Shown: piece after piece, positions 1 to 64,000 of the stretch
How positions within the stretch are numbered: the stretch's first letter is position 1
How the letters are laid out: every line of letters begins with the position of its first letter
Origin: Streptomyces sp. P9-A4
GTDB taxonomy: Bacteria > Actinomycetota > Actinomycetes > Streptomycetales > Streptomycetaceae
Reading direction: 5' to 3'
DNA length: 64,000 bases
NCBI RefSeq assembly: GCF_036634195.1
Contig: NZ_JAZIFY010000001.1
Coordinates: 6,582,501 to 6,646,500 of the forward strand
Notes under the pieces: generated by a model
What the model was told of the DNA's origin: nothing
Seen by the model: only the letters and a program-made list of their open reading frames with translations
The model's database searches: none
Made by a program: the position numbers and the translations under genes

Positions 1-1376
1 TTGAGTGGGAACCGCCCCAGGCCCTGCTCCTCGATCGCCCGAGCGATGAGCAAGGCGGTGACGGGACGGCGCCCGCACAGCCGGGACAGTTCCTCCAGCC
101 CCCAGTGGCGCACAGCGTCGGGGGCCGCATGATTCAGTACCTGCGTGATGACGGCGGATTGATGGGGCCAATCGTCCCGTACGAAAACCTCGTCGAGTAC
201 GCGCGCGCTGCCGCGCAGATGGACTGCGTGCCGCGAGCCTGGCCGCACCGACGCCAAGCACGCCACGGTCACGCCGCGCCGCTGGGCCTCCGGAAGCAGC
301 GCCTCGTCAAGGGCTTGCAGGTCCAACTGTGGACAGGCATCCAGGTAGTCCAGGACCAGCAGCACCCGTCTACGCGCACCGGACAGGACGGACGCCGCCA
401 CATCGTTGATATCCACAGAGCTGTCAGCCTGGACGTGCAAGACTTGCCAGCCGACGCGGTTAGCCCGCTGTGCCACTTCGAAACATGTTCTTGTCTTACC
501 CGAGCCGGCCGGTCCGATCAGAAGGACCCCGCGCGGTTGGTCGGCGCTCAACCGGCCGAAGAGCTTGTCCGGATGGGAGTCGTGGTCCACCCCAGGGTGG
601 ACGAAGGGAAGCTGCTCCTGATCCAGGTAATTGCGTCGTCCGCGTAGATCTCGAACCACGTCGGCGTGTGTGCGTATGCGGCGGCGGATATCGCTGCCCT
701 CGGGCAAGGGCACAGCCGAGCCCAACGACACCCGTTCCACCCCGTGCTCGCCCAGTAGCCGCTCGAACTCCGGATCCTCGGTCAGCGGGGAGAAACCGGT
801 CGCAGTGAGGCTCGCGGCACCAGCTGGAATGTGATGGCTCGTGCACACACCCACCAGCACACCGTTCTGAGTAAGGACACCCGCTCCTGACACGCCCTGC
901 CAGGGGGATCTACCTGTCTGTCGGGGGGCGGGGCTGGCGAGTGAGAGCTCCATCTCGTGGCTTCCGAGAAAGGAACCCAGGAGGATCGAGCCGGTCATCT
1001 GCCGTGTCATGGGTACTTCCCCGCGAGACGCGAAGTCAGGGAACCCGACGGCGATGAACGGGAGGGATCCCACGGCCGGAGGTACTACTCCCCACCGAGT
1101 GGGAGGGATCGCGTCGCCTCCCTCACCAAGGAGCAACAGGGCGAGATCCACCCCCGGGTCGCGGTGCCGGAACACCTGCTCGACGCTGACCCGCTGCGCG
1201 GACTGCCCGGGCAGTCGCACCTCGTGGATGGCGTCGTGCCGAGTGAAGCCGTGACCGGCACAGATGGCCAGCCGGGGAGCCAGCAGAAAACCGGTTGCCG
1301 CAAAGCGAGGGGTACCGTCGGGATCCCGACGGACCACCATGGCGACCCGATTCAGACCCTGCTGTGCGTCGATCAC
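1..1376 (-). CDS. Trypsin-like protease / P-loop ATPase (STAND-like), 3' part outside window
   Basis: The visible ~459 residues join a trypsin-fold domain to a P-loop NTPase domain. The protease triad looks intact: His42 in ICAGHGF, Asp77 in GVDLALL and Ser163 in GVSGAG. The ATPase has a Walker A motif GPAGSGKT (Lys294) and a Walker B-like LLVLDYLD. The reading frame stays open to the window edge, so the C terminus is missing. I start at the GTG just after a GGAG and downstream of an in-frame stop; an ATG 36 bases further in is an alternative. The trypco2 gene ends 48 bases upstream on the same strand, which fits one transcript. Trypsin-NTPase proteins paired with trypco2 are known as predicted conflict or immunity modules: the ATPase would sense and the protease would act. 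The domains are clear; the defence role is inferred from that association. Confidence 0.8.
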   Translation of the reverse strand, partial: MIDAQQGLNRVAMVVRRDPDGTPRFAATGFLLAPRLAICAGHGFTRHDAIHEVRLPGQSAQRVSVEQVFRHRDPGVDLALLLLGEGGDAIPPTRWGVVPPAVGSLPFIAVGFPDFASRGEVPMTRQMTGSILLGSFLGSHEMELSLASPAPRQTGRSPWQGVSGAGVLTQNGVLVGVCTSHHIPAGAASLTATGFSPLTEDPEFERLLGEHGVERVSLGSAVPLPEGSDIRRRIRTHADVVRDLRGRRNYLDQEQLPFVHPGVDHDSHPDKLFGRLSADQPRGVLLIGPAGSGKTRTCFEVAQRANRVGWQVLHVQADSSVDINDVAASVLSGARRRVLLVLDYLDACPQLDLQALDEALLPEAQRRGVTVACLASVRPGSRHAVHLRGSARVLDEVFVRDDWPHQSAVITQVLNHAAPDAVRHWGLEELSRLCGRRPVTALLIARAIEEQGLGRFPL

Positions 1377-1424
1377 CTCCGACCCGCCCGGGATCCTCGG
1401 CGGTCGGCTGACTCACGCACGGCG

Positions 1425-1727
1425 TCAGTCCTCCAACCGGGCCCCACGTGCCGAATGCGTGAGCACCGAGCCGCCCTCGGCCGTCTCCGCCGTCAGCTCC
1501 AACGAGACGGTGTGCGTGGCAGACGTGCCTTTGGTCGCCTTCCCGTCAGCGGCCAGAACCCAGAACTTGACCCCGCCGTGGGCCTCCGCCGACGTCGTCA
1601 CAGCGACCTGCACGTCCAGCTTCACCGACTGCACCCGAAGCCGGACGGGCTGGCCCTCGCCGTCTGCCATGGCCCTCGACAGCTCCCCGCGCAGGGCCTT
1701 GATGGTTTCCGCCAGACCGATCTCCAC
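1425..1727 (-). CDS. Trypco2 family protein (trypsin-co-occurring domain)
   Basis: This 100-aa protein matches the trypco2 family: an N-terminal helix with the signature MEIGLAETIKALRGEL, a beta-rich middle and the typical segment GVKFWVLAADGK. Family members sit beside trypsin-like or STAND ATPase proteins and are thought to be adaptors or substrates of the protease. Their biochemical role is unknown. Here the gene lies immediately upstream of exactly such a protease-ATPase on the same strand. The start is a GTG with a GGGGG ribosome-binding site four bases upstream. There is no signal peptide or membrane segment, so the protein should be cytoplasmic. Confidence 0.8.
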   Translation of the reverse strand: MEIGLAETIKALRGELSRAMADGEGQPVRLRVQSVKLDVQVAVTTSAEAHGGVKFWVLAADGKATKGTSATHTVSLELTAETAEGGSVLTHSARGARLED

Positions 1728-1872
1728 GAATCCCCCTTTTTCCTACCGGCTCCCAGACGCAGCCGCACAGGCAGCGATGGCTGCGGAGGCAGACCGGGTG
1801 AGATGCTCATGCTAGAGGTTCGCTTGGAGATCACCTACCCGATCGCAAGGGATGCTCCTCCGAGGCTGCCAT

Positions 1873-1891
1873 GGGGACCAATCGGGGACCA
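1873..1891 (+). promoter_or_regulatory. Paired GGGGACCA repeats, possible integrase arm sites
   Basis: Two copies of GGGGACCA start 11 bases apart (1873 and 1884), just left of the tRNA-like 43-mer. The same octamer pair with the same spacing occurs left of the second copy of the 43-mer, and one full plus one imperfect copy lies to its right. Octamers repeated at one-turn spacing next to a core site resemble arm-type binding sites of tyrosine integrases. No binding has been shown. Confidence 0.4.
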
Positions 1892-1907
1892 CACGGTGTG
1901 CCCGCTG

Positions 1908-1950
1908 CTGGGGGTCAAGGGGTCGCAGGTTCAAATCTTGTCGACCCGAC
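1908..1950 (+). repeat. Attachment-site-like repeat: 3' half of tRNA-Pro (left copy)
   Basis: The 43 bases read from the anticodon region through the T-arm (GGTTCAAATC) to the acceptor 3' strand of a tRNA-Pro(GGG). They differ at two positions from the copy at 8412-8454. The 5' half of the tRNA is absent, so this is not a functional tRNA. Integrating elements of the pSAM2 type use the 3' end of tRNA-Pro as attB, and an integrase remnant abuts this copy, so I read it as an att site. The intact tRNA should lie left of the window. Confidence 0.7.
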
Positions 1951-1979
1951 CACGCGGAGACGCAGGTCGGAGGTCGTTC

Positions 1980-2545
1980 TCACGTTTCATGGGAGGGCGG
2001 CCTTTCGCGCGTTTGGAGCCGTGGTGGTTGCAATGTGGTCGCACGCCCGGGCCTCGGCTGATTCGCCCAGGTGTTGGCGGCCGGCGGTGCGGGGGAGCGG
2101 ATCCTGTGGAGGGCTTCGCGGAGGCGGTGGATGCGGTCGCGCGGTGGTCGCAGCCATGTAGGCCGGCCCGTACGGCCGACCGTCTGCTCGGCTCCGCTGA
2201 GAATGTGGTCGACGGCTTGGTGCGCGGCTTGTTGGGAGAAGTGGCTGTAGCGGTTCGCGGTGGTCGACGGCGTGGAGTGCCGCAGCGTCTTGGAGACCAC
2301 GGTGAGCGGGACGCCGGCGATGATCGTGATGGTGGCGGCGAGGTGGCGCAGGTCGTGGACGGTGACCCAGGGGGCGCCGGTTTCCTCGGACAGCCGGTGC
2401 AGCCGGTCGAGTACCAGGGGTGGTCTGAGCGGGCGGCCGTCGGGCCGGCAGAACACCAGCCCCGCGAACCGGGTCGTTGGGGTCGCCTCGGGTTCGGGGG
2501 GCTGAACGTGACCGGTGCCGGCCGGCTGTGGCGACGCGGGGTGAG
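1980..2545 (-). pseudogene. Tyrosine integrase, C-terminal remnant
   Basis: The frame encodes the C-terminal catalytic part of a tyrosine recombinase: a beta turn FCRPDGRPL, then HDLRHLAAT carrying the conserved His and Arg, then LRHSTPSTTANRYSH with the second His and the catalytic Tyr. The N-terminal core-binding domain and the first catalytic Arg are missing. An in-frame TGA lies just upstream of 2545, and no neighbouring frame continues the domain convincingly. It abuts the left tRNA-Pro-like att repeat, as expected for the integrase of the surrounding island. I call it a pseudogene. An internal GTG at 2456 could start a 158-residue fragment, but that would not be an active recombinase. 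Confidence 0.75.
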
Positions 2546-2827
2546 ATGGCGACCCAGCATCTGCTCGATCTCGCTGCTCACCTCACCTGCGGCGGCCGCC
2601 TGCTCTGCCTGCGGATCTGCGCGACCTGGCTCTGGAGAAGCGAACTGTCCAGAGAATGCTATCACTTGGCCTATTGGTCAGAAGATCGCGGAATGCTGAT
2701 CAATGGGCGTGTGGTGCAATCGCCTGCCGTCGAGCCCTCTGCTGGGCACCTGCCGCATCCGCCTTCCTGGCACCTTGGGGGTCTCGTGACAGGGCTGGTC
2801 CTGTTGCAACGGAAGGTGGCGGGTGAC

Positions 2828-3346
2828 GTGTCCGGATCGGTTGCACGGGCCGAAGGCGCTCTGTCTCGCGATGCGGTGGACAGGATGCGTACGAGGACAG
2901 CCGAGTTGTTCGTGGAGGTGCAGCGGGCCGACACCAAGGCGACCGTGCTGTCAGGCCTGGACGTGGCCCTCCTGGCCGTCGTGGTCGCGGCGCTGCCGGT
3001 GGGCGCGGAAGCCGCCTGGGTGGTGAGGACGACCCTGGCGGTCATGTGCGCGGGGGCGGCCGCCGCGCTCGTCGCGGCGCTCCTGGCTCTGCGCCCCGTC
3101 CTGCCGGGGGGTACGGCGCTTACGGGAATGGACGGACCATGTCCCGATGAGGTTCCTGAAGCCGTCGTAGCCGCGGCAACGTGGCAGACCGCCGGAGGAC
3201 GGCACCAGGCAGACGCTCGGAACGTGGCGCGGCTGGCCGCTCTCGCGCACCGCAAGTTCCGGATCATCAAGGTGGCCGTGGACCTGACGGTCATCACCCT
3301 GGGGGTGGCCGGAATCGGTGTGTTGATCAGCTGCTTCGTCTCTTGA
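2828..3346 (+). CDS. pycTM: Pycsar-type transmembrane effector (PycTM-like)
   Basis: The 172-aa protein has the layout of Pycsar system membrane effectors. A short helix with QRADTKATVLSG leads into two adjacent transmembrane helices, followed by a cytoplasmic stretch with ARNVARLAALAHRKFRII and a final membrane helix at the C terminus. In known Pycsar systems a pyrimidine cyclase makes cCMP or cUMP after phage infection, and the TM effector then disrupts the membrane and kills the cell. A cyclase gene lies two genes downstream on the same strand. I chose the GTG preceded by GGAAGG. The frame is open further upstream to 2477, but that part overlaps the integrase remnant and has no family resemblance. 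The family assignment is good; the triggering nucleotide is unknown. Confidence 0.75.
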   Translation: MSGSVARAEGALSRDAVDRMRTRTAELFVEVQRADTKATVLSGLDVALLAVVVAALPVGAEAAWVVRTTLAVMCAGAAAALVAALLALRPVLPGGTALTGMDGPCPDEVPEAVVAAATWQTAGGRHQADARNVARLAALAHRKFRIIKVAVDLTVITLGVAGIGVLISCFVS

Positions 3347-3386
3347 GAGCATCCGGCTTCTGACGCTTCCTCACATCGGAGGTGCT

Positions 3387-4046
3387 ATGTATCAGCCGCA
3401 CGCCGCCGTGTTCGACAAGGTCTTGTGGGCGAAGTTGCGCGGTCTGGCTCCATTGCGGTCACGGCCCGCCAGGAGTGTCCTTCTGCGACAGGGGGATCCG
3501 GGGACACATGTCCTCCTGCTGGAGTCCGGCTCCACGATCGTGACCCTGACCGGTGAGAACGGTGAGCGGACCCTGCTGGCGGTCCGGGGGGCGGGTGAAC
3601 TGATCGGGGAGCTGGCCGTGCTGGACGCCCAGCCGCGCACGGCGTCCGTCATCGCGGCGGAGGCGTGCCAGGTCCGGGTCATCCCCGCCCCCGAATTCCT
3701 CGGTTTCGTCGACGAGCACGGTCTGACGGCATCGATACTGCGCCACGCCATCGCTCGTGTGCGTGAGGCGGAGGCGGTACGGCTCGAACTCGCGACCGCC
3801 CCGGTGCCGGCACGACTCGCGTCGGCTCTGGGGCGGCTGGTCCAGTCGACTTCCTGCACGGCCGGCCATGTCCATGTGCGACTGACGCAGGTGGAGCTCT
3901 CTCAGCTGATCGGGGCGTCGCGGAACGCCGTCGGAACGGCGATCAAGGCGTGGCGCGATCACGGATGGCTGGAGACGGAAGCCGGTGGTGGCTTGCTGAT
4001 CAGGGACATCGCCCGGATCAAGGCTCATCCCCTCGGCCGGGGGTGA
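3387..4046 (+). CDS. Crp/Fnr-type regulator with cNMP-binding domain
   Basis: This 219-aa protein has an N-terminal cyclic-nucleotide-binding beta barrel (about residues 15-125), a dimerisation helix and a C-terminal winged helix (about 150-210). The phosphate-binding cassette reads GELAVLDAQPRTAS, keeping the Glu and Arg that contact cyclic nucleotides in CRP. The HTH recognition region contains LSQLIGASRNAVGTAI. The start has a GGAGG six bases upstream. It sits between the Pycsar-type effector and the cyclase, so its ligand could be the cyclase product. It might then switch the operon on, or act as a second, transcriptional output. That link is inference; standard Pycsar loci do not need such a regulator. 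Confidence 0.85.
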   Translation: MYQPHAAVFDKVLWAKLRGLAPLRSRPARSVLLRQGDPGTHVLLLESGSTIVTLTGENGERTLLAVRGAGELIGELAVLDAQPRTASVIAAEACQVRVIPAPEFLGFVDEHGLTASILRHAIARVREAEAVRLELATAPVPARLASALGRLVQSTSCTAGHVHVRLTQVELSQLIGASRNAVGTAIKAWRDHGWLETEAGGGLLIRDIARIKAHPLGRG

Positions 4047-4151
4047 CGGAGCGCACCGGCTTGGTGCCCAGTAGTGGGCACCGAGCTGCCTCCGACCCGA
4101 CCAGCATGGTGCGCCGGCCACGAAAGTCGTGGCGGAAGGGCTGGTGTTCCC

Positions 4152-4982
4152 ATGAAGTCTCCTGCACAGCCGGACCCGGTCGACGTGCCACCGGAGCACG
4201 CTCTGCTGGTCGTCGACATGAAGGGCTACAGCAGGATCCCCGAAGCGCGGATGGCACCGGCGCGCTTCGACCTGGACAGCATCCTCGACACCGTGTTCGA
4301 CCAGAGCGGGCTGGACATGCCGCGGCGGATCGACGGTGCGTTCGGTGACACCGGCGACGGCGGCATCTTCGTCCTGCCGGCCCTGGACACCACACGGTTG
4401 GTCGACCCGCTGCTCGGACACCTCAACGCGGCCCTGTCCCGGTACGACAAGAACGCGCGCCTGCACAGCGGACCGGAGATCCGTCTGCGGGCCAGCGTCC
4501 ATGTCGGGCCGGTGTCACTGCCCGGCCGCCGCAATCGAGCCGTCGTCGAGGCGTGCCGGCTGGTCGACAGCAAGGCGGTGCGGGAAGCGCTGGACGCAGC
4601 CGAGGCTCACGGCGCCTACCTGGCGGCCGTGGTCTCGGAGATCGCCTTCCGCCGGACGGTGAGGGCCGGCCGCACGCTCGATCTCGACGAGCGGCATTTC
4701 GTGCGGGCCATGGCCCGCGTGGACGGCAAGCCGGAGTTCGAGGAGCCCTGCCGGCTCCTTGTCCCCGGCCTGTCACCCGTACTGCTGGGCCCTTCCATCA
4801 CGGACGCGGCCGGTCCCGGGCCGTCGTCCGCTTCGGCCCCTGCGCCGGCGCGCGGAGCCGAGGGCAGCTCTTCTCCGGAGGCCGGCCACCGCGGTCCTGT
4901 CCTGAACTTCAACGGCGCCATGGACCGCCCGACTGTCATCGGCGAGCTCGACACACTCAACCTCGACCAGCGCCGGCGCTGA
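4152..4982 (+). CDS. pycC: Class III nucleotidyl cyclase (PycC-like)
   Basis: The 276-aa protein carries a class III cyclase catalytic domain. LLVVDMKGYSR supplies the first metal-binding Asp, FGDTGDGGIFVL the second, and IRLRASVHVGPV is the strand typical of the dimer interface. The cytoplasmic domain is followed by a low-complexity Pro/Ala/Ser linker and a short hydrophobic tail (residues ~250-271). The domain is distant from house-keeping adenylate cyclases and fits the small Pycsar cyclases that make cCMP or cUMP; I cannot fix the base specificity by eye. The ATG at 4152 is chosen because the domain begins right after it. An upstream GTG at 4074 would add unconserved residues. It lies 105 bases after the Crp gene and 50 before the P-loop protein. 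Confidence 0.75.
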   Translation: MKSPAQPDPVDVPPEHALLVVDMKGYSRIPEARMAPARFDLDSILDTVFDQSGLDMPRRIDGAFGDTGDGGIFVLPALDTTRLVDPLLGHLNAALSRYDKNARLHSGPEIRLRASVHVGPVSLPGRRNRAVVEACRLVDSKAVREALDAAEAHGAYLAAVVSEIAFRRTVRAGRTLDLDERHFVRAMARVDGKPEFEEPCRLLVPGLSPVLLGPSITDAAGPGPSSASAPAPARGAEGSSSPEAGHRGPVLNFNGAMDRPTVIGELDTLNLDQRRR

Positions 4983-5032
4983 CGGGCACGCGCAGTCTCC
5001 CTCCTCCCCGCTTCCAGCAGAGGAAAGAATCC

Positions 5033-7177
5033 ATGGCGGAGAACGCCTTCACCTCGCCCGAACCCGACGAACGGAAGAGTCCGGAATCCGACAGCACGTC
5101 TCCGGACCTCAGTTCCCCCGCCTCCGTGCCGACCTCCCGGCCCGGCGACCTTCATATCCGGCAGGCCAGTGTGGCCGCCGGGCACATCGGTGAACTCAAC
5201 CTGCTGCAGGAGACGCGCAAACGGGACGTGCTCGAAGGAGTGGAGCGAGATCGGCAGCAGATCCTCGATCAGCCCTTCATCCTCTCGGGGCGCTGGAAGG
5301 AAGCCTGGGAACAGGCCATCAACGGGGAGACGCGCCTTCTGCGACCACGCATCGTGTTGGTCGTGGCGCCGCGCTCGTTCGGCTCCACGACCTTCGCGCT
5401 CCAACTGCTGGCGCGCCACACCGAAGCGGACACCACCCTGGTGAAACTGGACGCCGACTGGAACGCGCCCAGCCGGGGCCGGCTTCCGGTGGACCACCGA
5501 CACGCCTACCAGGTCGATCTCAAGGACACGCGTACGGATCTACTCTCGGCCGACTTCCTCGACTCGCTTACCCGACATGCCGAAGCGCTCGCGTCGGCGC
5601 GTTCCTTCCTGGTGATGACCGTGGCGAAGGAGCTCTGGCCCGATCACTACCTCAGGCCTCGCGGTGACGTCATGGTCGTGCGCCTCGACGAGCCGCCTCA
5701 GTCGGAGCTCGTGATCGAGGAGCACCTGGAGCACCACGGACACTCCCAGCTGGTGCCCCATGTCCAGTCCCTCGACGAGGCGGTCGTCTCCCTGCACGGG
5801 CTCAACGCGGTCGAGGCAGTGCGTGCCGCAGTCACCGCCATGGCGGTATGGGAGGAGCACTACAGCCGGCCCGAACTGCCGCCCGCCGCGGCGCGTACGG
5901 CCGGGCAGGAGCGGCCTTCCGGCTTCGCGGAACGTCTGACGGCCGCGCTGTCGGACTGGAGGCAGAGGCTGGACGGCCTGTTCGGGGAAGCGACCGCCAC
6001 CTACGACGGGCGAAGCGCCTCGCTCACCCTGGAGGACCGCTGTCTGCTGCTGGCTCTGGCCGTCCGCCAGTCCGCGCCCATGACGGAGGTAGCCGCCACG
6101 GCGGGCAGCCTGCGGAGCCTGCTCGCGGTGCCCGACGGCGACAAGCCCGCCGCCGAAGCGCTGGTCCAGTCCGTCTTCGCAGGGCGCGGTCTGCGCCGCC
6201 GTATCCATGACGTGGGCGCACGCGTCAACACACACGACTCGGTGGTCTTCGACCAGCCGGCCTACGGGCGAGCTGTCCTGACCTATGTGTGGGACAACTA
6301 TGAGGTGATGCGCGGGCCCTTGCTCGTCTGGCTCACTCAGCCCGGCGACGCCACCGTGTCGGCCCAGCCGATGGTCGGCGCCCTGGCCGATCTCGTCCTG
6401 CGGCACGGTAACGCCGACCATCTCGACACGCTGGGAAACATCGCCTGTGCCAAGAATCCCGTGCTGCTCGGCGCCGTGCTGCTGCGCGCCGTGGGGGACG
6501 AGCACGCCGGTCGCGCCGCCTGGGCCACGCTGTACCGGTGGGCCGGACAGCAGGAGTACACCCGCACGGTGGTCGACACCTGCCGCAGCGTGCTCCTGGA
6601 CGAGACCGCGGGCCCGTCCGCAGCCAAGATGGCCTTGGTCCGGCTGCGCCGGATCGCCCGGAAGAGCGACGATCCCACGACACGGCTCCGTGTCCTCTCG
6701 GTCTTGAAGGAGCTGGTCTCGCGGCCGGCCCGCACTGTGATGCTCGTCGCCGAAGTCGCTGCTTGGCAGGCGTCCAAGGTCTCCGTCAGGTCCGGCAGCC
6801 TCGCCTTCCTCGCTCTGATGGAGAAGGAGCACACGAAGGTGCCGTGGCTCATGTCCGAGGAGGCAGCCGGCATCGACGTCGACCGCGCGTTGCGGGACCT
6901 CCTCGGCGACGCCGCCACCGCGCAGGAGGTCATCCCCAGACTGACGAAGTGGATCGGCTCGTACGCCACCGACGCCGTCGGGTACGAGCGGTTACGCGAC
7001 CGTCTCGTCGACATCCTGCGGGGCAACGGCCTGTTCCAGGCGTACTGGGCCTTCATGCGGGCCCTGGCCGACGCACCCGTGACCGTCGAGGGGGTCGACG
7101 TGGCGGAGGACTTCCACCGGCACCTCGTCGACCCGCGGCTCCGCTCGGTGTTCGCGCTCGAAACGGGGTCCGCGTGA
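5033..7177 (+). CDS. Large STAND-like protein with degenerate P-loop
   Basis: This 714-aa protein is not one I can name. Residues 1-38 are acidic and disordered. Residues 39-59 hold a motif (LHIRQASVAAGHIGELNLL) resembling the tail of the cyclase encoded just upstream. A Rossmann-like start follows with VVAPRSFGSTTFALQLL at ~110-126, which looks like a Walker A loop but lacks the Lys (GSTT in place of GKT/S). No clear Walker B Asp follows. A winged-helix-like middle section and a long alpha-helical repeat region (about 440-650) complete a STAND-like plan. The start has AGAGGAAAG upstream. Its stop overlaps the next gene by GTGA, so the two are probably coupled. It may be a sensor or scaffold of the cyclase system; that is inference. 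Confidence 0.7.
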   Translation: MAENAFTSPEPDERKSPESDSTSPDLSSPASVPTSRPGDLHIRQASVAAGHIGELNLLQETRKRDVLEGVERDRQQILDQPFILSGRWKEAWEQAINGETRLLRPRIVLVVAPRSFGSTTFALQLLARHTEADTTLVKLDADWNAPSRGRLPVDHRHAYQVDLKDTRTDLLSADFLDSLTRHAEALASARSFLVMTVAKELWPDHYLRPRGDVMVVRLDEPPQSELVIEEHLEHHGHSQLVPHVQSLDEAVVSLHGLNAVEAVRAAVTAMAVWEEHYSRPELPPAAARTAGQERPSGFAERLTAALSDWRQRLDGLFGEATATYDGRSASLTLEDRCLLLALAVRQSAPMTEVAATAGSLRSLLAVPDGDKPAAEALVQSVFAGRGLRRRIHDVGARVNTHDSVVFDQPAYGRAVLTYVWDNYEVMRGPLLVWLTQPGDATVSAQPMVGALADLVLRHGNADHLDTLGNIACAKNPVLLGAVLLRAVGDEHAGRAAWATLYRWAGQQEYTRTVVDTCRSVLLDETAGPSAAKMALVRLRRIARKSDDPTTRLRVLSVLKELVSRPARTVMLVAEVAAWQASKVSVRSGSLAFLALMEKEHTKVPWLMSEEAAGIDVDRALRDLLGDAATAQEVIPRLTKWIGSYATDAVGYERLRDRLVDILRGNGLFQAYWAFMRALADAPVTVEGVDVAEDFHRHLVDPRLRSVFALETGSA

Positions 7178-7884
7178 GATGGCCCTGGCAGCGCGCGGAG
7201 CGCACCAGCAACTGTCCCCACCAGCGCCTCCTGCCGAGCGCCACGGCGGGAGTCCCCTTCGGGGCGGTCTTCGTCATCGTCTGGCGGCCGGCGTGGCGTA
7301 CGGGCTCCAATCTCGAGGACCTAGTGCGCTTCGGGGTCCACGCGGTGGCGGCCGCAGCCGCGGGACGCTGCGAGGCGGCCGATCCGCATGCCGCGCAGGA
7401 CGTCGTCAACGCTGCCCTGCGTGAGCTGCGCGGGACCACTGGTGGGTCCTATCGGATACTGCACGCGCGCGTCACGCTGCGGCTGTCCGCGGAAAGCCGC
7501 GAGGCCGTCGCCCAGAGCCGGGCCGACGAGGACCGGGTCCGACGCCTGCAGTTCCTCAAGGCCCAGCTGTACGACCACCCCGACCTGCTGGTCCTGGACC
7601 GGCTCGAACAGCGGCCCGGCACGCTGGCGGACGAGCACGTTGCCGAACTCCAACGCCTCGCGCGGTCCATCAGAGCCTGTGGGAGCTGGTGGCAGCCCTT
7701 GCTCGAACAATGGGAGGACGTCGGCCGCGGCTTCAGCGACGCTGACCGGCAGCAGCAGGCGATGCTCGCCCTGCTCGATTCTCTGAAGACGTTCACCTGC
7801 GGGTCGGCGGCGCTCCCCGTCGACCCCGGTCCACCGAGCCCTCTCGTGGCCCCCGGGAAGTCTGAGCGGGGGGCCTCCCGGTGA
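7174..7884 (+). CDS. Conserved-looking protein, possible SPFH/band-7-like segment
   Basis: A 236-aa protein of unknown function that starts with GTG inside the stop codon of the preceding gene. The N-terminal half has beta-rich stretches (GVPFGAVFVIVWRPAW and YRILHARVTLRLS). A charged helical region RADEDRVRRLQFLKAQLYD follows; this strand-then-helix pattern recalls SPFH/band-7 proteins, but the match is weak. No signal peptide or clear membrane helix is visible, so it should be cytoplasmic or peripheral. It is the fifth gene of the cyclase operon and is translationally coupled on both sides, so it probably works with the P-loop protein. Confidence 0.6.
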   Translation: MRWPWQRAERTSNCPHQRLLPSATAGVPFGAVFVIVWRPAWRTGSNLEDLVRFGVHAVAAAAAGRCEAADPHAAQDVVNAALRELRGTTGGSYRILHARVTLRLSAESREAVAQSRADEDRVRRLQFLKAQLYDHPDLLVLDRLEQRPGTLADEHVAELQRLARSIRACGSWWQPLLEQWEDVGRGFSDADRQQQAMLALLDSLKTFTCGSAALPVDPGPPSPLVAPGKSERGASR

Positions 7885-8084
7885 GTCCTCTGCTCTGGCG
7901 GGCACTCCTGGCGCCGTTCACCAGCGTGCGGGCGTTTCGCCTGTGGCGGCGAGGGAAGGGGGCGCGCTCCTACGACACCGCCTGGCGTGATGCACGCATG
8001 GTCACCTCTCCGGACGAGATGGTGTACCGCCTGCACGGCCATCACTGGCCCCCGGCGTGCGCGGCACGTGAAGGCGGTCCGTGA
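7881..8084 (+). CDS. Small protein of the cyclase operon (67 aa)
   Basis: A 67-residue basic protein whose GTG overlaps the preceding stop as GTGA and whose own stop overlaps the next GTG in the same way. It contains several Trp and Arg residues (SPLLWRALL, FRLWRRGK) and no recognisable domain. The tight coupling on both sides and G/C-rich third positions argue for a real gene. Its role is unknown. Confidence 0.5.
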   Translation: MSPLLWRALLAPFTSVRAFRLWRRGKGARSYDTAWRDARMVTSPDEMVYRLHGHHWPPACAAREGGP

Positions 8085-8374
8085 CCCTGGCGAGGCGGAT
8101 CCTCCGGTCGGCGTCGCAGGGACGCGGCGCCTCCCATGACGATTACGGGGTGCAGTGCGGGGGGCGAGGGCGCGTCGCCGACAGCGGCGCCTACAAAGGA
8201 AGTGAGGGGAGGCTGACGATCCGGCAGCCTCCCACGCACGTGTGTGTGTGTGGGTGGACGGTTCAGGCAGAGCCTGGTCGCCAGCGCAGCGAGTCTGGGG
8301 ACCACTTGGGGACCACGCGGTGTGCGCGGCGGTGCACGATGGACCCTTCTGCACACAGTTTGCGCCCTGATTAA
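8081..8374 (+). pseudogene. Last operon ORF, probably truncated near the right att site
   Basis: A fourth GTGA-coupled reading frame starts MTLARRILRSASQGRGA. After about 25 codons the sequence loses Streptomyces coding bias and runs into the GGGGACCA repeats and the region before the right att repeat. I interpret it as the 5' end of a gene cut off at the island end and continued by chance. No domain is recognisable. It could also be a genuine short protein, but the loss of codon bias argues against this. Confidence 0.35.
8297..8315 (+). promoter_or_regulatory. Paired GGGGACCA repeats left of the right att site
   Basis: Two GGGGACCA octamers start 11 bases apart and are followed by a CGGTGTGC block that is also found at the left att site, so the resemblance between the two sites extends beyond the tRNA-like 43-mer. 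These are candidate arm sites for the lost integrase. Confidence 0.4.
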
Positions 8375-8411
8375 GCCTGCTATATCCATAAAATACCCGT
8401 GGCCCTCACTC

Positions 8412-8454
8412 CTGGGGGTCAAGGGGTCGCAGGTTCAAATCCTGTCGTCCCGAC
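8412..8454 (+). repeat. Attachment-site-like repeat: 3' half of tRNA-Pro (right copy)
   Basis: This copy runs from the anticodon loop region to the acceptor end and keeps perfect T-arm and acceptor sequence (GGTTCAAATCCTG, then TCGTCCCGAC). It differs from the left copy at two bases. The preceding bases do not form the D-arm or 5' acceptor strand, so no functional tRNA is encoded here. It marks the right border of the island; the RiPP operon starts 283 bases further on. Confidence 0.7.
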
Positions 8455-8472
8455 TTTTCGAAGTCGTAGATC

Positions 8473-8508
8473 AAGGGGCCGTTTCAGAGAAATCTGAAAC
8501 GGCCCCTT
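8473..8508 (+). terminator. Perfect 16-bp stem hairpin, terminator-like
   Basis: A 16-bp perfect stem (AAGGGGCCGTTTCAGA and its complement) closes on a GAAA loop right after the att repeat. It lies downstream of the minus-strand RiPP operon and could terminate it, or it may belong to the att region. A variant of the same sequence follows the synthetase gene at 53.3 kb. Confidence 0.6.
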
Positions 8509-8518
8509 GGCCATTCCT

Positions 8519-8533
8519 GGGGACCATGTGGGG
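8519..8533 (+). promoter_or_regulatory. GGGGACCA-type repeats right of the att site
   Basis: One exact GGGGACCA and one imperfect copy (ending in ACCG) start 11 bases apart. Together with the pair at 8297 they bracket the tRNA-like core, the arrangement expected of an attP-like site. Function is inferred. Confidence 0.35.
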
Positions 8534-8736
8534 ACCGGCGCACGTGACCGGGGCGAAGGGCACCTCGACTCGGTCAAGGTGCGCTGGTCGCCGCACGGCT
8601 CGCTCGTCAAGGCCAGGACCTCAGGGTGATGCGGCACCGGCCCGGATCACGTCGTGGAGGCGGGTGCCGTGGGCCTGCCCATGTCCGCGGACCGTGTCCT
8701 GTGAGGTGAGGGCCTCGTGGGTCCGGCGTCGGGCGG

Positions 8737-9489
8737 TCAGTACGGGAAGTCGCGGCGGGACTGGTACTGCTTGCCCCCGAGCAGCTCGACCACGAGGTCG
8801 GACGGGTCGGTGAGAGCGGCCAGTTGTGAGCGCATGTCCTCCTGGGGCACGCAGAAGGTGTGCGTGTAGGTGATGAGCAGGGCGGACCTCAGCTCCGTGG
8901 AGCGGTTGGGGCGGGACGTGTGCCACCAGGCGCCGTCGGCGAGGATCACGCTCCCGCGGGGACCGGCGAGGATCTCGCCCTCGTCGCACCACGACTCCCC
9001 CATGTCCGGCAGCCGGTTCGCCCGGTGCGAACCGGGAATGCCGGCGGTGGCGCCGTTCTCCACGGTGAAGTCGTCAAGGAACCAGATGCATTGCCCGGCG
9101 AGCGGGATGGCGGGCCACGGCGGGGTCAGCGTCCAGTAGGGGTGGTCGGCGTGCCAGTACTGCTCGACGGCGCCGGGCCAGAGCGTGTTCGCGCTGAACG
9201 TCGAGCAGATCAGGTCCTCGCCGAGATAGCGCCGCCACACGGCGAGGACGAAGGGGTGGACCAGGGCGTCGAGGAACACGGGATCCTTCGCCGGCAGATG
9301 CAGGACCCGCTGGTGTCCGCTGGGGTGCAGATTGCGCTGCTTCTCCGCGTGCAGCAGCCGTTCGAGGGACTCCCGCATCCGGTCGATGGCCGGTTCGGGC
9401 AGCAGGTTCTCCACCAGCAGGTAACCGCGCTCGCCGATGGCGCGGACCGCCGAGTCGGCCTGCGGCAGGTCGAGTTCTGTCGTCGTCAT
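8737..9489 (-). CDS. PhyH-family Fe(II)/2-oxoglutarate dioxygenase
   Basis: A 250-aa member of the phytanoyl-CoA dioxygenase family. The iron ligands are visible as His113 and Asp115 in YWHADHPYW and His190 in AWWHTSRPN. An Arg near residue 201 can bind 2-oxoglutarate. Such enzymes hydroxylate small molecules or peptide side chains. It is the last gene of the RiPP operon, starting 19 bases after the TfuA-YcaO stop with a GGAG eight bases from its ATG. The natural reading is a tailoring hydroxylase for the precursor peptide. The family is clear; the substrate is inferred from context. Confidence 0.85.
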   Translation of the reverse strand: MTTTELDLPQADSAVRAIGERGYLLVENLLPEPAIDRMRESLERLLHAEKQRNLHPSGHQRVLHLPAKDPVFLDALVHPFVLAVWRRYLGEDLICSTFSANTLWPGAVEQYWHADHPYWTLTPPWPAIPLAGQCIWFLDDFTVENGATAGIPGSHRANRLPDMGESWCDEGEILAGPRGSVILADGAWWHTSRPNRSTELRSALLITYTHTFCVPQEDMRSQLAALTDPSDLVVELLGGKQYQSRRDFPY

Positions 9490-9508
9490 GGCGTTCTCCG
9501 GTCGGAAT

Positions 9509-12109
9509 TCAGGACCAGCGGGGCAGCAGGTCGCGCAGGAGCGTCAGCCGGGCGCGCTCTCCGGTCGCAAACGGATTGTTGCTCTCCAGACCGGGGACGA
9601 TCACCCGCACGACGTGGCCGGGCGCGGTCTCCGGGCGGGAGAGGTCGAGCACGGGAACGTGGGAGACACCGGCGTCGGCGACCCGCCGCAGGGTCCACCG
9701 CAGGTCGTCGAGCACGTCGTCACCCGTGAGCCCTCGGGGGAGCGGGGCCGCGATGATGTCCGGGTCGAGCCAGAACCAGGCGTCCTCGTGCGCGATGGGA
9801 CGCGGCCGTTCGTGCCGACCGAGGCTGCGGGCCCTGATCGTGAGGTCCTCGCGACCTCCCGCCACCGAGCAGGCGATCGACTGGGCGGCCTCCAGCAGGG
9901 CCATTTCGACCGCCGTCCCGGGATCAGGATGGGTGCCGTAGCCCTCGGCACGGTCCAGGCCGCGCCACACCGTCACCATGAACGTGGGGACCTTGACCTC
10001 AGACGTGATGTCGAGGACCCGGACCACGTGCCCGGCCCGGCGCAGCCGGTCCGCAGCCTCGCGCGCCCGGTCCGGAGCGGTGTCGGGGTCCACGAACCGG
10101 AACGGCGGCGCCCCCGTCCCACCGGGGTTCACCAGGGCGACCTCCGCGAGGCGCTGGGCATGGCGCTCCAGGTACTCGCACAGCCCGTGCAGCAACGCCT
10201 CCTCGAGGGAGAATCCCGACCCCAGACCATTGGTCGCGATGACCTTCCGTGCCCCGCGCGGACTGAAGCAGATATCGCCCCGGCCGCGTTCGAGCCGCAG
10301 CAGGTCGAGCGGGACGAGGACCGTCCGCGCGGTGAGGAGGTCCGGGCAGCGCACCCAGGTCAGCGGCAGCTCGGGGGTGTAACCGCTGTCGTACGGCAAG
10401 GCCAGTCCCGCCGGGTCGACGGCTTCGGCGCCCAGCTCGCGGTAGCTGGCCTCGACGAGGTCGTCGGCGCGCGGCACCCAGCGTTCCTGCGCCCACTTCT
10501 CCAACTCCTCCATGACGCTGCCGACGTACGCACCGTCCTCGGTGAGCCCCTTGCCGCTTCCGTACGTGCTCGACCAGCGGCCGTCGGGCCGGGCGGCCTG
10601 CGCGATCTGAACGCCGCCGATGTCCCCGAGCTCGCCGACCATCCCGATCCGGGTGATCCCGATGGCCTTCGCCAGCCTCTCCGCGTGGTCGCGCGCCTGC
10701 CTCAGAGAGGTGCAGAAGCGTCGCTCCCCCGGAGGCTTCGGCCGACTGCGCAGCCCCAGGGCAGGGTGCGGTACGGGGCGGGCCCCGGCGGGCAGGGCCC
10801 CGCCGGCCATCGTCGCGGCCAGTGTCCGGACGTTGCGCCGAGCCCGCGCGAGCCCTTCGGCGAAGGCGTCCTGAGCGGCGCGGTCGCCGTGACCCCACTG
10901 TGCCCACCGCTGCCGCAGGGCCTCCCGGTCGACGGCCAGGTTCGCCTTGCAGAGCACCTGCCACGCCTCGGCGAGTTCCTCGGTTCCCGCCGGGCGGGGA
11001 TCCCGCTCGGCGAACAGGCGCAGCGCACCGCACCGCATCACCTCCCGCTTGAGCGAGGCGTCGTGCAGGAACAGCGCGGCGCGCACCGATCGCCGGAACA
11101 CCTCGCGATCGACCCTGGCCCACGCCGTAAGCCCGGCATCGGCCACGGCCTCCGCCTCGGCACGGCGGTTGAGGGTCGACAGGTCGATGCCGAGGTCCGC
11201 GAGCGTGACCCGGGCCTCCTCCGTGCTCAGCCACCCCCAGCGGCGCACGGCGGACCGGAACGTGGCCCGAGCGGCCTCGGCGTCGACCGCCGGCAGCAGC
11301 TCGGGCGGTACGGGATGGGCGGCACGGCCCAGCGGTTCGAGCCGACCCGTGTACGTGAGGAAGGCGAACAGTTCGTCGTCGTCGACCCGGTCGCCGCTCT
11401 CCCAGATCAGAGCCGTACCGGTGGCGACGGGCTCGGCGACCGGGCGGCCCACGTTCACTTGGGGCCGCTCACCGGGCACGGGCGCCACACGGGCCGCCCC
11501 CACCGCCTCCAGGACCGACTGGGCATCCCGGTGCTTGAGGTCGTGCCCCGCCAGCATGGCGACGAGGTCATCGCCGTCGGCGCGATCGAGCAGCCCGGCG
11601 GAGCGGACGATGCGGCGGTGGGTGCGCGCCTTGTACGGCAGCTTCAGCGCGGCCGCGAGCAGACGGTCGGCGGTGGGTCGGTCGATGGTGCCGCCCCGGT
11701 GCAGGCGGTCGATCGCGTAGCGGACGTTCACCATGGGCACGGTCAGAGGAGCGGCGGTCGCCGCGTCGAACAGCAGCGCGACCTCGTCGTCCCGGCTGAC
11801 GACGCCGTCGCGGTACCAGGCATGGACCAGCCCGATGCCGATGACACCGGGAACCTCGGCCGCGCGCAACGCGCCCATGCTGCCACCGCCGTACACGACG
11901 ACTCCCCGGTCGACGGCCAGGCGCACCTCTGCCGGGCTGACGGCGAGGGACTGCTCGAAGACGCCGTCGACGATCCCGACGACCTGCCCGGCAGGGAACG
12001 CGTCGAGGTCGCCGCGCCGGACCGGCCGACGGTAGTCGGCGTCGAGGAGCAGACGGGCCTCGGCGAGAGGCATCGACGGCCCCAGGAACACGACCGGCTG
12101 TGTGCTCAC
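9509..12109 (-). CDS. TfuA-YcaO fusion protein
   Basis: This 866-aa protein fuses a TfuA-like domain at the N terminus (VVFLGPSMPLAEARLLL, then GGSMGALRAAEVPGVIG) to a C-terminal YcaO cyclodehydratase domain (about residues 420-866). The YcaO part has the ATP-binding helix SLEEALLHGLCEYLERHA and a second motif EMALLEAAQS. YcaO enzymes activate a peptide backbone amide with ATP. With TfuA as partner they typically install thioamides, while with other partners they make azolines. The start is a GTG overlapping the stop of the JmjC gene (GTGA), so translation is coupled. There is no separate RRE domain; the radical SAM protein may bring the leader. The backbone change, thioamide or thiazoline, cannot be decided here. 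Confidence 0.85.
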   Translation of the reverse strand: MSTQPVVFLGPSMPLAEARLLLDADYRRPVRRGDLDAFPAGQVVGIVDGVFEQSLAVSPAEVRLAVDRGVVVYGGGSMGALRAAEVPGVIGIGLVHAWYRDGVVSRDDEVALLFDAATAAPLTVPMVNVRYAIDRLHRGGTIDRPTADRLLAAALKLPYKARTHRRIVRSAGLLDRADGDDLVAMLAGHDLKHRDAQSVLEAVGAARVAPVPGERPQVNVGRPVAEPVATGTALIWESGDRVDDDELFAFLTYTGRLEPLGRAAHPVPPELLPAVDAEAARATFRSAVRRWGWLSTEEARVTLADLGIDLSTLNRRAEAEAVADAGLTAWARVDREVFRRSVRAALFLHDASLKREVMRCGALRLFAERDPRPAGTEELAEAWQVLCKANLAVDREALRQRWAQWGHGDRAAQDAFAEGLARARRNVRTLAATMAGGALPAGARPVPHPALGLRSRPKPPGERRFCTSLRQARDHAERLAKAIGITRIGMVGELGDIGGVQIAQAARPDGRWSSTYGSGKGLTEDGAYVGSVMEELEKWAQERWVPRADDLVEASYRELGAEAVDPAGLALPYDSGYTPELPLTWVRCPDLLTARTVLVPLDLLRLERGRGDICFSPRGARKVIATNGLGSGFSLEEALLHGLCEYLERHAQRLAEVALVNPGGTGAPPFRFVDPDTAPDRAREAADRLRRAGHVVRVLDITSEVKVPTFMVTVWRGLDRAEGYGTHPDPGTAVEMALLEAAQSIACSVAGGREDLTIRARSLGRHERPRPIAHEDAWFWLDPDIIAAPLPRGLTGDDVLDDLRWTLRRVADAGVSHVPVLDLSRPETAPGHVVRVIVPGLESNNPFATGERARLTLLRDLLPRWS

Positions 12110-13293
12110 CGTACGAGCCCATCGATCTCGCCCGGCCGCGAGCGGCGCAGCAGCCCCTCGGACACGAGCTTCCGGACGACATCGACCGCGGCGCGCGGGG
12201 CGAGGGCGCCGGGCAGGTCGACGGCACGCAGCACGCGTGCCCCGGCCACGTGCTCGAACGCTGCCAGCACACCGATCGGGCCGCGGACCGCGCCGCCCGG
12301 GAAATGGATCGTCGCGGAGACGTCGTCCGCGCTCACGCGGCAGTCCGTGCCCCGTGCGCGCACCAGCCACGTCTTCTCGTCGATCCCCTCCAGGCCGCCG
12401 CGCTCGCCGAGCCCGCCGTCCGCAAGGACCGCCCGCCGGGCGGCGCGCCGGGCGGACAGTCCGCCGAGCATGCCCGGCAGCGCCGTACGGATGCCCGGGG
12501 AGCCGAGCAGGTCGGCCAGCCCGGCGGCGAGCGCGTCGGCATCGGCCGTACGGGCATGCGGGACCGGCCCGTCCAGACCGGGCAGGCCCGCCACGACCTC
12601 GTCGAGGACGTCCCGCCAGCGCAGCGGGAAGAGCCTGATCGTCAGGTGCAGGGACGATGCGGTCCCGGTCCGGGCCGCGTGCCCGCGGTACTCGGGCACG
12701 TACAGCACGTCCCCCGGCTCCAGCGCGAACTCCCGCTGCGGGATCCGTGCCCACTCCCGCGCCGGGACCCCGCACGGCTGCTGCGGGCCGTTGCCCTCCT
12801 CCACCCGCCAGATCTTGTGCCCGTCGAGCTGCACGACCAGGCTCCCGTGGTCGTCGCGGTGCGGCGCGAACCCCTGCGCCGCGGCCGGTGTGGCGAACAC
12901 GTGGGCACCGGCCGGCGCCCGGAGGGCGACGCCATGCTCGGCCAGGTCGAGTTCGATGCCGCGGCACAGGTCGGCCAGAGCCGGCGAGAGCCGGTGCGCC
13001 TTGGTCAGGTAGAGCGTCTCGCCGTCCTCGAACAACCGCCGGACCTGTCGCAGGTCGAGCATGCCGTCCGCGTCGACGAGCGTCGGCGGCAAGGGTCGTC
13101 GGTCTCCGCCGCGGGCCAGGTGCAGCACGCCCTCGTGCGCGTGGTGCAGGGCACCGAGCATGGCCTCGAAGCCGTCCATGTCGAGCGGCGGGGCACTTGA
13201 GGCGACGCCGGGGAACAGACGCGGCTCCCGACTCCGTACCGAGTCGACGAAGGCCGCCGCGTCCGTCGGGCGGAGCAGTTCGGCGAGCGTCAC
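12106..13293 (-). CDS. JmjC/cupin-4 (ribosomal-oxygenase-like) dioxygenase
   Basis: A 395-aa protein with a JmjC-type double-stranded beta helix (about 95-230) like the cupin-4 family of ribosomal oxygenases. Iron ligands are visible: His145 and Asp147 in GFAPHRDDHG, and His205 in EYRGHAART. These are followed by the conserved SLHLTI strand and a helical, winged-helix-like C-terminal part. Relatives hydroxylate Arg or His side chains of proteins using 2-oxoglutarate. Its GTG overlaps the radical SAM stop, and a GGAGG lies within the end of that gene. Position in the RiPP operon suggests that the precursor peptide is its substrate. Confidence 0.85.
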   Translation of the reverse strand: MTLAELLRPTDAAAFVDSVRSREPRLFPGVASSAPPLDMDGFEAMLGALHHAHEGVLHLARGGDRRPLPPTLVDADGMLDLRQVRRLFEDGETLYLTKAHRLSPALADLCRGIELDLAEHGVALRAPAGAHVFATPAAAQGFAPHRDDHGSLVVQLDGHKIWRVEEGNGPQQPCGVPAREWARIPQREFALEPGDVLYVPEYRGHAARTGTASSLHLTIRLFPLRWRDVLDEVVAGLPGLDGPVPHARTADADALAAGLADLLGSPGIRTALPGMLGGLSARRAARRAVLADGGLGERGGLEGIDEKTWLVRARGTDCRVSADDVSATIHFPGGAVRGPIGVLAAFEHVAGARVLRAVDLPGALAPRAAVDVVRKLVSEGLLRRSRPGEIDGLVR

Positions 13294-14846
13294 GCGTCCT
13301 CCCGCCCCGGCTCGGAACCGGCCGGCGGCGCGGGGTGGGGGATCGGTCGGTAGCGCTGGACGAGGAAGCGCCGCCTGCGCAGCTTCTCCTCGGGCGTGCA
13401 GGTGGTCACCAGTCTGCTGCCGGTGTGCTTCTCGTCCTCCACACGGCAGGTCCCGCCGCACAGGTTGCGCAGGTCGCAGGAGCGGCAGCCCTCCCGGTTG
13501 TCGACCCCGAAGGCCGCGGCCGTGCGCCCGAGGTATGTCGTGATCTCGCCGAGCGGCAGCTGGTCGACGTGGCCGAGCGCACCGGACATCAGGTGGCAGG
13601 GGTACACGAGCCCGTCGGGGGCGACCACGAGCTGCTCGGCGTATCCGCAACCGCTGATCTTCTGGACCATGTTGGACCCGTGGACCTTGTCGTCCTCCTC
13701 GCGCAGCTCGCCGAGCAGCGCGTCGACCCACGCCCGCACCTCGTCGGTGTCCAGGTCGTGGTCGAGGTCCGTGCCCCGGCCGTGCGCCATGGCGCCGTAA
13801 CTGATCCGGAACCGCAGGTCCGTGTCGCGCCACTGCTCGGTGAAGCCCGGGAGTCCCGCTTTCACAGCCGCCCAGTTGGCGGCCATGACGGTCGTGCTGA
13901 CCCGCGTCTGCACTCCGGCGTCGAGCAGGAGACGGATGGCGCGCACGGCCCGGCGGAAGGAGTGCGGGCCGCGGATCGCGTCGTGGGACTCGGCGGTGGG
14001 CCCGTCCACGCTGATCTGCACGATGTCGGCGTAGCGCACGATGTCGCCGAGGTGCTTGGGCACGGCCATGCCGTTGGAGAACAGCGTGACCTCGAGCCCG
14101 AGTTCGTGGCTTCGCCGCATCACCGGGATGCAGCCCTCGTGCAGCAGCGCCTCGCCGCCGGTGAGGAGCAGCTTCTCCCCGCCGTTCGCCGCGAAGTCCT
14201 CCACCAGCCTGATCCAGCGTTCGGTGGTCAGTTCGCCGTCCTTGGGCAGCAACGGGCCTGAGCCGGTGTAACAGTGCACGCACTCGAGCTGGCAGCGGTT
14301 GGTCAGATGGAAGCGGGCGAACACGTGCGGCCGTACCTGCTTGACCGAGTGGTGGCCGCGGATCCCGCGCACCATCCCGGCGTGTGCGACCCGCGCGACG
14401 AGCTTGGCCATCGCCCGCGTCGCCGCGTCCGGGTCGAGCCCGTGGGACCGGTGCAGCTCGCGGGCGGCGTCGACGGGCGTCGTGCCGGCGACGAGGAGAG
14501 TGAGCAGCGCGTGGTCGACGTCGTCGGCGACCAGCAGCTTGCCGTCCTCCACGGCGATCCAGAGGTGGGCGCCGTCGACCTGGTGATGGGCGAGCGAGGA
14601 GACGAACGGGACCGGCTCCTTCGTGGGCAGGTCGTAGACCGCGCGGGAGCCGTCGGCGGACCGGCGGGCGGGGTACCGGGCGGGGGTGGCGACGGTGGGC
14701 GACGGGTGGTCCGTCAGACCGACGGCGCCGTACGGAGCCCGGTCCGGCGCGCCGAACCGCGGGAACGGCTGTGCGTCGTCGGGTCCGGAGAGTGCCGGTC
14801 CCCCCTGCCAGGCGCGAAGGGTCACCAGGGTCTGCTTGCTGCTCAT
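13290..14846 (-). CDS. Radical SAM-SPASM peptide maturase with PqqD-like domain
   Basis: This 518-aa protein has a PqqD/RRE-like region (about 80-160) that could bind a leader peptide. A radical SAM core follows with the CX3CX2C cluster Cys185, Cys189 and Cys192 in NRCQLECVHCY. A SPASM domain closes the protein, with Cys motifs GCGYAEQ, PCHLM and CRSCDLRNLCGGTC binding auxiliary iron-sulphur clusters. Such enzymes cross-link or epimerise residues in RiPP precursors, for example through thioether bonds from Cys to a backbone or side-chain carbon. The ATG has GAGGAG ten bases upstream. The Cys-rich end of the nearby precursor is a fitting substrate. The bond type is not predictable. Confidence 0.85.
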   Translation of the reverse strand: MSSKQTLVTLRAWQGGPALSGPDDAQPFPRFGAPDRAPYGAVGLTDHPSPTVATPARYPARRSADGSRAVYDLPTKEPVPFVSSLAHHQVDGAHLWIAVEDGKLLVADDVDHALLTLLVAGTTPVDAARELHRSHGLDPDAATRAMAKLVARVAHAGMVRGIRGHHSVKQVRPHVFARFHLTNRCQLECVHCYTGSGPLLPKDGELTTERWIRLVEDFAANGGEKLLLTGGEALLHEGCIPVMRRSHELGLEVTLFSNGMAVPKHLGDIVRYADIVQISVDGPTAESHDAIRGPHSFRRAVRAIRLLLDAGVQTRVSTTVMAANWAAVKAGLPGFTEQWRDTDLRFRISYGAMAHGRGTDLDHDLDTDEVRAWVDALLGELREEDDKVHGSNMVQKISGCGYAEQLVVAPDGLVYPCHLMSGALGHVDQLPLGEITTYLGRTAAAFGVDNREGCRSCDLRNLCGGTCRVEDEKHTGSRLVTTCTPEEKLRRRRFLVQRYRPIPHPAPPAGSEPGREDA

Positions 14847-14915
14847 CGTGGCTCCTCGGGGGCCGGATGGGGAGGGAACGGAGAACGGGGGGCGGCCGGA
14901 GCGGTGACCTCGGGA

Positions 14916-16706
14916 TCACCGCAGCCGGGGGCCCGCGACCCAGGCCACCAGAGCGCGACGCAGCCCCTTGGTGACCGGCGTGACGCGGTGGTCGATCAGG
15001 GACGGGAAGACCAGCACCGAGCCGCGTTCGCGCGGCAGTTCCTCGGTGTCGACGCCGAACATCTGCAATCCCCCGCCCTCGTACGAGGACGCATCGGACA
15101 GCTGGACGATGACGGTGATCTTCCGGGGGGAGTCGGCCTGGTCGTGGCTGTAGTCGTTGTGCCGGTGGAAGTGCCCGTTGCCGGGGAGGTACTCGACGTA
15201 CTGCGGAGCGCGCGTGATGCCTGACAGATCGAACCCGTAGACGGTCCGCGCGGCCTCCCGCGCCACGGAATCGACCAGTCGGTAGATCCACTCGGTGCGT
15301 GGCCCCTTCGGTACGTGCCGGGTCTCCGCTCGCCGATGGCCGGGATGCCCGGCCTCGTCCACGGTGGTCGGTGCCGTCAGCGGGAGATCGCGGCAGGCTG
15401 CGACGAGGTCGTCGCAGTCGGCGGCGGTGAGGCGTTCCCGCAGGCGCATCCAGCCCAGGTGATGGCCGGCCGAAGGGCCGCCGTCACGGACCAGGGTCGG
15501 GTTGCGGGTCCGTAGGACAGGATCTTCCGCTCGGGTGGGGGCGGCCGAGGCCGTGGCCGGGCCTCCCGCAGGGGCCGCGGTCAGCACGGGCGATGCCGGT
15601 CCGGCGGTGCTGTCGACCGGCCGGAAGAGGTTGTGCCGCACGAGGATCCGGGTCAGCTCGACGGCGTCGTAGTGCTGACCGACCCGCGGCAGCTCGCTCG
15701 GAGTGAAGGACTCCGCCTTCGACACGTGGTCGACGACGGGCTGGAGCCGCCCGTCGAGGCGCAGGGTGCCGCCGGGGAAGGTCAGTCGCGCGAGCCCGCG
15801 GTCGCTGTCGGATTCGCTGGGCATCAGCGGCACTCTGCGCACGACGGTGTCCGGCGCGATCGCGGTGGCGGCGCTGCCCGCCACCAGCTGCCCACCGGGC
15901 AGCGGATCGAGTCCGGCGACGCACCGTACGCGGCGTTCCCGCAGATAGGCGGGGACGTCGAGGTCCGGGAGGTCGGGCAGCGCGGGTCCGAGGACCGTGG
16001 GTCCGGTGACCGAGCGGCGGAACGGCTCGTGGTCGCGCAGCATGTCCGCCATGGCGTCCGCCCAGGACAGCGTGTGCAGACCGAGCGTGAGGTGCAGCGA
16101 GGCCTCGTCGGTCGTGTGTGCGACGTGGGGGAAGTCCTGGGGGACATACAGGACGTCGCCCGGCTCCAGCGTCGCGGAGACGAGCGTTCCCGAGCGCTGC
16201 GACCCGGGCGCGAAGACCTCCCACCTCTTGGTGCCGTGCAGTTGGACGACGAGCACCGAATGGTCGTCGTGGTGGCGATCGAAGCCCTGTGCGCGCGGCG
16301 GAGTGAGGTACGCGTTGGCACTCACGGGCTCGGCGGGGAGCACGCCCAGCTCCAGCAGGTCGAACTCGATGCCGCGGCACAGCTCGCCGACCGGGGTGCA
16401 GCGGCGGGCCAGGAGGGAGAGCAGCAGCGTGGCGCCGGAGCGGTAGGCGGTCAGGACGTCCCGCCCCGGGGACCGGTCGGAGTGGTGGGGGACGACCGGC
16501 CGTGCCCGGCCTTCCTGTACGACGCTGAGATCGGCGCCTCCGCCGCAGGCCAGCCGTTCGAAGTCCTCGATCGTGAACAGCCGCCCGACCAGCGGAGCGG
16601 CGGCCCCGCGGAGCAGCAGCGCTTCGCGCTCCCAGCTCGTGCGGAGGAAGGAGGTGACGTCCGGGCTGCCGAGGACGGTGGCCAGCCCTCGCTTCTCCGT
16701 GTCCAT
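14916..16706 (-). CDS. JmjC/cupin-4 plus prolyl-4-hydroxylase-like dioxygenase fusion
   Basis: Two iron/2-oxoglutarate oxygenases are joined in one 596-aa chain. The N-terminal JmjC domain has His145 and Asp147 in GFDRHHDDHS and His194 in DFPHVAHTT. The C-terminal domain (about 405-596) is of the PKHD/P4H type: HxD near 517-519 in GHFHRHNDYSHD, a distal His near 574 in LIDHRVTPV, and a 2-oxoglutarate-binding Arg soon after. A Pro/Ala-rich linker separates them. It is the second gene of the RiPP operon, 25 bases after the precursor. Both active sites look complete, so two separate hydroxylations are possible. The fusion of these two folds is unusual to me. Confidence 0.85.
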   Translation of the reverse strand: MDTEKRGLATVLGSPDVTSFLRTSWEREALLLRGAAAPLVGRLFTIEDFERLACGGGADLSVVQEGRARPVVPHHSDRSPGRDVLTAYRSGATLLLSLLARRCTPVGELCRGIEFDLLELGVLPAEPVSANAYLTPPRAQGFDRHHDDHSVLVVQLHGTKRWEVFAPGSQRSGTLVSATLEPGDVLYVPQDFPHVAHTTDEASLHLTLGLHTLSWADAMADMLRDHEPFRRSVTGPTVLGPALPDLPDLDVPAYLRERRVRCVAGLDPLPGGQLVAGSAATAIAPDTVVRRVPLMPSESDSDRGLARLTFPGGTLRLDGRLQPVVDHVSKAESFTPSELPRVGQHYDAVELTRILVRHNLFRPVDSTAGPASPVLTAAPAGGPATASAAPTRAEDPVLRTRNPTLVRDGGPSAGHHLGWMRLRERLTAADCDDLVAACRDLPLTAPTTVDEAGHPGHRRAETRHVPKGPRTEWIYRLVDSVAREAARTVYGFDLSGITRAPQYVEYLPGNGHFHRHNDYSHDQADSPRKITVIVQLSDASSYEGGGLQMFGVDTEELPRERGSVLVFPSLIDHRVTPVTKGLRRALVAWVAGPRLR

Positions 16707-16731
16707 GGGAATCAGTCCCGAGCGGCGTCGC

Positions 16732-17043
16732 TCAGCAACTCGGCCCGCCGACGTTGGACGCGCATCCCGTGCAGGCCGTGATCATGCCGAAGCTCTGGTT
16801 GTCCAGCTCGATGTCGACGGTCTGGAGGGAGATGGACATGACCTCCTCGGGCTCCGCCGCCGTCTCGTCGCCGGCGTCGCCCTCGTCGGCCGCGTCGGAG
16901 GTGTCGGCCTGCCCGGTGCGGCGGCGGAGCTCGATGGCGACCCGGTCGCCGTCGTTCAGCTCCACTCGCGGCGTGTCGGCTCCTTCGAACACCTCCACCA
17001 CGATTTCTTTGCGTGGCTGCGTCATGTCGGTGTTCTCACACAT
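16732..17043 (-). CDS. RiPP precursor peptide, Cys/Thr/Ser-rich core
   Basis: A 103-aa peptide with no enzyme domain, first in an operon of peptide-modifying enzymes. The leader starts with a predicted beta hairpin (EIVVEVFEGADTPRVELND), continues through a highly acidic stretch with DEGDAGDETAAEPEE, then SISLQTVDIELDNQ. The C terminus FGMITACTGCASNVGGPSC has three Cys plus Thr and Ser residues, substrates expected for YcaO and radical SAM enzymes. The start is the ATG with AGGAG seven bases upstream; the upstream in-frame ATG has no such site. The cleavage site is not certain; the core probably begins near NQSFG. No transporter or peptidase gene is adjacent, so export and leader removal must use genes elsewhere. 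Confidence 0.8.
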   Translation of the reverse strand: MCENTDMTQPRKEIVVEVFEGADTPRVELNDGDRVAIELRRRTGQADTSDAADEGDAGDETAAEPEEVMSISLQTVDIELDNQSFGMITACTGCASNVGGPSC

Positions 17044-17055
17044 GGTGTACTCCTG

Positions 17056-17071
17056 ACTTGTCACGTCAAGT
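17056..17071. promoter_or_regulatory. Palindrome ACTTG-N6-CAAGT in precursor leader, possible operator
   Basis: A 5-bp inverted repeat (ACTTG and CAAGT, 6-base spacer) lies just upstream of the precursor ribosome-binding site and downstream of its predicted transcription start. It could be a repressor site or part of an RNA element. No regulator gene is adjacent. Confidence 0.35.
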
Positions 17072-17103
17072 TGTGACGAAGGGGACTATGTTGAGGGAAA
17101 GCC

Positions 17104-17132
17104 TTCCTAGCAGTGACCTGAAGCACAGTCAA
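17104..17132 (-). promoter_or_regulatory. Promoter of the RiPP operon (TTGACT-17-TAGGAA)
   Basis: On the minus strand a -35 hexamer TTGACT is separated by exactly 17 bases from a -10 hexamer TAGGAA. This is close to the vegetative sigma consensus of Streptomyces. Transcription would start near 17097 and give a leader of about 55 bases before the precursor ATG. Confidence 0.6.
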
Positions 17133-17156
17133 CGAAATGGAGGTCCAGGCGAGGGT

Positions 17157-17969
17157 GTGACACCCGAACGGCACTTTCCGCTGGACCTCGCCATCGGATG
17201 CACCTTCCGGAACGAAGCCAGATTCCTGAGGGAATGGATCGAGTTCCACCGGCTGATGGGCGTGCAGCGCTTCTTCCTCGTCGACGACCGCAGCGAGGAC
17301 GACTACCGGGACGTGGTGAAGCCCTACGTCGACGAAGGCGTCGTCCAGGTCATTGAGAAGCCCTGCCCGCCGGCGTACGCGGGGCGCCGGTGGAACCAGT
17401 ACCAGCACGTGGTCCTGGGCGGGCTGTGCAGGGAACTCCGCGGAGCCGTGCGCTGGCTGGCCCTCGTCGACGTCGACGAGTTCCTCGTACCGACCGTCGC
17501 CCCCACCGTCATCGAGTTCCTCTCGGACCACGAGGAGGCGGGAGCGGTGCACGTGGAATGGCGCATGTTCGGAACATCGGGCGTGCGGCGGCTGGGTACC
17601 GGGGAACTGCTCACCGAGCGCATGTGCCGCCGCATGGCGGCACGCCCGAATCCGGGGAAGTCGATCGTCAAACCGCACCGAGTCGCCGAGGCGGGTATTC
17701 ACCGCTGCGAGCTCCTGCCCGGCAGCGCCTACGTCACCGTTCCGGCCGACCCGGCACCCGGGCGTGGCGGCATGCGCGTCCACCACTACTGGACCCGGGA
17801 CGAGGAGTTCCTCCTCGGCACCAAGCTTCCCCGCGCGGCGGAAACGAAGGGCTGGGAGCTGACATCGGAAGCCGTCGACTTCCATCGCACGGCGTACGAC
17901 GACGTCGAGGACCGGCAGATCCGGCGGTTCCTGCCGGGCCTGCGGGAGCGGCTGGGGCGAGCTCGGTAG
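17157..17969 (+). CDS. Glycosyltransferase family 92/DUF23-like protein
   Basis: A 270-aa protein of the GT92 (DUF23) type with a GT-A fold. It starts with GCTFRNEARFLREWIEFH and continues with FFLVDDRSEDD and a metal-binding motif LVDVDEFLVP. Late in the chain come the family-typical HRVAEAG and MRVHHYWTRDEEF. Such enzymes transfer sugars to glycans, often in surface polysaccharide synthesis. The GTG at 17157 is preferred. The 69 bases upstream are also open from an ATG at 17088, but their third positions are A/T-rich and that stretch carries the divergent promoter. The gene could glycosylate the RiPP or be an unrelated neighbour. Confidence 0.75.
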   Translation: MTPERHFPLDLAIGCTFRNEARFLREWIEFHRLMGVQRFFLVDDRSEDDYRDVVKPYVDEGVVQVIEKPCPPAYAGRRWNQYQHVVLGGLCRELRGAVRWLALVDVDEFLVPTVAPTVIEFLSDHEEAGAVHVEWRMFGTSGVRRLGTGELLTERMCRRMAARPNPGKSIVKPHRVAEAGIHRCELLPGSAYVTVPADPAPGRGGMRVHHYWTRDEEFLLGTKLPRAAETKGWELTSEAVDFHRTAYDDVEDRQIRRFLPGLRERLGRAR

Positions 17970-18004
17970 GACTCGCCGCCTGCCGTAGCCGGACCGCACC
18001 CGAG

Positions 18005-18180
18005 GTGGTGGACGCCCGGCCGACGGTCACCGCCGCCGCGACCACCCTGGCGACCGGCTCTCTCGTCTGGGCCCCGACCGCCTTCGCCGACGCGCCCGAG
18101 ATCCCCCCGGGCGCCATCGAGATCACCAAGAAGGCCCCGGACGCGCTGCGCGAGCAGCGGATGGCCCCCCGGGGACGGCC
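18005..18180 (+). pseudogene. Remnant of a secreted protein N terminus
   Basis: A short stretch with good coding bias reads like a signal peptide and mature start (TAAATTLATGSLVWAPTAFA, then DAPEIPPGAIEITKKAP). There is no proper start codon context, and the frame loses bias after about 60 codons. It is most simply debris of a secreted protein gene between two gene clusters. Confidence 0.3.
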
Positions 18181-18209
18181 CCGGCGGCTGCGAGGCGCCC
18201 CCTCACCCC

Positions 18210-19292
18210 TCAGGTCGTCCTGCTTCCCTCCGCCGGGCGGACCGACGACGGCACGTGCGCCCGCAGCGGGTCCGCCGGATAGAACTGGCGGGCCCAGTGC
18301 CGGAACGGGCCGATCGGACCGTCGCCCCTGGCCAGCCGGGGCGGGGACTGGTAGCGCTTGGTCGCCCACACCGGGAAGTCCTGGGCGACGAACTCGCAGT
18401 TCCCCTGGAACATCACCCCGGCCAGAAGGCGCGCCGCCGAGCGGCTCAGCCAGCGTGCCACCGGCGCCGGAAGCGCGCCCGGCTCGGCGATGTCGAGCCA
18501 ACTCGCCTGCCGGAGCTGGAACACGGCAGGCTTGATCATCGTGGCCGCGTACATGGCACAGGTGCGCACTCCGAACCTCGGGAGGGCGGTGCACACGTGG
18601 ACGCGGCTGATGCCGCAGCCCTCCAGCGTCACCTCCAGAGGGCTCTCGCCCAGCAGCGGCACCCGCTCGTGGGAGCGGACCGACACCCGGAAGCTCCGTC
18701 CCTCGAACGTGGCGGGTTCGGCGACCTCGGACTCGCCCCAGCCGTGCAGGGGGGTGAAATGCCCGGTGTCCACCGCGTTCTCGACCACGTCCTGGCTGTG
18801 GCCCGCCATCTCCCAGGTGGCGAGACGGGGGGCCCGCGCGCCGAGGGTGTGCCAGGCCGGGAGTTCCCAGTCCGGTGACCGCCCGTCATGGTGCCGCCAG
18901 ACGAAGACGGCGTCGTTGACCTCGCACACCGGCAGCAGCGTCAGGTCGGACGACGGCGGCGGTGGCGTGCCGTACCCCGTACGCAGGCAGGAGCCGTCGG
19001 GGCCGAAGGCGAAGCGGTGGAAGGGGCAGAGCAGGTCGTCCCCCTCCACCGAGCCGAGTCCGAGGTGGGCCCCCAGGTGCGGACAGTACGGGCGGACCGC
19101 CCGCACACCGCCGTCTCGGAGCCGGTAGAGCACCACGTCCTCGCCCTGGAGCGGCCGGGTCAGCACGGTGCCCGGCACCAGTTCCGAGGAGAAGGCCACC
19201 GCGAACCAGCCGTCGGGGTACGGCAGGCTCGGCGCGTGTGCGTCGGCCGGGCTCGGGCCCTCGGTGAAGGACCGGGTGTACCCGCGGTTCAC
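18210..19292 (-). CDS. Rieske non-heme iron oxygenase in the PTM cluster
   Basis: This 360-aa protein has an N-terminal Rieske [2Fe-2S] domain with Cys70/His72 in YCPHLGAHLG and Cys89/His92 in LCPFHRFAF. The C-terminal domain binds mononuclear iron through ENAVDTGHFTPLH (His178, His183). It resembles KshA-type hydroxylases acting on polycyclic substrates. Its GTG overlaps the stop of the MDR reductase gene, so it is translated as the last gene of the PTM operon. Published PTM clusters that I know end in a cytochrome P450 at this position. A Rieske enzyme may replace it and oxidise the tetramate macrolactam. It needs a ferredoxin reductase encoded elsewhere. Confidence 0.85.
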   Translation of the reverse strand: MNRGYTRSFTEGPSPADAHAPSLPYPDGWFAVAFSSELVPGTVLTRPLQGEDVVLYRLRDGGVRAVRPYCPHLGAHLGLGSVEGDDLLCPFHRFAFGPDGSCLRTGYGTPPPPSSDLTLLPVCEVNDAVFVWRHHDGRSPDWELPAWHTLGARAPRLATWEMAGHSQDVVENAVDTGHFTPLHGWGESEVAEPATFEGRSFRVSVRSHERVPLLGESPLEVTLEGCGISRVHVCTALPRFGVRTCAMYAATMIKPAVFQLRQASWLDIAEPGALPAPVARWLSRSAARLLAGVMFQGNCEFVAQDFPVWATKRYQSPPRLARGDGPIGPFRHWARQFYPADPLRAHVPSSVRPAEGSRTT

Positions 19293-20344
19293 AGCTCGAC
19301 CAGCACCTTGCCGAAGGACCCGGCCCGGTCGGTGTACAGGCTGCGGTAGGCGGCGGGGATACTGTCGAAGCCCCGGTGCACGGTCTGCTGGTACCGGACC
19401 TCCCCGCCGCGGACCAGCGGGCCGAGGTCGGCGTGCAGGGCGGCCCAGTTCTCGTCGGTGAACCACTCCAGCGCGAAGATTCCCCGGATCGTGGTGCGGG
19501 GGAACATGATGTACGGCAGCAGGCGCGGACCGGACCATTCGCCGCCGACCTGGCTGGCCCACTGCCAGCAGACCGCGACCTGGCTGTCCACATTGAGCAT
19601 GGGGAACACGGTGTCGGTGATGACCCCGCCGAGGTTGTCGAAGTACTTGTCGACCCCGCCGGGGGCCGCCTTGGCGAAGTCCTCCCGCAGTTGGGCGGCG
19701 TCCCCGCCGTGCCGGAAGTCGACCACCGCGTCGAAGCCGAGTGCGGTCAGCCGGGCCGCCTTCTCCGGCGAACCGGTGGTGCCGACCACCCGCGCCCCGG
19801 CCCGCTTGGCCAACTGGCCGATCAGCGTGCCGATCGCGCCGGAGGCGCCGCTGATCACCAGCGTGTCGTCGGGCCGGATGGTCATGAACCTGTTGAGGGT
19901 GCCCCAGGCGGTCATGCCCGCACCGCCCAGGACACCGAGCGCGGTGCTCAGCGGCAGCGCGTCGTCGTAGTGGGCCGGGTCCAGCCGGCGGTAGCCGGGG
20001 AAGACCATCGGGAAGGTCCCGGTCTGCCACAGCGCGGGGGCACCGTTGCTGACCAGGTGCGTGCGCCAGCCACCGAAGCCCTGGACCAGGTCACCGACGG
20101 CGAACCTGGCGCGCGGCCCGGCAGCCAGCACCTCCATGATCGAGTCGGCGCCCATGTGGTCGCCGACCGGAGTGTCCAGGGCGATCCCCTGGAGGTACGG
20201 GTCGACGGAGACGTACCGGGTGCGCAGGAGCATCTCGTCCTCGGCCAGCTCGGTGTCGAGGTCCTCCACCACCTTCACGTACATCCGGTCCACGTCCGGG
20301 ACACCGTCGTTGTGCTCGCTGACGATCCACTTCTCGGTCTTCAA
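19289..20344 (-). CDS. ftdE: Zinc-independent MDR oxidoreductase (PTM ring-forming reductase)
   Basis: A 351-aa medium-chain dehydrogenase/reductase of the leukotriene/prostaglandin-reductase type. The nucleotide-binding loop is SGASGAIGTLIGQLAKRAGA, and the catalytic zinc ligands of classical alcohol dehydrogenases are absent. In PTM pathways the homologue reductively closes the inner six-membered ring. The start is a TTG preceded by GGAG at seven bases and overlapping the upstream stop (TTGA). The gene lies between the flavoprotein and the Rieske gene, in the position of FtdE in frontalamide-type clusters. The assignment rests on family plus synteny. Confidence 0.8.
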   Translation of the reverse strand: MKTEKWIVSEHNDGVPDVDRMYVKVVEDLDTELAEDEMLLRTRYVSVDPYLQGIALDTPVGDHMGADSIMEVLAAGPRARFAVGDLVQGFGGWRTHLVSNGAPALWQTGTFPMVFPGYRRLDPAHYDDALPLSTALGVLGGAGMTAWGTLNRFMTIRPDDTLVISGASGAIGTLIGQLAKRAGARVVGTTGSPEKAARLTALGFDAVVDFRHGGDAAQLREDFAKAAPGGVDKYFDNLGGVITDTVFPMLNVDSQVAVCWQWASQVGGEWSGPRLLPYIMFPRTTIRGIFALEWFTDENWAALHADLGPLVRGGEVRYQQTVHRGFDSIPAAYRSLYTDRAGSFGKVLVEL

Positions 20345-21999
20345 GGGGTTGCTCCTGCCGGGTCGATGAGTTGGACGGGAAGGGGGGCGCTGTGGTCGAC
20401 GGTGGCGGTGAACGGCCGGCCGTCGTCGCGGCAGACGAACTGCATGACGTGCCGTCCGGACGCGGCGGCCCTGATCAGGCCGCCGGTGGTGGCCCAGACA
20501 CCGGAGAGGTAGAAGTCGGCGAGCCCGGGCAGACCCGGCCCGTGGCGCTTGACCTCCTGCTCCACGGTCTCGCCGCTCGTCACGAAGGGCTGCCAGCCGA
20601 GCACCGTGCCGTCGTAGTTGCCGGTGTAGCGGACCTGGGTGAGGGGGGTCGAGACGTCCCTCACCGCGATCGCGTCCCGCAGGCCCGGGTGGCGCTCTTC
20701 GAGGAAGTCCGTGATCGCGTCCCGCACCTGCCGCTTGGCCCGCTGGTACGCGCGCCCACGGCCGACCGGCAGGGTGTGCAGCTCCTCGCCCCGGCGCAGC
20801 CGCGTGGCCTGCTCCGGGCCGGTGCTCAGCTCCCGCCAGGGCGAGATGTCGCAGAAGTACGTGGCGTACACGACCGAGGTGCCTGGGGGCGACAGCTCGG
20901 GGTAGTGGCGGCTGCGGAACTGGACGTTGATGCTGGGGTGGCGGATCCCGGTGAGCCGGGCCGCGAAGGCCTCGTCCAGCAGGTGTGTGGTGCAGGGCTC
21001 GCCTTCCGGGAAGGCGCGGCGCAGCCCGAGGAAGACGGTGAAGTAGCCGGGGAAGACCATGTCCGGCTCGGTGATGGTCCTGGTGTAGAGCTCGCGGTAC
21101 GTGTCGGTGAGATACCGGCCCTTGAGCAGCTCCATGAGGGTGGTGCGGCCGTCGCAGGCGGAGACCACGATATCGGCCCTGAGCTCGGTCCCGTCGCTGA
21201 GCCGGACGCCGGCCGCCCGGTCCTCCTCGACCAGGATCTCCACCACCTTGGCGTTGTACGTGACCTCTCCGCCGAGCCCCCGGTAGCGCTGCTCGACCGA
21301 ACGGGCCAGGCCGAGCGAACCGCCCTCGGGCACGCCGGCGGACTGGCCGGCGTGCGCGGCGAGCTGGAAATAGAACGGCAGGACCGGGAAGTTGGGGTGC
21401 TTCTCGTACAGAATGAAGTTGAACGCCTCGCGCAGCAGAGGGTCCTGGAACCGCTGGGAGTAGTCCCGCATCAGGACGGTGATGGAGCGTCGGATCACGT
21501 TGAAGTACGGGATGAGGGAGGCCAGCATCCGCCACCGTTCCCGTCGGCCCATCAGCCCGACGGGGGTGAGGAAGGGATAACGGGCCAGAGCGCGCCGGAA
21601 GGTGCGCAGCCCGGCGCAGAAGTCCCGGATCGGGCGGGCGTCGGCGGGTGAGAGGGTGAGCAGATGGGCTTCCAGGCGGTCCGGATCGGAGTAGAAGTGG
21701 ACCGCCCGGCCGTCCCGGCCGCGCACGGTGTTGAAGACGTCGAAGTTGCGCATCCGCTTGCCCTGGAGGGCGCCGAGCTCCAGCCAGATCTGGTGCATCT
21801 CGTTGCCGGGGCCGCTGCCGAGCAGCCAGCTGACGCAGCAGTCCAGGGTGAAGTCGCCCCGGTCCCAGGCGGTGCAGGAACCACCGGGGATCTCGTGCAT
21901 CTCCAGCACCCTGCTGCGGTATCCGTTCATCTGGGCGTAGCAGCCGGTGGACAGGCCGCCGAGACCCCCGCCGACGATCAGCATGGTCCTTCTGGTCAT
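20341..21999 (-). CDS. ftdD: Phytoene-dehydrogenase-like FAD oxidoreductase (PTM, second copy)
   Basis: A 552-aa flavoprotein with an N-terminal dinucleotide-binding motif MLIVGGGLGGLSTGCYAQMN and a C-terminal FAD-binding segment ending SGVWATTGGLIRAAASGRHV, as in CrtI and retinol-saturase relatives. PTM clusters carry two such proteins, which form the five-membered carbocycles from the polyene chains of the tetramate precursor. Its ATG overlaps the stop of the preceding flavoprotein gene (ATGA). The two copies share the same layout (GGSLGLARSVE in both) and probably arose by duplication. The letter assignment C/D is by gene order only. Confidence 0.8.
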   Translation of the reverse strand: MTRRTMLIVGGGLGGLSTGCYAQMNGYRSRVLEMHEIPGGSCTAWDRGDFTLDCCVSWLLGSGPGNEMHQIWLELGALQGKRMRNFDVFNTVRGRDGRAVHFYSDPDRLEAHLLTLSPADARPIRDFCAGLRTFRRALARYPFLTPVGLMGRRERWRMLASLIPYFNVIRRSITVLMRDYSQRFQDPLLREAFNFILYEKHPNFPVLPFYFQLAAHAGQSAGVPEGGSLGLARSVEQRYRGLGGEVTYNAKVVEILVEEDRAAGVRLSDGTELRADIVVSACDGRTTLMELLKGRYLTDTYRELYTRTITEPDMVFPGYFTVFLGLRRAFPEGEPCTTHLLDEAFAARLTGIRHPSINVQFRSRHYPELSPPGTSVVYATYFCDISPWRELSTGPEQATRLRRGEELHTLPVGRGRAYQRAKRQVRDAITDFLEERHPGLRDAIAVRDVSTPLTQVRYTGNYDGTVLGWQPFVTSGETVEQEVKRHGPGLPGLADFYLSGVWATTGGLIRAAASGRHVMQFVCRDDGRPFTATVDHSAPLPVQLIDPAGATP

Positions 22000-23681
22000 T
22001 CGGCCACCTCCGCCTTCCGGGCAGTCCGTCGTGGTTCGAGTTGCGGCAGCCGGCCCAGCTTCCCGGGGTGCCAGGGTTCGGTCCCCTCGCTCGGCCAGGC
22101 CCGGAACTCCTGGCCGAGCTCGGCGCAGAGGTACTGGACGGCGTACCGGCCGCTGGTGGCCGCCCGGATCAGGCCGCCCATGCCGGTCCACTGCCCGGCC
22201 ATCGAGAAACCGCTCAGGCCCGGCAGCCGCATCCGGTCCCGGTTGACCAGCGCGGTCGACACGTCGTCGGCCTCGGAGAACGCCTTCCAGGCCAGGATGC
22301 TCCCGTAGGTGTTGCCGGTGTAGCGCTCCGTGGTGGCCGGGGTGGCCACGTCGACGAGCTCGATCCGCTCGTCGATGCCCGGGTGCCGTTCGGCCAGGAA
22401 CCGGCGGAGGAAGTCGACGACCTGCTGTTTGCGCGCCCGGTACGCCCGGCGGTCGGCGCCGCGCAGCTCCTGCCAGGACCGGTGGTCGGTGAAGTAGGTG
22501 CAGTGCAGCACCGACTTCCCGGCCGGCGCGAAGCCGGTGCTGTAGCCCGAACGCTGCTGGACCACCAGACTGTGCTGCAGGCAGCCCGGCAGAGCGGCGC
22601 CCTGCTCCGCGCCGAGCAGGTAGGTGGTGCTGTGCGGCTCACCGGCGGGCAGGGGGCCGTCCAGGCCGACGAACGCGGAGACCACCGCCGGGTACAGGTT
22701 GTCCGGAGTGTCCAGCAGCTCGCGGTAGAGGCGGTCGGTACGCGGGCTGGTCCACCGCCCGTCAAGCAGCCGGTCCAGGACCGTCGGGCCGTCGCAGGCG
22801 GCGATCACGTGGTCGGCGAAGTGCTCCTGCCCGTCGCGGAGCCGTACGCCGATGGCACGCCCGTCCTCGACGAGGATGCGTTCCACCCGGGAGCGGTAGC
22901 CGACGTGCCCGCCGAGGCCGGCGTAGCGCTCCTCGACCGAACGGGCCAGCCCGAGCGAACCGCCCTCCGGGAAGCCCGCGTTGCCGTTGTACGCACAGGA
23001 CATGGTGAAGAGGTAGGGGAGCAGCGGGAAGCCGGTGAGCTCCTGCAGGAACATGTTCGGGAAGGCCCGCCGCAGTAACGGGTCCTCGAAGCGGTCCGCG
23101 AAGCGGCGCATGGGGGTGGCCGCGGTCCGCCAGTACAGACGGAACGCGGGCAGGATGCCGAGCAGCGTCCCGGCCTTCTCCGCCGCGGACTTCAGCGGCG
23201 GCGGCTTCAGCTCCCAGCGTGGGTCGAGGGCGGCGAAGCGCCGGAGGTCCCGGCAGAACGAGCGGATCAGCCGGGCGTCGGCGGGCGAGACCTCCAGCAG
23301 GTGCTGCTGGAGCCGGTCGGGGTCGTTGTAGAAGGTGACGGATCTGCCGTGCTCGTCGACGACCCGGTTGAACTGGTCGAACGAGGTGATCCGCTTGCCG
23401 TCCAGCGCGCCGAGCTCGCGCCAGACGTCGTTCGCCCCGGTGCCGGGGGCGGTGCCGATCAGCCAGTCGATGCAGTAGTCGAAGAGGTAGCCCTGCCGGG
23501 CCCAGGCGGTACAGCAGCCGCCGGGCAGGACGTGCTTCTCGAAGATGCGGCTCTCCAGCCCGCTCATCTGCGCGTAGCAGCCGGCGGCCAGGCCCGACAT
23601 GCCCGCGCCGATGATGATGACGCGCGGCCGTCCGCCAGGAGGCCGGGCGCTCCAACGGGGGCCGGTGTCACGCGCCGCCAT
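21996..23681 (-). CDS. ftdC: Phytoene-dehydrogenase-like FAD oxidoreductase (PTM, first copy)
   Basis: A 561-aa flavoprotein with the FAD motif VIIIGAGMSGLAAGCYAQMS and the C-terminal stretch FSMAGQWTGMGGLIRAATSG. It belongs to the CrtI-like family and, with the following paralogue, should catalyse the cyclisations that build the PTM carbocycle. I chose the ATG with GGAGG eight bases upstream. A GTG nine bases earlier is possible. The gene overlaps the 3' end of the PKS-NRPS gene by 14 bases, which fits an uninterrupted operon. Confidence 0.8.
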   Translation of the reverse strand: MAARDTGPRWSARPPGGRPRVIIIGAGMSGLAAGCYAQMSGLESRIFEKHVLPGGCCTAWARQGYLFDYCIDWLIGTAPGTGANDVWRELGALDGKRITSFDQFNRVVDEHGRSVTFYNDPDRLQQHLLEVSPADARLIRSFCRDLRRFAALDPRWELKPPPLKSAAEKAGTLLGILPAFRLYWRTAATPMRRFADRFEDPLLRRAFPNMFLQELTGFPLLPYLFTMSCAYNGNAGFPEGGSLGLARSVEERYAGLGGHVGYRSRVERILVEDGRAIGVRLRDGQEHFADHVIAACDGPTVLDRLLDGRWTSPRTDRLYRELLDTPDNLYPAVVSAFVGLDGPLPAGEPHSTTYLLGAEQGAALPGCLQHSLVVQQRSGYSTGFAPAGKSVLHCTYFTDHRSWQELRGADRRAYRARKQQVVDFLRRFLAERHPGIDERIELVDVATPATTERYTGNTYGSILAWKAFSEADDVSTALVNRDRMRLPGLSGFSMAGQWTGMGGLIRAATSGRYAVQYLCAELGQEFRAWPSEGTEPWHPGKLGRLPQLEPRRTARKAEVAE

Positions 23682-26600
23682 GCGGGGCACCTCCCGCCAG
23701 CAGGGTGCGGGCCAGCTCGGCGTTGCGGTCCAGGAACGCGCCGTCGAGCATCTCGGCGTGCCGCCCGTGGCCCTGGAGGAGCGTGCAGCCGGCGGTGGAG
23801 GCGCTGTGCCAGCTTCCGGGCTCGCCCGCCGCGAAGTGGCGCAGCTTGTCCTGGTCGGAGATCACCACGATCGGGGCGCGGAGCACGCCCAGGGCGGGAT
23901 GGGCACCGCAGTGGGCGAGGTACTCCCGGGCCTGTTCGAGGGTCTCCCGGGCGACGATCTCGGACCCGGTGTGCCGGTGCAGGTGCCCGGCCAGCTCCTG
24001 CTCGAACTCGGCCAGGTGCTCCTCGCCGAGGGTGACGGCCTCGGTGATCCGGTACGAGTCCATGATGACCACGGTGCTCACCGTCCGGCCCCGCCGCTCC
24101 AGCTCCTCGGCGATCTCGAAGGCGAGGTTGCCGCCGAGCGAGTAGCCGAACAGGATGTACGGTCCGCCCGGGTGCAGCTCCTCGGCCAGATCCGCGTAGC
24201 GGGCGGCCTTGTCCGTGCCGGAGAGGTAGTTGAACGCGGCGAAGCGGTGGTCGGGGATCAGGGCCGCGAGCTGCCGGTAGACCAGCCCGTGGCCGCCCGC
24301 CGGTGGCAGGCAGAAGACCGTCCTGGTCCGGTCCGCGCCGGGGTTGAACCACAGGTACGGCTCCGCGCCGGGGAGCCGTCCGGTGACGACGTCCTCCAGG
24401 GTGCGGGCCATGCCGTGCAGGGTGCTGGTCCGGAACAGCCGGCCGACCGGGACGGCGGCGTTGAACTCGGTCCGGAGGTGGTGGATCAGCTCGATCAGCT
24501 TGATCGAGCTGCCGCCCGCCTCGAAGAAGTCGTCCCGCAGACCGGGCTGTTCGAGCCCGAGCAGGGCCTGCCAGTGCGCGGCCATCCGCTGCTCGTACAG
24601 CGTCACCGGCGGCTCGTGCCGGTCCGGTCCGGCCTCGGCGCGGGGTTCCGGAAGCGCGGCGAGGTCGACCTTGCCGTTCGCGGTGAGCGGCAGGGCCGGC
24701 AGTTCGGTGAAGTGCGCGGGGATCAGGTACGTGGGCAGCTGCTCCGCGAGGTGGCGGCGCAGCTCCCGCGCGTCGAGACCGGCGCCCTCAACGGGTACGC
24801 AGTAGGCGCACAGCAGGTTCTCGCCGCTCTCGTCCCGCCGCACCGTGACGCACACCTGGGCGAGCTCGGGCCGGGCGGCCAGCCGGGCCTCGATCTCGCC
24901 GGTCTCGATCCGGTGGCCGCGGACCTTGACCTGGCCGTCGGCCCGGCCGAGGAGGTGCAGCACACCGTCGGCATCCCAGTGACCGAGGTCGCCCGTCCGG
25001 TACAGCCGCACGGGATCGCGGTCCGGCGTGAGGGTGACGAACCGCTCGGCCGTCCGCTCAGGTTCGCCGAGATACCCGGTGGCGACCCCGGCGCCGCCGA
25101 TCCACAACTCGCCTGCCACGCCCGGCGGTACGGGCTCGCCGTGCCGGTCGAGGACGTACACCTCGCTGTTGGGCAGCGGCCGGCCGACCGGCACCATCCG
25201 GCCCGCCTCCAGGTGACCGGCCGGACCCTCGAAGCAGGCGCTGTCGATGGTCCCCTCGGTGAGACCGTAGGAGTTCACCACCCGCGTCGCCGGACCGCAG
25301 ACGGCGATGAGCCGCTGGTGCTCGCCCGCCTTCCACGCGTCCGAGCCGACGATCAGCAGCCGCATGAAGTCCAGGCTCAGACCCTCCCGCTCGCAGTACG
25401 CCAGCAGGCCGCGCGCCACGGACGGGACGAACTCGCCGCAGTCGACGCCCTCGGACCGCATGGTCCGGTACAGCCGTGCGGTGTCGAACAGCAGGTCGCG
25501 GTCGACCAGGACCAGGGTGCCGCCGGAGCACAGGGCCCGGACCACGTCTCCGGTGAAGACGTCGAAGGAGACGCCCGCCATCTGCAGGTGGACCCGGGCC
25601 TCGGTGTCCAGCCGGTACTCCGACTGCCAGGCCGCGAACACCGACGCGAGGTTGCGGTGGCTGACCTGGACGGCCTTGGGACGGCCGGTGGAACCGGAGG
25701 TGTGGATCACATACGCGGCCTGGTCGAGGCCCACGACGGGCTCCGGCCGGGCGTCGGCTTCGGGCCGGTCCAGCTCCTCGGGGGTCACCGGCCTGCCGGG
25801 CAGCCGGGACACACCGTCCTGGGGTTGATCGGTCACGACGAGCCGGGCACCGGCGTGGGTCATCAGCTCGGCCAGCCGCTCGGCCGGGTGGTCCGGATCC
25901 AGCGGCAGGTACGCGCCGCCGGCCCGGAGCACCGCCACCAGGGCGATCACCAGCTCCGGGGACTTGGCCAGGCGGAGCGCCACCACCGTGCCCTCGCCGA
26001 CGCCGAGTTCGCGCAGCGAGGCCGCCATGCGCCGGGAGCGGTGCTCCAGCTCCCGGTAGCCCAGGCGCCGCCCGCCGGGCACGGACACGGCGACCGCCTC
26101 CGGGTACTGGGCGGCGATCTTGCCGATCAGTTCGTGCACCGGGACGTCGTGGTCGATCCTCCGGGCGCCGCCGCTGAACTCCGTGAGGATCCGCTCCCGT
26201 TCCCCGGCGCCGAGCATCGGCAGCCGGCCGGCCGGGCGCTCGGCCGGTGCGCGGGTGAGCCCGTCGAGGAGGTTGCGGTAGTGGCCGGCCATCCGCCGGA
26301 CCGTCTCCGTGTCGAACAGGTCGGTGTTGTACTTGAGGACGCAGTGGAAGCGGCCGTCCGAACGGTCCTCGTAGGCGGACAGGGTGACATCGAACTGGCC
26401 CTCCTCCTCGGGGAGTTCGATGTACTCCAGCTCATAGCCGAAGCGTTCCGTGGCCACCTTGTGGGTGAGCAGGATGAACATCGCCTGGAAGACCGCCGAG
26501 CGGCTCGGGTCGTGCTGCAGGCCCAGCTGCTCGACCAGCAGTACGAACGGGTACTCCTGGTTGTCCAGCCCGCCGAGGACGGTGTCACGCACCCGTGAGA

Positions 26601-29600
26601 GCAGCTCGGGCACCGTCGGCTCGCCGGTCAGGCTGACGTGGAGGGGCAGGGGATTGACGAAGTAGCCGTAGACGGAGGCGAACTCCTCCTCGGTGCGGCC
26701 GGTGACGGGGCTGCCGACCACGATCTCGTCCTGCCCCGACCACCGGTGCAGCAGCAGGTAGTACGCGGTCAGCAGCACCACGTACACGGTGACGTTGTGC
26801 TCGCGGGCCAGCGCGTGCACCCGGGCGCTCAGCTCCTCGTCCAGCCGGAAGAACTCGGAGGCGCCGTTGTCGGTCTGCACCGGCGGGCGCGGCCGGTCGG
26901 TGGGCAGGTCGAGCACCGGCACCTCGTCCGGCAGATGACCGCGCCAGTAGTCCAGCATCCGCCGCGCCTCCGGCCCGGCCAGGAAGCGGTTCTGCCGGTT
27001 GAGGAAGTCGAGGTAGCGGGCCGCCACCGGGGCGAGCTCCACGGGCCGGCCCGTGCGCAGGCCGTGGTAGACCTCGAACAGCTCCTCGATGAACGTGAAG
27101 GTGGAGATCGCGTCCGAGACGATGTGGTGGACGGCCTTCATGATGACCCAGCGGTCCGGCCCGCGCCGGAACAGCCGCAGCCGGACCAGGGGATCGCGCT
27201 CCAGGTCGTACGGCCTGCGGTACTCCCCGACCAGCAGCGCGCGGATCTCCTCCCAGGGCCGGCCCTCGACGTCGAACAGGCGGGTGTCGGCGCGGACGTC
27301 GCTCCGGATGCGCTGCACGGGGCGGCCGGATTCGGTGGTGATGCTCGCCCGCAGGCTCGGGTGCCGCCCGATCAGGGTGCGGAATGCCTCGAACAGCAGC
27401 TCCGGGTCCAGTTCGGCACGGACCTCCACCGCGCCGCCGATGTTGTAGGCGAAACCGTCCGGGTTGAGCTGCCGCAGGAACCACAGGGCCTGCTGGTTGT
27501 GGGTGAGCGGGTGACAGTGCTCGTCGGTGAACAGCTCCACCGCCGTCTCCTGCGGCGCCCCGTCGGCCGACACCAGCTCGGCCAGTCCTTCGAGGAGTCG
27601 GTCGATCAGTTCACCGACCGGCCCGTTGCTGAGCAGGGCGACCACCGGCAGTGAGACACCCAGCTCGGTGTGGACCCGGGCCCGCAGCTCCATCGCGAGC
27701 AGCGAGTCGAGACCGAGCGAGCCGAGTCGGCTGTCCGCGTCGATCAGCTCCGGCCCCACCCGGAGCACGCCCGCGGCCAGCGCGGCGAAGTGCTCGGCGA
27801 CCAGCCGCGCGCGAGCCGTCGGGTCGGAGCCGCGGATGGTGTCGAGCAGGCTGCCGCCCTGCCCGGTCGGGGTGGCCCGCGCGGCGGCGGCCGCGAGGCC
27901 GGAGACCAGTCGCGGCGGCGTGGGGTACCAGGAGAGGAACACCGGCCAGTCCACCACGGTGGCGACGAGCAGCTGGGCCCGGTCCTGCCCGATCACCCGC
28001 TCCAGGACCGCCATCCCGGTGTCCGGGGCGAGCGAGCTCATCCCCCGGGCGTCCCGGTAGTGGGCGACCAGCCCGAGTTCCTCGATCATGCCGGTGGCCC
28101 AGGGCCCCCAGTCCAGGCTGAGCGCGGGCAGGCCTCGCGCACGACGGTGGTGGGCGAGCGCGTCCAGGAAGGCGTTGCCGGCGGCGTAGTTGACCTGACC
28201 GGCCGTGGTCAGCAGCGAGGCGACCGAGGCGAACAGGACGAAGTGCTCCACCGGCTCCTCTCGCAGCAGCCGGTGCAGGAGGTATCCGCCGTGCACCTTC
28301 GGCCCGTAGCCGGCGTCGAAGGCCGCACGGTCCAGCGACGGCAGCAGGACGTCCCGTACCTGCCCGGCGAGGTGGAACACGCCCCGTACCGGAGGCAGTC
28401 CACTGCTCCTCTGCTCGGCCAGCCAGCGTTCCATCGCCTCCTGGTCGGTCACGTCGACCGCGGCGACCAGCACCTCGGCACCCAGGGCTTCGAGCTCGCG
28501 AAGGAAGGCGACCCGCTGCCCGGCGGGGCTCCGCGGATCGAGCCCGTGCCACGCGCCGCGCTCGGGCACGGCGGTACGGCCGAGCAGGATCAGGCGCCGG
28601 GCCCCGCGCCGCACCAGGGTGCGGCAGAGCAGCCGCCCGAGCGCCCCGAACGCGCCCGTGACCAGGTAGCTGCCGTCCGTACGCAGCCGCAGTGGCAGCG
28701 GGCGGGTGAGACCGGCGGGCGGACGCAGCCGGCTGACGTGGCGGCGGACGCCACGCAGAGCGATCTCGTCCTCGCCGTCGTCGGCCGCCAGCTCGCGCAG
28801 CAGGGCTTCGGCTTCCGGCGATGACTGGGCGGGCGGGCTTGAGTCCGGTCGCCCAGTCGGTCCTGCGGTCGGATCGAGATCGATCAACTTACCTGCATGG
28901 GCGGTGAGTTCCTGCTGCCAAAGGACCCGGCCGATGCCCCAGGCGGACGCGCCGAACGGCTCCACCGGATCGCCCGGCCTGACGGCCTGGGTGCCCCGGG
29001 TGACGATGTGCAGCCGTCCGTCCGGTCGGGCCTCGGGCAGCACCTGGGCGAGCGGGACGAGCGAGAAGGCACCGATGGTGCCGATCTCGGCGAGGTCCCC
29101 GGCGGCGACGGCGTCGAGCGCCGGCAGGTCGAGGTTCCACAGATGGGCCACCGTCCGGAAGGACGGGTCGAGGTCCGCGAACAGGCTCCGCAGATCGGCG
29201 GCCGAGTCCGGCCGGACAGTCGCGTACGGTCCGCCGCTCCGGTAGGCGCGGCCGGGACGTACGAGCAGGCACTGCCCGCCACGGGCCCGCACCAGATCGG
29301 CCATCCGGTCGGCGAGGCCGCCCTCGTCGGCGAACAGCAGCAGGTCGGGTGCCCGCGTATCCGACGGGCCGACGGACGCCTCCCCTCCGGACCCCTCCGG
29401 TTCGGTCTCCTCCGACGCCAGTTCCTCCCAGCCGACCTCGGCCAGCCAGCCGTCGATGGTGCTCAGCTTCACCGCGGAGGCCACGCGATCCACCGCCGCC
29501 GCGCGGAAGCCGGTGATCCTGCCGATCGGGGTTCCGTCCTCGGCGTACAGGGCGAGATCGCCGATCAGCTCCTCGCCGTTCTCCTCGGTGACGGTGGCGT

Positions 29601-32600
29601 GCGCCCACAGCGGCCGGTCCCCGACCGGGTCCAGGCGCACCTCCTCGATCCCGACGGGCAGGCGGATGCCACCGGAACGCCCGCCGTCCGGCGACAGCGC
29701 GGTCAGCATGGTCTGGAAGCAGGCGTCCAGCAGCACCGGATGCGCGTGGCAGCCCGCCGCGTCGGCGCCGATCTCCGGGGTGGGGCGGATCAGGGCCAGC
29801 GCCTCGCCGGGCCCGGTCCACACCTCGTCGATGGCCTGGAAGGCCGGGCCGTAGTGATAGCCGAGCGCCGCCAGTTCTCCGTAGCAGGCGGCCCCGTCGA
29901 GACGGCGCCCACCGCGGGCACGCACGGACTCGGCGTCCAGCGGTCCCGCGACCCGGCACGGCTGGCCGGTGCGTACGACTCCGCTCGCGTGCACCGTGGG
30001 GTCCGCGGCTCCGGCTCCGGAGTCCGCGGGGGAGGCGATGGTGAACCTGGCCTCCTCCGGAGAGAAGGAGAGCTGTACGGTGGCGGACTCGCCCTCGGGC
30101 AGGAACAGGGCCCGGGAGAACTCCACGTCGGCCAGGGTCGCGAGATCGCCGCCGGTCATCGCGCGTACCGCTTGGGCGGCCATTTCCAGGTACCCGGCGG
30201 CCGGGAAGACCGTACTGCCCTCGATCCGGTGGTCGGCCAGGTACGCCAGGCGCTCGGTGTCCAGCTGGCTCTCCCAGGTCGGCTGGAGGGAGGCGGTGCG
30301 GCGGCCGAGCAGGGGGTGGTCGAGCAGGCCGAGGCGGATCTGCTCCACCGGGCGGGGTTCGACCCAGTATCGGTCCCGCTGCCACGGATAGCGGGGCAGC
30401 GGCACGGGCCGCCCCCCGGGCTGGAGCACCGTCCAGTCGACCTCGACGCCCAGGGTGTGGAGTTCGGCCAGGGAGCGGGCGAACCGCTCGGGTTCGTCCT
30501 CCCGGCGGCGGATCGAGGGCAGGGTCAGCCCGTCCGCGGCCCGGGCGTCCAGGCACTCCCGGATCGAGTGGCCGAGGACGGGGTGGGGGCCGAGCTCCAG
30601 GAACAGGGTGTAGCCGTCGTCGACGAGCCGGTCGATCGCGGAGCGGAACCGGACGGGCTGCCGGACGTTCTCCCACCAGTAGCCGGCGTCCAGTTCGGGT
30701 CCGAGCGCGCGTCCTTCCCGGGCCGTCAGGTACAGCGGGAGCCTCGCCGGACGCGGCTCGATCCCGGCCAGCGCCTCGTGCAGCTCGGCGCGGATCGGGT
30801 CCATCCGCACGCTGTGGTACGGCACTTCGACGTCGAGGAACCGCGTGAAGACCTGATCCCGGCCCAGCCGGTCGGCGAGCTCGCGGAGGGTGTCCGGGTC
30901 CCCGGAGAGCGTCACCGAGGCCGGGCTGTTGACGGCGGCCACCGACACCCGGTCCCGGTACGGGCGGACGAGCCGTTCGGCCTCCTCCTCGGGCAGGTTC
31001 GCCGCCAGCATGGCGCCCGTGCCGGCGAGCCGCTGCTGGAGGCTGCTGCGTCCCAGCGCCACCCGGACAGCGTCCTCGAGCCCGTACACCCCGGCCCGGT
31101 GGAAGGCCGCGATCTCGCCGGTGCTGTGTCCCACCACCGCGTCGGGCCGCACCCCGTAGTGCTCCCAGAGTGCCGCAAGACCCGACTGGACCGCGAAGTT
31201 GGCAGGCTGGGCGAGCCAGGTCTCAGCCATCCGTGACTCCGGCTCGGGCCTGGTCAGTTCGTCGAGCAGCGACCAGCCGGCCTGGCGGCGGATCTCCCGG
31301 TCGCAGCGCTCCACCGCCTCCCGGTAGACCGGCTCCGCGTCGAGCAGTTGGCGTCCCATGCCCCACCACTGCGGCCCCATGCCGGTGAACACCCAGACCA
31401 GCCGCCGCTGCCCGGCGTCCCGCCGGCGGCCCCGTACCGCCCGGGGGTGCGGCTCGCCGCGCTCGCAGGCGGCCAGCGCCTCGTCCAGGGACTCGCGGGA
31501 GGAGTGGACGATCGCCAGCTGTTCCTCGAACCGCTGGCGGCGGTGCGCGAGCGTGTGCCCGAGGTCCGTGAGCGACACCCCCGTGGCGAGTTCCCGCCGG
31601 ATGCCGCCCGCGAGTTCCGCCAGCCCGGCCGCGTGGCGGGCACTCAGCGGAAGCACGGAGAGGGGCGGCGGCTGGTCCGCCGCACTCCCCTCACCTTGCG
31701 GGATCGGTGGTGCCTCCTCCAGCAGGACGTGTGCGTTGGTGCCGCCGAAGCCGAAGGAGTTGACGCCCGCCCGGGCGGGACCTTCGTGCTCCGGCCAGTC
31801 GACCGCCGCGGTCGGGATCTCGAACGGCAGCGTGGCGAAGTCGATGGCGGGGTTGGGGCGTTCCAGGTTGAGGTGCGGCGGGATGCGGCGGTGCCGGAGG
31901 GCGAGCGCCGTCTTGATCAGTCCGGCCACTCCGGCCGCGGACTCCGTGTGCCCGATGTTGGTCTTGACCGAGCCGACGTAGCAGCGGGCCCCCGGTGGTC
32001 GGCCGATCGCCAGCACCCGGCCGAGTGCCTCGGCCTCGATCGGGTCGCCGACGGGGGTGGAGGTGCCGTGCGCCTCGACGTACTGGAGGCTGCCGGGTGC
32101 GACCCCCGCCTCGGCGCACACCCGCTCGATCAGCGTGGCCTGGGCGTCCGCGCTGGGCACGGTGATGCCGTTGGTCCGCCCGTCCTGGTTGACGCCGCTG
32201 CCGATCACCACCGCGTGGACGGGGTCGCCGTCGCGCAGGGCGTCCGACAGGCGCTTGAGGACCACCACACCGACGCCCTCGGCTCGTACGTAGCCGTCGG
32301 CGGAGGCGTCGAAGGCACGCGAGCGCCCGTCGGGGGAGAGGAAGCCGCCCTTGGTCTCGGCGATCGTGTACTGCGGTGCCAGGTGCAGCAGGGTGCCTCC
32401 GGCCAGGGCCAGTTCGCTCTCGCCGCGCAGCAGGCTCTGACAGGCCAGGTGGACCGCGACCAGGGAGGAACTGCACGCCGTGTCGATCGAGAGGCTGGGG
32501 CCGCGGAAGTCGAGGCAGTGCGAGATGCGGTTCGACACCATCGTCATCATGGTGCCGGTGGCGGTGTGGGCGGCCAGCGTCTCGAAGCCGAGGTCGGCGA

Positions 32601-33024
32601 ACTGCAGGATCTTGTAGTCCAGGGTGAAGGCGCCGATGAACACCCCGACGTCCCGTCCGGCCAGCTCGCCCGGCTTCTGTCCGCCGTCCTCCAGCGCCTC
32701 CCAGGACACCTCCAGCAGCTTCCGCTGCTGCGGGTCCATGTGCTCCGCCTCGCGCGGGCTGATGCCGAAGAAGTGGGGGTCGAACTCGTCGAAGCCGTCG
32801 ATGTAGCCGCCCCGGCCACCGATGAGCCGGCCCGGCTTGGCCCTGTCACGGCTGCCGAGCGTGCTGGTGTCGTACCGGTCCGCCGGGGTGGGGACGAGGC
32901 AGTCCCGCCCCTCGATCAGGTTCTGCCAGAAGGCCCGGTGGTCACCCGCTTGTCCGGGGAGACGGCAGCCGATGCCGATGATGGCGACCTTCTCACGGAA
33001 GGCGGTGTTGGGTGAGTCGGTCAT
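23668..33024 (-). CDS. ftdB: Iterative PKS-NRPS of polycyclic tetramate macrolactam synthesis
   Basis: This 3118-aa megasynthase has the domain order KS-AT-DH-KR-ACP-C-A-PCP-TE. Visible sites are KS Cys182 in DTACSSS, AT GHSTGE near 632, DH DHRIEGSTVFP near 930, KR TGAFGALG near 1456 with Tyr/Asn in NYAAGN, and ACP LGLDSL near 1771. The NRPS half shows C-domain HHIVSDA near 1966, A-domain HTSGSTGRPKA near 2438, PCP GGSS near 2836 and thioesterase-like GYSLGG near 2959. Reading the A-domain pocket by eye gives DVGEIGSIDK, a code known for ornithine. In PTM pathways one such enzyme makes two polyketide chains and joins both to ornithine. There is no ER domain, as expected. I start at MTDSPN; a GTG 60 bases upstream also fits the frame. 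Confidence 0.92.
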   Translation of the reverse strand: MTDSPNTAFREKVAIIGIGCRLPGQAGDHRAFWQNLIEGRDCLVPTPADRYDTSTLGSRDRAKPGRLIGGRGGYIDGFDEFDPHFFGISPREAEHMDPQQRKLLEVSWEALEDGGQKPGELAGRDVGVFIGAFTLDYKILQFADLGFETLAAHTATGTMMTMVSNRISHCLDFRGPSLSIDTACSSSLVAVHLACQSLLRGESELALAGGTLLHLAPQYTIAETKGGFLSPDGRSRAFDASADGYVRAEGVGVVVLKRLSDALRDGDPVHAVVIGSGVNQDGRTNGITVPSADAQATLIERVCAEAGVAPGSLQYVEAHGTSTPVGDPIEAEALGRVLAIGRPPGARCYVGSVKTNIGHTESAAGVAGLIKTALALRHRRIPPHLNLERPNPAIDFATLPFEIPTAAVDWPEHEGPARAGVNSFGFGGTNAHVLLEEAPPIPQGEGSAADQPPPLSVLPLSARHAAGLAELAGGIRRELATGVSLTDLGHTLAHRRQRFEEQLAIVHSSRESLDEALAACERGEPHPRAVRGRRRDAGQRRLVWVFTGMGPQWWGMGRQLLDAEPVYREAVERCDREIRRQAGWSLLDELTRPEPESRMAETWLAQPANFAVQSGLAALWEHYGVRPDAVVGHSTGEIAAFHRAGVYGLEDAVRVALGRSSLQQRLAGTGAMLAANLPEEEAERLVRPYRDRVSVAAVNSPASVTLSGDPDTLRELADRLGRDQVFTRFLDVEVPYHSVRMDPIRAELHEALAGIEPRPARLPLYLTAREGRALGPELDAGYWWENVRQPVRFRSAIDRLVDDGYTLFLELGPHPVLGHSIRECLDARAADGLTLPSIRRREDEPERFARSLAELHTLGVEVDWTVLQPGGRPVPLPRYPWQRDRYWVEPRPVEQIRLGLLDHPLLGRRTASLQPTWESQLDTERLAYLADHRIEGSTVFPAAGYLEMAAQAVRAMTGGDLATLADVEFSRALFLPEGESATVQLSFSPEEARFTIASPADSGAGAADPTVHASGVVRTGQPCRVAGPLDAESVRARGGRRLDGAACYGELAALGYHYGPAFQAIDEVWTGPGEALALIRPTPEIGADAAGCHAHPVLLDACFQTMLTALSPDGGRSGGIRLPVGIEEVRLDPVGDRPLWAHATVTEENGEELIGDLALYAEDGTPIGRITGFRAAAVDRVASAVKLSTIDGWLAEVGWEELASEETEPEGSGGEASVGPSDTRAPDLLLFADEGGLADRMADLVRARGGQCLLVRPGRAYRSGGPYATVRPDSAADLRSLFADLDPSFRTVAHLWNLDLPALDAVAAGDLAEIGTIGAFSLVPLAQVLPEARPDGRLHIVTRGTQAVRPGDPVEPFGASAWGIGRVLWQQELTAHAGKLIDLDPTAGPTGRPDSSPPAQSSPEAEALLRELAADDGEDEIALRGVRRHVSRLRPPAGLTRPLPLRLRTDGSYLVTGAFGALGRLLCRTLVRRGARRLILLGRTAVPERGAWHGLDPRSPAGQRVAFLRELEALGAEVLVAAVDVTDQEAMERWLAEQRSSGLPPVRGVFHLAGQVRDVLLPSLDRAAFDAGYGPKVHGGYLLHRLLREEPVEHFVLFASVASLLTTAGQVNYAAGNAFLDALAHHRRARGLPALSLDWGPWATGMIEELGLVAHYRDARGMSSLAPDTGMAVLERVIGQDRAQLLVATVVDWPVFLSWYPTPPRLVSGLAAAAARATPTGQGGSLLDTIRGSDPTARARLVAEHFAALAAGVLRVGPELIDADSRLGSLGLDSLLAMELRARVHTELGVSLPVVALLSNGPVGELIDRLLEGLAELVSADGAPQETAVELFTDEHCHPLTHNQQALWFLRQLNPDGFAYNIGGAVEVRAELDPELLFEAFRTLIGRHPSLRASITTESGRPVQRIRSDVRADTRLFDVEGRPWEEIRALLVGEYRRPYDLERDPLVRLRLFRRGPDRWVIMKAVHHIVSDAISTFTFIEELFEVYHGLRTGRPVELAPVAARYLDFLNRQNRFLAGPEARRMLDYWRGHLPDEVPVLDLPTDRPRPPVQTDNGASEFFRLDEELSARVHALAREHNVTVYVVLLTAYYLLLHRWSGQDEIVVGSPVTGRTEEEFASVYGYFVNPLPLHVSLTGEPTVPELLSRVRDTVLGGLDNQEYPFVLLVEQLGLQHDPSRSAVFQAMFILLTHKVATERFGYELEYIELPEEEGQFDVTLSAYEDRSDGRFHCVLKYNTDLFDTETVRRMAGHYRNLLDGLTRAPAERPAGRLPMLGAGERERILTEFSGGARRIDHDVPVHELIGKIAAQYPEAVAVSVPGGRRLGYRELEHRSRRMAASLRELGVGEGTVVALRLAKSPELVIALVAVLRAGGAYLPLDPDHPAERLAELMTHAGARLVVTDQPQDGVSRLPGRPVTPEELDRPEADARPEPVVGLDQAAYVIHTSGSTGRPKAVQVSHRNLASVFAAWQSEYRLDTEARVHLQMAGVSFDVFTGDVVRALCSGGTLVLVDRDLLFDTARLYRTMRSEGVDCGEFVPSVARGLLAYCEREGLSLDFMRLLIVGSDAWKAGEHQRLIAVCGPATRVVNSYGLTEGTIDSACFEGPAGHLEAGRMVPVGRPLPNSEVYVLDRHGEPVPPGVAGELWIGGAGVATGYLGEPERTAERFVTLTPDRDPVRLYRTGDLGHWDADGVLHLLGRADGQVKVRGHRIETGEIEARLAARPELAQVCVTVRRDESGENLLCAYCVPVEGAGLDARELRRHLAEQLPTYLIPAHFTELPALPLTANGKVDLAALPEPRAEAGPDRHEPPVTLYEQRMAAHWQALLGLEQPGLRDDFFEAGGSSIKLIELIHHLRTEFNAAVPVGRLFRTSTLHGMARTLEDVVTGRLPGAEPYLWFNPGADRTRTVFCLPPAGGHGLVYRQLAALIPDHRFAAFNYLSGTDKAARYADLAEELHPGGPYILFGYSLGGNLAFEIAEELERRGRTVSTVVIMDSYRITEAVTLGEEHLAEFEQELAGHLHRHTGSEIVARETLEQAREYLAHCGAHPALGVLRAPIVVISDQDKLRHFAAGEPGSWHSASTAGCTLLQGHGRHAEMLDGAFLDRNAELARTLLAGGAPHGGA

Positions 33025-33104
33025 GGTCCAATCCGGAATTGATGGCGCCTCGGTACGGGCCAGGCGAGGGGCGGTTTCGGGCACGACGCCCGTACGGCAC
33101 GGGG

Positions 33105-34010
33105 CTACGCGGTGCGAGTCGGGCGGCGCCAGGGATGCAGCAGGCCGGCGAGGACCGCCCCGGTCTCCGGGAACGCGGTCGGATCCTGGACGCCCACCAC
33201 GGCCGGCCGGCGGCCCGGCCGCCAGGTGAAGCTGCCGAAGAGGCGGTCCCAGACCGACAGGTCGACTCCGTAGTGGCCGGCCTCGTCGATGTCGGCGCTG
33301 TGATGCAGCCGATGCTGTTCGGGGCTGGCCAGGACATGGTTGAACGGCCCGAGACGGACATCCACATTCGCGTGCACGAAATATCCTTGAACGATGGTGA
33401 AGAGCGCCACCGCGAAGAGGCAGTCAGGAGAGAACCCCAACAATCCGAGGCTCAATTGAACGGCACCCTGTTTGAACGCGACATCCAGCACGTGATTGAC
33501 GCCGTTGTTGGCGACATTGACCTTCCGCGGAACATGGTGAATTCCATGGACCTTCCACAGCCACCGATTGGTGTGCGCGAAGCGGTGCGCCAGGTAGCCG
33601 GCGAGAGAGGAGGCCAGCAGGGCCACGGGCACCTGCACCCACAACGCGAGCCCCAGCCCCCCTCCCGGAGCCGCCGCGACGACGACCGCGACGACCGCCT
33701 GAGCGAGCACGGCTCCCGCCATGGTGAACACGAAGTAGGCCGCGTACCAGCAGAGTTCTCGCACGCTGGGGTGCCAGTCGGAGCGATGGGGGATCAGCCT
33801 TTCCAGCACCGCGAGATAGAGGATGGCGCCGACCAGAAAGAACTGGACAGCCTCCCCGCGGTCCCAGCCGTAGCGCAGCGTCGAGGCGAAGAGCCAGGCC
33901 GCGGAGAGGGCCAGGATCGGATAGGCGACATGCCGAAGCACCTCGCGCGAGGAAGCTGCGATGGCCCACGATTTCGCCGAAAGTGACCCCGTCTCGGGTC
34001 GATTTTCCAT
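33105..34010 (-). CDS. ftdA: Sterol-desaturase-like fatty acid hydroxylase (PTM)
   Basis: A membrane protein of about 301 aa with several hydrophobic helices and the His clusters of the fatty acid hydroxylase family: HRFAH, HGIHH and HRLHH. These bind a di-iron centre. In frontalamide and related PTM clusters the homologous first gene hydroxylates the ornithine-derived part of the macrolactam. It is the first gene of the cluster, 80 bases upstream of the PKS-NRPS. I prefer the ATG at 34010 with GGAG nine bases upstream; start codons 15 and 18 bases earlier are possible. A candidate promoter lies directly upstream. Confidence 0.85.
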   Translation of the reverse strand: MENRPETGSLSAKSWAIAASSREVLRHVAYPILALSAAWLFASTLRYGWDRGEAVQFFLVGAILYLAVLERLIPHRSDWHPSVRELCWYAAYFVFTMAGAVLAQAVVAVVVAAAPGGGLGLALWVQVPVALLASSLAGYLAHRFAHTNRWLWKVHGIHHVPRKVNVANNGVNHVLDVAFKQGAVQLSLGLLGFSPDCLFAVALFTIVQGYFVHANVDVRLGPFNHVLASPEQHRLHHSADIDEAGHYGVDLSVWDRLFGSFTWRPGRRPAVVGVQDPTAFPETGAVLAGLLHPWRRPTRTA

Positions 34011-34025
34011 GCGGAGAATCTCCAT

Positions 34026-34636
34026 CACGTCCGAATGAGGGACCGAACACTAGCAGCGGCCGAGAGGGCCTGTTCATTCCTCGGCGACGCTTTTTGGCCA
34101 GCCCGCGGCGAGCGATATCGAACGGTGATTGATAGGAAGAAGTGCTTTACGTTCGTGATCGCCGGCATATTCGTGATGACGATGCAGGCGGGCCGGCCCG
34201 CCTGCAGCAACGATTCAGCGCCGCTGTGAAGCGCCCGTGGCCACCGGCCGTCACCACCGGAACTCCTCGGCCGATGTGCGTCGGGCGGGGAGCCGGACCG
34301 CCGGACCGCCTTCGACTGGCACCGGCGCGCGACGGCGCGGGGGAAGAACAGGGGAGTGCCTCCGAAAAGAGAAACGCCCGAAAAAGCAGCCTCGGCGCAA
34401 CCGGACCGAGGACGCCTCGGGGGAGTAGGGCGACGCTTTGGCGAACAAGGTCTGCGAGCAGACCGGCACGGCTCCGTACGCGACGCCCGGCGGCGGCCCG
34501 GCCAGGCCCCCTGCGAATTCGCCGGGCGCGGTCGTCGCGGAAGGGGGAGCGGCTTCCCTCGGGTGGCACTCTGTCGGCTGTGCTGGTCTTCCCTGTTGGA
34601 TCTACGTGTTGAAGCGGATCGAGCAGGGGTGGATGC
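34026..34636. other. Intergenic region upstream of the PTM operon
   Basis: About 600 bases without a convincing gene. The part at 34100-34180 is noticeably less G/C-rich than its surroundings and may hold regulatory DNA for the PTM operon. Short open frames here (for example 34438-34734) lack codon bias and domains. Confidence 0.4.
34047..34076 (-). promoter_or_regulatory. Candidate PTM operon promoter (TGAACA-18-TAGTGT)
   Basis: A minus-strand TAGTGT preceded by TGAACA at 18 bases would start transcription about 15-30 bases upstream of the hydroxylase gene. The -35 match is weak, so this is only a candidate. Confidence 0.3.
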
Positions 34637-35350
34637 GTGGCGGGTTGGCGTACGTACTGGGTGCCCGAGGAACGTCGGGTGATGGCGGACCGGGTGCCTG
34701 TTCTGACCGGGTGGGAAGACCCGGCCGCATGTGAGGACCGCGTAGGGATTCATCCTGGGGATCCGATTCTTCTTTCTCCGGACCACCGGATCGATGAGGT
34801 GCTGAGCCGGTACTTGTGCCGGTCGTCGTTCGCCCGTCCCGCGCCGGAGACGAAGCGGAACTACACGGACGACTACTGCCTGTTCTTCGATTTCCTGTGG
34901 GGTCGTGGGAAGTGCTGGAGCGAGGCATCGGCGGACGATCTGTGGGATTTCGAGGACTGGCGAATCCGGTCACTCCGCAACGCCAGCCGGATCGGCGGGG
35001 CACGGTGGAACCGGGGTCTGGCAGCGCTGGCGCGGCTGTACGAGTGGGCGGTGCAGCGCGAGTTCGTGCAGGTGAACCCGCTGCTGATGAGGTCTGTCGT
35101 CGGTCGGACCGGCAATCCGGTCTTGGTTCCGGCGGCACGGGCGAAGAACGCGCGGACCAGTGAGGTGCGCTGGCTGATGCCGCGGGCGTTTCGCCGATGG
35201 GTGGATGTGGGCTTGCACGGGTTCGGAGCCGACGGGCTGCCGACCGCTGGGTGGGCGGGGCGGTTGGCCGATCGCAAGGCCGCCTTCGCCGGCTTGCTCT
35301 GCTGCACTGGCAGGACCGGGACGGCGTGGTGGGCCGGACACCGCTGCCGG
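34637..35350 (+). pseudogene. Tn554-type tyrosine recombinase (TnpA-like), truncated
   Basis: The first ~235 codons encode the core-binding part of a tyrosine recombinase: RNYTDDYCLFFDFLWGRGK, then WNRGLAALARLYEWAVQREF and VNPLLMRS. The frame then leaves the family after DRKAAFAGLLCCTGRTG and no catalytic Arg-His-Arg-Tyr residues follow. With the TnpB-like remnant and the coiled-coil gene downstream it forms the tnpA-tnpB-tnpC order of Tn554-type transposons, with a central deletion fusing tnpA to the end of tnpB. The frame runs open to 35596, but that part appears to be out of register with the family. Confidence 0.6.
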
Positions 35351-35571
35351 ACGCGACGTGGACCGCGGCCAGCCGATTCCGTCCCGACCCAACGCCGGCT
35401 ACGCCCACGCCCTGGCCACCACCTGCATCGCCGGGCATGCGGCTGCTCATACACGCAAGTCAACGGTCTGATGGGCACCGGGCCGTGGCAGCACCTGTCC
35501 GAGTACGTACGCACCAATCCGGGCCCCTGCCCCCTGGCCGCCCCGGTCACCGGCCTCGTGAAGGGAACACC

Positions 35572-35874
35572 GTGGACGGCCCGCACTCGTTCCTGATGTG
35601 CGTCTACAACCGCGACCGCGCTCCATGCCACCGCCTCCATGTCGCCGACGCCCCGAGCCTGGACCGCTGCCAGCCGTCGTGTGCGAACATCGCGCGCACC
35701 GACCGCCACGCCGACGAACTCGTGCAGCGCGCACAGAGGTTGGAGAAGCAGGCCGCCTCGGAGGCTGTGCCCGGCCCGCTCGCCGACCGGCTCACCCAGC
35801 GTGCGGACCATCTCCGGGCTCTGGCCACCCGTCACCACACCGATGGCATCCATTCCCAGGAGCCGACCGCATGA
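35572..35874 (+). pseudogene. C-terminal remnant of TnpB-like recombinase
   Basis: About 100 codons encode a Cys-rich tail (MCVYNRDRAPCH, then DRCQPSCANIART) and a helical end, as at the C terminus of Tn554 TnpB-type recombinases after the catalytic Tyr. The catalytic domain itself is absent. The stop overlaps the next ATG (ATGA), which preserves the original tnpB-tnpC junction. Confidence 0.5.
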
Positions 35875-36311
35875 GCCCCGTCGCAGACGAGCGCGACCGT
35901 ATCCGTGCCGCGATGGACCGCATCCTGAGCGGCACACCCGAACGCTCCAACGGCGCCCTGACGATCGTCGGCCTCGCCGTCGAAGCCGGTGTCCCGTGCA
36001 ATGCACTCACCCAGCGGCACACCGACCTGAAGAACGAGTTCTACGACAAGGCCGGCGCCTGCGGCGGCACCCCGGACAGTGAGCAGCGCCTGCGCAAGCA
36101 GGTCCGCCGGCTCAAGGAGCGGCGGGCTGCCGACGCGGAGGAGATCGCCCGCGTCAAGGCCGACGTCGAAGCTCTCGTGGGCGCGCTGCACCAAGCAACA
36201 GTCGAGAACCAACTCCTACATCAGCAGCTGGCAGACCGTACGGCCGTGCTCCGGCCGCTGTCCTCTCAGCATCAACCACAGAAACGAACAGACCCTCTCG
36301 GTCACTCGTAG
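35871..36311 (+). CDS. tnpC: TnpC-like coiled-coil transposition helper (DUF6262-like)
   Basis: A 146-aa protein with an N-terminal small helical domain (ADERDRIRAAMDRILSG, then LTIVGLAVEAGVPCNAL) and a long coiled coil (RLRKQVRRLKERRAADAEE and following). This matches TnpC, the third gene of Tn554-like elements, which aids orientation of insertion. The start codon overlaps the tnpB remnant stop. The end overlaps the convergent IPT gene by ten bases. It looks intact, but its partners are broken, so the element should be immobile. Confidence 0.65.
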   Translation: MSPVADERDRIRAAMDRILSGTPERSNGALTIVGLAVEAGVPCNALTQRHTDLKNEFYDKAGACGGTPDSEQRLRKQVRRLKERRAADAEEIARVKADVEALVGALHQATVENQLLHQQLADRTAVLRPLSSQHQPQKRTDPLGHS

Positions 36312-37783
36312 GTGAAAGTGAGGGAGTTGCTGGTGCCGCCGGGGGAGTGGACGGTGACGGGAACGCCTCCGACCCCGGGCGGCGAGGTGGCGAGGACGAT
36401 GGTGTCGGAGATGGCGGCGAAGCTGGCGGGCGTGGCGCCGAAGAAGACCCCGTCGGTGTAGGTGAGGGCTGTGCCGTTGATCGTGACGTTGGTGCCGCCG
36501 GTGGTGGCGCCGGTGTCGGGGATGAGGCTTGTGAGGGCGGGCTGTGGCACGTACGTGTAGTACGGGTTGCCGATACTGGGGTCGCTGGTGCCCCCGGGAG
36601 TGGTGACGGTGACCACCACGGTGTTGGTGCCGGCCGGCGCAGTCGCCGTGATCTGGTTGTCCCCCAGGACGACGATGTTGCCGGCGGCCTGGGCATCGAA
36701 GTGGACGGCGGTGGTGCCGGTCAGGTTGGTCCCGAAAATGGTGACGTTGGTGCCGCCGCTGGTGGACCCGAAATGGGGGTCGAGGTCCGTGAGGGTGGGC
36801 CCCGCCACGGTGGTGTAGGAGTAGGTGACGCCGTTGCTGGTGCCGCCGGGCGTGGTCACCGTCACGGGGACGGAACCCGACCCGACGGGCGCGGTGGCGG
36901 TGATCTGCGTGTCACTGTTGACGGTGAAGACCGCCGATGCCGCGCCGAAGTGCACCGCGCTGGCGCTGGTGAACCCGACGCCTGTGAGCACCACCTGATT
37001 CCCGCCACTCGTCGGCCCCTGGCCGGGCACAAGTGCGTAGAGCACCGGCGTCGTGAGATAGGTGTAGGTGAGACCGTTGCTGGTGCCGCCGGGCGTGGTC
37101 ACCGTCACGGGGACCGGACCTGACCCGACGGGCGCGGTGGCGGTGATCTGCGTGTCACTGTTGACGGTGAAGACCGCCGATGCCGCGCCGAAGTGCACCG
37201 CGCTGGCGCTGGTGAACCCGACGCCCGTGAGCACCACCTGATTCCCGCCACTCGTCGGCCCCTGGCCGGGCACAAGTGCGTAGAGCACCGGCGTCGTGAG
37301 ATAGGTGTAGGTGAGACCGTTGCTGGTGCCGCCGGGCGTGGTCACCGTCACGGGGACCGGACCTGACCCGACGGGCGCGGTGGCGGTGATCTGCGTGTCA
37401 CTGTTGACGGTGAAGACCGCCGATGCCGCGCCGAAGTGCACCGCGCTGGCGCTGGTGAACCCGACGCCCGTGAGCACCACCTGATTCCCGCCACTCGTCG
37501 GCCCCTGGCCGGGCACAAGTGCGTAGAGCACCGGCGCCGTGAGATAGGTGTAGGTGAGACCGTTGCTGGTGCCACCAGGCGTGGTCACTCGCACGCTCGC
37601 CTGCCCGACGCCCGGCGGTGCGGTGGCCCTGATGGAGGAGTTGCTGACCACGGTGAAGGCGGCGGAGTTCGTACCGAAGCGGACGGCGGTGGCTCCGGTG
37701 AGACTGGCGCCGGAGATGATGACCTGGTTGCCGCCGACGGCAGGGCCCTGGGTGGGATTGAGTGTGCTGATCATCGGTGGCAT
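36302..37783 (-). CDS. IPT/TIG-repeat protein, six domains
   Basis: A 493-aa protein built almost entirely of six Ig-like IPT/TIG domains, each with a motif like PTQGPxxGGNQVxxxG and ending TTPGGTSNGLTYTY. Repeats 2 to 4 are nearly identical at the DNA level with an 81-residue period. There is no signal peptide; the protein begins MPPMISTLNPTQGP. IPT repeats act as spacers or binding modules in surface and injected proteins. The start has AGAGG eight bases upstream. A second IPT protein lies upstream on the same strand. The function is unknown; candidates are a cell-envelope adhesin or a structural fibre exported without a classical signal. Confidence 0.75.
   Translation of the reverse strand: MPPMISTLNPTQGPAVGGNQVIISGASLTGATAVRFGTNSAAFTVVSNSSIRATAPPGVGQASVRVTTPGGTSNGLTYTYLTAPVLYALVPGQGPTSGGNQVVLTGVGFTSASAVHFGAASAVFTVNSDTQITATAPVGSGPVPVTVTTPGGTSNGLTYTYLTTPVLYALVPGQGPTSGGNQVVLTGVGFTSASAVHFGAASAVFTVNSDTQITATAPVGSGPVPVTVTTPGGTSNGLTYTYLTTPVLYALVPGQGPTSGGNQVVLTGVGFTSASAVHFGAASAVFTVNSDTQITATAPVGSGSVPVTVTTPGGTSNGVTYSYTTVAGPTLTDLDPHFGSTSGGTNVTIFGTNLTGTTAVHFDAQAAGNIVVLGDNQITATAPAGTNTVVVTVTTPGGTSDPSIGNPYYTYVPQPALTSLIPDTGATTGGTNVTINGTALTYTDGVFFGATPASFAAISDTIVLATSPPGVGGVPVTVHSPGGTSNSLTFTYE
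36833..37561. repeat. Three tandem 243-bp repeats inside the IPT gene
   Basis: Three consecutive 243-bp units (starting at 36833, 37076 and 37319) differ at only a few bases, while the flanking IPT domains are divergent. The period is 81 codons, one IPT domain. Near identity indicates recent duplication or ongoing homogenisation, and the copy number may vary between strains. Confidence 0.85.
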
Positions 37784-38207
37784 GGAGCGGGCCTCTCTGG
37801 CTTGTCTCTCGTTCGGGCGGGGTGCGCGCTTTCTGTACGGGGCTGGGCGGTCCCCAGCCCCGTGGATGGGCGTGTGTGCTCTGATCACCCAGAGCACACA
37901 CGGGCGGCTCGTGTGCGCCACCGGAAATCCATTGATGAATTTGGGGGGCCCAAACACAGCAAGCACCTCTATCATCAGGGACTTCGCTGTCGGCATCTCA
38001 CTGCACTTCTTCACGAACTCGCGGCTCGCGATGCTGGAGCAGCGTCAGGCGACTTTCGCCTCGTCGCAGCGTCCGGCACGGCCCTTCGCGGCGTCGCCGA
38101 ATCGATCGAGTAGGACCTCTACGAAGTCGATCCGGCGTCTTGCGAGCCACCGCACCGGACGCTGCTCCCTGACGGGCAAACCCTGACTGACGCGGCACCC
38201 GTGGGTG
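37784..38207. other. Intergenic region between IPT genes
   Basis: About 420 bases without a supported gene. The A/T-richer stretch near 37930-37990 could hold the promoter of the downstream IPT gene. Overlapping short frames here have no domain and no consistent codon bias. Confidence 0.4.
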
Positions 38208-39002
38208 TCAGGTGGTGAAGGTGAGGGCCGGGGTGGTGGTGCCGCCAGGGTTGGTGACGGTCACGTTGAGCGCCGTTCCCGACGGGGCGCCGGGGGGCAC
38301 CGTCACGATCAGCTGAGTGTCGCTGAGAGGGGTGAAATCGGCGGGGTAGTCGGTTGGGCCGGCGGGATCGGTGAAGGTGGCGGCGCTGACGTCGTAGAAG
38401 CCGGTGCCCACGATGAGGACGCCGGTGTCGCCCGGCGACCCGGTGCTGGGGGTGATGGTGGCGGCCGTCGGCCGGTCGTAGTAGGTGTACTGGCCGGAGG
38501 CGCCGGCGATGGCGCTGGTCCCGCCCGGGTTGGTTGCCGTGACGTTGACGGTGACCGGTGCGCCCGTGACAACGAAGGTGGGCGGGGTGACGGAGCGCTG
38601 GGAGTCGCTGACGACGGGGCCGAGGGTGCCGGCGCCCGCAGCGCCGAAGGTGACCGCCGTGGTCGCGGCGAACCCGCTGCCGTAAAGCGTGGTGGCGGGT
38701 GGGGAGGTGTCAGGGCCGACGTTGGCGTTGATACCCCCGATCGTGGGGGCGGCGATGTTGAAGAACGGCTTGGCGTTGCTGGTGGAGGCGCCCACAGTCA
38801 CGCTGACGTTGACCTGCGCGCACCCGCCGGGGGCGGTGACGGTGATCTGGGTGTTGGCGACGGTGACCGTGCCGGTCACTGACGTGTTGTCGAAGTGGAC
38901 AGTCGGTGTGCTGGCGATGGCGCCGAACCCGGTACCGGCGATGGTCACGACGGTACCGGACGCGCCTTGGGTGGGGCTGATGGAAGTGATGACGGGAGCC
39001 AT
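38208..39002 (-). CDS. IPT/TIG-repeat protein, three domains
   Basis: A 264-aa protein with three IPT/TIG domains, starting MAPVITSISPTQGASGTVV and ending with a typical NPGGTTTPALTF strand. There is no signal peptide. The ATG has a GGAGG five bases upstream. It precedes the six-domain IPT gene on the same strand, and the two probably serve the same structure. Sequence similarity to the 243-bp repeats is only at family level, so it is not a recent copy. Confidence 0.75.
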   Translation of the reverse strand: MAPVITSISPTQGASGTVVTIAGTGFGAIASTPTVHFDNTSVTGTVTVANTQITVTAPGGCAQVNVSVTVGASTSNAKPFFNIAAPTIGGINANVGPDTSPPATTLYGSGFAATTAVTFGAAGAGTLGPVVSDSQRSVTPPTFVVTGAPVTVNVTATNPGGTSAIAGASGQYTYYDRPTAATITPSTGSPGDTGVLIVGTGFYDVSAATFTDPAGPTDYPADFTPLSDTQLIVTVPPGAPSGTALNVTVTNPGGTTTPALTFTT

Positions 39003-39856
39003 CAGGTCCTCCTATGAGGTCGGGTGTTGAGTGGTACCGCCACATCCCGGACCAGTGCCCCCTGCGGAAACGGGCACCAGGCGGTGGATCGGATCGCGAC
39101 GCTGGAGACGCCCGTGAGCGGGGTTGCCGAGCCGAGGCGTCATGGGAATCGCGGTACTGCCGCAGATGCCACCAGCAGAGGGATGGGCGGGTTACCTGGT
39201 TCGGACATCAGTCAGTGAGCCGCTTGGCGTAAGAATGAGCAAGACGGTTAACGGCACATCACTCAAATGAGTTATATTTATGTGCCTATTGGGACATTTG
39301 TAAATATCTGTGGCGAGTCGTAGAGGTGCGACTGGCCGGTCGGCGGCCAACGTCGCTTCCAGCACTGTTGCGTTCGGCTGACGGGTGGTTCGCCAAGCCG
39401 GTGACGACGAAGAACGGGACCTCTGGTAGTGAGCTGCCGACTCGAACAGGAGCGGCGGAGCGCGGTTGGGTTCGCAGTTCGTGGCGCGCTGCAGGACGCC
39501 GGGCCAGGTGCTGGTGACTCGTGAACGTCTGCCGCTCTTCGGGGCCGGCTCTCCCGGGGTATGTCGCCAGTCCTGCGTCCGCCTGCGGTCTGACTCGACA
39601 CAGGCATGTCCGGTCGTCTGGTTTCGGACGTCGGCGTGTCGAGCGTGGTCGCCCCATCGTCCGACCGCAAGGAATACGGCCTGTGATGCATCGCTATCGA
39701 TCCCCACAGGGCCACCCGCACCGCCACCGCCGGGCCCGGTGATGCGGAGTCAGCTGGAAGTGACACACCATCCAACCGGGCGGACCCGGCAACACCTCCA
39801 CCGCATCTATGTAAAGCGGGCATATGGTGATGTTCCTCGATCAAAGGAGCACTCAT
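39003..39856. other. Long intergenic region with an A/T-rich block
   Basis: About 850 bases without a convincing gene. The block 39222-39312 is strikingly A/T-rich for this genome (GAGTTATATTTATG, then TTGTAAATATC), as expected of promoter or foreign DNA. Short frames on both strands lack domains. The end carries the AAAGGAG ribosome-binding site of the next gene. Confidence 0.4.
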
Positions 39857-40432
39857 ATGGGACGTATGCATCTGCGCAGGCGGGGGGCGGGAACTCTCGT
39901 TGCCACAGCCGCGCTCGCGGCCGTGATCGGCCTGGCCACCCCGGCCGCAGCCGTGGACTCCTCGACCACTGTCCAGGCATCACCCTCGACGACCACCGTC
40001 GGAAACCCGGCGACCCTCACCGCGACCGTGACCTGCGCCGAGGACCCCAGCGGCGGCCTGGGCGTGACCTTCTGGGACGGCCCTGACGTGCTGGACACCA
40101 TCGCGGTGAATTCCAGCGGTCAGGCCACCTACACGGCAACGTTCAACGTCACCGGTACGCACACGATCACCGCGGCGTACAACGGCAACACCGGATGCGA
40201 CGCCTCGAGCAACACCACCACAGTCACCGTGACCCAAACCCCCGCACCCCCGACGCCAGGGCCCTGCCTCCTGCTCTGCGGTGGACCCGGCCTGTTCAAC
40301 TTCAGCACCGGCAACATCCACAACGAAGTCAACATCGATTCACACAACGGCCGCCCCCGCGATGACGTACGGCCGTCGCACTGGAGCAACTACGGTAGAG
40401 CGGTGACCCGTACAGTCACGCCCACGGTCTGA
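39857..40432 (+). CDS. Secreted protein with bacterial Ig-like domain
   Basis: A 191-aa protein with a clear Sec signal peptide: basic MGRMHLRRRGAG, hydrophobic TLVATAALAAVIGLA and cleavage near TPAAA-VDSS. One Ig-like domain follows (about 35-130; VGNPATLTATVTC, then HTITAAYNGNTGC) with two Cys that may form a disulphide. A Pro-rich linker and an unrecognised tail close the protein. The ATG has AAAGGAG eight bases upstream. It should be extracellular or wall-associated and may bind a polymer or protein; nothing more specific can be said. Confidence 0.7.
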   Translation: MGRMHLRRRGAGTLVATAALAAVIGLATPAAAVDSSTTVQASPSTTTVGNPATLTATVTCAEDPSGGLGVTFWDGPDVLDTIAVNSSGQATYTATFNVTGTHTITAAYNGNTGCDASSNTTTVTVTQTPAPPTPGPCLLLCGGPGLFNFSTGNIHNEVNIDSHNGRPRDDVRPSHWSNYGRAVTRTVTPTV

Positions 40433-40460
40433 CCAGAGCTCTCCCCCGTCTACACAGCCG

Positions 40461-40748
40461 ATGCGTTCCACGGGCGACGGCGTGGCCGCCGCGCTGTCGC
40501 CCCCGGCGCTCACCGAGTTGGTCCGGGCCCGGGCCGAACGTCCGAACTGCTTCTTCGTCCTGGACGAGTCGGCCCGCATCTCTCGAACGCCGCTTCCCGC
40601 CCGGGGCCTGGCCTGCGTCTCGGATTCAGGTGTCCTGGAGGCCGCTGTCGGGGCGGCAGACGCCGCACGTAGACCGTGGAGTCCTCGCGTGCACCGTTTC
40701 GCGAGGCCCGGAGCCCGGCGCCGGGCGTTCTCCGATGTTCGGTCGTGA
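40461..40748 (+). CDS. Doubtful ORF, possible gene remnant
   Basis: A 95-codon frame with good third-position bias in its first half (ALTELVRARAERPNCFFVL) and no recognisable domain. It lacks a clear ribosome-binding site. It may be debris of a larger gene; I list it with low confidence because the bias is not easily explained by chance. Confidence 0.25.
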   Translation: MRSTGDGVAAALSPPALTELVRARAERPNCFFVLDESARISRTPLPARGLACVSDSGVLEAAVGAADAARRPWSPRVHRFARPGARRRAFSDVRS

Positions 40749-40868
40749 CTGTCCGTATTCCTCACGGTGTGTGGCGCACCCTCGCCAAGGGCCATTGAAA
40801 GGGTGTTGTGGTGGAAAGAGTGCCCTTGCTCCTCGAATGAGGTGCAGAGCCGACGCTTGGAGAAGACC

Positions 40869-41423
40869 TTGAAGCGTGTTCCGTTCCGCCGATCCGCAGG
40901 ACTGATGGTCGCCGCTGTGGCCCTGATGGCAGGTCCCGCCCTGTCCGCCCACGCCTCGACCTCGATCGCCCAGACCGATCAGCAGACCTACTCCGAGCAG
41001 GCGCGCGCCGCCGGCCTCACCGACGAGCAGGCCGGGCAGCTTCAGCGGCGGGTCGACGCCGTTCTCGCCCAGGATCCGCAGGCCCGCCAGACCTCGGCGA
41101 ACACCCTCGCCATCCCCGGCGGCACCGCAACGATCCCGGCACCCGGGCAGCCCGAACCCCGCGACCTGGCAGCCCCCAACGCGCCCCGGGCCTGCAACGA
41201 CGGACACCTGTGCATCACGGACGGGCGCGGCGTCAACTACGACTACTACCGGTGCGGCTACTACGACTTCAACGGCATCGGCGACGGAACCTTCAACAAC
41301 AACCAGAGCTCCGGCACCCGCGCCCGCTTCTACAACAACGACGGCAGCGAACGCTGGTCCCACGTGGCCAAGGGCTCGGGCACCGCGTCCTGGACCCCCG
41401 TCTACCACATCCGTCCCTGCTGA
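40869..41423 (+). CDS. Secreted protein resembling peptidase inhibitor family I36
   Basis: A 184-aa precursor with a signal peptide (LKRVPFRRSAGLMVAAVALM, cleavage near SAHAS), a charged helical pro-region and a C-terminal Cys-containing domain: ACNDGHLCITDG, YDYYRCGYYDF, then FYNNDGSERW. This pattern resembles the small beta-rich I36/SMPI-like inhibitors and related secreted proteins of Streptomyces. The start is a TTG preceded by GGAG at six bases. A strong hairpin follows the stop. Inhibitor function is a guess from family resemblance. Confidence 0.6.
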   Translation: MKRVPFRRSAGLMVAAVALMAGPALSAHASTSIAQTDQQTYSEQARAAGLTDEQAGQLQRRVDAVLAQDPQARQTSANTLAIPGGTATIPAPGQPEPRDLAAPNAPRACNDGHLCITDGRGVNYDYYRCGYYDFNGIGDGTFNNNQSSGTRARFYNNDGSERWSHVAKGSGTASWTPVYHIRPC

Positions 41424-41439
41424 TCCCCGTCCCGGCCCC

Positions 41440-41468
41440 CGCCCCGCCCTCCCCGAGGGTGGGGCGGC
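41440..41468 (+). terminator. G/C-rich hairpin after the secreted protein gene
   Basis: An inverted repeat (GCCCCGCCCT pairing with AGGGTGGGGC) begins about 17 bases after the stop codon. It lacks a U-tract, as is common for Streptomyces terminators. Confidence 0.5.
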
Positions 41469-41549
41469 GGCGCATCCGGCAGCCTCGCCGCGCTCATGGA
41501 CGGGCCGTTGCGCGGCTACGGCATCACGGGGTCGCGGCGCCCGGGATCG

Positions 41550-41760
41550 GCATCGGCGCGGTCGGGTCAAAGGAGCTCGCCAGGCTGGTCCTGCCCCGCC
41601 CCGATCTGGTGGACGCGCAGGTCTCGCTCACCGAGGCCGGCTTCCCCGGCGGACACGTAGCCGTCCCCGCCGGGCTCGCCCTCGCCGCCACCCACATCGA
41701 TCCCCCTCGCGTGCTGCCGGCGGTCGCCCCGCCCCTGCCCGGGGCGCGAGTGCGGTGTGG
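41550..41760 (+). pseudogene. PAP2-family phosphatase remnant
   Basis: About 70 codons read GSKELARLVLPRPDLVDA, then GFPGGHVAVPAGLALAA, the central motif region of PAP2 membrane phosphatases (usually PSGHVA, here PGGHVA). The rest of the protein and a start are missing. It is gene debris between the secreted protein gene and the toxin operon. Confidence 0.5.
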
Positions 41761-41849
41761 CGTATTCCGGCCAACTCTGTTGTCGATCATGGGAGTTGGC
41801 GTGAAGTCCTGCTAGTTTCGGCCTCAGTCTGACGGAGTCGGGGGGACTC

Positions 41850-41933
41850 ATGGGACGGGAACGGGGCATACGTACGTACGCGCGGTCGCGCACGGCTTGC
41901 GGCAGGTGCGGCGTCGGCCGGGTGTGCCGGTGA
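41850..41933 (+). CDS. 27-aa leader ORF coupled to the toxin gene
   Basis: An ATG with GGGGG upstream opens a 27-codon frame rich in Arg whose stop overlaps the toxin GTG (GTGA). The toxin gene itself has no good ribosome-binding site, so this short frame could feed ribosomes to it by coupling. It may instead be chance. Confidence 0.3.
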   Translation: MGRERGIRTYARSRTACGRCGVGRVCR

Positions 41934-43855
41934 GTACGCCCCACCCGAGCCCGAGCGGAACGGCGCCCCCGGGTTCCACCCCGCCGCCCAACACGACACC
42001 GACACCCGGCACCACGCAGCTGCCCCCGCAGGGCCAGCCTTCGGGCACGCCCGGCTCCCAGGCGACGCCGTCGCCGATGCCGAACACGCCGCCGACCCCG
42101 CCGGCCTCCGGTCCCGCGCCCCAACTGCCTCCGGCGACCCCGCCCCCCGTGACCACCCCGTGGACGGGCCCCGGTGGCATCGACGTCCAGCCGCTCCAGC
42201 TGTACCAGGTGTCGACGGCCCTCTCCGTCGAGCAGGAGTCGTTCCACAAGGCGCTCGCGCAGTTCCTCGACGTGCACGCCGGCTACTCCAAGGTCGGCGG
42301 ATCCGGCACCGTCACGGTCGAGTTCGCCACCCAGTACGCCGCCGTCGTCGCCCTGCTCATCGAGACCCACGGCAAGGCCGTGGTCGCCATCGGCGGCGCG
42401 TCGGTCGGCTTCACCACCACGGCCAACAACTTCCGGCAGGCGGACGCGGCCACCCACCCGCTCAGTCCGCCCTTCGCGCCGTCGCCGCCGCCGCAGGTCA
42501 TCTCCGCGCCGCCGGCGTACAAGGTCCCGCCGCCGTTCGGCGTCCGCGACGGCAACCCCGTCGACGACTTCGCCGACGTCTTCGACGACGGCGACATCCC
42601 CGGCTCCCTGATGCGCAGCGTGATCGAGGAAGCGCTGCGCACCGGCCGCGCGCTGGAGCTCCTGCCGCTCCCGAACTACCTCAGGGTCAACGAGCTGTCG
42701 CAGGCCTGGCTGCCGTACCAGACGGGCCTCGGCATCATCCAGGGGCAGCTCAGCGGCACCATCGACGCCATCACGGACCACACCAACAGCGACTGGCACG
42801 GGGCGATGCTGCAGTTCGTATCGTCCTTGTGGGGCACGAAGGCCTGGGGCAAGAACACGGCCGGTTACGAGTGGGGGCACAAGCCGCCGACCGGCGCGGG
42901 GACGAGCCTCCCGGTCTTCGGTGTCCTCAGCACCACGGCCCAGATCCTGGCCCAGGCCATCCGCTCGTACGCGGAGGCCGCGGAGAAGGTCCGCACCGAG
43001 CTGCGCCAGATCCTGAACAAGGCCTTCAAGGACGCCTTGGCACTCCTCGACCTCTCCGACCCCAAGGATTTCTTCGAGAACTTCTTCAAGCGCCTCAAGA
43101 ACCTGTGGAAGGGCCTGGGCGCCGCGGTGCTCCTCAGCATCGACACGGACGCCGTCAACCGGGCCGTTGACGCCTACGAGACCGAGCTGCGGGCCCAGAC
43201 GGAGAAGGTGAAGGGCCTGCTCGAACCGCTGCAGGAGGCCTCGCGGTCGGTGCCGACCTTCCAGTCGCAGTCGGCGAGGGCGGAGGCGTACGGGGCGCGC
43301 TCGCTCTTCGAGTTCAACCGATCGATCACCCCGCTCAACGAACAGTCGCGGGACCCGAACAACCGGTTCGGCATCGACCTCGCGTCCATGGAGTGGGAGA
43401 CCAATCCCTACCAGGGCTCCCAGAGCAGCCCGAAGGAGGGGCACGCGATCGACCGGCACGTCGGCCTCACCCCCGACCAGCTGCGGATGCGCGTACGGGA
43501 CCAGGGCGTCGACGCCTCGGCCTTCGCGGACCTGCCGGCCGCCCAGAGGAACGTCCAGGCCGCGCTCAACGACCCCGACAACATCGACACGATCACGAAA
43601 TGGATGAACAACCAGAAGCAGAAGGTGATCAACGGGACGTTCAGCTCCGCCTCCTCGCCGGATCTGGACATCATCACCGTGAAGGACACCAACGGGAACA
43701 ACGTCGTGACGGGATCCTTGGTCTCGAAGGACGACTTCGCCGCTCAGGGCTTCGGCGCCCAGCCGAAGGACGTCCACAGCGTGAAGCTGATCCTCGCCTA
43801 CTCGCCGGATTCCGGGACGTTCTATGTCCGCACCGCCTTCCCGAGCGCGCCGTAA
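41930..43855 (+). CDS. Polymorphic toxin with C-terminal RNase A-like (CdiA-CT) domain
   Basis: A 641-aa protein. Residues 1-85 are Pro/Thr-rich and disordered. A helical WXG100/PPE-like region follows (from VQPLQLYQVSTALSVEQ), then a long helical middle. The last ~140 residues form a bacterial RNase A-like toxin: EGHAIDRHVGLTPDQLRMRV with the first catalytic His residues, then ITKWMNNQKQKVINGTF, VTGSLVSKDD and the final VKLILAYSPDSGTFYVRTAF. Such proteins leave by the type VII pathway, and the C terminus cleaves RNA in competitors. No signal peptide is present. The adjacent downstream gene probably encodes its immunity protein. Start assignment is uncertain; a GTG overlapping a leader ORF is chosen. 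Confidence 0.75.
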   Translation: MSTPHPSPSGTAPPGSTPPPNTTPTPGTTQLPPQGQPSGTPGSQATPSPMPNTPPTPPASGPAPQLPPATPPPVTTPWTGPGGIDVQPLQLYQVSTALSVEQESFHKALAQFLDVHAGYSKVGGSGTVTVEFATQYAAVVALLIETHGKAVVAIGGASVGFTTTANNFRQADAATHPLSPPFAPSPPPQVISAPPAYKVPPPFGVRDGNPVDDFADVFDDGDIPGSLMRSVIEEALRTGRALELLPLPNYLRVNELSQAWLPYQTGLGIIQGQLSGTIDAITDHTNSDWHGAMLQFVSSLWGTKAWGKNTAGYEWGHKPPTGAGTSLPVFGVLSTTAQILAQAIRSYAEAAEKVRTELRQILNKAFKDALALLDLSDPKDFFENFFKRLKNLWKGLGAAVLLSIDTDAVNRAVDAYETELRAQTEKVKGLLEPLQEASRSVPTFQSQSARAEAYGARSLFEFNRSITPLNEQSRDPNNRFGIDLASMEWETNPYQGSQSSPKEGHAIDRHVGLTPDQLRMRVRDQGVDASAFADLPAAQRNVQAALNDPDNIDTITKWMNNQKQKVINGTFSSASSPDLDIITVKDTNGNNVVTGSLVSKDDFAAQGFGAQPKDVHSVKLILAYSPDSGTFYVRTAFPSAP

Positions 43856-43856
43856 T

Positions 43857-44519
43857 ATGCGCCACGTGACCACGAAACACCACGAGTTCCTCACCCGGGG
43901 CGCGGTGGGACTCCTCCTGAGCATCGCCGCCGCGTCGCGCAACCCGGGCGCCGCGCCGCTGGAGGACGAACTCCAGCGGCTGTCCCGCCTCCTGCAGGAT
44001 TCCCGGGCGATCGCCCATGTGATGCCCCTGGAGTCATTGGCCTCGCTGCTCGACCTCCTGGCCGACGAGGTCGGCACGGAGGTGTTCGAGACCCGGCCCG
44101 CCGCGTACCGCGAGCGGCTGGCGCGGGCGGCCGGTGACGATGCGCCGACGGACTTCCTTCGGTCGATGGCCGAGCTCGTCCGCGACCGCCAGTTGCTCTC
44201 GTACCCGGCCCTGACGGAGTTGTCGCTGTCCGACTGGGAGGCGAGCGCACGCTTCTCGCTGACCTCGGCCTTCATCTCGTCGATGGTGTCGGGGGAGTAC
44301 GACAGCGTGGACGAGGCCCTGGACGAGATCCTGACCAGCGAGCATCCCGACTGCCAGGAACTCGCCGACCTCGCAGGCGAGTTGCAGCGCCTCCTGTACC
44401 TGTTCCGCACGCCCGCCGAGCTGGACGCCGCCTTCGCCACCGCCAGGCCCCATGTGACCCACGCACGCGTCCGCCGCCTGCTCGACGCCGTCCACGCCCA
44501 CTTCGCCGAGCAGCACTGA
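43857..44519 (+). CDS. Probable immunity protein for the RNase A-like toxin
   Basis: A 220-aa acidic, all-helical protein that starts two bases after the toxin stop. No family is recognised. Position directly behind a toxin domain, lack of signal peptide and soluble helical character fit an immunity protein. The start could also be the GTG nine bases later. The specificity is inferred from position only. Confidence 0.55.
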   Translation: MRHVTTKHHEFLTRGAVGLLLSIAAASRNPGAAPLEDELQRLSRLLQDSRAIAHVMPLESLASLLDLLADEVGTEVFETRPAAYRERLARAAGDDAPTDFLRSMAELVRDRQLLSYPALTELSLSDWEASARFSLTSAFISSMVSGEYDSVDEALDEILTSEHPDCQELADLAGELQRLLYLFRTPAELDAAFATARPHVTHARVRRLLDAVHAHFAEQH

Positions 44520-44561
44520 CCCACCACCCACCACCCCATCGCCCCGGAAGGAGCCGCCGCC

Positions 44562-44966
44562 ATGCCCACCGACCCGAACCTCGCCGTGACGGACGAGGAC
44601 CTGAAGCGTCTCGCGGACGACCTGGACGCCATGCGGACGCACATCGACGGGCAGGTGCGCCGGATGGACGCGATCGTCGACCGTGCCGAGGCGCGCTGGC
44701 GCAGCGAGGCGGCGACGGCGTACCGGAAGCTGCACCGCGAGGCCGGGGCGGACGCCGTCCGCGTCCGGGAGATCCTGGGAGTCCTGGCGGCGGCGGTCCG
44801 GATGAGCCGGGACGGCTTCACACGCCAGGAGCTGGACACCCTGCGGCAGTTCCGGGCCGAGAGCAAGAAGGTCGACATCGACGCCGAGGTACGCGGACTG
44901 TCCGGCGAGGGACCGGGCGGCCCGGGTCCCGGAGCGGCGCCGACCAGCAAGATCAACGACATCTGA
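44562..44966 (+). CDS. WXG100-like ESX secretion partner (134 aa)
   Basis: A 134-aa protein with two long helices and a turn containing RWRSEAATAY, the position of the WXG motif, followed by a second helix and a Gly/Pro-rich tail ending KINDI. It resembles the small helical proteins that pair with LXG or WXG toxins and escort them to the type VII machinery. A GGAAGGAG lies upstream of the ATG. It is directly followed by a canonical WXG100 protein, with which it may dimerise. Confidence 0.6.
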   Translation: MPTDPNLAVTDEDLKRLADDLDAMRTHIDGQVRRMDAIVDRAEARWRSEAATAYRKLHREAGADAVRVREILGVLAAAVRMSRDGFTRQELDTLRQFRAESKKVDIDAEVRGLSGEGPGGPGPGAAPTSKINDI

Positions 44967-45001
44967 ACGGGTGTCCCCACACCCGTGAGGCAGGGGGAAA
45001 C

Positions 45002-45304
45002 GTGAACGACGACGGCTCGATCACCGTCGACCTGGTCGCGCTGCGCGAGATGGCCGGCGACCTCGAGGACATCGTGAAGAAGCTCAACGAGCGCCTGGGC
45101 GCGCTGTACGACCGCACGGTGCCGGTCGTCCTGGCCTGGCAGGGCGAGGCCCGCGAGGCCTTCGTGGACGAACTCGACCGCTGGGACCGGCAGATGCAGG
45201 ACCTGGAGGCCGCGCAGAAGTGGCTGCACGCCGTCGTCTCGACCGGGCACGCCAACTACTCCGCCGCCCACCGGGCCACCCTGCGCGGCTGGGGCGGGGC
45301 CTGA
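45002..45304 (+). CDS. WXG100 family protein (ESAT-6-like)
   Basis: A 100-aa protein with the classical hairpin of two helices and a WQGEAREAF turn (Trp-x-Gly). A Tyr/Asn-rich end (HANYSAAHR) takes the place of a YxxxD/E export signal. WXG100 proteins form dimers and are exported by ESX/type VII systems, alone or as toxin chaperones. The GTG has GGGGG six bases upstream. The next gene starts two bases after its stop, so it is probably coupled to the RNase A-like domain protein. Confidence 0.8.
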   Translation: MNDDGSITVDLVALREMAGDLEDIVKKLNERLGALYDRTVPVVLAWQGEAREAFVDELDRWDRQMQDLEAAQKWLHAVVSTGHANYSAAHRATLRGWGGA

Positions 45305-45305
45305 C

Positions 45306-45668
45306 ATGACGACACCGCCTCCCGGACCCTCCGCCCCCTCCGCGTCACCCGCCCCGGCCCGCGCCGACCGCGCCGCGAGCTTCCCTGACCGGGCGACCGC
45401 CCAATGGGCCACCCAGCAGGTGATCGCGCTGAACGAGCAGGTCATCCACCGCTGGCTCGCCCAGTCCACCCGGCAGCGGCTCGTGATCGAGGCCGCCTGG
45501 CCCTCGCGGCCCGATCCGGTGGGCACGCTGCTCACCACCGGGATGGCGCTGACCGGCCAGGAGCCGGTCCCGGTGCGCGCCGCCCGGGTCGTGCTCCGCC
45601 GGACCGGATCCGCCGAGCCCGGCGCGTACCCCTTCACCGTGCACTCCTCCCTGCCCGTCGACCTGTAG
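45306..45668 (+). CDS. Stand-alone RNase A-like (CdiA-CT) domain, N-terminal motif missing
   Basis: A 120-aa protein with a Pro/Ala-rich start and then the second half of a bacterial RNase A-like domain: FPDRATAQWATQQVIALNEQ, VIHRWLAQ and the closing strands PVRAARVVLRRT and YPFTVHSS. The N-terminal GGHTIERHVG-type motif that carries catalytic His residues in active family members is not present. It may be a non-catalytic partner, a split toxin whose first half is the WXG protein, or a decayed domain. A CdiI-like immunity gene follows nine bases later, which argues that it is, or recently was, toxic. Confidence 0.6.
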   Translation: MTTPPPGPSAPSASPAPARADRAASFPDRATAQWATQQVIALNEQVIHRWLAQSTRQRLVIEAAWPSRPDPVGTLLTTGMALTGQEPVPVRAARVVLRRTGSAEPGAYPFTVHSSLPVDL

Positions 45669-45676
45669 AGGCCTCC

Positions 45677-46315
45677 GTGTCCCTGAACCCCGCCGAGCAC
45701 GACCGCAAGTACGGCGAGCTCGACCAGGTCGTCCGCGCACACCTGGGCCTCGGTCCGCACGCCCCCGAGGCCGTGGCCGGCTATCTGCGGCAGACCTGGC
45801 GCACCCGGCCCTGGGCCATCGCCGTCGCGGCCGAGCAGCTGCGCGTCTACGCCGACAATCCGCCGGGACGGCTGCGGCTGCGGCTCGGCGAGTACTACCG
45901 GCTGCCCGACACGGGGCTGGCGCCCGAGGAGATCCGGGACTGGCTCACGGGCCTCGCCGACCGGCTCGACGAGAGCCTGGCGAACGGCCAGGCGCCACCG
46001 CCGGCCGCGCCCGCGACGCCATGGGAGTGGCGGGCCCGCTTCCCCGAGCTGGCGCAACTGCTCGGCGGCTGGTTCTCGCAGGACACGCCGGACGAGTTCG
46101 GCGACCACGAGGCCGCGCTCGCCGACTACCTGGAGGGCACCGACACGGGGCTCGTCGCCCAGCTGACGGGGGAGCTGCACGACCTCCTGGCCCTCGGCCT
46201 CGACGAGGACGGTCTGGCCCTGGCACTGGTGACGCTCGGCGCGGAGGTCGAACCCCCGGCGCCGTACACCCCCGGAGCCTGGCTCGCCATGCTCGCAGTG
46301 CGGCTGCGCGGCTGA
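45677..46315 (+). CDS. CdiI-like contact-dependent inhibition immunity protein
   Basis: A 212-aa protein whose second half matches CdiI-type immunity proteins: RFPELAQLLGGWFSQDTPDE, then EGTDTGLVAQL and ALVTLGAEVEPP. Family members bind and neutralise CdiA toxins, including RNase A-like ones. The GTG has GAGG six bases upstream. It directly follows the RNase A-like gene and so is the natural antidote of that protein, and perhaps of the larger toxin at the start of the operon. It is soluble and cytoplasmic. Confidence 0.7.
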   Translation: MSLNPAEHDRKYGELDQVVRAHLGLGPHAPEAVAGYLRQTWRTRPWAIAVAAEQLRVYADNPPGRLRLRLGEYYRLPDTGLAPEEIRDWLTGLADRLDESLANGQAPPPAAPATPWEWRARFPELAQLLGGWFSQDTPDEFGDHEAALADYLEGTDTGLVAQLTGELHDLLALGLDEDGLALALVTLGAEVEPPAPYTPGAWLAMLAVRLRG

Positions 46316-46317
46316 GC

Positions 46318-46794
46318 TCACATCTCGTCGCCCCGACGTACGCACGTCGGGCCCGGGACTGGTTCAGAGAGATCCGAAGCGACCTCTCGGCTGTTCTGAG
46401 GGGTGTCCGGGAGGGTCTCGCCCGTACGCGACGCGATGACCCGCTGGAAGTGCGGGCACGTCGCGATGTCCTCGTGTGCGCAGTTCAGGGCGCCCTCGAT
46501 CAGGGCGAGCTGGGACCGTGCCTGCGCGACAGTGGCGCGGAGTGCGGCGCGGTGGGCCGAGAGGACCGTCCTGCGGTGCTGGGCGTCCTGGACCGTCAAC
46601 ATGGCCCGGATCTCCTGCAGGGCGAGGCCGGCCTCCTTGGCCCGCAGGATCACCGCCGTGCGGACCAGCTCGTCGCGGCCGTACCGGCGGTGCCCGTTCG
46701 CGCCGCGCTCGGGCGTGAGGAGCCCCATCGACTCCCAGTGCCGCAGTACGTGTGTGGCCAGCCCGAATCGCTCGGCGAGGGCCCCGATGGTCAT
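46318..46794 (-). CDS. MerR-family transcriptional regulator
   Basis: A 158-aa regulator with the MerR winged helix (MTIGALAERFGLATHVLRHW, then HRRYGRDELVRTAVI), a coiled-coil dimer helix and a Cys-containing C terminus (NCAHEDIATCPHFQ) that may be ligand- or metal-responsive. The ATG is chosen because upstream in-frame codons overlap the predicted promoter. The last codons contain a copy of the hairpin sequence also seen after the synthetase gene. It is divergent to the methyltransferase and probably controls it and itself. Confidence 0.8.
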   Translation of the reverse strand: MTIGALAERFGLATHVLRHWESMGLLTPERGANGHRRYGRDELVRTAVILRAKEAGLALQEIRAMLTVQDAQHRRTVLSAHRAALRATVAQARSQLALIEGALNCAHEDIATCPHFQRVIASRTGETLPDTPQNSREVASDLSEPVPGPTCVRRGDEM

Positions 46795-46834
46795 GGACGG
46801 GATGGACCGGGCGTTCTCGCTTGACTTCACGTCG

Positions 46835-46866
46835 ACATTAAGCGCCAGCCTGACGGTCATGTCCAA
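46835..46866 (-). promoter_or_regulatory. MerR-type promoter with 20-bp spacer
   Basis: Minus-strand TTGGAC and TAATGT hexamers are separated by 20 bases. Such an overlong spacer is typical of promoters activated by MerR proteins. The spacer holds an imperfect dyad (CCGTCAG and CTGGCGC). It would drive the MerR gene and overlaps the start of the divergent methyltransferase. Confidence 0.45.
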
Positions 46867-47632
46867 CACACGGGTGCATGGTGATTCGGTCGGTCGGACA
46901 GCGCGGCTCATGGCTCTGCTGGACACGCTGGACGTACGCCCCGCCGCTCGGCGACTCCGTGTGCGCTCGTACGAGTTGCTTGGGCTGAGGCCCGGTGCCG
47001 CGGTCGTCGACGTCGGCTGTGGAGCGGGTCGCGCGGTGGCGGAGATGGCGGACCTCGGCGCGCGGGCGACCGGGGTGGACATCAGCGAAGTGATGCTCGC
47101 CGAGGCCCGCGGGCGGAGGCCGGACGGCGACTTCCGGCGGGCCGGTGCGGACCGGCTTCCGTTCGGGGACGGAGAGCTGGACGCCTACCGGGCCGACAAG
47201 ATCCTCCACGAACTCGACGACCCCGCCCACGCCGTCGCGGAGGCGCGCAGGGTCCTGATGCCCGGCGGCCGTGCCGTCCTGATCGGCCAGGACTGGGACT
47301 CCTTCCTGCTCGACTCCGACGCCGCAGCGTTGACCCGGACCATCGTGCACGCCCGAGCCGACGTCGTGCCGGGTCCTCGGGTGGCACGGCGCCACCGGAA
47401 CCTCCTCCTGGACGCCGGCTTCCGCGATGTCGACGTGGAGGTGCACACGGGTGTCTTCACGACACCGGCCGTGCTGCCGATGATCGACGGCCTCGCCCAG
47501 GGGGCGTTCGCGGCCGGAGCGGTCACCCGGGCGCAGGCCGACGACTGGGTGGCCGAGCAGCGGGCACGGGCCGAGGCCGACCGCCTGTTCCTGGCCGTGC
47601 CCTTCCTCGTCGCCTCCGCGACCCGGGCGTGA
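46859..47632 (+). CDS. SAM-dependent methyltransferase (class I)
   Basis: A 257-aa class I methyltransferase with motif I VVDVGCGAGRAVAEMADLG, motif II-like FRRAGADRLPFGD and motif LMPGGRAVLIGQDW. It resembles UbiE/COQ5-like enzymes acting on small molecules. The substrate cannot be told. The first ATG overlaps the divergent promoter; a second in-frame ATG at 46910 is an alternative start. The divergent MerR gene suggests ligand-induced expression. Confidence 0.75.
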   Translation: MSNTRVHGDSVGRTARLMALLDTLDVRPAARRLRVRSYELLGLRPGAAVVDVGCGAGRAVAEMADLGARATGVDISEVMLAEARGRRPDGDFRRAGADRLPFGDGELDAYRADKILHELDDPAHAVAEARRVLMPGGRAVLIGQDWDSFLLDSDAAALTRTIVHARADVVPGPRVARRHRNLLLDAGFRDVDVEVHTGVFTTPAVLPMIDGLAQGAFAAGAVTRAQADDWVAEQRARAEADRLFLAVPFLVASATRA

Positions 47633-47660
47633 GCCGGCGACCGCGGCCACCGGCACGCGG

Positions 47661-47804
47661 CCCGGGGGCGGATTCGTATTGTTGCCCGGTCGGCGGCTGG
47701 AGGTCGACTTCGACGCCGACAACCCGGGTCTGTGGATGGTTCACTGCCACATCGTCTACCACGCCGAGTCCGGGATGACGACCGTCCTCGGCTACCTGAA
47801 GTAG
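47661..47804 (+). pseudogene. Multicopper oxidase C-terminal remnant
   Basis: Forty-seven codons and a stop encode the C-terminal copper-binding end of a multicopper oxidase (NPGLWMVHCHIVYHAESGM), with the His-Cys-His and downstream His/Met ligands of the type 1 and trinuclear sites. Everything upstream is missing. A strong hairpin follows the stop and is probably the original terminator. Confidence 0.7.
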
Positions 47805-47819
47805 AGGCCGCGGCGGTAC

Positions 47820-47858
47820 GGGTGCGGCCCGGCCGGGATGCCCCGCCGGGCCGCACCC
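47820..47858. terminator. Long G/C hairpin, bidirectional terminator
   Basis: A near-perfect inverted repeat (GGTGCGGCCCGGC pairing with GCCGGGCCGCACC) lies between the oxidase remnant and the 3' end of the minus-strand gene ending at 47889. It can serve both strands. Confidence 0.6.
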
Positions 47859-47888
47859 ACGTCCTCGCGGCCGTCCCCGCCGGCCCCG

Positions 47889-48263
47889 TCAGACGCGGCC
47901 CGCGCCCCCGAGCACGGCCGGCCCGCACTCCTCCGGGAGGTTGGCGACGACCAGGGCGAACGCCTCGTCCAGGGTCTCCGCCCTGCCGAGGGTTCCCACA
48001 CCCTTGGGCCCGGCCACCCGGAACCGTCCGTCGGCACCACGCGGATGGACCTGCCCCCCGACATGCGCGGCCGGCATTCCGGTGCAGCCGCTGAAGTACA
48101 TGACTCCATGGCTGACCAGGGGGAAGAGCTGTCGCAGCCGCGGCTGCGCATGAGCCGCGCGGACGGTCTCCGCTTCGATCAGGTCGTGGCTTCCGTCGAG
48201 GAGGAAACGCCATTCCCCCGCCACGGTCTCCGCGGCACTCCGCGCGTCGGCGTCGTCCGTCAT
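47889..48263 (-). CDS. Probable immunity protein for the Rhs toxin (DUF6193-like)
   Basis: A 124-aa protein resembling DUF6193: LFPLVSHGVMYFSGCTGM, then DGRFRVAGPKGVGTLG and a closing helix ALVVANLPEECGPAVLG. It starts ten bases after the stop of the Rhs-type toxin on the same strand, the usual place for the immunity gene of a polymorphic toxin. There is no signal peptide, so it should act in the cytoplasm. The family assignment is tentative; the role is inferred from position. Confidence 0.55.
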   Translation of the reverse strand: MTDDADARSAAETVAGEWRFLLDGSHDLIEAETVRAAHAQPRLRQLFPLVSHGVMYFSGCTGMPAAHVGGQVHPRGADGRFRVAGPKGVGTLGRAETLDEAFALVVANLPEECGPAVLGGAGRV

Positions 48264-48273
48264 CTCTCTGCTC

Positions 48274-51200
48274 TCACCTCATGTGCTTCGGAAGCTTCGA
48301 AAGGTCGGGTTTGATCTCCGGGATGTCCGGCTTGGGCACATCGATCCTCTCATTGTTCGAGTACCAGTCGATCTCCTCCCAGGGACGGCCGAGACGGTCC
48401 TCGTCCGCCTCTCCCCAGGCCGCGTCGCCGTCGTACTGACGCACGGCGCGGGCGACCAGACTCATCTCCCACGCGGTTCCGCCCACACCGGCGGGCGGGT
48501 AGTTGTCCTCGTGGCTCATGTTGAACTGGGAGCCGAACACCGCGGCTTCCCGGAAGGCCTCCACGATCGTCTCCGGGGTGTTCCAGTTGCCCACCTCCCC
48601 ACGGCTGTTCGGCATTCCGTCGAGCGTGATGGACAGCCTCGTCCCCCGGTCGCCGACCGCGCCGGAGACATTGGTCATCCAGTCGGGCGGGGTGCCGTAC
48701 GCGTAGTCGTTGCCGTTGTACGTGTGCGCCCCCGGATCCCTCTCGCGGTTCGGGTCGTGATCCGGATCGGCGGGGTCGTTGCGCAGATACCGGGCCAGTT
48801 CGTTCGACGCGTGGGTGGGCGGCCGGTTCGGCCCGAGGACGACACTGTGCCGGGGCTTGTCCGCACCCCTGTGCGGGCAGCCCGCCAGCCCCAGCGGGTC
48901 GATCCACCTGGTCGGATTCTCCACGTACGCCACCGAGTTCGGTGACGGGACGAGACCCAGGGGGTCGGGGGAGACGTAACGGCCCGAGGCGGGATCGTAG
49001 TGGCGGTGGCGGTTGTAGTGGAGCTGGGACTCGGGGTCGAAGTACTGACCGGGGAAGCGCAGCGGGGTGTACGCCGTGGCGTCGCGGTTCCACGTGGTGG
49101 TCCCCCACAGGGTGGCGCGCGTGCGCCAGGCGATGTCGCCGGACTCGTCGACGAGTTCGCGGGGAGTGCCGACCAGGTCCGTGACGATCGCGAAGAAGCG
49201 GCGGTCGACCTCCGCGCCGTCCAGGAACCGGCGCTCGACCTGGACCACCGGCTTGGAGCCGTCGTGGTCCCAGGTGAGCGCGACGCTCTCCGGCGCGCCC
49301 GCAGTGCGGGTCGACTGCTCGCAGAGGGTGTCGCCGTCCCAGGTGAACAGCGTCTCCTCGGCGACCGTGACCCCGTCGTCCGCGAGGCGCCGCTTGGCGA
49401 CCCGACGGCCGAGCGCGTCGTACAGGTACCGCCAGCGCGTGCCGTCCGGGGTGGTGACCGCGATCAGCCGGTCCTCGGCGTCCCAGTCGTAGCGCCAGGT
49501 GTCCGGCTTGCGGGAGAGCCGGGCCTTCTGCCGCAGCACCACCCGGCCCTGGGCGTCGTGCTCGTAGCGGATCGCGCCGGCGCGGACGATGCGGGTGCCG
49601 CTGTACTCGCGGGCGCCCTCGGCCGTGCCCGCGCCGGGCCAGGAGGCGTGCGTCTGGTTGCCGGCCTCGTCGTAGGCGTACCGCTCCGTCCAGTTCTCGG
49701 CCCTGAGGCCGGTGACCCGGCCCTCCGCGGACAGTTCGAACCGCCGGTGACCGGACAGCCGGTCGTCGACGGCGGTGAGGTGACCGTCCGGGCGGTAGGT
49801 GTACGCGCGCTGCTGGACGAGCCCGGTTCCGGCCGCCCGGACGCGCTGGCCGGTGAGGCGGCCCACGGCGTCGTAGGCGTGGTCGATGGTGAGCGTGGTG
49901 CCGACGCGCCGCGTGGTCTCCAGGCCCGACGCGTCGAACTCGAAGTCGACCCGGTACCCCGAGGTGTCCAGGCGCGCCGTGGAGCCGGCCGGATAGGACC
50001 AGGAGCCGACCGCCCCGGACGGCGTGGTGCGCCGGACACGGCGACCCCCCTCGTCGTACGCGCGGGTCAGCGTCCGGCCGTCGACCGTCTCCTGGAGCAC
50101 CCGGCCCGAGACGTCGCGGACGTACGACAGCTCGCAGTCGGGGCCGATGGCACCGGCCAGGTGGCCCCGGGCGTCGTAGGTGAAGCGGGTGACCGCCCCG
50201 TCGGCGTCCTTCAGGACGAGCCGGCCGCCGGGGTCCCGCTCGTAACGGACCGTCTGCCCGGCCCCGTTGGTCCGTGAGGCGAGCCGCCCGAGCCCGTCGT
50301 ACGTGTAGCCGAGGGTGCGTCCGTCGAAGTCGGTCTCGGCGGTCAGCAGACCGGCCCGGTCGTAGGCGTAGGACCAGGTGAGCCCCTGCGGGTTCGTGAC
50401 GTGCGTGAGGCGGAGTTCGGTGTCGTGCGCGAACTCGTGGCGCGCCCCGTCCGGTGTCGTCCGGGCGCTGACCAGGTCGAAGTGGGTGTACTCGAAGCGG
50501 GTCTCGCCGCCCAGGGCGTCGGTGTGCAGGACGCAGTTGCCCTCGCCGTCGTACGCCCAGGTCTGGGTGGCCCCGTCCGGATCGGTCCGCCGGGCGAGCC
50601 GGCCCTCGACGGTCCACTCCAGTTCGGTGCTGCCGCCCTGCGGGTCGGTGATCCGCACGGGCCGGCCGAAGGCGTCGCGGACGTAGCGGGTGACCCCGCC
50701 GTGCTGATCGCGCACCGCGAGCGGGAGGCCGGCCGGGTCGTTCTCCACCCGGTCGACGGCGCCCAGCGAGTCGTCGACCCCGGTAAGGCGGCCCCGTGCG
50801 TCGTAACTGAGCCTGGTTGTCGTGCCGTTGGGGCGGATGAACAAGGACGGGTTGCCGTCCTCGTCGTACTCCTGCCGGGACACCGAACCGTCCGGGGCGG
50901 TGACGACCGTGATCTGGTTCAGCTCGTTGTACTCGACACCGGCCGAACCGCCGTCCGGGTGTGCGACGCCGGTGAGGTTGCCGCGCTCGTCGTAGGTGTA
51001 CGCCGTGGTCCGCCCGGCGGGGTCGGTGCGGGTCGCGAGCCGGTCGTGGCGGTCCCACGTCTGGCGGACGGTGTTGCCCAACTGGTCGGTCACGGACAGG
51101 ACGTGGAGGCGGTCGCTGAGGACGTAGACCTTGGACCCGCCGGTGGAGTCCGTGAAGCGGGTGATCCGGTCGCCGGTGGCGGGGTGGACGTCGTACGCGA

Positions 51201-53151
51201 ACGTCGACGACAGGCAGCCGTCCGGGCCGATCGTGCGGGCGACCCTGCCCTCGGCGTCGTACTCGTACCGGAACGTGGAGCCGTTCCGGTCGGACCACGA
51301 GGTGATGCGGCCGTCCGGGTCGTAGGTGAACCGCATCGGCAGATCAGAGGAGTTGACGACCTGGGTGAGCCGGCCCGGCTCGTCGTAGCCGTAGCGCATC
51401 ACCGTCCGCGGGCCCTCGGGTGTGCGGAGAGCGAGCTCGCGCACCCTGCCGTCCTCCGACGCGAGCGTCGCCAGGTAACCGCCGGAGTGGGACACGGAGG
51501 TGGGGGTGCCGTCGCCGCGCCGCCCGAAGGCGATCCGGTTGCCGCCGCGGTCCTCGATCGCGGTGAGCCAGTACGCCGAGGACTCGTGGTACGGGCTGCC
51601 GGCGAAGGTGCGGATCACTCCGGTGCGCGGGTCGGTGACGCGGTACGTGGTCACCGCCTCGTCCTGCTCGCCGTGGCGGAGTGCCAGACGGGGACCCTCC
51701 ACGGGGAGGACGGGGTCCGCCGCACCGGGCGCGGGGAGTGCCGGGAACCACAGGACCGATCCGTCCTCGCGGGCCCAGAAGGCGCCCTGGCCGGAGGGGG
51801 CCGGCTCGATCCGTTCGTCGAGGGTCGAGGCCCAACTGGGCCCGAACCAGTGTCCGTAGCGGTACGTCGACAGATGGGTGCGCCGCAGGACCAGCGGCAG
51901 GACGCCCGCCAGGGACAGGTCGACCTGCTCCATCGTCATCTCGCCGGAGGCGATGTCGACGGGGTCGCCCTCGCAGGTGCGGTCGCCGATCTCGACGCTC
52001 TTGCCACGGGGGTCGGACCTGCTGTCCTTGAGGGGCTCCGGCCTGACGTGCGTGCCGGAGCGGGGCCCCTTGCCGCCCGGCCCGTGGCCGTGGGAGTCCT
52101 TGCCCTTGCCGTCGTCGTCCTTGCGTTCGCGGGCGAGACGGTCGCGGATGTCGTCGTCGTTGTTCCTGTGGTCCTTGGATATCCGCTTGACGGCCTTGGG
52201 GAGTGTCTCGCCGACGTGGTCGCCCATGGTCTTGGCGGACTTCACCAGCGCGCCCATGGCCTTCTCGATGACGGGGTCGAGGGCGTCGGCGATGTCGTCG
52301 CGGCCCTTGTTGCGGCGCTGGGCCGACTTCGCCTTGGTGAGCTTGCCGGCGGTCTTGCCGTGGATGCCGACGCTCACGCCGTTCAGCTTCGTACCGGCGT
52401 TGTCGTGCTCGTCGTGCTCGATGTGGAAGCCCTTGCCGCCGCCACGACCGCCGCCACCACTGCCGCCGCCTCCGGCGGAGGCGAGGTTCAGGCTGTCCTT
52501 CGCTCCCCGCACGCCCTCGTCGAAGCCGTCCTTGCCTGCCTGTCGCGTCTGATTGAGGTCCACGCCGTTCTGGACGCCGAGGGCGTCCATGCCGACCTGG
52601 ACCACCAGGTCCGCCGCCATGTTCTCAAGGGCGGCCACGACCGGTTCGGTCATGACCGAGACGATGTGACCGACGGCCTCTTCCATCGCGGCCGTGATGA
52701 GCTTCAGCAACTGCTTCTTCGTGAACGCGATCGCTCCGGCGCCGAGCAGAGCGGACAGACCGCCGGTGACCGGGATCAGCGCCATCGCCAGACCGGTCTG
52801 GCCGGCCAGCACCCCGAGCTCCGCGACGGCCTTCCACTTCATGCCCTCGATCGCACCCGCCGCCAGGTCGAGCGCGTCCGCGATCGTACGGGCCGCGGAG
52901 ACCATGTCCTTGAGGTGCTTGCCCTTGACCTTGGTCCAGTGCGCGTTGAGCGCGTCCATGGCCTCGCCGTGCCCCGACGACAGCAGGCGCTCCATGTGGT
53001 TGTTGGCGAGCTGGCCGTCGTCGGCGAGGTCGTCCGCGAACTCGCGGAGCGCGTCCGCCATCTCCCGGTACGCGTCCTCGTCGACGTTGGGCCAGTTGAC
53101 CCCCACCAGGTCGAGCAGTGTGTCCGCCCAGTCCGGCACCGTGACAGCCAT
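48274..53151 (-). CDS. Rhs/YD-repeat polymorphic toxin
   Basis: A 1625-aa toxin. The N-terminal ~200 residues are WXG/LXG-like helices (WADTLLDLVGVNWPNVDEDA) followed by hydrophobic Gly/Ala stretches. A DUF6531-type domain starts at DPVDIASGEMTMEQVDLSL. Many YD repeats follow (for example RYGYDEPGRLTQV), which build a hollow shell. The shell ends with the core motif YVENPTRWIDPLGL near 1417, after which the ~208-residue toxin tip begins. The tip (HTYNGNDYAYGTPPDWM, TRLSITLDGMP, VGGTAWEMSLV) resembles the Ntox27-type toxins, with low certainty. The ATG has GAGG upstream. There is no classical signal peptide; export is presumably by a type VII route. A likely immunity gene follows. Confidence 0.85.
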   Translation of the reverse strand: MAVTVPDWADTLLDLVGVNWPNVDEDAYREMADALREFADDLADDGQLANNHMERLLSSGHGEAMDALNAHWTKVKGKHLKDMVSAARTIADALDLAAGAIEGMKWKAVAELGVLAGQTGLAMALIPVTGGLSALLGAGAIAFTKKQLLKLITAAMEEAVGHIVSVMTEPVVAALENMAADLVVQVGMDALGVQNGVDLNQTRQAGKDGFDEGVRGAKDSLNLASAGGGGSGGGGRGGGKGFHIEHDEHDNAGTKLNGVSVGIHGKTAGKLTKAKSAQRRNKGRDDIADALDPVIEKAMGALVKSAKTMGDHVGETLPKAVKRISKDHRNNDDDIRDRLARERKDDDGKGKDSHGHGPGGKGPRSGTHVRPEPLKDSRSDPRGKSVEIGDRTCEGDPVDIASGEMTMEQVDLSLAGVLPLVLRRTHLSTYRYGHWFGPSWASTLDERIEPAPSGQGAFWAREDGSVLWFPALPAPGAADPVLPVEGPRLALRHGEQDEAVTTYRVTDPRTGVIRTFAGSPYHESSAYWLTAIEDRGGNRIAFGRRGDGTPTSVSHSGGYLATLASEDGRVRELALRTPEGPRTVMRYGYDEPGRLTQVVNSSDLPMRFTYDPDGRITSWSDRNGSTFRYEYDAEGRVARTIGPDGCLSSTFAYDVHPATGDRITRFTDSTGGSKVYVLSDRLHVLSVTDQLGNTVRQTWDRHDRLATRTDPAGRTTAYTYDERGNLTGVAHPDGGSAGVEYNELNQITVVTAPDGSVSRQEYDEDGNPSLFIRPNGTTTRLSYDARGRLTGVDDSLGAVDRVENDPAGLPLAVRDQHGGVTRYVRDAFGRPVRITDPQGGSTELEWTVEGRLARRTDPDGATQTWAYDGEGNCVLHTDALGGETRFEYTHFDLVSARTTPDGARHEFAHDTELRLTHVTNPQGLTWSYAYDRAGLLTAETDFDGRTLGYTYDGLGRLASRTNGAGQTVRYERDPGGRLVLKDADGAVTRFTYDARGHLAGAIGPDCELSYVRDVSGRVLQETVDGRTLTRAYDEGGRRVRRTTPSGAVGSWSYPAGSTARLDTSGYRVDFEFDASGLETTRRVGTTLTIDHAYDAVGRLTGQRVRAAGTGLVQQRAYTYRPDGHLTAVDDRLSGHRRFELSAEGRVTGLRAENWTERYAYDEAGNQTHASWPGAGTAEGAREYSGTRIVRAGAIRYEHDAQGRVVLRQKARLSRKPDTWRYDWDAEDRLIAVTTPDGTRWRYLYDALGRRVAKRRLADDGVTVAEETLFTWDGDTLCEQSTRTAGAPESVALTWDHDGSKPVVQVERRFLDGAEVDRRFFAIVTDLVGTPRELVDESGDIAWRTRATLWGTTTWNRDATAYTPLRFPGQYFDPESQLHYNRHRHYDPASGRYVSPDPLGLVPSPNSVAYVENPTRWIDPLGLAGCPHRGADKPRHSVVLGPNRPPTHASNELARYLRNDPADPDHDPNRERDPGAHTYNGNDYAYGTPPDWMTNVSGAVGDRGTRLSITLDGMPNSRGEVGNWNTPETIVEAFREAAVFGSQFNMSHEDNYPPAGVGGTAWEMSLVARAVRQYDGDAAWGEADEDRLGRPWEEIDWYSNNERIDVPKPDIPEIKPDLSKLPKHMR

Positions 53152-53283
53152 GACCTCAGATCCCCCCGTGCGCACGCATGTTCGCAGAATGCGAGTGCGA
53201 ATACTGTGTCATGGGAGGACGTAGTCGATCAACGTGACTTCTTCCCCGGGCGGGATCCACCGCTTCGTCGAACCGCATGCGGT

Positions 53284-53319
53284 GAGGGGCCGTTTCAGAG
53301 TGATCCGAAGCGGCCCCTC
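53284..53319. terminator. Hairpin after the synthetase gene
   Basis: An inverted repeat (GAGGGGCCGTTTC pairing with GAAGCGGCCCCTC, one G-T pair) lies 27 bases beyond the stop of the minus-strand synthetase. It shares about 15 bases with the hairpin at 8473 and a longer stretch with 46363-46393. Confidence 0.6.
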
Positions 53320-53345
53320 GGCTGAATCCGGGAATCGGTCGGGGG

Positions 53346-56300
53346 TCAGACCGTGTCGTTCACCTCGCTCGCCTCGTCGGCGCCGATCGTCTCGCTCCCG
53401 AGGCGGTCGACCGTGACCGCGAGGTCCGCGATCGTGCGCGAGGTGAAGACCTCGCGCAGGCTGATCGTGATCCGGAACCCCTTGCGGATCCGGGCGATCA
53501 GCCGCGTCGCGGCCAGCGAATCGCCGCCGAGCTCGAAGAAGTTGTCGCGGACATCCACGTGGGGGAGTTCCAGGACCTCGCACCAGAGGGCGGCGAGCCG
53601 CTCCTCGGTCGGTGTGCGCGGTGCGGAAGGCCTGGGCGCGTCGTCGGTCCGCCGGGGGGCGGGCAGCGCGCGCCGGTCGACCTTGCCGTTGGGGCTCAGC
53701 GGCCAGGTGTCCAGGGCCAGCACGTGCTGGGGGACCATGTGCGCCGGCAACCGTTCTCCCAGCCATGCCCGGAGCCGGTCGCCGAGCGGCGCGGCCCGCT
53801 CGACGGTCTCGGCCGACCGGGCGGGGGCGGCGCGGTCCACCCGGCCGCCGAGCAGGGAGTGCACCAGCAGATGACGTTCGCCCAGTGCGAGCAGCGGCCC
53901 CACTGGGTCGAAGTCGAACGCGCCGATCGGGCAGAGGCCGACATCGGTACGCGACACCCGGTCCATCAGGAGCTGGCCCATGTACCCGGCCTCCAGCAGA
54001 CAGAGGTCACGGGCGAGCCGGCCGTACATGGGCTCGATCGCGTCCAGATCCGCGACGAGGAACACCCAGAAGCCGGCGGCCTCGAAGACGGCCCGGTTGT
54101 GCGGCGCGTGGATCCCGGCATCGATCGTCGCGCCCTCTTCGAGGGTGACCAGCGCGCTGTCCCGCGGGTCGAGGTAGTACGTGCCGCCCGCCAGGCCGGA
54201 CACCGCACCGGCCTTCACGTACAGGTACGTCTGGACCGGGTAGAGGCCACCGCTCGACGGGTAGCGGCACGTGGCGAGTCCGTCCACCTCCTCCTGACGC
54301 AGGACGCCCAGGCAGTCGGCCAGTTCCGCCAGGTCCAGCGGCCCGGGGAGAAACGCCCGGTCGCTGCGCCGCCGCGACGGCTCGTCCGCCACCGGGGGCA
54401 GGACGACCCGGGGCCGGTCCGCCTCCCGGCGCAGGCCGTGCCGGGCGAGCTTGAACGCGGCCCGGTCCAAGGGGTCGAGCACTGTGACACCGTTGCGCCG
54501 GGCCTCCTCAACGTCGGTCGCGTCGGGGAGCCCGTCTCCGTCTCCGGCCCGCGTACCTCCGCCCGTCGGCCGTACGCCGCCGCCCGCCGCCTCGGGAATC
54601 ACGTACGCGACCAGCCCGTCGTGGCCGGGCCGGTCCGTGCGGCCGGTGGCGGTGACCACGGCCGAGGAGACCTCGGGGTGTGCGCGCAGGGCCGCTTCGA
54701 TCTCCCCGAGCTCGATGCGCTGGCCCCGGATCTTGACCTGGAAGTCGGCCCGGCCCATGAACTCGACGGTGCCGTTCGGCCGCCATCTGCCGAGGTCCCC
54801 GGTGCGGTACATACGCTCCCCGCTGCGGGGGTGGGTGGTGAACACCGCGTCGGTGCGCTCGGCGTCCCGCCAGTACCCGTCCGCCAGGCAGACGCCGGAG
54901 ACGTACATCTCCCCGGTCACCCACTCCGGGCACTCCTCAAGGCGCTCGTCGAGCAGGTGGTAGCCGACATTGGCGAGGGGGGTGCCGTACGGAACGCTCC
55001 GCCAGGCCGGATCGACCTCGGCGATCCGGTGCCAGATGCTCCACAAGGTCGTCTCGGTCGGGCCGCCCACGGAGACCGTCTCGATGCCAGGTGCCGCGTC
55101 CGCCAGTCGGCGCGGGACCGCGAGGGGGATCCAGTCGCCGCCGAGGAACGCCAGCCGCAGCGATGCGAGCGCGCCGGGCGAGCCGGCCGAGCGGGTGGAG
55201 CCGGTCGTGCCGGTCGAGTTGTCCCCGCCGGTGGCCTCCAGGAGCATTTCCATCATCGCCGGGACCGAGTTCCACACGGTGACCCCGTGGGCGGCGATCA
55301 GCCGCGCCCAGTGAGCCGGGTCACGGCGGTCGGCGGCTGCCGGTACGACCATCGTGCCGCCCGCGCCGAGGACCCCGAAGAGGTCGAAGACCGACAGGTC
55401 GTGGTGGAGCGCGGACACCGCGAGGCAGCGGTCGTCCTCGGTGATCCGGAACGCCGCGAGGGTCTCCACCAGGCAGTTGACGAGAGCCCGGTGGCTCACC
55501 GCGACGCCCTTCGGCTCGCCCGTCGACCCCGACGTGAACATCGTGTACGCGAGGTCGGCCGGGCTGCCGTCGGAGGGGAGCGGCGTGTCGGTGACGGCGG
55601 GCAGCGGCCGGTCCAGGCAGAGCCGCAGCGGTCCGGTCGGCCAGTCCAGGGTCTCGTCGAGCCTCGACCGGGTGAGGACGAGTTCGACCTCGCCCTTGGC
55701 GAGCAGACGGCGGAGGCGTGCGCCGGGCAACTCCGGGTCGATCGGCAGGTAGGCGGCGCCCGAGAACAGCACCGCGTAGGCGGCGACGGCCTGCTCCCAG
55801 CCCTTGTCCATGACGACGGCCACCAGCCGGCCGGGCCGGGCGCCCCGGGGACGCAGCCAGCCGGCCACCCGCCGTGCGGCGGCGTCGAGTTCGGCGTACG
55901 ACAGGGTCCGGTCGGGGGCGATCACCGCAGGGGCGTCGGGGCGGGCGGCCACCTGCCGCTCGAAGAGGTGCTGCACCTGGATGTCCGGGACGGCACGGGC
56001 AGGCCCGATGCTCGACCGGCGCCGCTTCGCCTGCGCGGGCGGCAGGGCGAGCGGGGTGCGCAGGTCCCAGGTGCGCTCGTCGGTGGCGAGCGCGCGCAGC
56101 AGCGCCGTATGCGCGGCGAACATGTCGTCGACGAGTCCGGCGGGGAAGAGCTCGTCGACCGCGTCCCAGTTGAGGAGCAGCGCGCCCTCCTCCTCCTGTA
56201 CCTGCTCGTCGAGGGAGACCTGCGGAGTCTGCGAGACGGCGAAGACGGGGGTGAGCAGCTTCTCCAGTGCCGTCCTCTCCTCGGTGGCGAAGGTGAGGTT

Positions 56301-59300
56301 GCTGGTCATGACCACCGGCATCAGTGCCTGGTCGAATCCGCCCTGGAGCCGCATGAGTTCGCGGAGCACCTCGACGCCGCCGACGTCCTGGTGCCGCAGG
56401 TCGGACCGCAGCTGCCGCTGGAGTCCGCGCGCCCGGTCCAGGAAGGTGGAGCCCGTACGGAAGTCGACCTCAAGGAGGGTGAAGGACGCGAACTGACCGA
56501 TCACCTCCCGGTAACTCGGGTCGTGCACCGGCCGGTTGAGGCGCGGTACGTTCAGCGTGAAGTGGCGGCCGGCGCTCCAGGCGGCCAGGACCTCGGCGTA
56601 GGCGGCGAGCAGCAGTCCGGTCGGAGTGAGTCCGGCCCGGCCGGCCCGCTCCTTGAGGCCCTGCCACAGTTCGGCGGGCAGCGTGGTCTCCCGCCGGGTG
56701 AACCGCGGCCGGTCGATCGAACCGGCGCGGGCGGCGCCGGGCAGCTGCGGCGCCGGGGGCAGCTCGGGCAGCCTGCTCCACCAGTGGTCGCGCGAGCGCC
56801 GGTACGCGGCCCCGTTCCGGCGTTCGGTCTCGGCGCGCACATGGTCGCGAAAGGACTTCTCCGGCCTCGGGGGCCGGGCGTCCGGCTCCTCGTAGAAGCG
56901 GGAGAGGTCGTCGAACAGCAGCCGCCCGGAGGAGAAGTCGGCGATGAGCGAGTCCACGCTGAGGTGGACGCGCAGGCCGTCGTCGAGCCGGGTGGCGGCG
57001 ACCTCGAACAGCGGCCAACGGTCGGCCGGGCGCACCTCGTGGGAGAGCCGTTCCCGGATGGCCGCCAACTCGTCCTCGGACTCCCGGTGTTCACGGCCCC
57101 GGAGATCGGTCACCCGGATCTCGTACGGGGGCACCTCGGTGAGGATCCGCTGCTCGTTGCTGTCGGGCAGCATCACGGCGCGCAGCATCTCGTGCCGGTC
57201 GATCACCCGCCGCCAGGCGTGCTCGAAGCGGGGCAGGTCGAGATCGGGGGCGTCGAACTCCAGATAGACATGGGTGGAGACGTTCCCCAGCTCGAAGGCG
57301 CCCGTGCGGCCGAGGCAGTAGGCCTGCTGGGTGTCCGTCTGAGCGAAGGGGGCGTCAGGGAGGGCGGCCGGGTCCGCCGCGCCGGTGCCTGCGGTGTCCG
57401 GAGTGGAGGCGAGCCCCGAAGCGGGCGTGAGGGCGGGCGTGGTGCCGAGGGCGGGGGTCTCGGCCGGGAGCGGTCGGCCCGCGTCGTCGAGCGGGAGTCC
57501 GCCCGTGTGCCGCTCGACGACGATCGCCGCGAGGGTGGCGATCGTCGGGTCGCCGTCGAACACGTCCTCGGAGACGTCCACGCCGAGGTCCCGCTCGACC
57601 CGGCCGACGAGCCGCAAGGTCGCGAGCGAGTCCAGCCCCAGGTCGAGCAGTGGGCGTTGTCGGTCGGGACCGCCCGCCGTATCGGTCACCAGGGTCGCCA
57701 CCAGGTCGCTCAGATAGGCCTCGACGGCGCTCCTCCGGCGGTCGGTGGTGGGCGGCTCCGGTTCCTGTGCGGCGCCGGAGGTCCACTCGCCGACGACGGT
57801 GAGGGCGCCGTCGAGAAGCGCCTGCCGGGTGGCCCTGCGCCGGATCTTGCCGCTGGAGGTCTTGGGGATGGTGCCGGTGCGGACGAGGACCAGCCGGTGG
57901 AGTCGTACGTCGAACTCCGCGACGATCACACGGCCGAGCTGCCGGGCGACCTCGGCGACGGGCGGCAGCTCCGCCCCGCGCCGGACCTCGGCGACGAGCA
58001 GCAGCTGTTCCGTGCCGTCGTCGTCGACGGCCACGGCGGCCGAGGAGTTGGCCTGGAGGGCAGGATGGGCGCGCTCCGCGCAGCGCTCGATGTCGTGCGG
58101 GTAGAGGTTGCGGCCCCGGACGATGATCAGGTCCTTGCTGCGGCCGGTCACGAACAGTTCGCCGTCGCGCAGGAACCCCAGGTCGCCGGTGCGGAGGAAC
58201 GGCCCTTCTCCGGTGGAGAGTTCGGCCTCGAAAGCGGCCTCGCTCTCGTCCGGGCGCCCCCAGTATCCGTGGGCGACGCTCGGGCCGCCCACCCAGATCT
58301 CACCGACCCGGTCGGGGCCGCAGACGGCCGCCGTGGCCGGATCGACGACGACCAGTCGCTGCCCGTCGACAGCGGACCCGCATCCGACGATGTCCCGGCT
58401 CCGGCCGGACCCGCCGCCCGTGGTGCCGGGGCTTCCTTCGCCTCCCGGGGCGACGCGGTGCGCCTCCAGCGTGGGGACGTCGACCGTGACGGTGGCCGAC
58501 GGGGTGAGGTGGGCCCCGCAGGACACCATCAGGGTGCCCTCGGCCAGCCCGTAGCTGGGCCGCAGCGCGTTCCGCCGGAACCCCCAGGGGGCGAAGTGCC
58601 CGGCGAAGCGGTCCAGCGTCGCGGCCCGTACGGGCTCCGCGCCGACGATGACGCTCTCCAGGCTGCTCAGGTCCAGGGGCTCGTGGACGGCGGGATCGAC
58701 CCGCTCGACGCAGAGGTCCAGGGCGAACGGAGGCGTCGGGGAGTTCGTCGCGCGGTAGGCGGAGATCGCGCGCAGCCACTGGACGGGGTCCAGGACGAAG
58801 GTGCCCGGCGCCATCAGGACCGCGGGGAACCCGGCGGCGAGGGGCTGCAGGATTCCGCCGATGAGCCCCATGTCGTGGTACGGCGGGAGCCAGCTCACAC
58901 AGAGGGAGTCCTCCGACGCCCGGATGCGCCGCTGGATCTGGGCGGAGTTGTACAGGAGGTTGCCGTGCGAGACCATCACGCCCTTCGGCGCGGCGGTGCT
59001 GCCCGAGGTGTACTGCAGGAACGCGAGGCTGTCGGTCCCGACGAGCGGATCGGTCCACTGCTCGGCGTCGGCGGTGAGGTCGCCGTTCGAGAACAGGGCG
59101 ACGTCCCGCAGCTCGGGTGCGTCGACGAGTCGCCTGCGGGTCCCGGCCGTGATGCGGTCGCCCAGCAGCGCGGCGACGGGCGCCGCGTCCGCGGCGACGG
59201 CCCGGAGCCGGGGGAGGCTGCGGGTGTGCGGCGGATAGCACGGTACGGCGACGGCCCCGGCGTACAGGCAGCCGAAGTACGCGCTCAGGTAGTCGGCGCC

Positions 59301-59540
59301 CGGCTGGTGCAGGATCAGGACCCGGTCACCTGTCTTGACCTGTTCCTGGAGCGTCGCCGCCACCACACGTGCGCGGTGGTCGAGCCGGGCGTAGGTGAGC
59401 CGGGCCTCCTCCTCGCCATGGCTGTCGAGGATGACGTACGCGAGCCGGTCGGGCTGCCGCTCGGCCCGGGACCGCAGCAGCTCGACGAGACTGCTCGGCC
59501 GCCGGCCGTACGCTTCCGGGAAGGGCGCGGAAAGGTTCAT
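53346..59540 (-). CDS. FAAL-ACP-Cy-A(Ox)-PCP synthetase (lipo-thiazole NRPS)
   Basis: A 2064-aa synthetase. Residues 1-600 are a fatty acyl-AMP ligase (QYTSGSTAAPKGVMVSHGN near 179; YHDMGLIGG). An ACP follows with LGLDSLATL near 637, then a heterocyclisation domain with DSLIADFSS (DxxxxDxxS) near 864. The adenylation domain (FTSGSTGEPKG near 1335; hand-read pocket DLFN-F-G-V-LWK) fits cysteine. A nitroreductase-like oxidase domain (YPSSGGLYPVQTYLY near 1762) is inserted between A-domain motifs, and a PCP (LGGDSLAATRL near 2007) ends the protein. It should load a fatty acid, condense it with Cys, cyclise and oxidise to a 2-alkylthiazole. There is no terminal thioesterase. The ATG overlaps the methyltransferase stop (ATGA). 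Confidence 0.88.
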   Translation of the reverse strand: MNLSAPFPEAYGRRPSSLVELLRSRAERQPDRLAYVILDSHGEEEARLTYARLDHRARVVAATLQEQVKTGDRVLILHQPGADYLSAYFGCLYAGAVAVPCYPPHTRSLPRLRAVAADAAPVAALLGDRITAGTRRRLVDAPELRDVALFSNGDLTADAEQWTDPLVGTDSLAFLQYTSGSTAAPKGVMVSHGNLLYNSAQIQRRIRASEDSLCVSWLPPYHDMGLIGGILQPLAAGFPAVLMAPGTFVLDPVQWLRAISAYRATNSPTPPFALDLCVERVDPAVHEPLDLSSLESVIVGAEPVRAATLDRFAGHFAPWGFRRNALRPSYGLAEGTLMVSCGAHLTPSATVTVDVPTLEAHRVAPGGEGSPGTTGGGSGRSRDIVGCGSAVDGQRLVVVDPATAAVCGPDRVGEIWVGGPSVAHGYWGRPDESEAAFEAELSTGEGPFLRTGDLGFLRDGELFVTGRSKDLIIVRGRNLYPHDIERCAERAHPALQANSSAAVAVDDDGTEQLLLVAEVRRGAELPPVAEVARQLGRVIVAEFDVRLHRLVLVRTGTIPKTSSGKIRRRATRQALLDGALTVVGEWTSGAAQEPEPPTTDRRRSAVEAYLSDLVATLVTDTAGGPDRQRPLLDLGLDSLATLRLVGRVERDLGVDVSEDVFDGDPTIATLAAIVVERHTGGLPLDDAGRPLPAETPALGTTPALTPASGLASTPDTAGTGAADPAALPDAPFAQTDTQQAYCLGRTGAFELGNVSTHVYLEFDAPDLDLPRFEHAWRRVIDRHEMLRAVMLPDSNEQRILTEVPPYEIRVTDLRGREHRESEDELAAIRERLSHEVRPADRWPLFEVAATRLDDGLRVHLSVDSLIADFSSGRLLFDDLSRFYEEPDARPPRPEKSFRDHVRAETERRNGAAYRRSRDHWWSRLPELPPAPQLPGAARAGSIDRPRFTRRETTLPAELWQGLKERAGRAGLTPTGLLLAAYAEVLAAWSAGRHFTLNVPRLNRPVHDPSYREVIGQFASFTLLEVDFRTGSTFLDRARGLQRQLRSDLRHQDVGGVEVLRELMRLQGGFDQALMPVVMTSNLTFATEERTALEKLLTPVFAVSQTPQVSLDEQVQEEEGALLLNWDAVDELFPAGLVDDMFAAHTALLRALATDERTWDLRTPLALPPAQAKRRRSSIGPARAVPDIQVQHLFERQVAARPDAPAVIAPDRTLSYAELDAAARRVAGWLRPRGARPGRLVAVVMDKGWEQAVAAYAVLFSGAAYLPIDPELPGARLRRLLAKGEVELVLTRSRLDETLDWPTGPLRLCLDRPLPAVTDTPLPSDGSPADLAYTMFTSGSTGEPKGVAVSHRALVNCLVETLAAFRITEDDRCLAVSALHHDLSVFDLFGVLGAGGTMVVPAAADRRDPAHWARLIAAHGVTVWNSVPAMMEMLLEATGGDNSTGTTGSTRSAGSPGALASLRLAFLGGDWIPLAVPRRLADAAPGIETVSVGGPTETTLWSIWHRIAEVDPAWRSVPYGTPLANVGYHLLDERLEECPEWVTGEMYVSGVCLADGYWRDAERTDAVFTTHPRSGERMYRTGDLGRWRPNGTVEFMGRADFQVKIRGQRIELGEIEAALRAHPEVSSAVVTATGRTDRPGHDGLVAYVIPEAAGGGVRPTGGGTRAGDGDGLPDATDVEEARRNGVTVLDPLDRAAFKLARHGLRREADRPRVVLPPVADEPSRRRSDRAFLPGPLDLAELADCLGVLRQEEVDGLATCRYPSSGGLYPVQTYLYVKAGAVSGLAGGTYYLDPRDSALVTLEEGATIDAGIHAPHNRAVFEAAGFWVFLVADLDAIEPMYGRLARDLCLLEAGYMGQLLMDRVSRTDVGLCPIGAFDFDPVGPLLALGERHLLVHSLLGGRVDRAAPARSAETVERAAPLGDRLRAWLGERLPAHMVPQHVLALDTWPLSPNGKVDRRALPAPRRTDDAPRPSAPRTPTEERLAALWCEVLELPHVDVRDNFFELGGDSLAATRLIARIRKGFRITISLREVFTSRTIADLAVTVDRLGSETIGADEASEVNDTV

Positions 59541-60331
59541 GCCCGCCGCTCCCCGTCCCGCACGTCGGCGAAGGCCTCGCCGCCGCCGCCGTCGTCGTCG
59601 TCCATGGCCGGCTTCTCCGCGGTCACCAGCTGGGTCCGGACCCAGGGTCCGCTCCACCACATCCGGGGGCCGGCGTCGGTGCGGGTGGCGTTGACCGCGC
59701 CCGCCGCGCGCAGGATGTCGACGTAGCGCGGGGCGTGGAAGACGTCGGCCACCAGCAGCCGGCCGCCCGGCCTGAGGACGCGGTAGGCCTCCTGTACGGC
59801 CTCCTCGCGGCCCCGCGCGCTCATGATGTTGTGGATCGCCATGCTGGACACCACGACATCGAACTGGTCGTCGAGGAAGGGAAGGCTGCGCATGTCGGCG
59901 GTGACCAGCTCGACCTGGTCGGAGACCCGCTCCCGCCGGGCGTTGTCCTCCGCGGCGCTCTCGGTGTTGCCGGACTGGTCGACCGAACGCCAGAGGTCGA
60001 CACCCGTGACCCGGCCCTTCGGTACCCGGCGCGCCACCGCCGTCAGCACCGCTCCCCGCCCGCAGCCCAGGTCCAGGACCTGTTCGTCGCCCCGCAGGGC
60101 GAGCGCGTCCAACTGCTCCTCCCAGACGAGGAACTTGCCCCGTAGGGTCGCGTGCAGATACAGCCCCGCCGGGACGGCCACCAGCGGCGGGATCCGCAGC
60201 AGCCAGCGGGGCGCGCCCGCGGAGACCGCCGCCAGCGGCGCCAGGACGCCGCCGCCGAGGGCGGCCATCCAGCCGGGACCGTCGATGCCGTAACGGCCTT
60301 GTCGTACAGCCTTGTTGCTCACGATTGACAT
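59537..60331 (-). CDS. Membrane-anchored SAM-dependent methyltransferase
   Basis: A 264-aa protein with two hydrophobic helices near the N terminus (GWMAALGGGVLAPLAAVSAG; LLRIPPLVAVPAGLYLH) followed by a class I methyltransferase domain with VLDLGCGRGAVLTAVA and LRPGGRLLVADVFH. Its position just upstream of and overlapping the synthetase suggests that it methylates the lipid-thiazole product, perhaps as a methyl ester that would help release. The ATG at 60331 is chosen; a GTG 15 bases earlier is possible. Confidence 0.75.
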   Translation of the reverse strand: MSIVSNKAVRQGRYGIDGPGWMAALGGGVLAPLAAVSAGAPRWLLRIPPLVAVPAGLYLHATLRGKFLVWEEQLDALALRGDEQVLDLGCGRGAVLTAVARRVPKGRVTGVDLWRSVDQSGNTESAAEDNARRERVSDQVELVTADMRSLPFLDDQFDVVVSSMAIHNIMSARGREEAVQEAYRVLRPGGRLLVADVFHAPRYVDILRAAGAVNATRTDAGPRMWWSGPWVRTQLVTAEKPAMDDDDGGGGEAFADVRDGERRA

Positions 60332-60389
60332 TCCTTGATCCACCAATCGAAGGGATGAGACGCGGGTTCCGGACGGGTGGGGGCGCGGC

Positions 60390-61151
60390 TCAACGGGGAA
60401 GGCAGACGTCCGACACGAGGCCGAGGACCTCGGCGGTCGACTCGAAGGGGAAGAAGTGGGTGCCGGGGAAGATCCGTACGGTCACCTCGCTGCCCAGCTC
60501 GCTCCACCGCTCCACCTCGGCGGGCGGCGCCGCCGGGTCGTCGGCGCCGCCGAGCGCGATCAGCCGTACGCCGGGCGAGAGCACGTTCTGTGTGCGGTAG
60601 GTCTCGGCGGCCTCGAAGTCGGCGCGCAGCACGGGCAGGATGAGCTCCAGCCATTCGTCCTCCGCGAGCAGTTCCGGCGGGATTCCGCCCAGGGCGCCGA
60701 TCCGGTCCAGGAACTCCCCGTCGGGGAGGAGGTGCATGGGCTCGGTGCGGCGGGGCACGTGCGGCGGGACGGAGCCGGACACGATCACCGCGGCCGGGGG
60801 ACGGGGGCCGTCCTGGAGGGCGAGGCCGAGTTCGTAGGCGAGCAGAGCCCCCATGCTGTGGCCGAACAGCACGTAGGGGAGTTCGTCGGCCCGGCGGGCG
60901 ACCGGCCCGGTGAGCCGCTCGCCGAGCCGGGCCACCGACCTCTCGGGGGGCTCCGCCATGCGGAGTCCGTGCCCCGGCAGGTACACGGGCACGACTTCGA
61001 TCCCGGGGCCCACCAAGCCCTGCCAGGAACGGAAGACCGACCCGTCCGCCCCGCCCTGCGGAAGACAGAAGAGCCGGGTGTGGTGACGGGCTGCCACGGG
61101 ACGGTCGGGGGAGAACCACAGGTCTTCGGTGGTGACACTCACTGAAGGCAC
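60390..61151 (-). CDS. Type II thioesterase
   Basis: A 253-aa alpha/beta hydrolase of the type II thioesterase family. It begins with LFCLPQGGADGSVFRSW, has the nucleophile elbow GHSMGALLAYELG (Ser near residue 99) and a catalytic His in PGTHFFPFES. Such enzymes clear blocked carrier proteins in PKS/NRPS systems. It lies upstream of the methyltransferase and synthetase genes on the same strand, so it probably serves that assembly line and may also release its product, as the synthetase has no terminal thioesterase. Starts at 61151 or 61142 are both possible. Confidence 0.8.
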   Translation of the reverse strand: MPSVSVTTEDLWFSPDRPVAARHHTRLFCLPQGGADGSVFRSWQGLVGPGIEVVPVYLPGHGLRMAEPPERSVARLGERLTGPVARRADELPYVLFGHSMGALLAYELGLALQDGPRPPAAVIVSGSVPPHVPRRTEPMHLLPDGEFLDRIGALGGIPPELLAEDEWLELILPVLRADFEAAETYRTQNVLSPGVRLIALGGADDPAAPPAEVERWSELGSEVTVRIFPGTHFFPFESTAEVLGLVSDVCLPR

Positions 61152-61267
61152 ATACTTTCGACTCGCTGGTGACGCGTCGTCACCCCAATGGATCTTTGGG
61201 TGCAACGACCACTCGGGTCGGAAGGAAACGGTGATGCTCGGCCGGCTCCCCGGGGAGAACGAGAACC

Positions 61268-61310
61268 GGGGGCCTGGTATCAGAGGTGGTCCCCCTGATA
61301 CCCGGCCCCC
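61268..61310. terminator. Strong hairpin terminator
   Basis: A long inverted repeat (GGGGGCCTGGTATCAG and CTGATACCCGGCCCCC) lies about 50 bases beyond the stop of the minus-strand subtilase gene and upstream of the thioesterase gene. It separates the two transcripts. Confidence 0.75.
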
Positions 61311-61358
61311 GGGCGCGCGGTCATGCGGTCACATGGTCACGCGGTCAATCCGCCAACC

Positions 61359-64000
<2,642 letters not shown>

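Follow-up and report, generated by a model that had tools for sequence, protein, structure and literature searches.

The window, the whole 64,000-nucleotide stretch of Streptomyces sp. P9-A4 DNA analysed here, carries on its minus strand an 8.3-kb cassette (17043 to 8737) in which a precursor gene and five maturation genes share a single orientation. The features of the cassette and of its borders are as follows.

17157..17969, plus strand: divergent glycosyltransferase family 92 gene (Pfam), accessory, common to S. wedmorensis
17050..17054, minus strand: AGGAG, ribosome-binding-like, 6 bases 5' of the precursor ATG (direct sequence reading)
16732..17043, minus strand: precursor peptide gene, 103 aa, leader plus C-terminal core (profile homologs; first cassette gene in 5/5 near-complete relatives)
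16801..16839, minus strand: conserved leader segment MSISLQTVDIELD (conservation in 11 rows), candidate RRE-binding strand
16735..16800, minus strand: core block N82-C103, NQSFGMITACTGCASNVGGPSC (column counts over the homologs listed)
14916..16706, minus strand: JmjC_2 (ROX-type)/2OG-FeII_Oxy_3 (P4H-like) oxygenase fusion, 596 aa (Pfam)
13290..14846, minus strand: radical SAM/SPASM maturase (rSAM), 518 aa, with a predicted N-terminal RRE-type fold (Pfam, AlphaFold2 and Foldseek)
12106..13293, minus strand: second JmjC_2 (ROX-type) oxygenase, JmjC2, 395 aa (Pfam; nearest solved structures by sequence)
9509..12109, minus strand: fused TfuA-YcaO protein, 866 aa (stop-free translation; Pfam TfuA and YcaO)
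8737..9489, minus strand: PhyH-type Fe(II)/2OG oxygenase, 250 aa (Pfam)
8423..8454, plus strand: 3' end of a tRNA-Pro(GGG) gene, att-like, adjoining the cassette just beyond its end

The first-pass annotation had described five maturation genes with overlapping or close junctions, and this was borne out: all five lie where stated and in one orientation, 4-base overlaps are found at rSAM/JmjC2 and JmjC2/TfuA-YcaO, and the other gaps measure 25, 69 and 19 bases. Its domain content (TfuA-YcaO, rSAM-SPASM and four Fe/2OG domains) was recovered by Pfam, SPASM below cut-off with its cysteines invariant; the TfuA-YcaO pair stood as domains and was amended to one fused protein. As it had also stated, the cassette's own proteins yielded no domain of the LanB/LanC, transporter or peptidase kinds. 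The single promoter it proposed was not confirmed, a sigma-70 consensus scan returning 0 sites (shuffle mean 0.1). The DNA match between the window and L002 spans 8705-18016, and those to L003 and L022 end at 16876 and 17010, so that the glycosyltransferase gene falls beyond them. In S. wedmorensis an intact tRNA-Pro(GGG) gene adjoins the cassette.

An 11-row profile of the precursor retrieved 129 homologs at E<=1, of which 120 are listed. Among those listed, the C-terminal 22 residues follow the consensus NQS[F/Y]GM[I/V]xASTGC[I/A/V]SNPGGP[S/G]C: Q83, T92, G93, C94, S96, G100 and P101 are present in 120/120, N82, S84, A90 and N97 in 117/120, and the final Cys is kept in all 119 homologs whose C-terminus is complete. 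The core had been described as Cys/Thr/Ser-rich; near-invariance tells more about it than this composition does. Of its three cysteines C91 is not conserved (Ser in 109/120 and Cys in 5/120 of the homologs listed). Upstream, in the leader segment, I71 and L73 are invariant and S70 and S72 nearly invariant across 11 rows. Among six relatives, synonymous differences outnumber non-synonymous ones over the 22 core codons in 13 of 15 pairs, the exceptions being A. terrae/window (4 vs 6) and A. terrae/S. wedmorensis (5 vs 6). Over the 15 codons preceding the core, compared without gaps and with the Rhodobacteraceae row shifted by an indel, non-synonymous differences prevail in all pairs but window/S. 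wedmorensis (synonymous ahead, 1 vs 0) and A. terrae/S. cattleya (tied, 3 vs 3). Because the core codons mostly carry a synonymous excess, the precursor ORF behaves as a coding sequence. The homolog list was collected through shared 5-residue words, so diverged cores would escape it; the rSAM-baited loci, free of this bias, comprise five loci and one partial locus with a core that departs from the consensus in its first half.

Five near-complete relatives were found, in Streptomyces wedmorensis, on the Streptantibioticus cattleyicolor megaplasmid, in Actinomadura terrae, and in a Corynebacteriales-labelled and a Rhodobacteraceae MAG, with rSAM identities of 59-97%. The gene set with the precursor leading is found at L002, L003, L004, L005 and L022, and only L004 lacks PhyH. 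The first-pass annotation had named homologous operons without a precursor-like ORF, or an unconserved core, as evidence against its proposal; what we found is a precursor in first place in all five relatives and a core that is near-fixed in the 120 homologs listed. The relatives also support the claim that evolution has kept the precursor together with TfuA-YcaO, rSAM/SPASM and the four Fe/2OG domains as a unit. Among precursor rows on contigs of >=5 kb, 25 of 48 match an rSAM row's contig size exactly (jittered-size control, mean 0.11 matches), in a comparison with 84 rSAM rows (P0121-P0205 less the contig-less P0140, 20 more distant rows being omitted); the 72 precursor rows whose contigs are <5 kb gave no match. 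The remaining 23 long contigs may lack the enzyme or have an rSAM in other 90% clusters. Named strains with the cassette are S. wedmorensis NRRL 3426, S. cattleya NRRL 8057 and A. terrae OS3-83. Of 297 genomes sampled from the family of the window, 2 have the cassette, the window's own and, judging by identical coordinates, apparently S. cattleya; of 385 sampled from the L005 class, 1 has it, L005's own. Its distribution is patchy and probably horizontal in origin. A Dormibacteraceae and a Kofleriaceae MAG are likewise among the named sources of precursor or enzyme relatives, and the precursor family is large and crosses phyla.

Variable leader, conserved C-terminal core and adjoining maturation enzymes are together the layout of a RiPP precursor locus. 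The gene set and its order, the operon-like spacing, the conserved catalytic residues, the precursor family with its fixed core, the RRE-type fold of a model and the physical linkage elsewhere are established. We therefore consider it likely that the cassette matures a RiPP from the nearly invariant 22-residue core, giving a thioamidated, radically cross-linked and hydroxylated product. The TfuA-YcaO protein scores 225.2 bits for YcaO (cut-off 25.7) and 117.5 for TfuA (30), is a single open frame in 5/5 relatives examined as well, and has TfuA 6xp8 and YcaO MJ1094 6pe3 as nearest solved structures by sequence. TfuA is thus encoded with YcaO near a precursor, as in TfuA-YcaO thioamidated RiPPs.

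The rSAM scores 78.3 bits for Radical_SAM (cut-off 29.5) and 19.7 for SPASM, slightly under the cut-off of 21.5. In a 69-row alignment, window included, the CxxxCxxC motif (C185/C189/C192) and the SPASM-type cysteines C400, C417, C454, C457, C463, C467 and C483 are invariant, and for this reason the SPASM domain is taken as real despite its score. In the AlphaFold2 model (mean pLDDT 86.4), residues 85-155 are predicted to form the beta3-alpha3 arrangement of an RRE (block pLDDT 95-98), with strands 85-90, 93-98 and 103-107 and helices 109-119, 124-135 and 139-155; a Pfam scan of this N-terminal piece gave no match, so the assignment rests on the predicted fold. Foldseek, ranked by E-value, returned the RiPP maturases SkfB, CteB (as we take entry 5wgg/5why to be), SuiB and TigE as its top four proteins. 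In a second fold comparison SuiB and CteB/TigE are separated in score by viperins, BlsE and MoaA, and because these interleave with the maturases the fold alone does not settle the reaction. The best NCBIfam match is the StsB sactisynthase model, with SkfB among the first five, at scores far under the cut-offs (140 vs 625 bits and 84.9 vs 300), so that family does not fix the type of cross-link. The mycofactocin and PQQ maturases were also rejected (MftC, 72.1 vs 265 bits; PqqE, 61.3 vs 381.35). Could the product then be an ordinary RiPP of the sactipeptide or ranthipeptide kind, which kills competitors and bears the thioamide and hydroxyls as tailoring? The StsB and SkfB matches, the lead of SkfB and CteB by E-value, the two invariant core cysteines and the exporter-type and GNAT genes upstream in A. 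terrae (see below) are consistent with this; the sub-cut-off family scores, a core nearly without variation and a conserved unit devoid of immunity, protease or exporter genes argue against it, and we regard it as possible but doubtful.

The neighbourhoods of the relatives differ; at loci other than L005 the Pfam scan covered some of the neighbours. In A. terrae the strand of the cassette also bears, further upstream, two adjoining ABC exporter-type genes and a GNAT gene, and a NodU-like carbamoyltransferase lies downstream of the L004 cassette. In the Rhodobacteraceae relative a radical SAM C-methyltransferase 9 bases past TfuA-YcaO passes TIGR03975 (291.5 vs 281.85 bits), an NCBI RiPP-maturation model, in line with a RiPP locus. 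At L005, genes for a TonB receptor, ABC ATPase, periplasmic binding protein and FecCD permease stand directly upstream of the precursor. This set, taken with the putative thioamide and the two cysteines, raises the idea of a metallophore that binds metal through thioamide and thiols as methanobactin does, the TonB/ABC proteins re-importing the complex. The receptor's best NCBIfam model is indeed a siderophore receptor, under cut-off (178.5 vs 223.5 bits). However, the ABC proteins pass no NCBIfam cut-off, their best models being F420-0, corrinoid and B12, and because a cobalamin riboswitch (2805-3019 of L005; 129.3 bits, gathering 31.5) precedes the ABC set on the same strand, the set reads as B12 uptake. 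A metallophore is improbable, although a comparable set may stand among further neighbours at the other loci.

The oxygenase domains all exceed their Pfam cut-offs (JmjC_2, 72.3 and 65.3 bits, cut-off 22; 2OG-FeII_Oxy_3, 53.9, cut-off 27; PhyH, 85.3, cut-off 22), and their Fe/2OG ligands are kept in all rows of small alignments (PhyH, 6 rows; JmjC2, 7; JmjC1, 4; P4H-like, 5). At L005 the JmjC_2 and P4H-like halves are two separate genes. The JmjC domains combine HxD...H iron ligands with PF08007, as ROX-type proteins do. Nearest solved structures by sequence are NO66/MINA53 for the JmjC half of the fusion and MINA53/NO66 for JmjC2, whose model (mean pLDDT 55.5) is too poor for viewing a C-terminal winged-helix domain. 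MINA53 and NO66 are ribosomal-protein hydroxylases, and RoxA belongs to the same JmjC/ROX kind. According to the available part of the source, E. coli YcaO thioamidates Met82 of uL16 and RoxA hydroxylates the adjacent Arg81, a pairing of enzymes like that of the cassette on a substrate that differs in being a ribosomal protein, in a system without TfuA, precursor or rSAM (PMC13063428). That the cassette enzymes likewise modify a cellular protein, the short ORF being a regulator or decoy, is nevertheless very unlikely, as the ORF leads the row in 5/5 relatives with its C-terminal block fixed and the rSAM has a predicted RRE-type fold as in RiPP systems. Least credible is a precursor acting as carrier, on which, as in pearlin-like systems, a small molecule is assembled and then released: the C-terminal Cys is invariant in every complete row among the homologs listed, but the cassette is without a LanB-like peptide-aminoacyl-tRNA ligase and the conserved stretch covers 22 residues.

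RiPP classes are defined by modification, which is not readable from sequence. The enzyme combination had been thought unlike described classes, and indeed none with TfuA-YcaO, rSAM/SPASM and four Fe/2OG domains was found in the literature searched; nor was a paper containing the core strings in the open literature searched. Thiopeptides (LanB-like dehydratases, [4+2] cycloaddition enzyme), lanthipeptides (LanB/LanC, LanM or related synthetases) and the biphenomycin family (MNIO, arginase, TldD protease) were rejected, these enzymes being absent from the seven cassette pieces scanned. As far as the available part of a 2021 survey goes, the nearest published architecture is its fused tfuA-ycaO/two-rSAM family, reported for Burkholderia thailandensis. 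A phytanoyl-CoA dioxygenase is listed in the legend to Figure 5 of that survey, and an entry in the supplementary networks may be the present cassette (PMC8120280). Burkholderia is absent from the named rows of our precursor and rSAM searches. Thioviridamide-like RiPPs, thiovarsolins and thioamidated thiopeptides share with the cassette TfuA and YcaO beside a short precursor, whereas the words cupin and JmjC are absent from the available text of both surveys (PMC6511847, PMC8120280). The std RiPP of Streptomyces thermodiastaticus, in the part of its description available, has YcaO-TfuA (thioamidating Asn), hydroxylation and a highly conserved C-terminal core in common with the cassette, and a NodU-like carbamoyltransferase as at L004, but uses an MNIO, not JmjC/2OG enzymes, with separate TfuA and YcaO and an SNKEWQE core; the term 'radical SAM' is absent from that text (PMC13174530). 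Sactipeptides of the StsB/GggB and SkfB type have a SPASM rSAM maturase and core cysteines, but TfuA-YcaO and oxygenases are not mentioned in the available text (PMC8172795). Biphenomycins, as partially available sources describe them, pair a radical SAM cross-linker with a JmjC hydroxylase, BipG, which hydroxylates Orn (PMC12707348), and differ in their MNIO, arginase, B12-rSAM and TldD protease (PMC12707348, PMC12257519); 'YcaO' is absent from the text of PMC12257519.

Maturation of a RiPP thus remains our preferred reading; its chemistry, in steps, sites and order, is deduced from the enzyme families, and a biological role is proposed with it. Precedents for single steps are the thioamidated Asn of the std RiPP, the Orn hydroxylation by BipG and the YcaO/RoxA pair on uL16. 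The leader segment ISISL..LDVDL would be bound by the RRE-type domain at the rSAM N terminus. The fused TfuA-YcaO would convert at least one backbone amide to a thioamide, most likely in the NQS[F/Y]GM[I/V] half, and the rSAM/SPASM enzyme would use the invariant C94 and C103 to cross-link the TGCxSNPGGPxC half through thioethers or related bonds. Hydroxylation of conserved side chains, with N82, Q83, F/Y85, N97 and P101 as candidates, would be the work of PhyH, the P4H-like domain and both ROX-type JmjC domains; JmjC PF08007 proteins with fused RRE domains, and bacterial homologs in RiPP-like contexts, are described in the available part of PMC12710340. Leader removal and then export would fall to proteins encoded outside the cassette. 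Counting against this reading are the lack of a protease or exporter conserved with the cassette, the position of the second Cys at the C-terminal end, where a ring beyond it would have scant space, and the fact that JmjC and 2OG proteins can target proteins besides the precursor.

The phylum-crossing precursor family, the fused TfuA-YcaO and the JmjC enzymes nearest MINA53/NO66 are new beyond the first-pass annotation. Should the enzymes do what their families suggest, a single short peptide would bear as many as four enzymatic hydroxylations besides a backbone thioamide and radical cross-links; this combination was not found in print in the literature searched. The core has changed little across distance while its cassette is patchy, which points to a fixed target; its near-invariance is more suggestive of a conserved target, metal or partner than of an arms-race antibiotic, and similar cassettes in distant bacteria suggest a conserved small molecule. 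The 22 residues recur near letter-for-letter in actinobacteria and proteobacteria, and in a bolder and rather unlikely reading the product may be a near-universal peptide-derived cofactor, signal or metal ligand, comparable to PQQ or mycofactocin; the RiPP class would then be new, and so would this bacterial small-molecule function.

The cassette lies on the minus strand, where it opens with a 103-codon precursor ORF at 17043 and closes with PhyH at 8737; the spacings between successive genes are 25, 69, -4, -4 and 19 bases. A domain scan assigned the five enzyme genes downstream of the precursor as listed below.

Enzymes of the cassette, in order after the precursor gene
Enzyme 1, minus strand: JmjC_2 and 2OG-FeII_Oxy_3
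Enzyme 2, minus strand: Radical_SAM and SPASM (SPASM at 19.7 bits, slightly below the cut-off of 21.5)
Enzyme 3, minus strand: JmjC_2
Enzyme 4, minus strand: TfuA and YcaO in a single 866-residue frame
Enzyme 5, minus strand: PhyH

The iron ligands of the four Fe/2OG domains were kept without exception in their alignments, which comprised 4 to 7 rows each, and the CxxxCxxC motif of the radical SAM enzyme, together with seven SPASM-type cysteines, in 69/69 aligned rows, the window row included. The predicted structure of the second JmjC_2 oxygenase was a poor model (mean pLDDT 55.5).

The first-pass annotation had proposed a RiPP cassette, one prediction of which is that the precursor core should be conserved. 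Used as a query, the window ORF returned 7 homologs at E <= 1 (from 8 candidates), while an 11-row profile including three ORFs found next to radical SAM relatives retrieved 129 proteins at E <= 1, of which 120 were listed. These homologs are 69-146 aa long with variable leaders. Among the 120 listed, TGCxS followed by G100-P101 near the C terminus was found in every one, and the C-terminal Cys in 119, the remaining one being incomplete at its end. The first half of the core was kept to a similar degree (N82 in 117, Q83 in 120, S84 in 117, F/Y85 in 119, G86 in 118 and M87 in 108 of the 120 listed), and so was the second (Ala at column 90 in 117; T92, G93, C94 and S96 in 120; N97 in 117; G99 in 115; G100 and P101 in 120; S/G102 in 119). 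The window itself carries minority residues at two columns: column 91 is Ser in 109 listed homologs and Cys, as here, in 5, and column 98 is Pro in 101 and Val, as here, in 11. Because the search requires shared five-residue words, this list is biased towards conserved cores. Using the radical SAM enzyme as bait, which is free of that bias, we found the core with few changes in five loci, those of S. wedmorensis (L002), S. cattleya (L022), a Rhodobacteraceae MAG (L005), and the pair L003 and L004 from Actinomadura terrae and a MAG labelled Corynebacteriales, where the enzyme is 97% (L002), 80% (L003), 67% (L004), 59% (L005) and 83% (L022) identical to that of the window. The core is near-fixed in both sets.

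The annotation would also have failed had homologous operons lacked a precursor-like ORF at this position; such an ORF is the first gene in 5/5 near-complete relatives, and the order precursor, JmjC(-P4H), radical SAM, JmjC, TfuA-YcaO is identical in all five, with JmjC and P4H as two separate genes in L005. PhyH comes last in L002, L003 and L022 and ahead of the radical SAM gene in L005; it was not found at the L004 cassette. DNA similarity to the window covered 8705-18016 with L002 (96%); with L003 (8739-16876) and L022 (8736-17010) it reached from the PhyH end to the precursor, which gives the extent of the unit. Among the listed precursor rows on contigs of at least 5 kb, 25/48 matched one of 84 radical SAM rows in exact contig size, where jittered lengths would give 0.11 matches. 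The remaining 23 had no exact-size partner among the 84, nor did any of the 72 rows on contigs < 5 kb.

A partial relative was found on a conjugative plasmid of Mycetohabitans endofungorum, flanked by insertion sequences.

L023, 4060-9381: PhyH, short 2OG-Fe(II) protein, radical SAM, one JmjC_2 and a short precursor-like protein

The short protein ends in SSDGCISNPGGPSC, without the NQS[F/Y]GM block, and YcaO is absent from the plasmid, which was the only replicon examined. Together, these two absences are consistent with TfuA-YcaO serving the first half of the core. This one decayed locus fits a division in which the second half is for the radical SAM enzyme and the oxygenases.

The genes accompanying the cassette were then compared. 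A family-92 glycosyltransferase gene is common to the window and S. wedmorensis. A. terrae and S. cattleya each have a GNAT gene 5' of the precursor, and the two GNATs share 71% identity. L004 has a NodU-like carbamoyltransferase and a 394-aa protein without Pfam or NCBIfam match, which occupies the place of PhyH in L002, L003 and L022. The L005 cassette includes a B12-binding RiPP radical SAM C-methyltransferase.

L004, 15503-16687: 394-aa protein, 4-base overlap with the TfuA-YcaO gene
L005, 2805-3019: cobalamin riboswitch ahead of the ABC importer adjoining the cassette

A metallophore reading of this importer was rejected: since the riboswitch stands before it, we read it as B12 uptake. 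For the L005 TonB receptor the top model was a siderophore receptor, below cut-off, and no model reached its cut-off. In the window, the neighbouring regions are as follows; the first looks like a polycyclic tetramate macrolactam cluster.

18210-33024, minus strand, adjoining the cassette: 3118-aa PKS-NRPS hybrid, two FAD oxidoreductases (Amino_oxidase), MDR oxidoreductase and Rieske (KshA-like) oxygenase
36302-37774, minus strand: 490-aa protein with six IPT/TIG repeats
38208-39002, minus strand: seemingly similar to the IPT/TIG-repeat neighbour, judged from its first residues

Named precursor homologs come from Streptomyces, Yinghuangia, Streptantibioticus, Actinomadura, Labrenzia, Rhizobium ruizarguesonis and a Dormibacteraceae MAG. 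The radical SAM list names two further MAGs, one of Pseudonocardiaceae and one of Kofleriaceae. In a 69-row FastTree tree with long-branch warnings, shown for illustration only, the window stands next to Streptomyces, Yinghuangia, S. cattleya and Actinomadura, and L005 clusters with Rhizobium and Labrenzia. The cassette is rare, being present in 2/297 genomes sampled from the window's family: its own and, apparently, S. cattleya, since the coordinates of that match equal those in the plasmid record. With the radical SAM profile at E <= 1e-70, no further carrier was detected among 396 sampled genomes of the window's phylum (1/396, the window itself) or 398 of the phylum of L005 (1/398, its own), and the precursor profile matched 0/5 genomes with weak radical SAM matches. 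Near relatives among 20 radical SAM-retrieved loci were L002-L005 only, as was the core motif when all 20 were scanned. Cassette proteins were compared with 13 of the 20, leaving out L009, L012, L013, L015, L017, L019 and L020; 9/13 were discarded, their other cassette genes giving weak or scattered matches at most (L010 the most). A second, more distant radical SAM group (homolog rows P0204 and P0206-P0225; 41-47% identity, beneath a score gap) has Pseudomonas sessilinigenes, Hyphomicrobiales, Egibacteraceae and Mycetohabitans as named members; of its precursors, only the Mycetohabitans one was examined.

The cassette is located at a tRNA-Pro(GGG) locus. A complete tRNA-Pro(GGG) adjoins it in S. 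wedmorensis; in the window the tRNA is reduced to a 3' stretch at 8423-8454 next to the cassette. Four direct copies of this 3' end lie within about 68.8 kb, the three others being up to 68.7 kb from the one beside the cassette, and two lie inside intact tRNA-Pro genes.

tRNA-Pro 3'-end copies: genome sequence C1 at 6522174, 6573809, 6584419 and 6590923, two of which fall in the window, at 1919-1950 and 8423-8454

These copies probably mark elements that integrated in tandem at a hot spot formed by the tRNA. The S. cattleya cassette is carried on the 1.8-Mb plasmid pSCAT. Among plasmid records, the precursor homolog P0034 matched only two of S. cattleya, and the window radical SAM enzyme, at 1e-20, matched four: these two, M. 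endofungorum (43% identity) and Treponema saccharophilum (28%). No precursor relative was found in 50,697 phage records at E <= 0.001; in viral contigs the pattern matched 2 stretches, 0 of them confirmed.

Neither the precursor core strings nor, as far as texts were accessible, the enzyme set was matched in the open-access literature searched, most subscription journals being outside its coverage. The accessible portions of two TfuA RiPP surveys (PMC8120280, PMC6511847) do not describe the set. Some of these loci could well appear in the networks of these surveys, and "undescribed" therefore means not characterised in searchable texts.

The cassette is real, coherent, widely spread and of RiPP type, and its core is strikingly fixed. 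Its predicted product belongs to a known kind, the thioamidated RiPPs; what is new is the enzyme set, the TfuA-YcaO fusion next to ROX-type oxygenases, and the core. That accessory genes differ between lineages suggests one shared core product, decorated per lineage.
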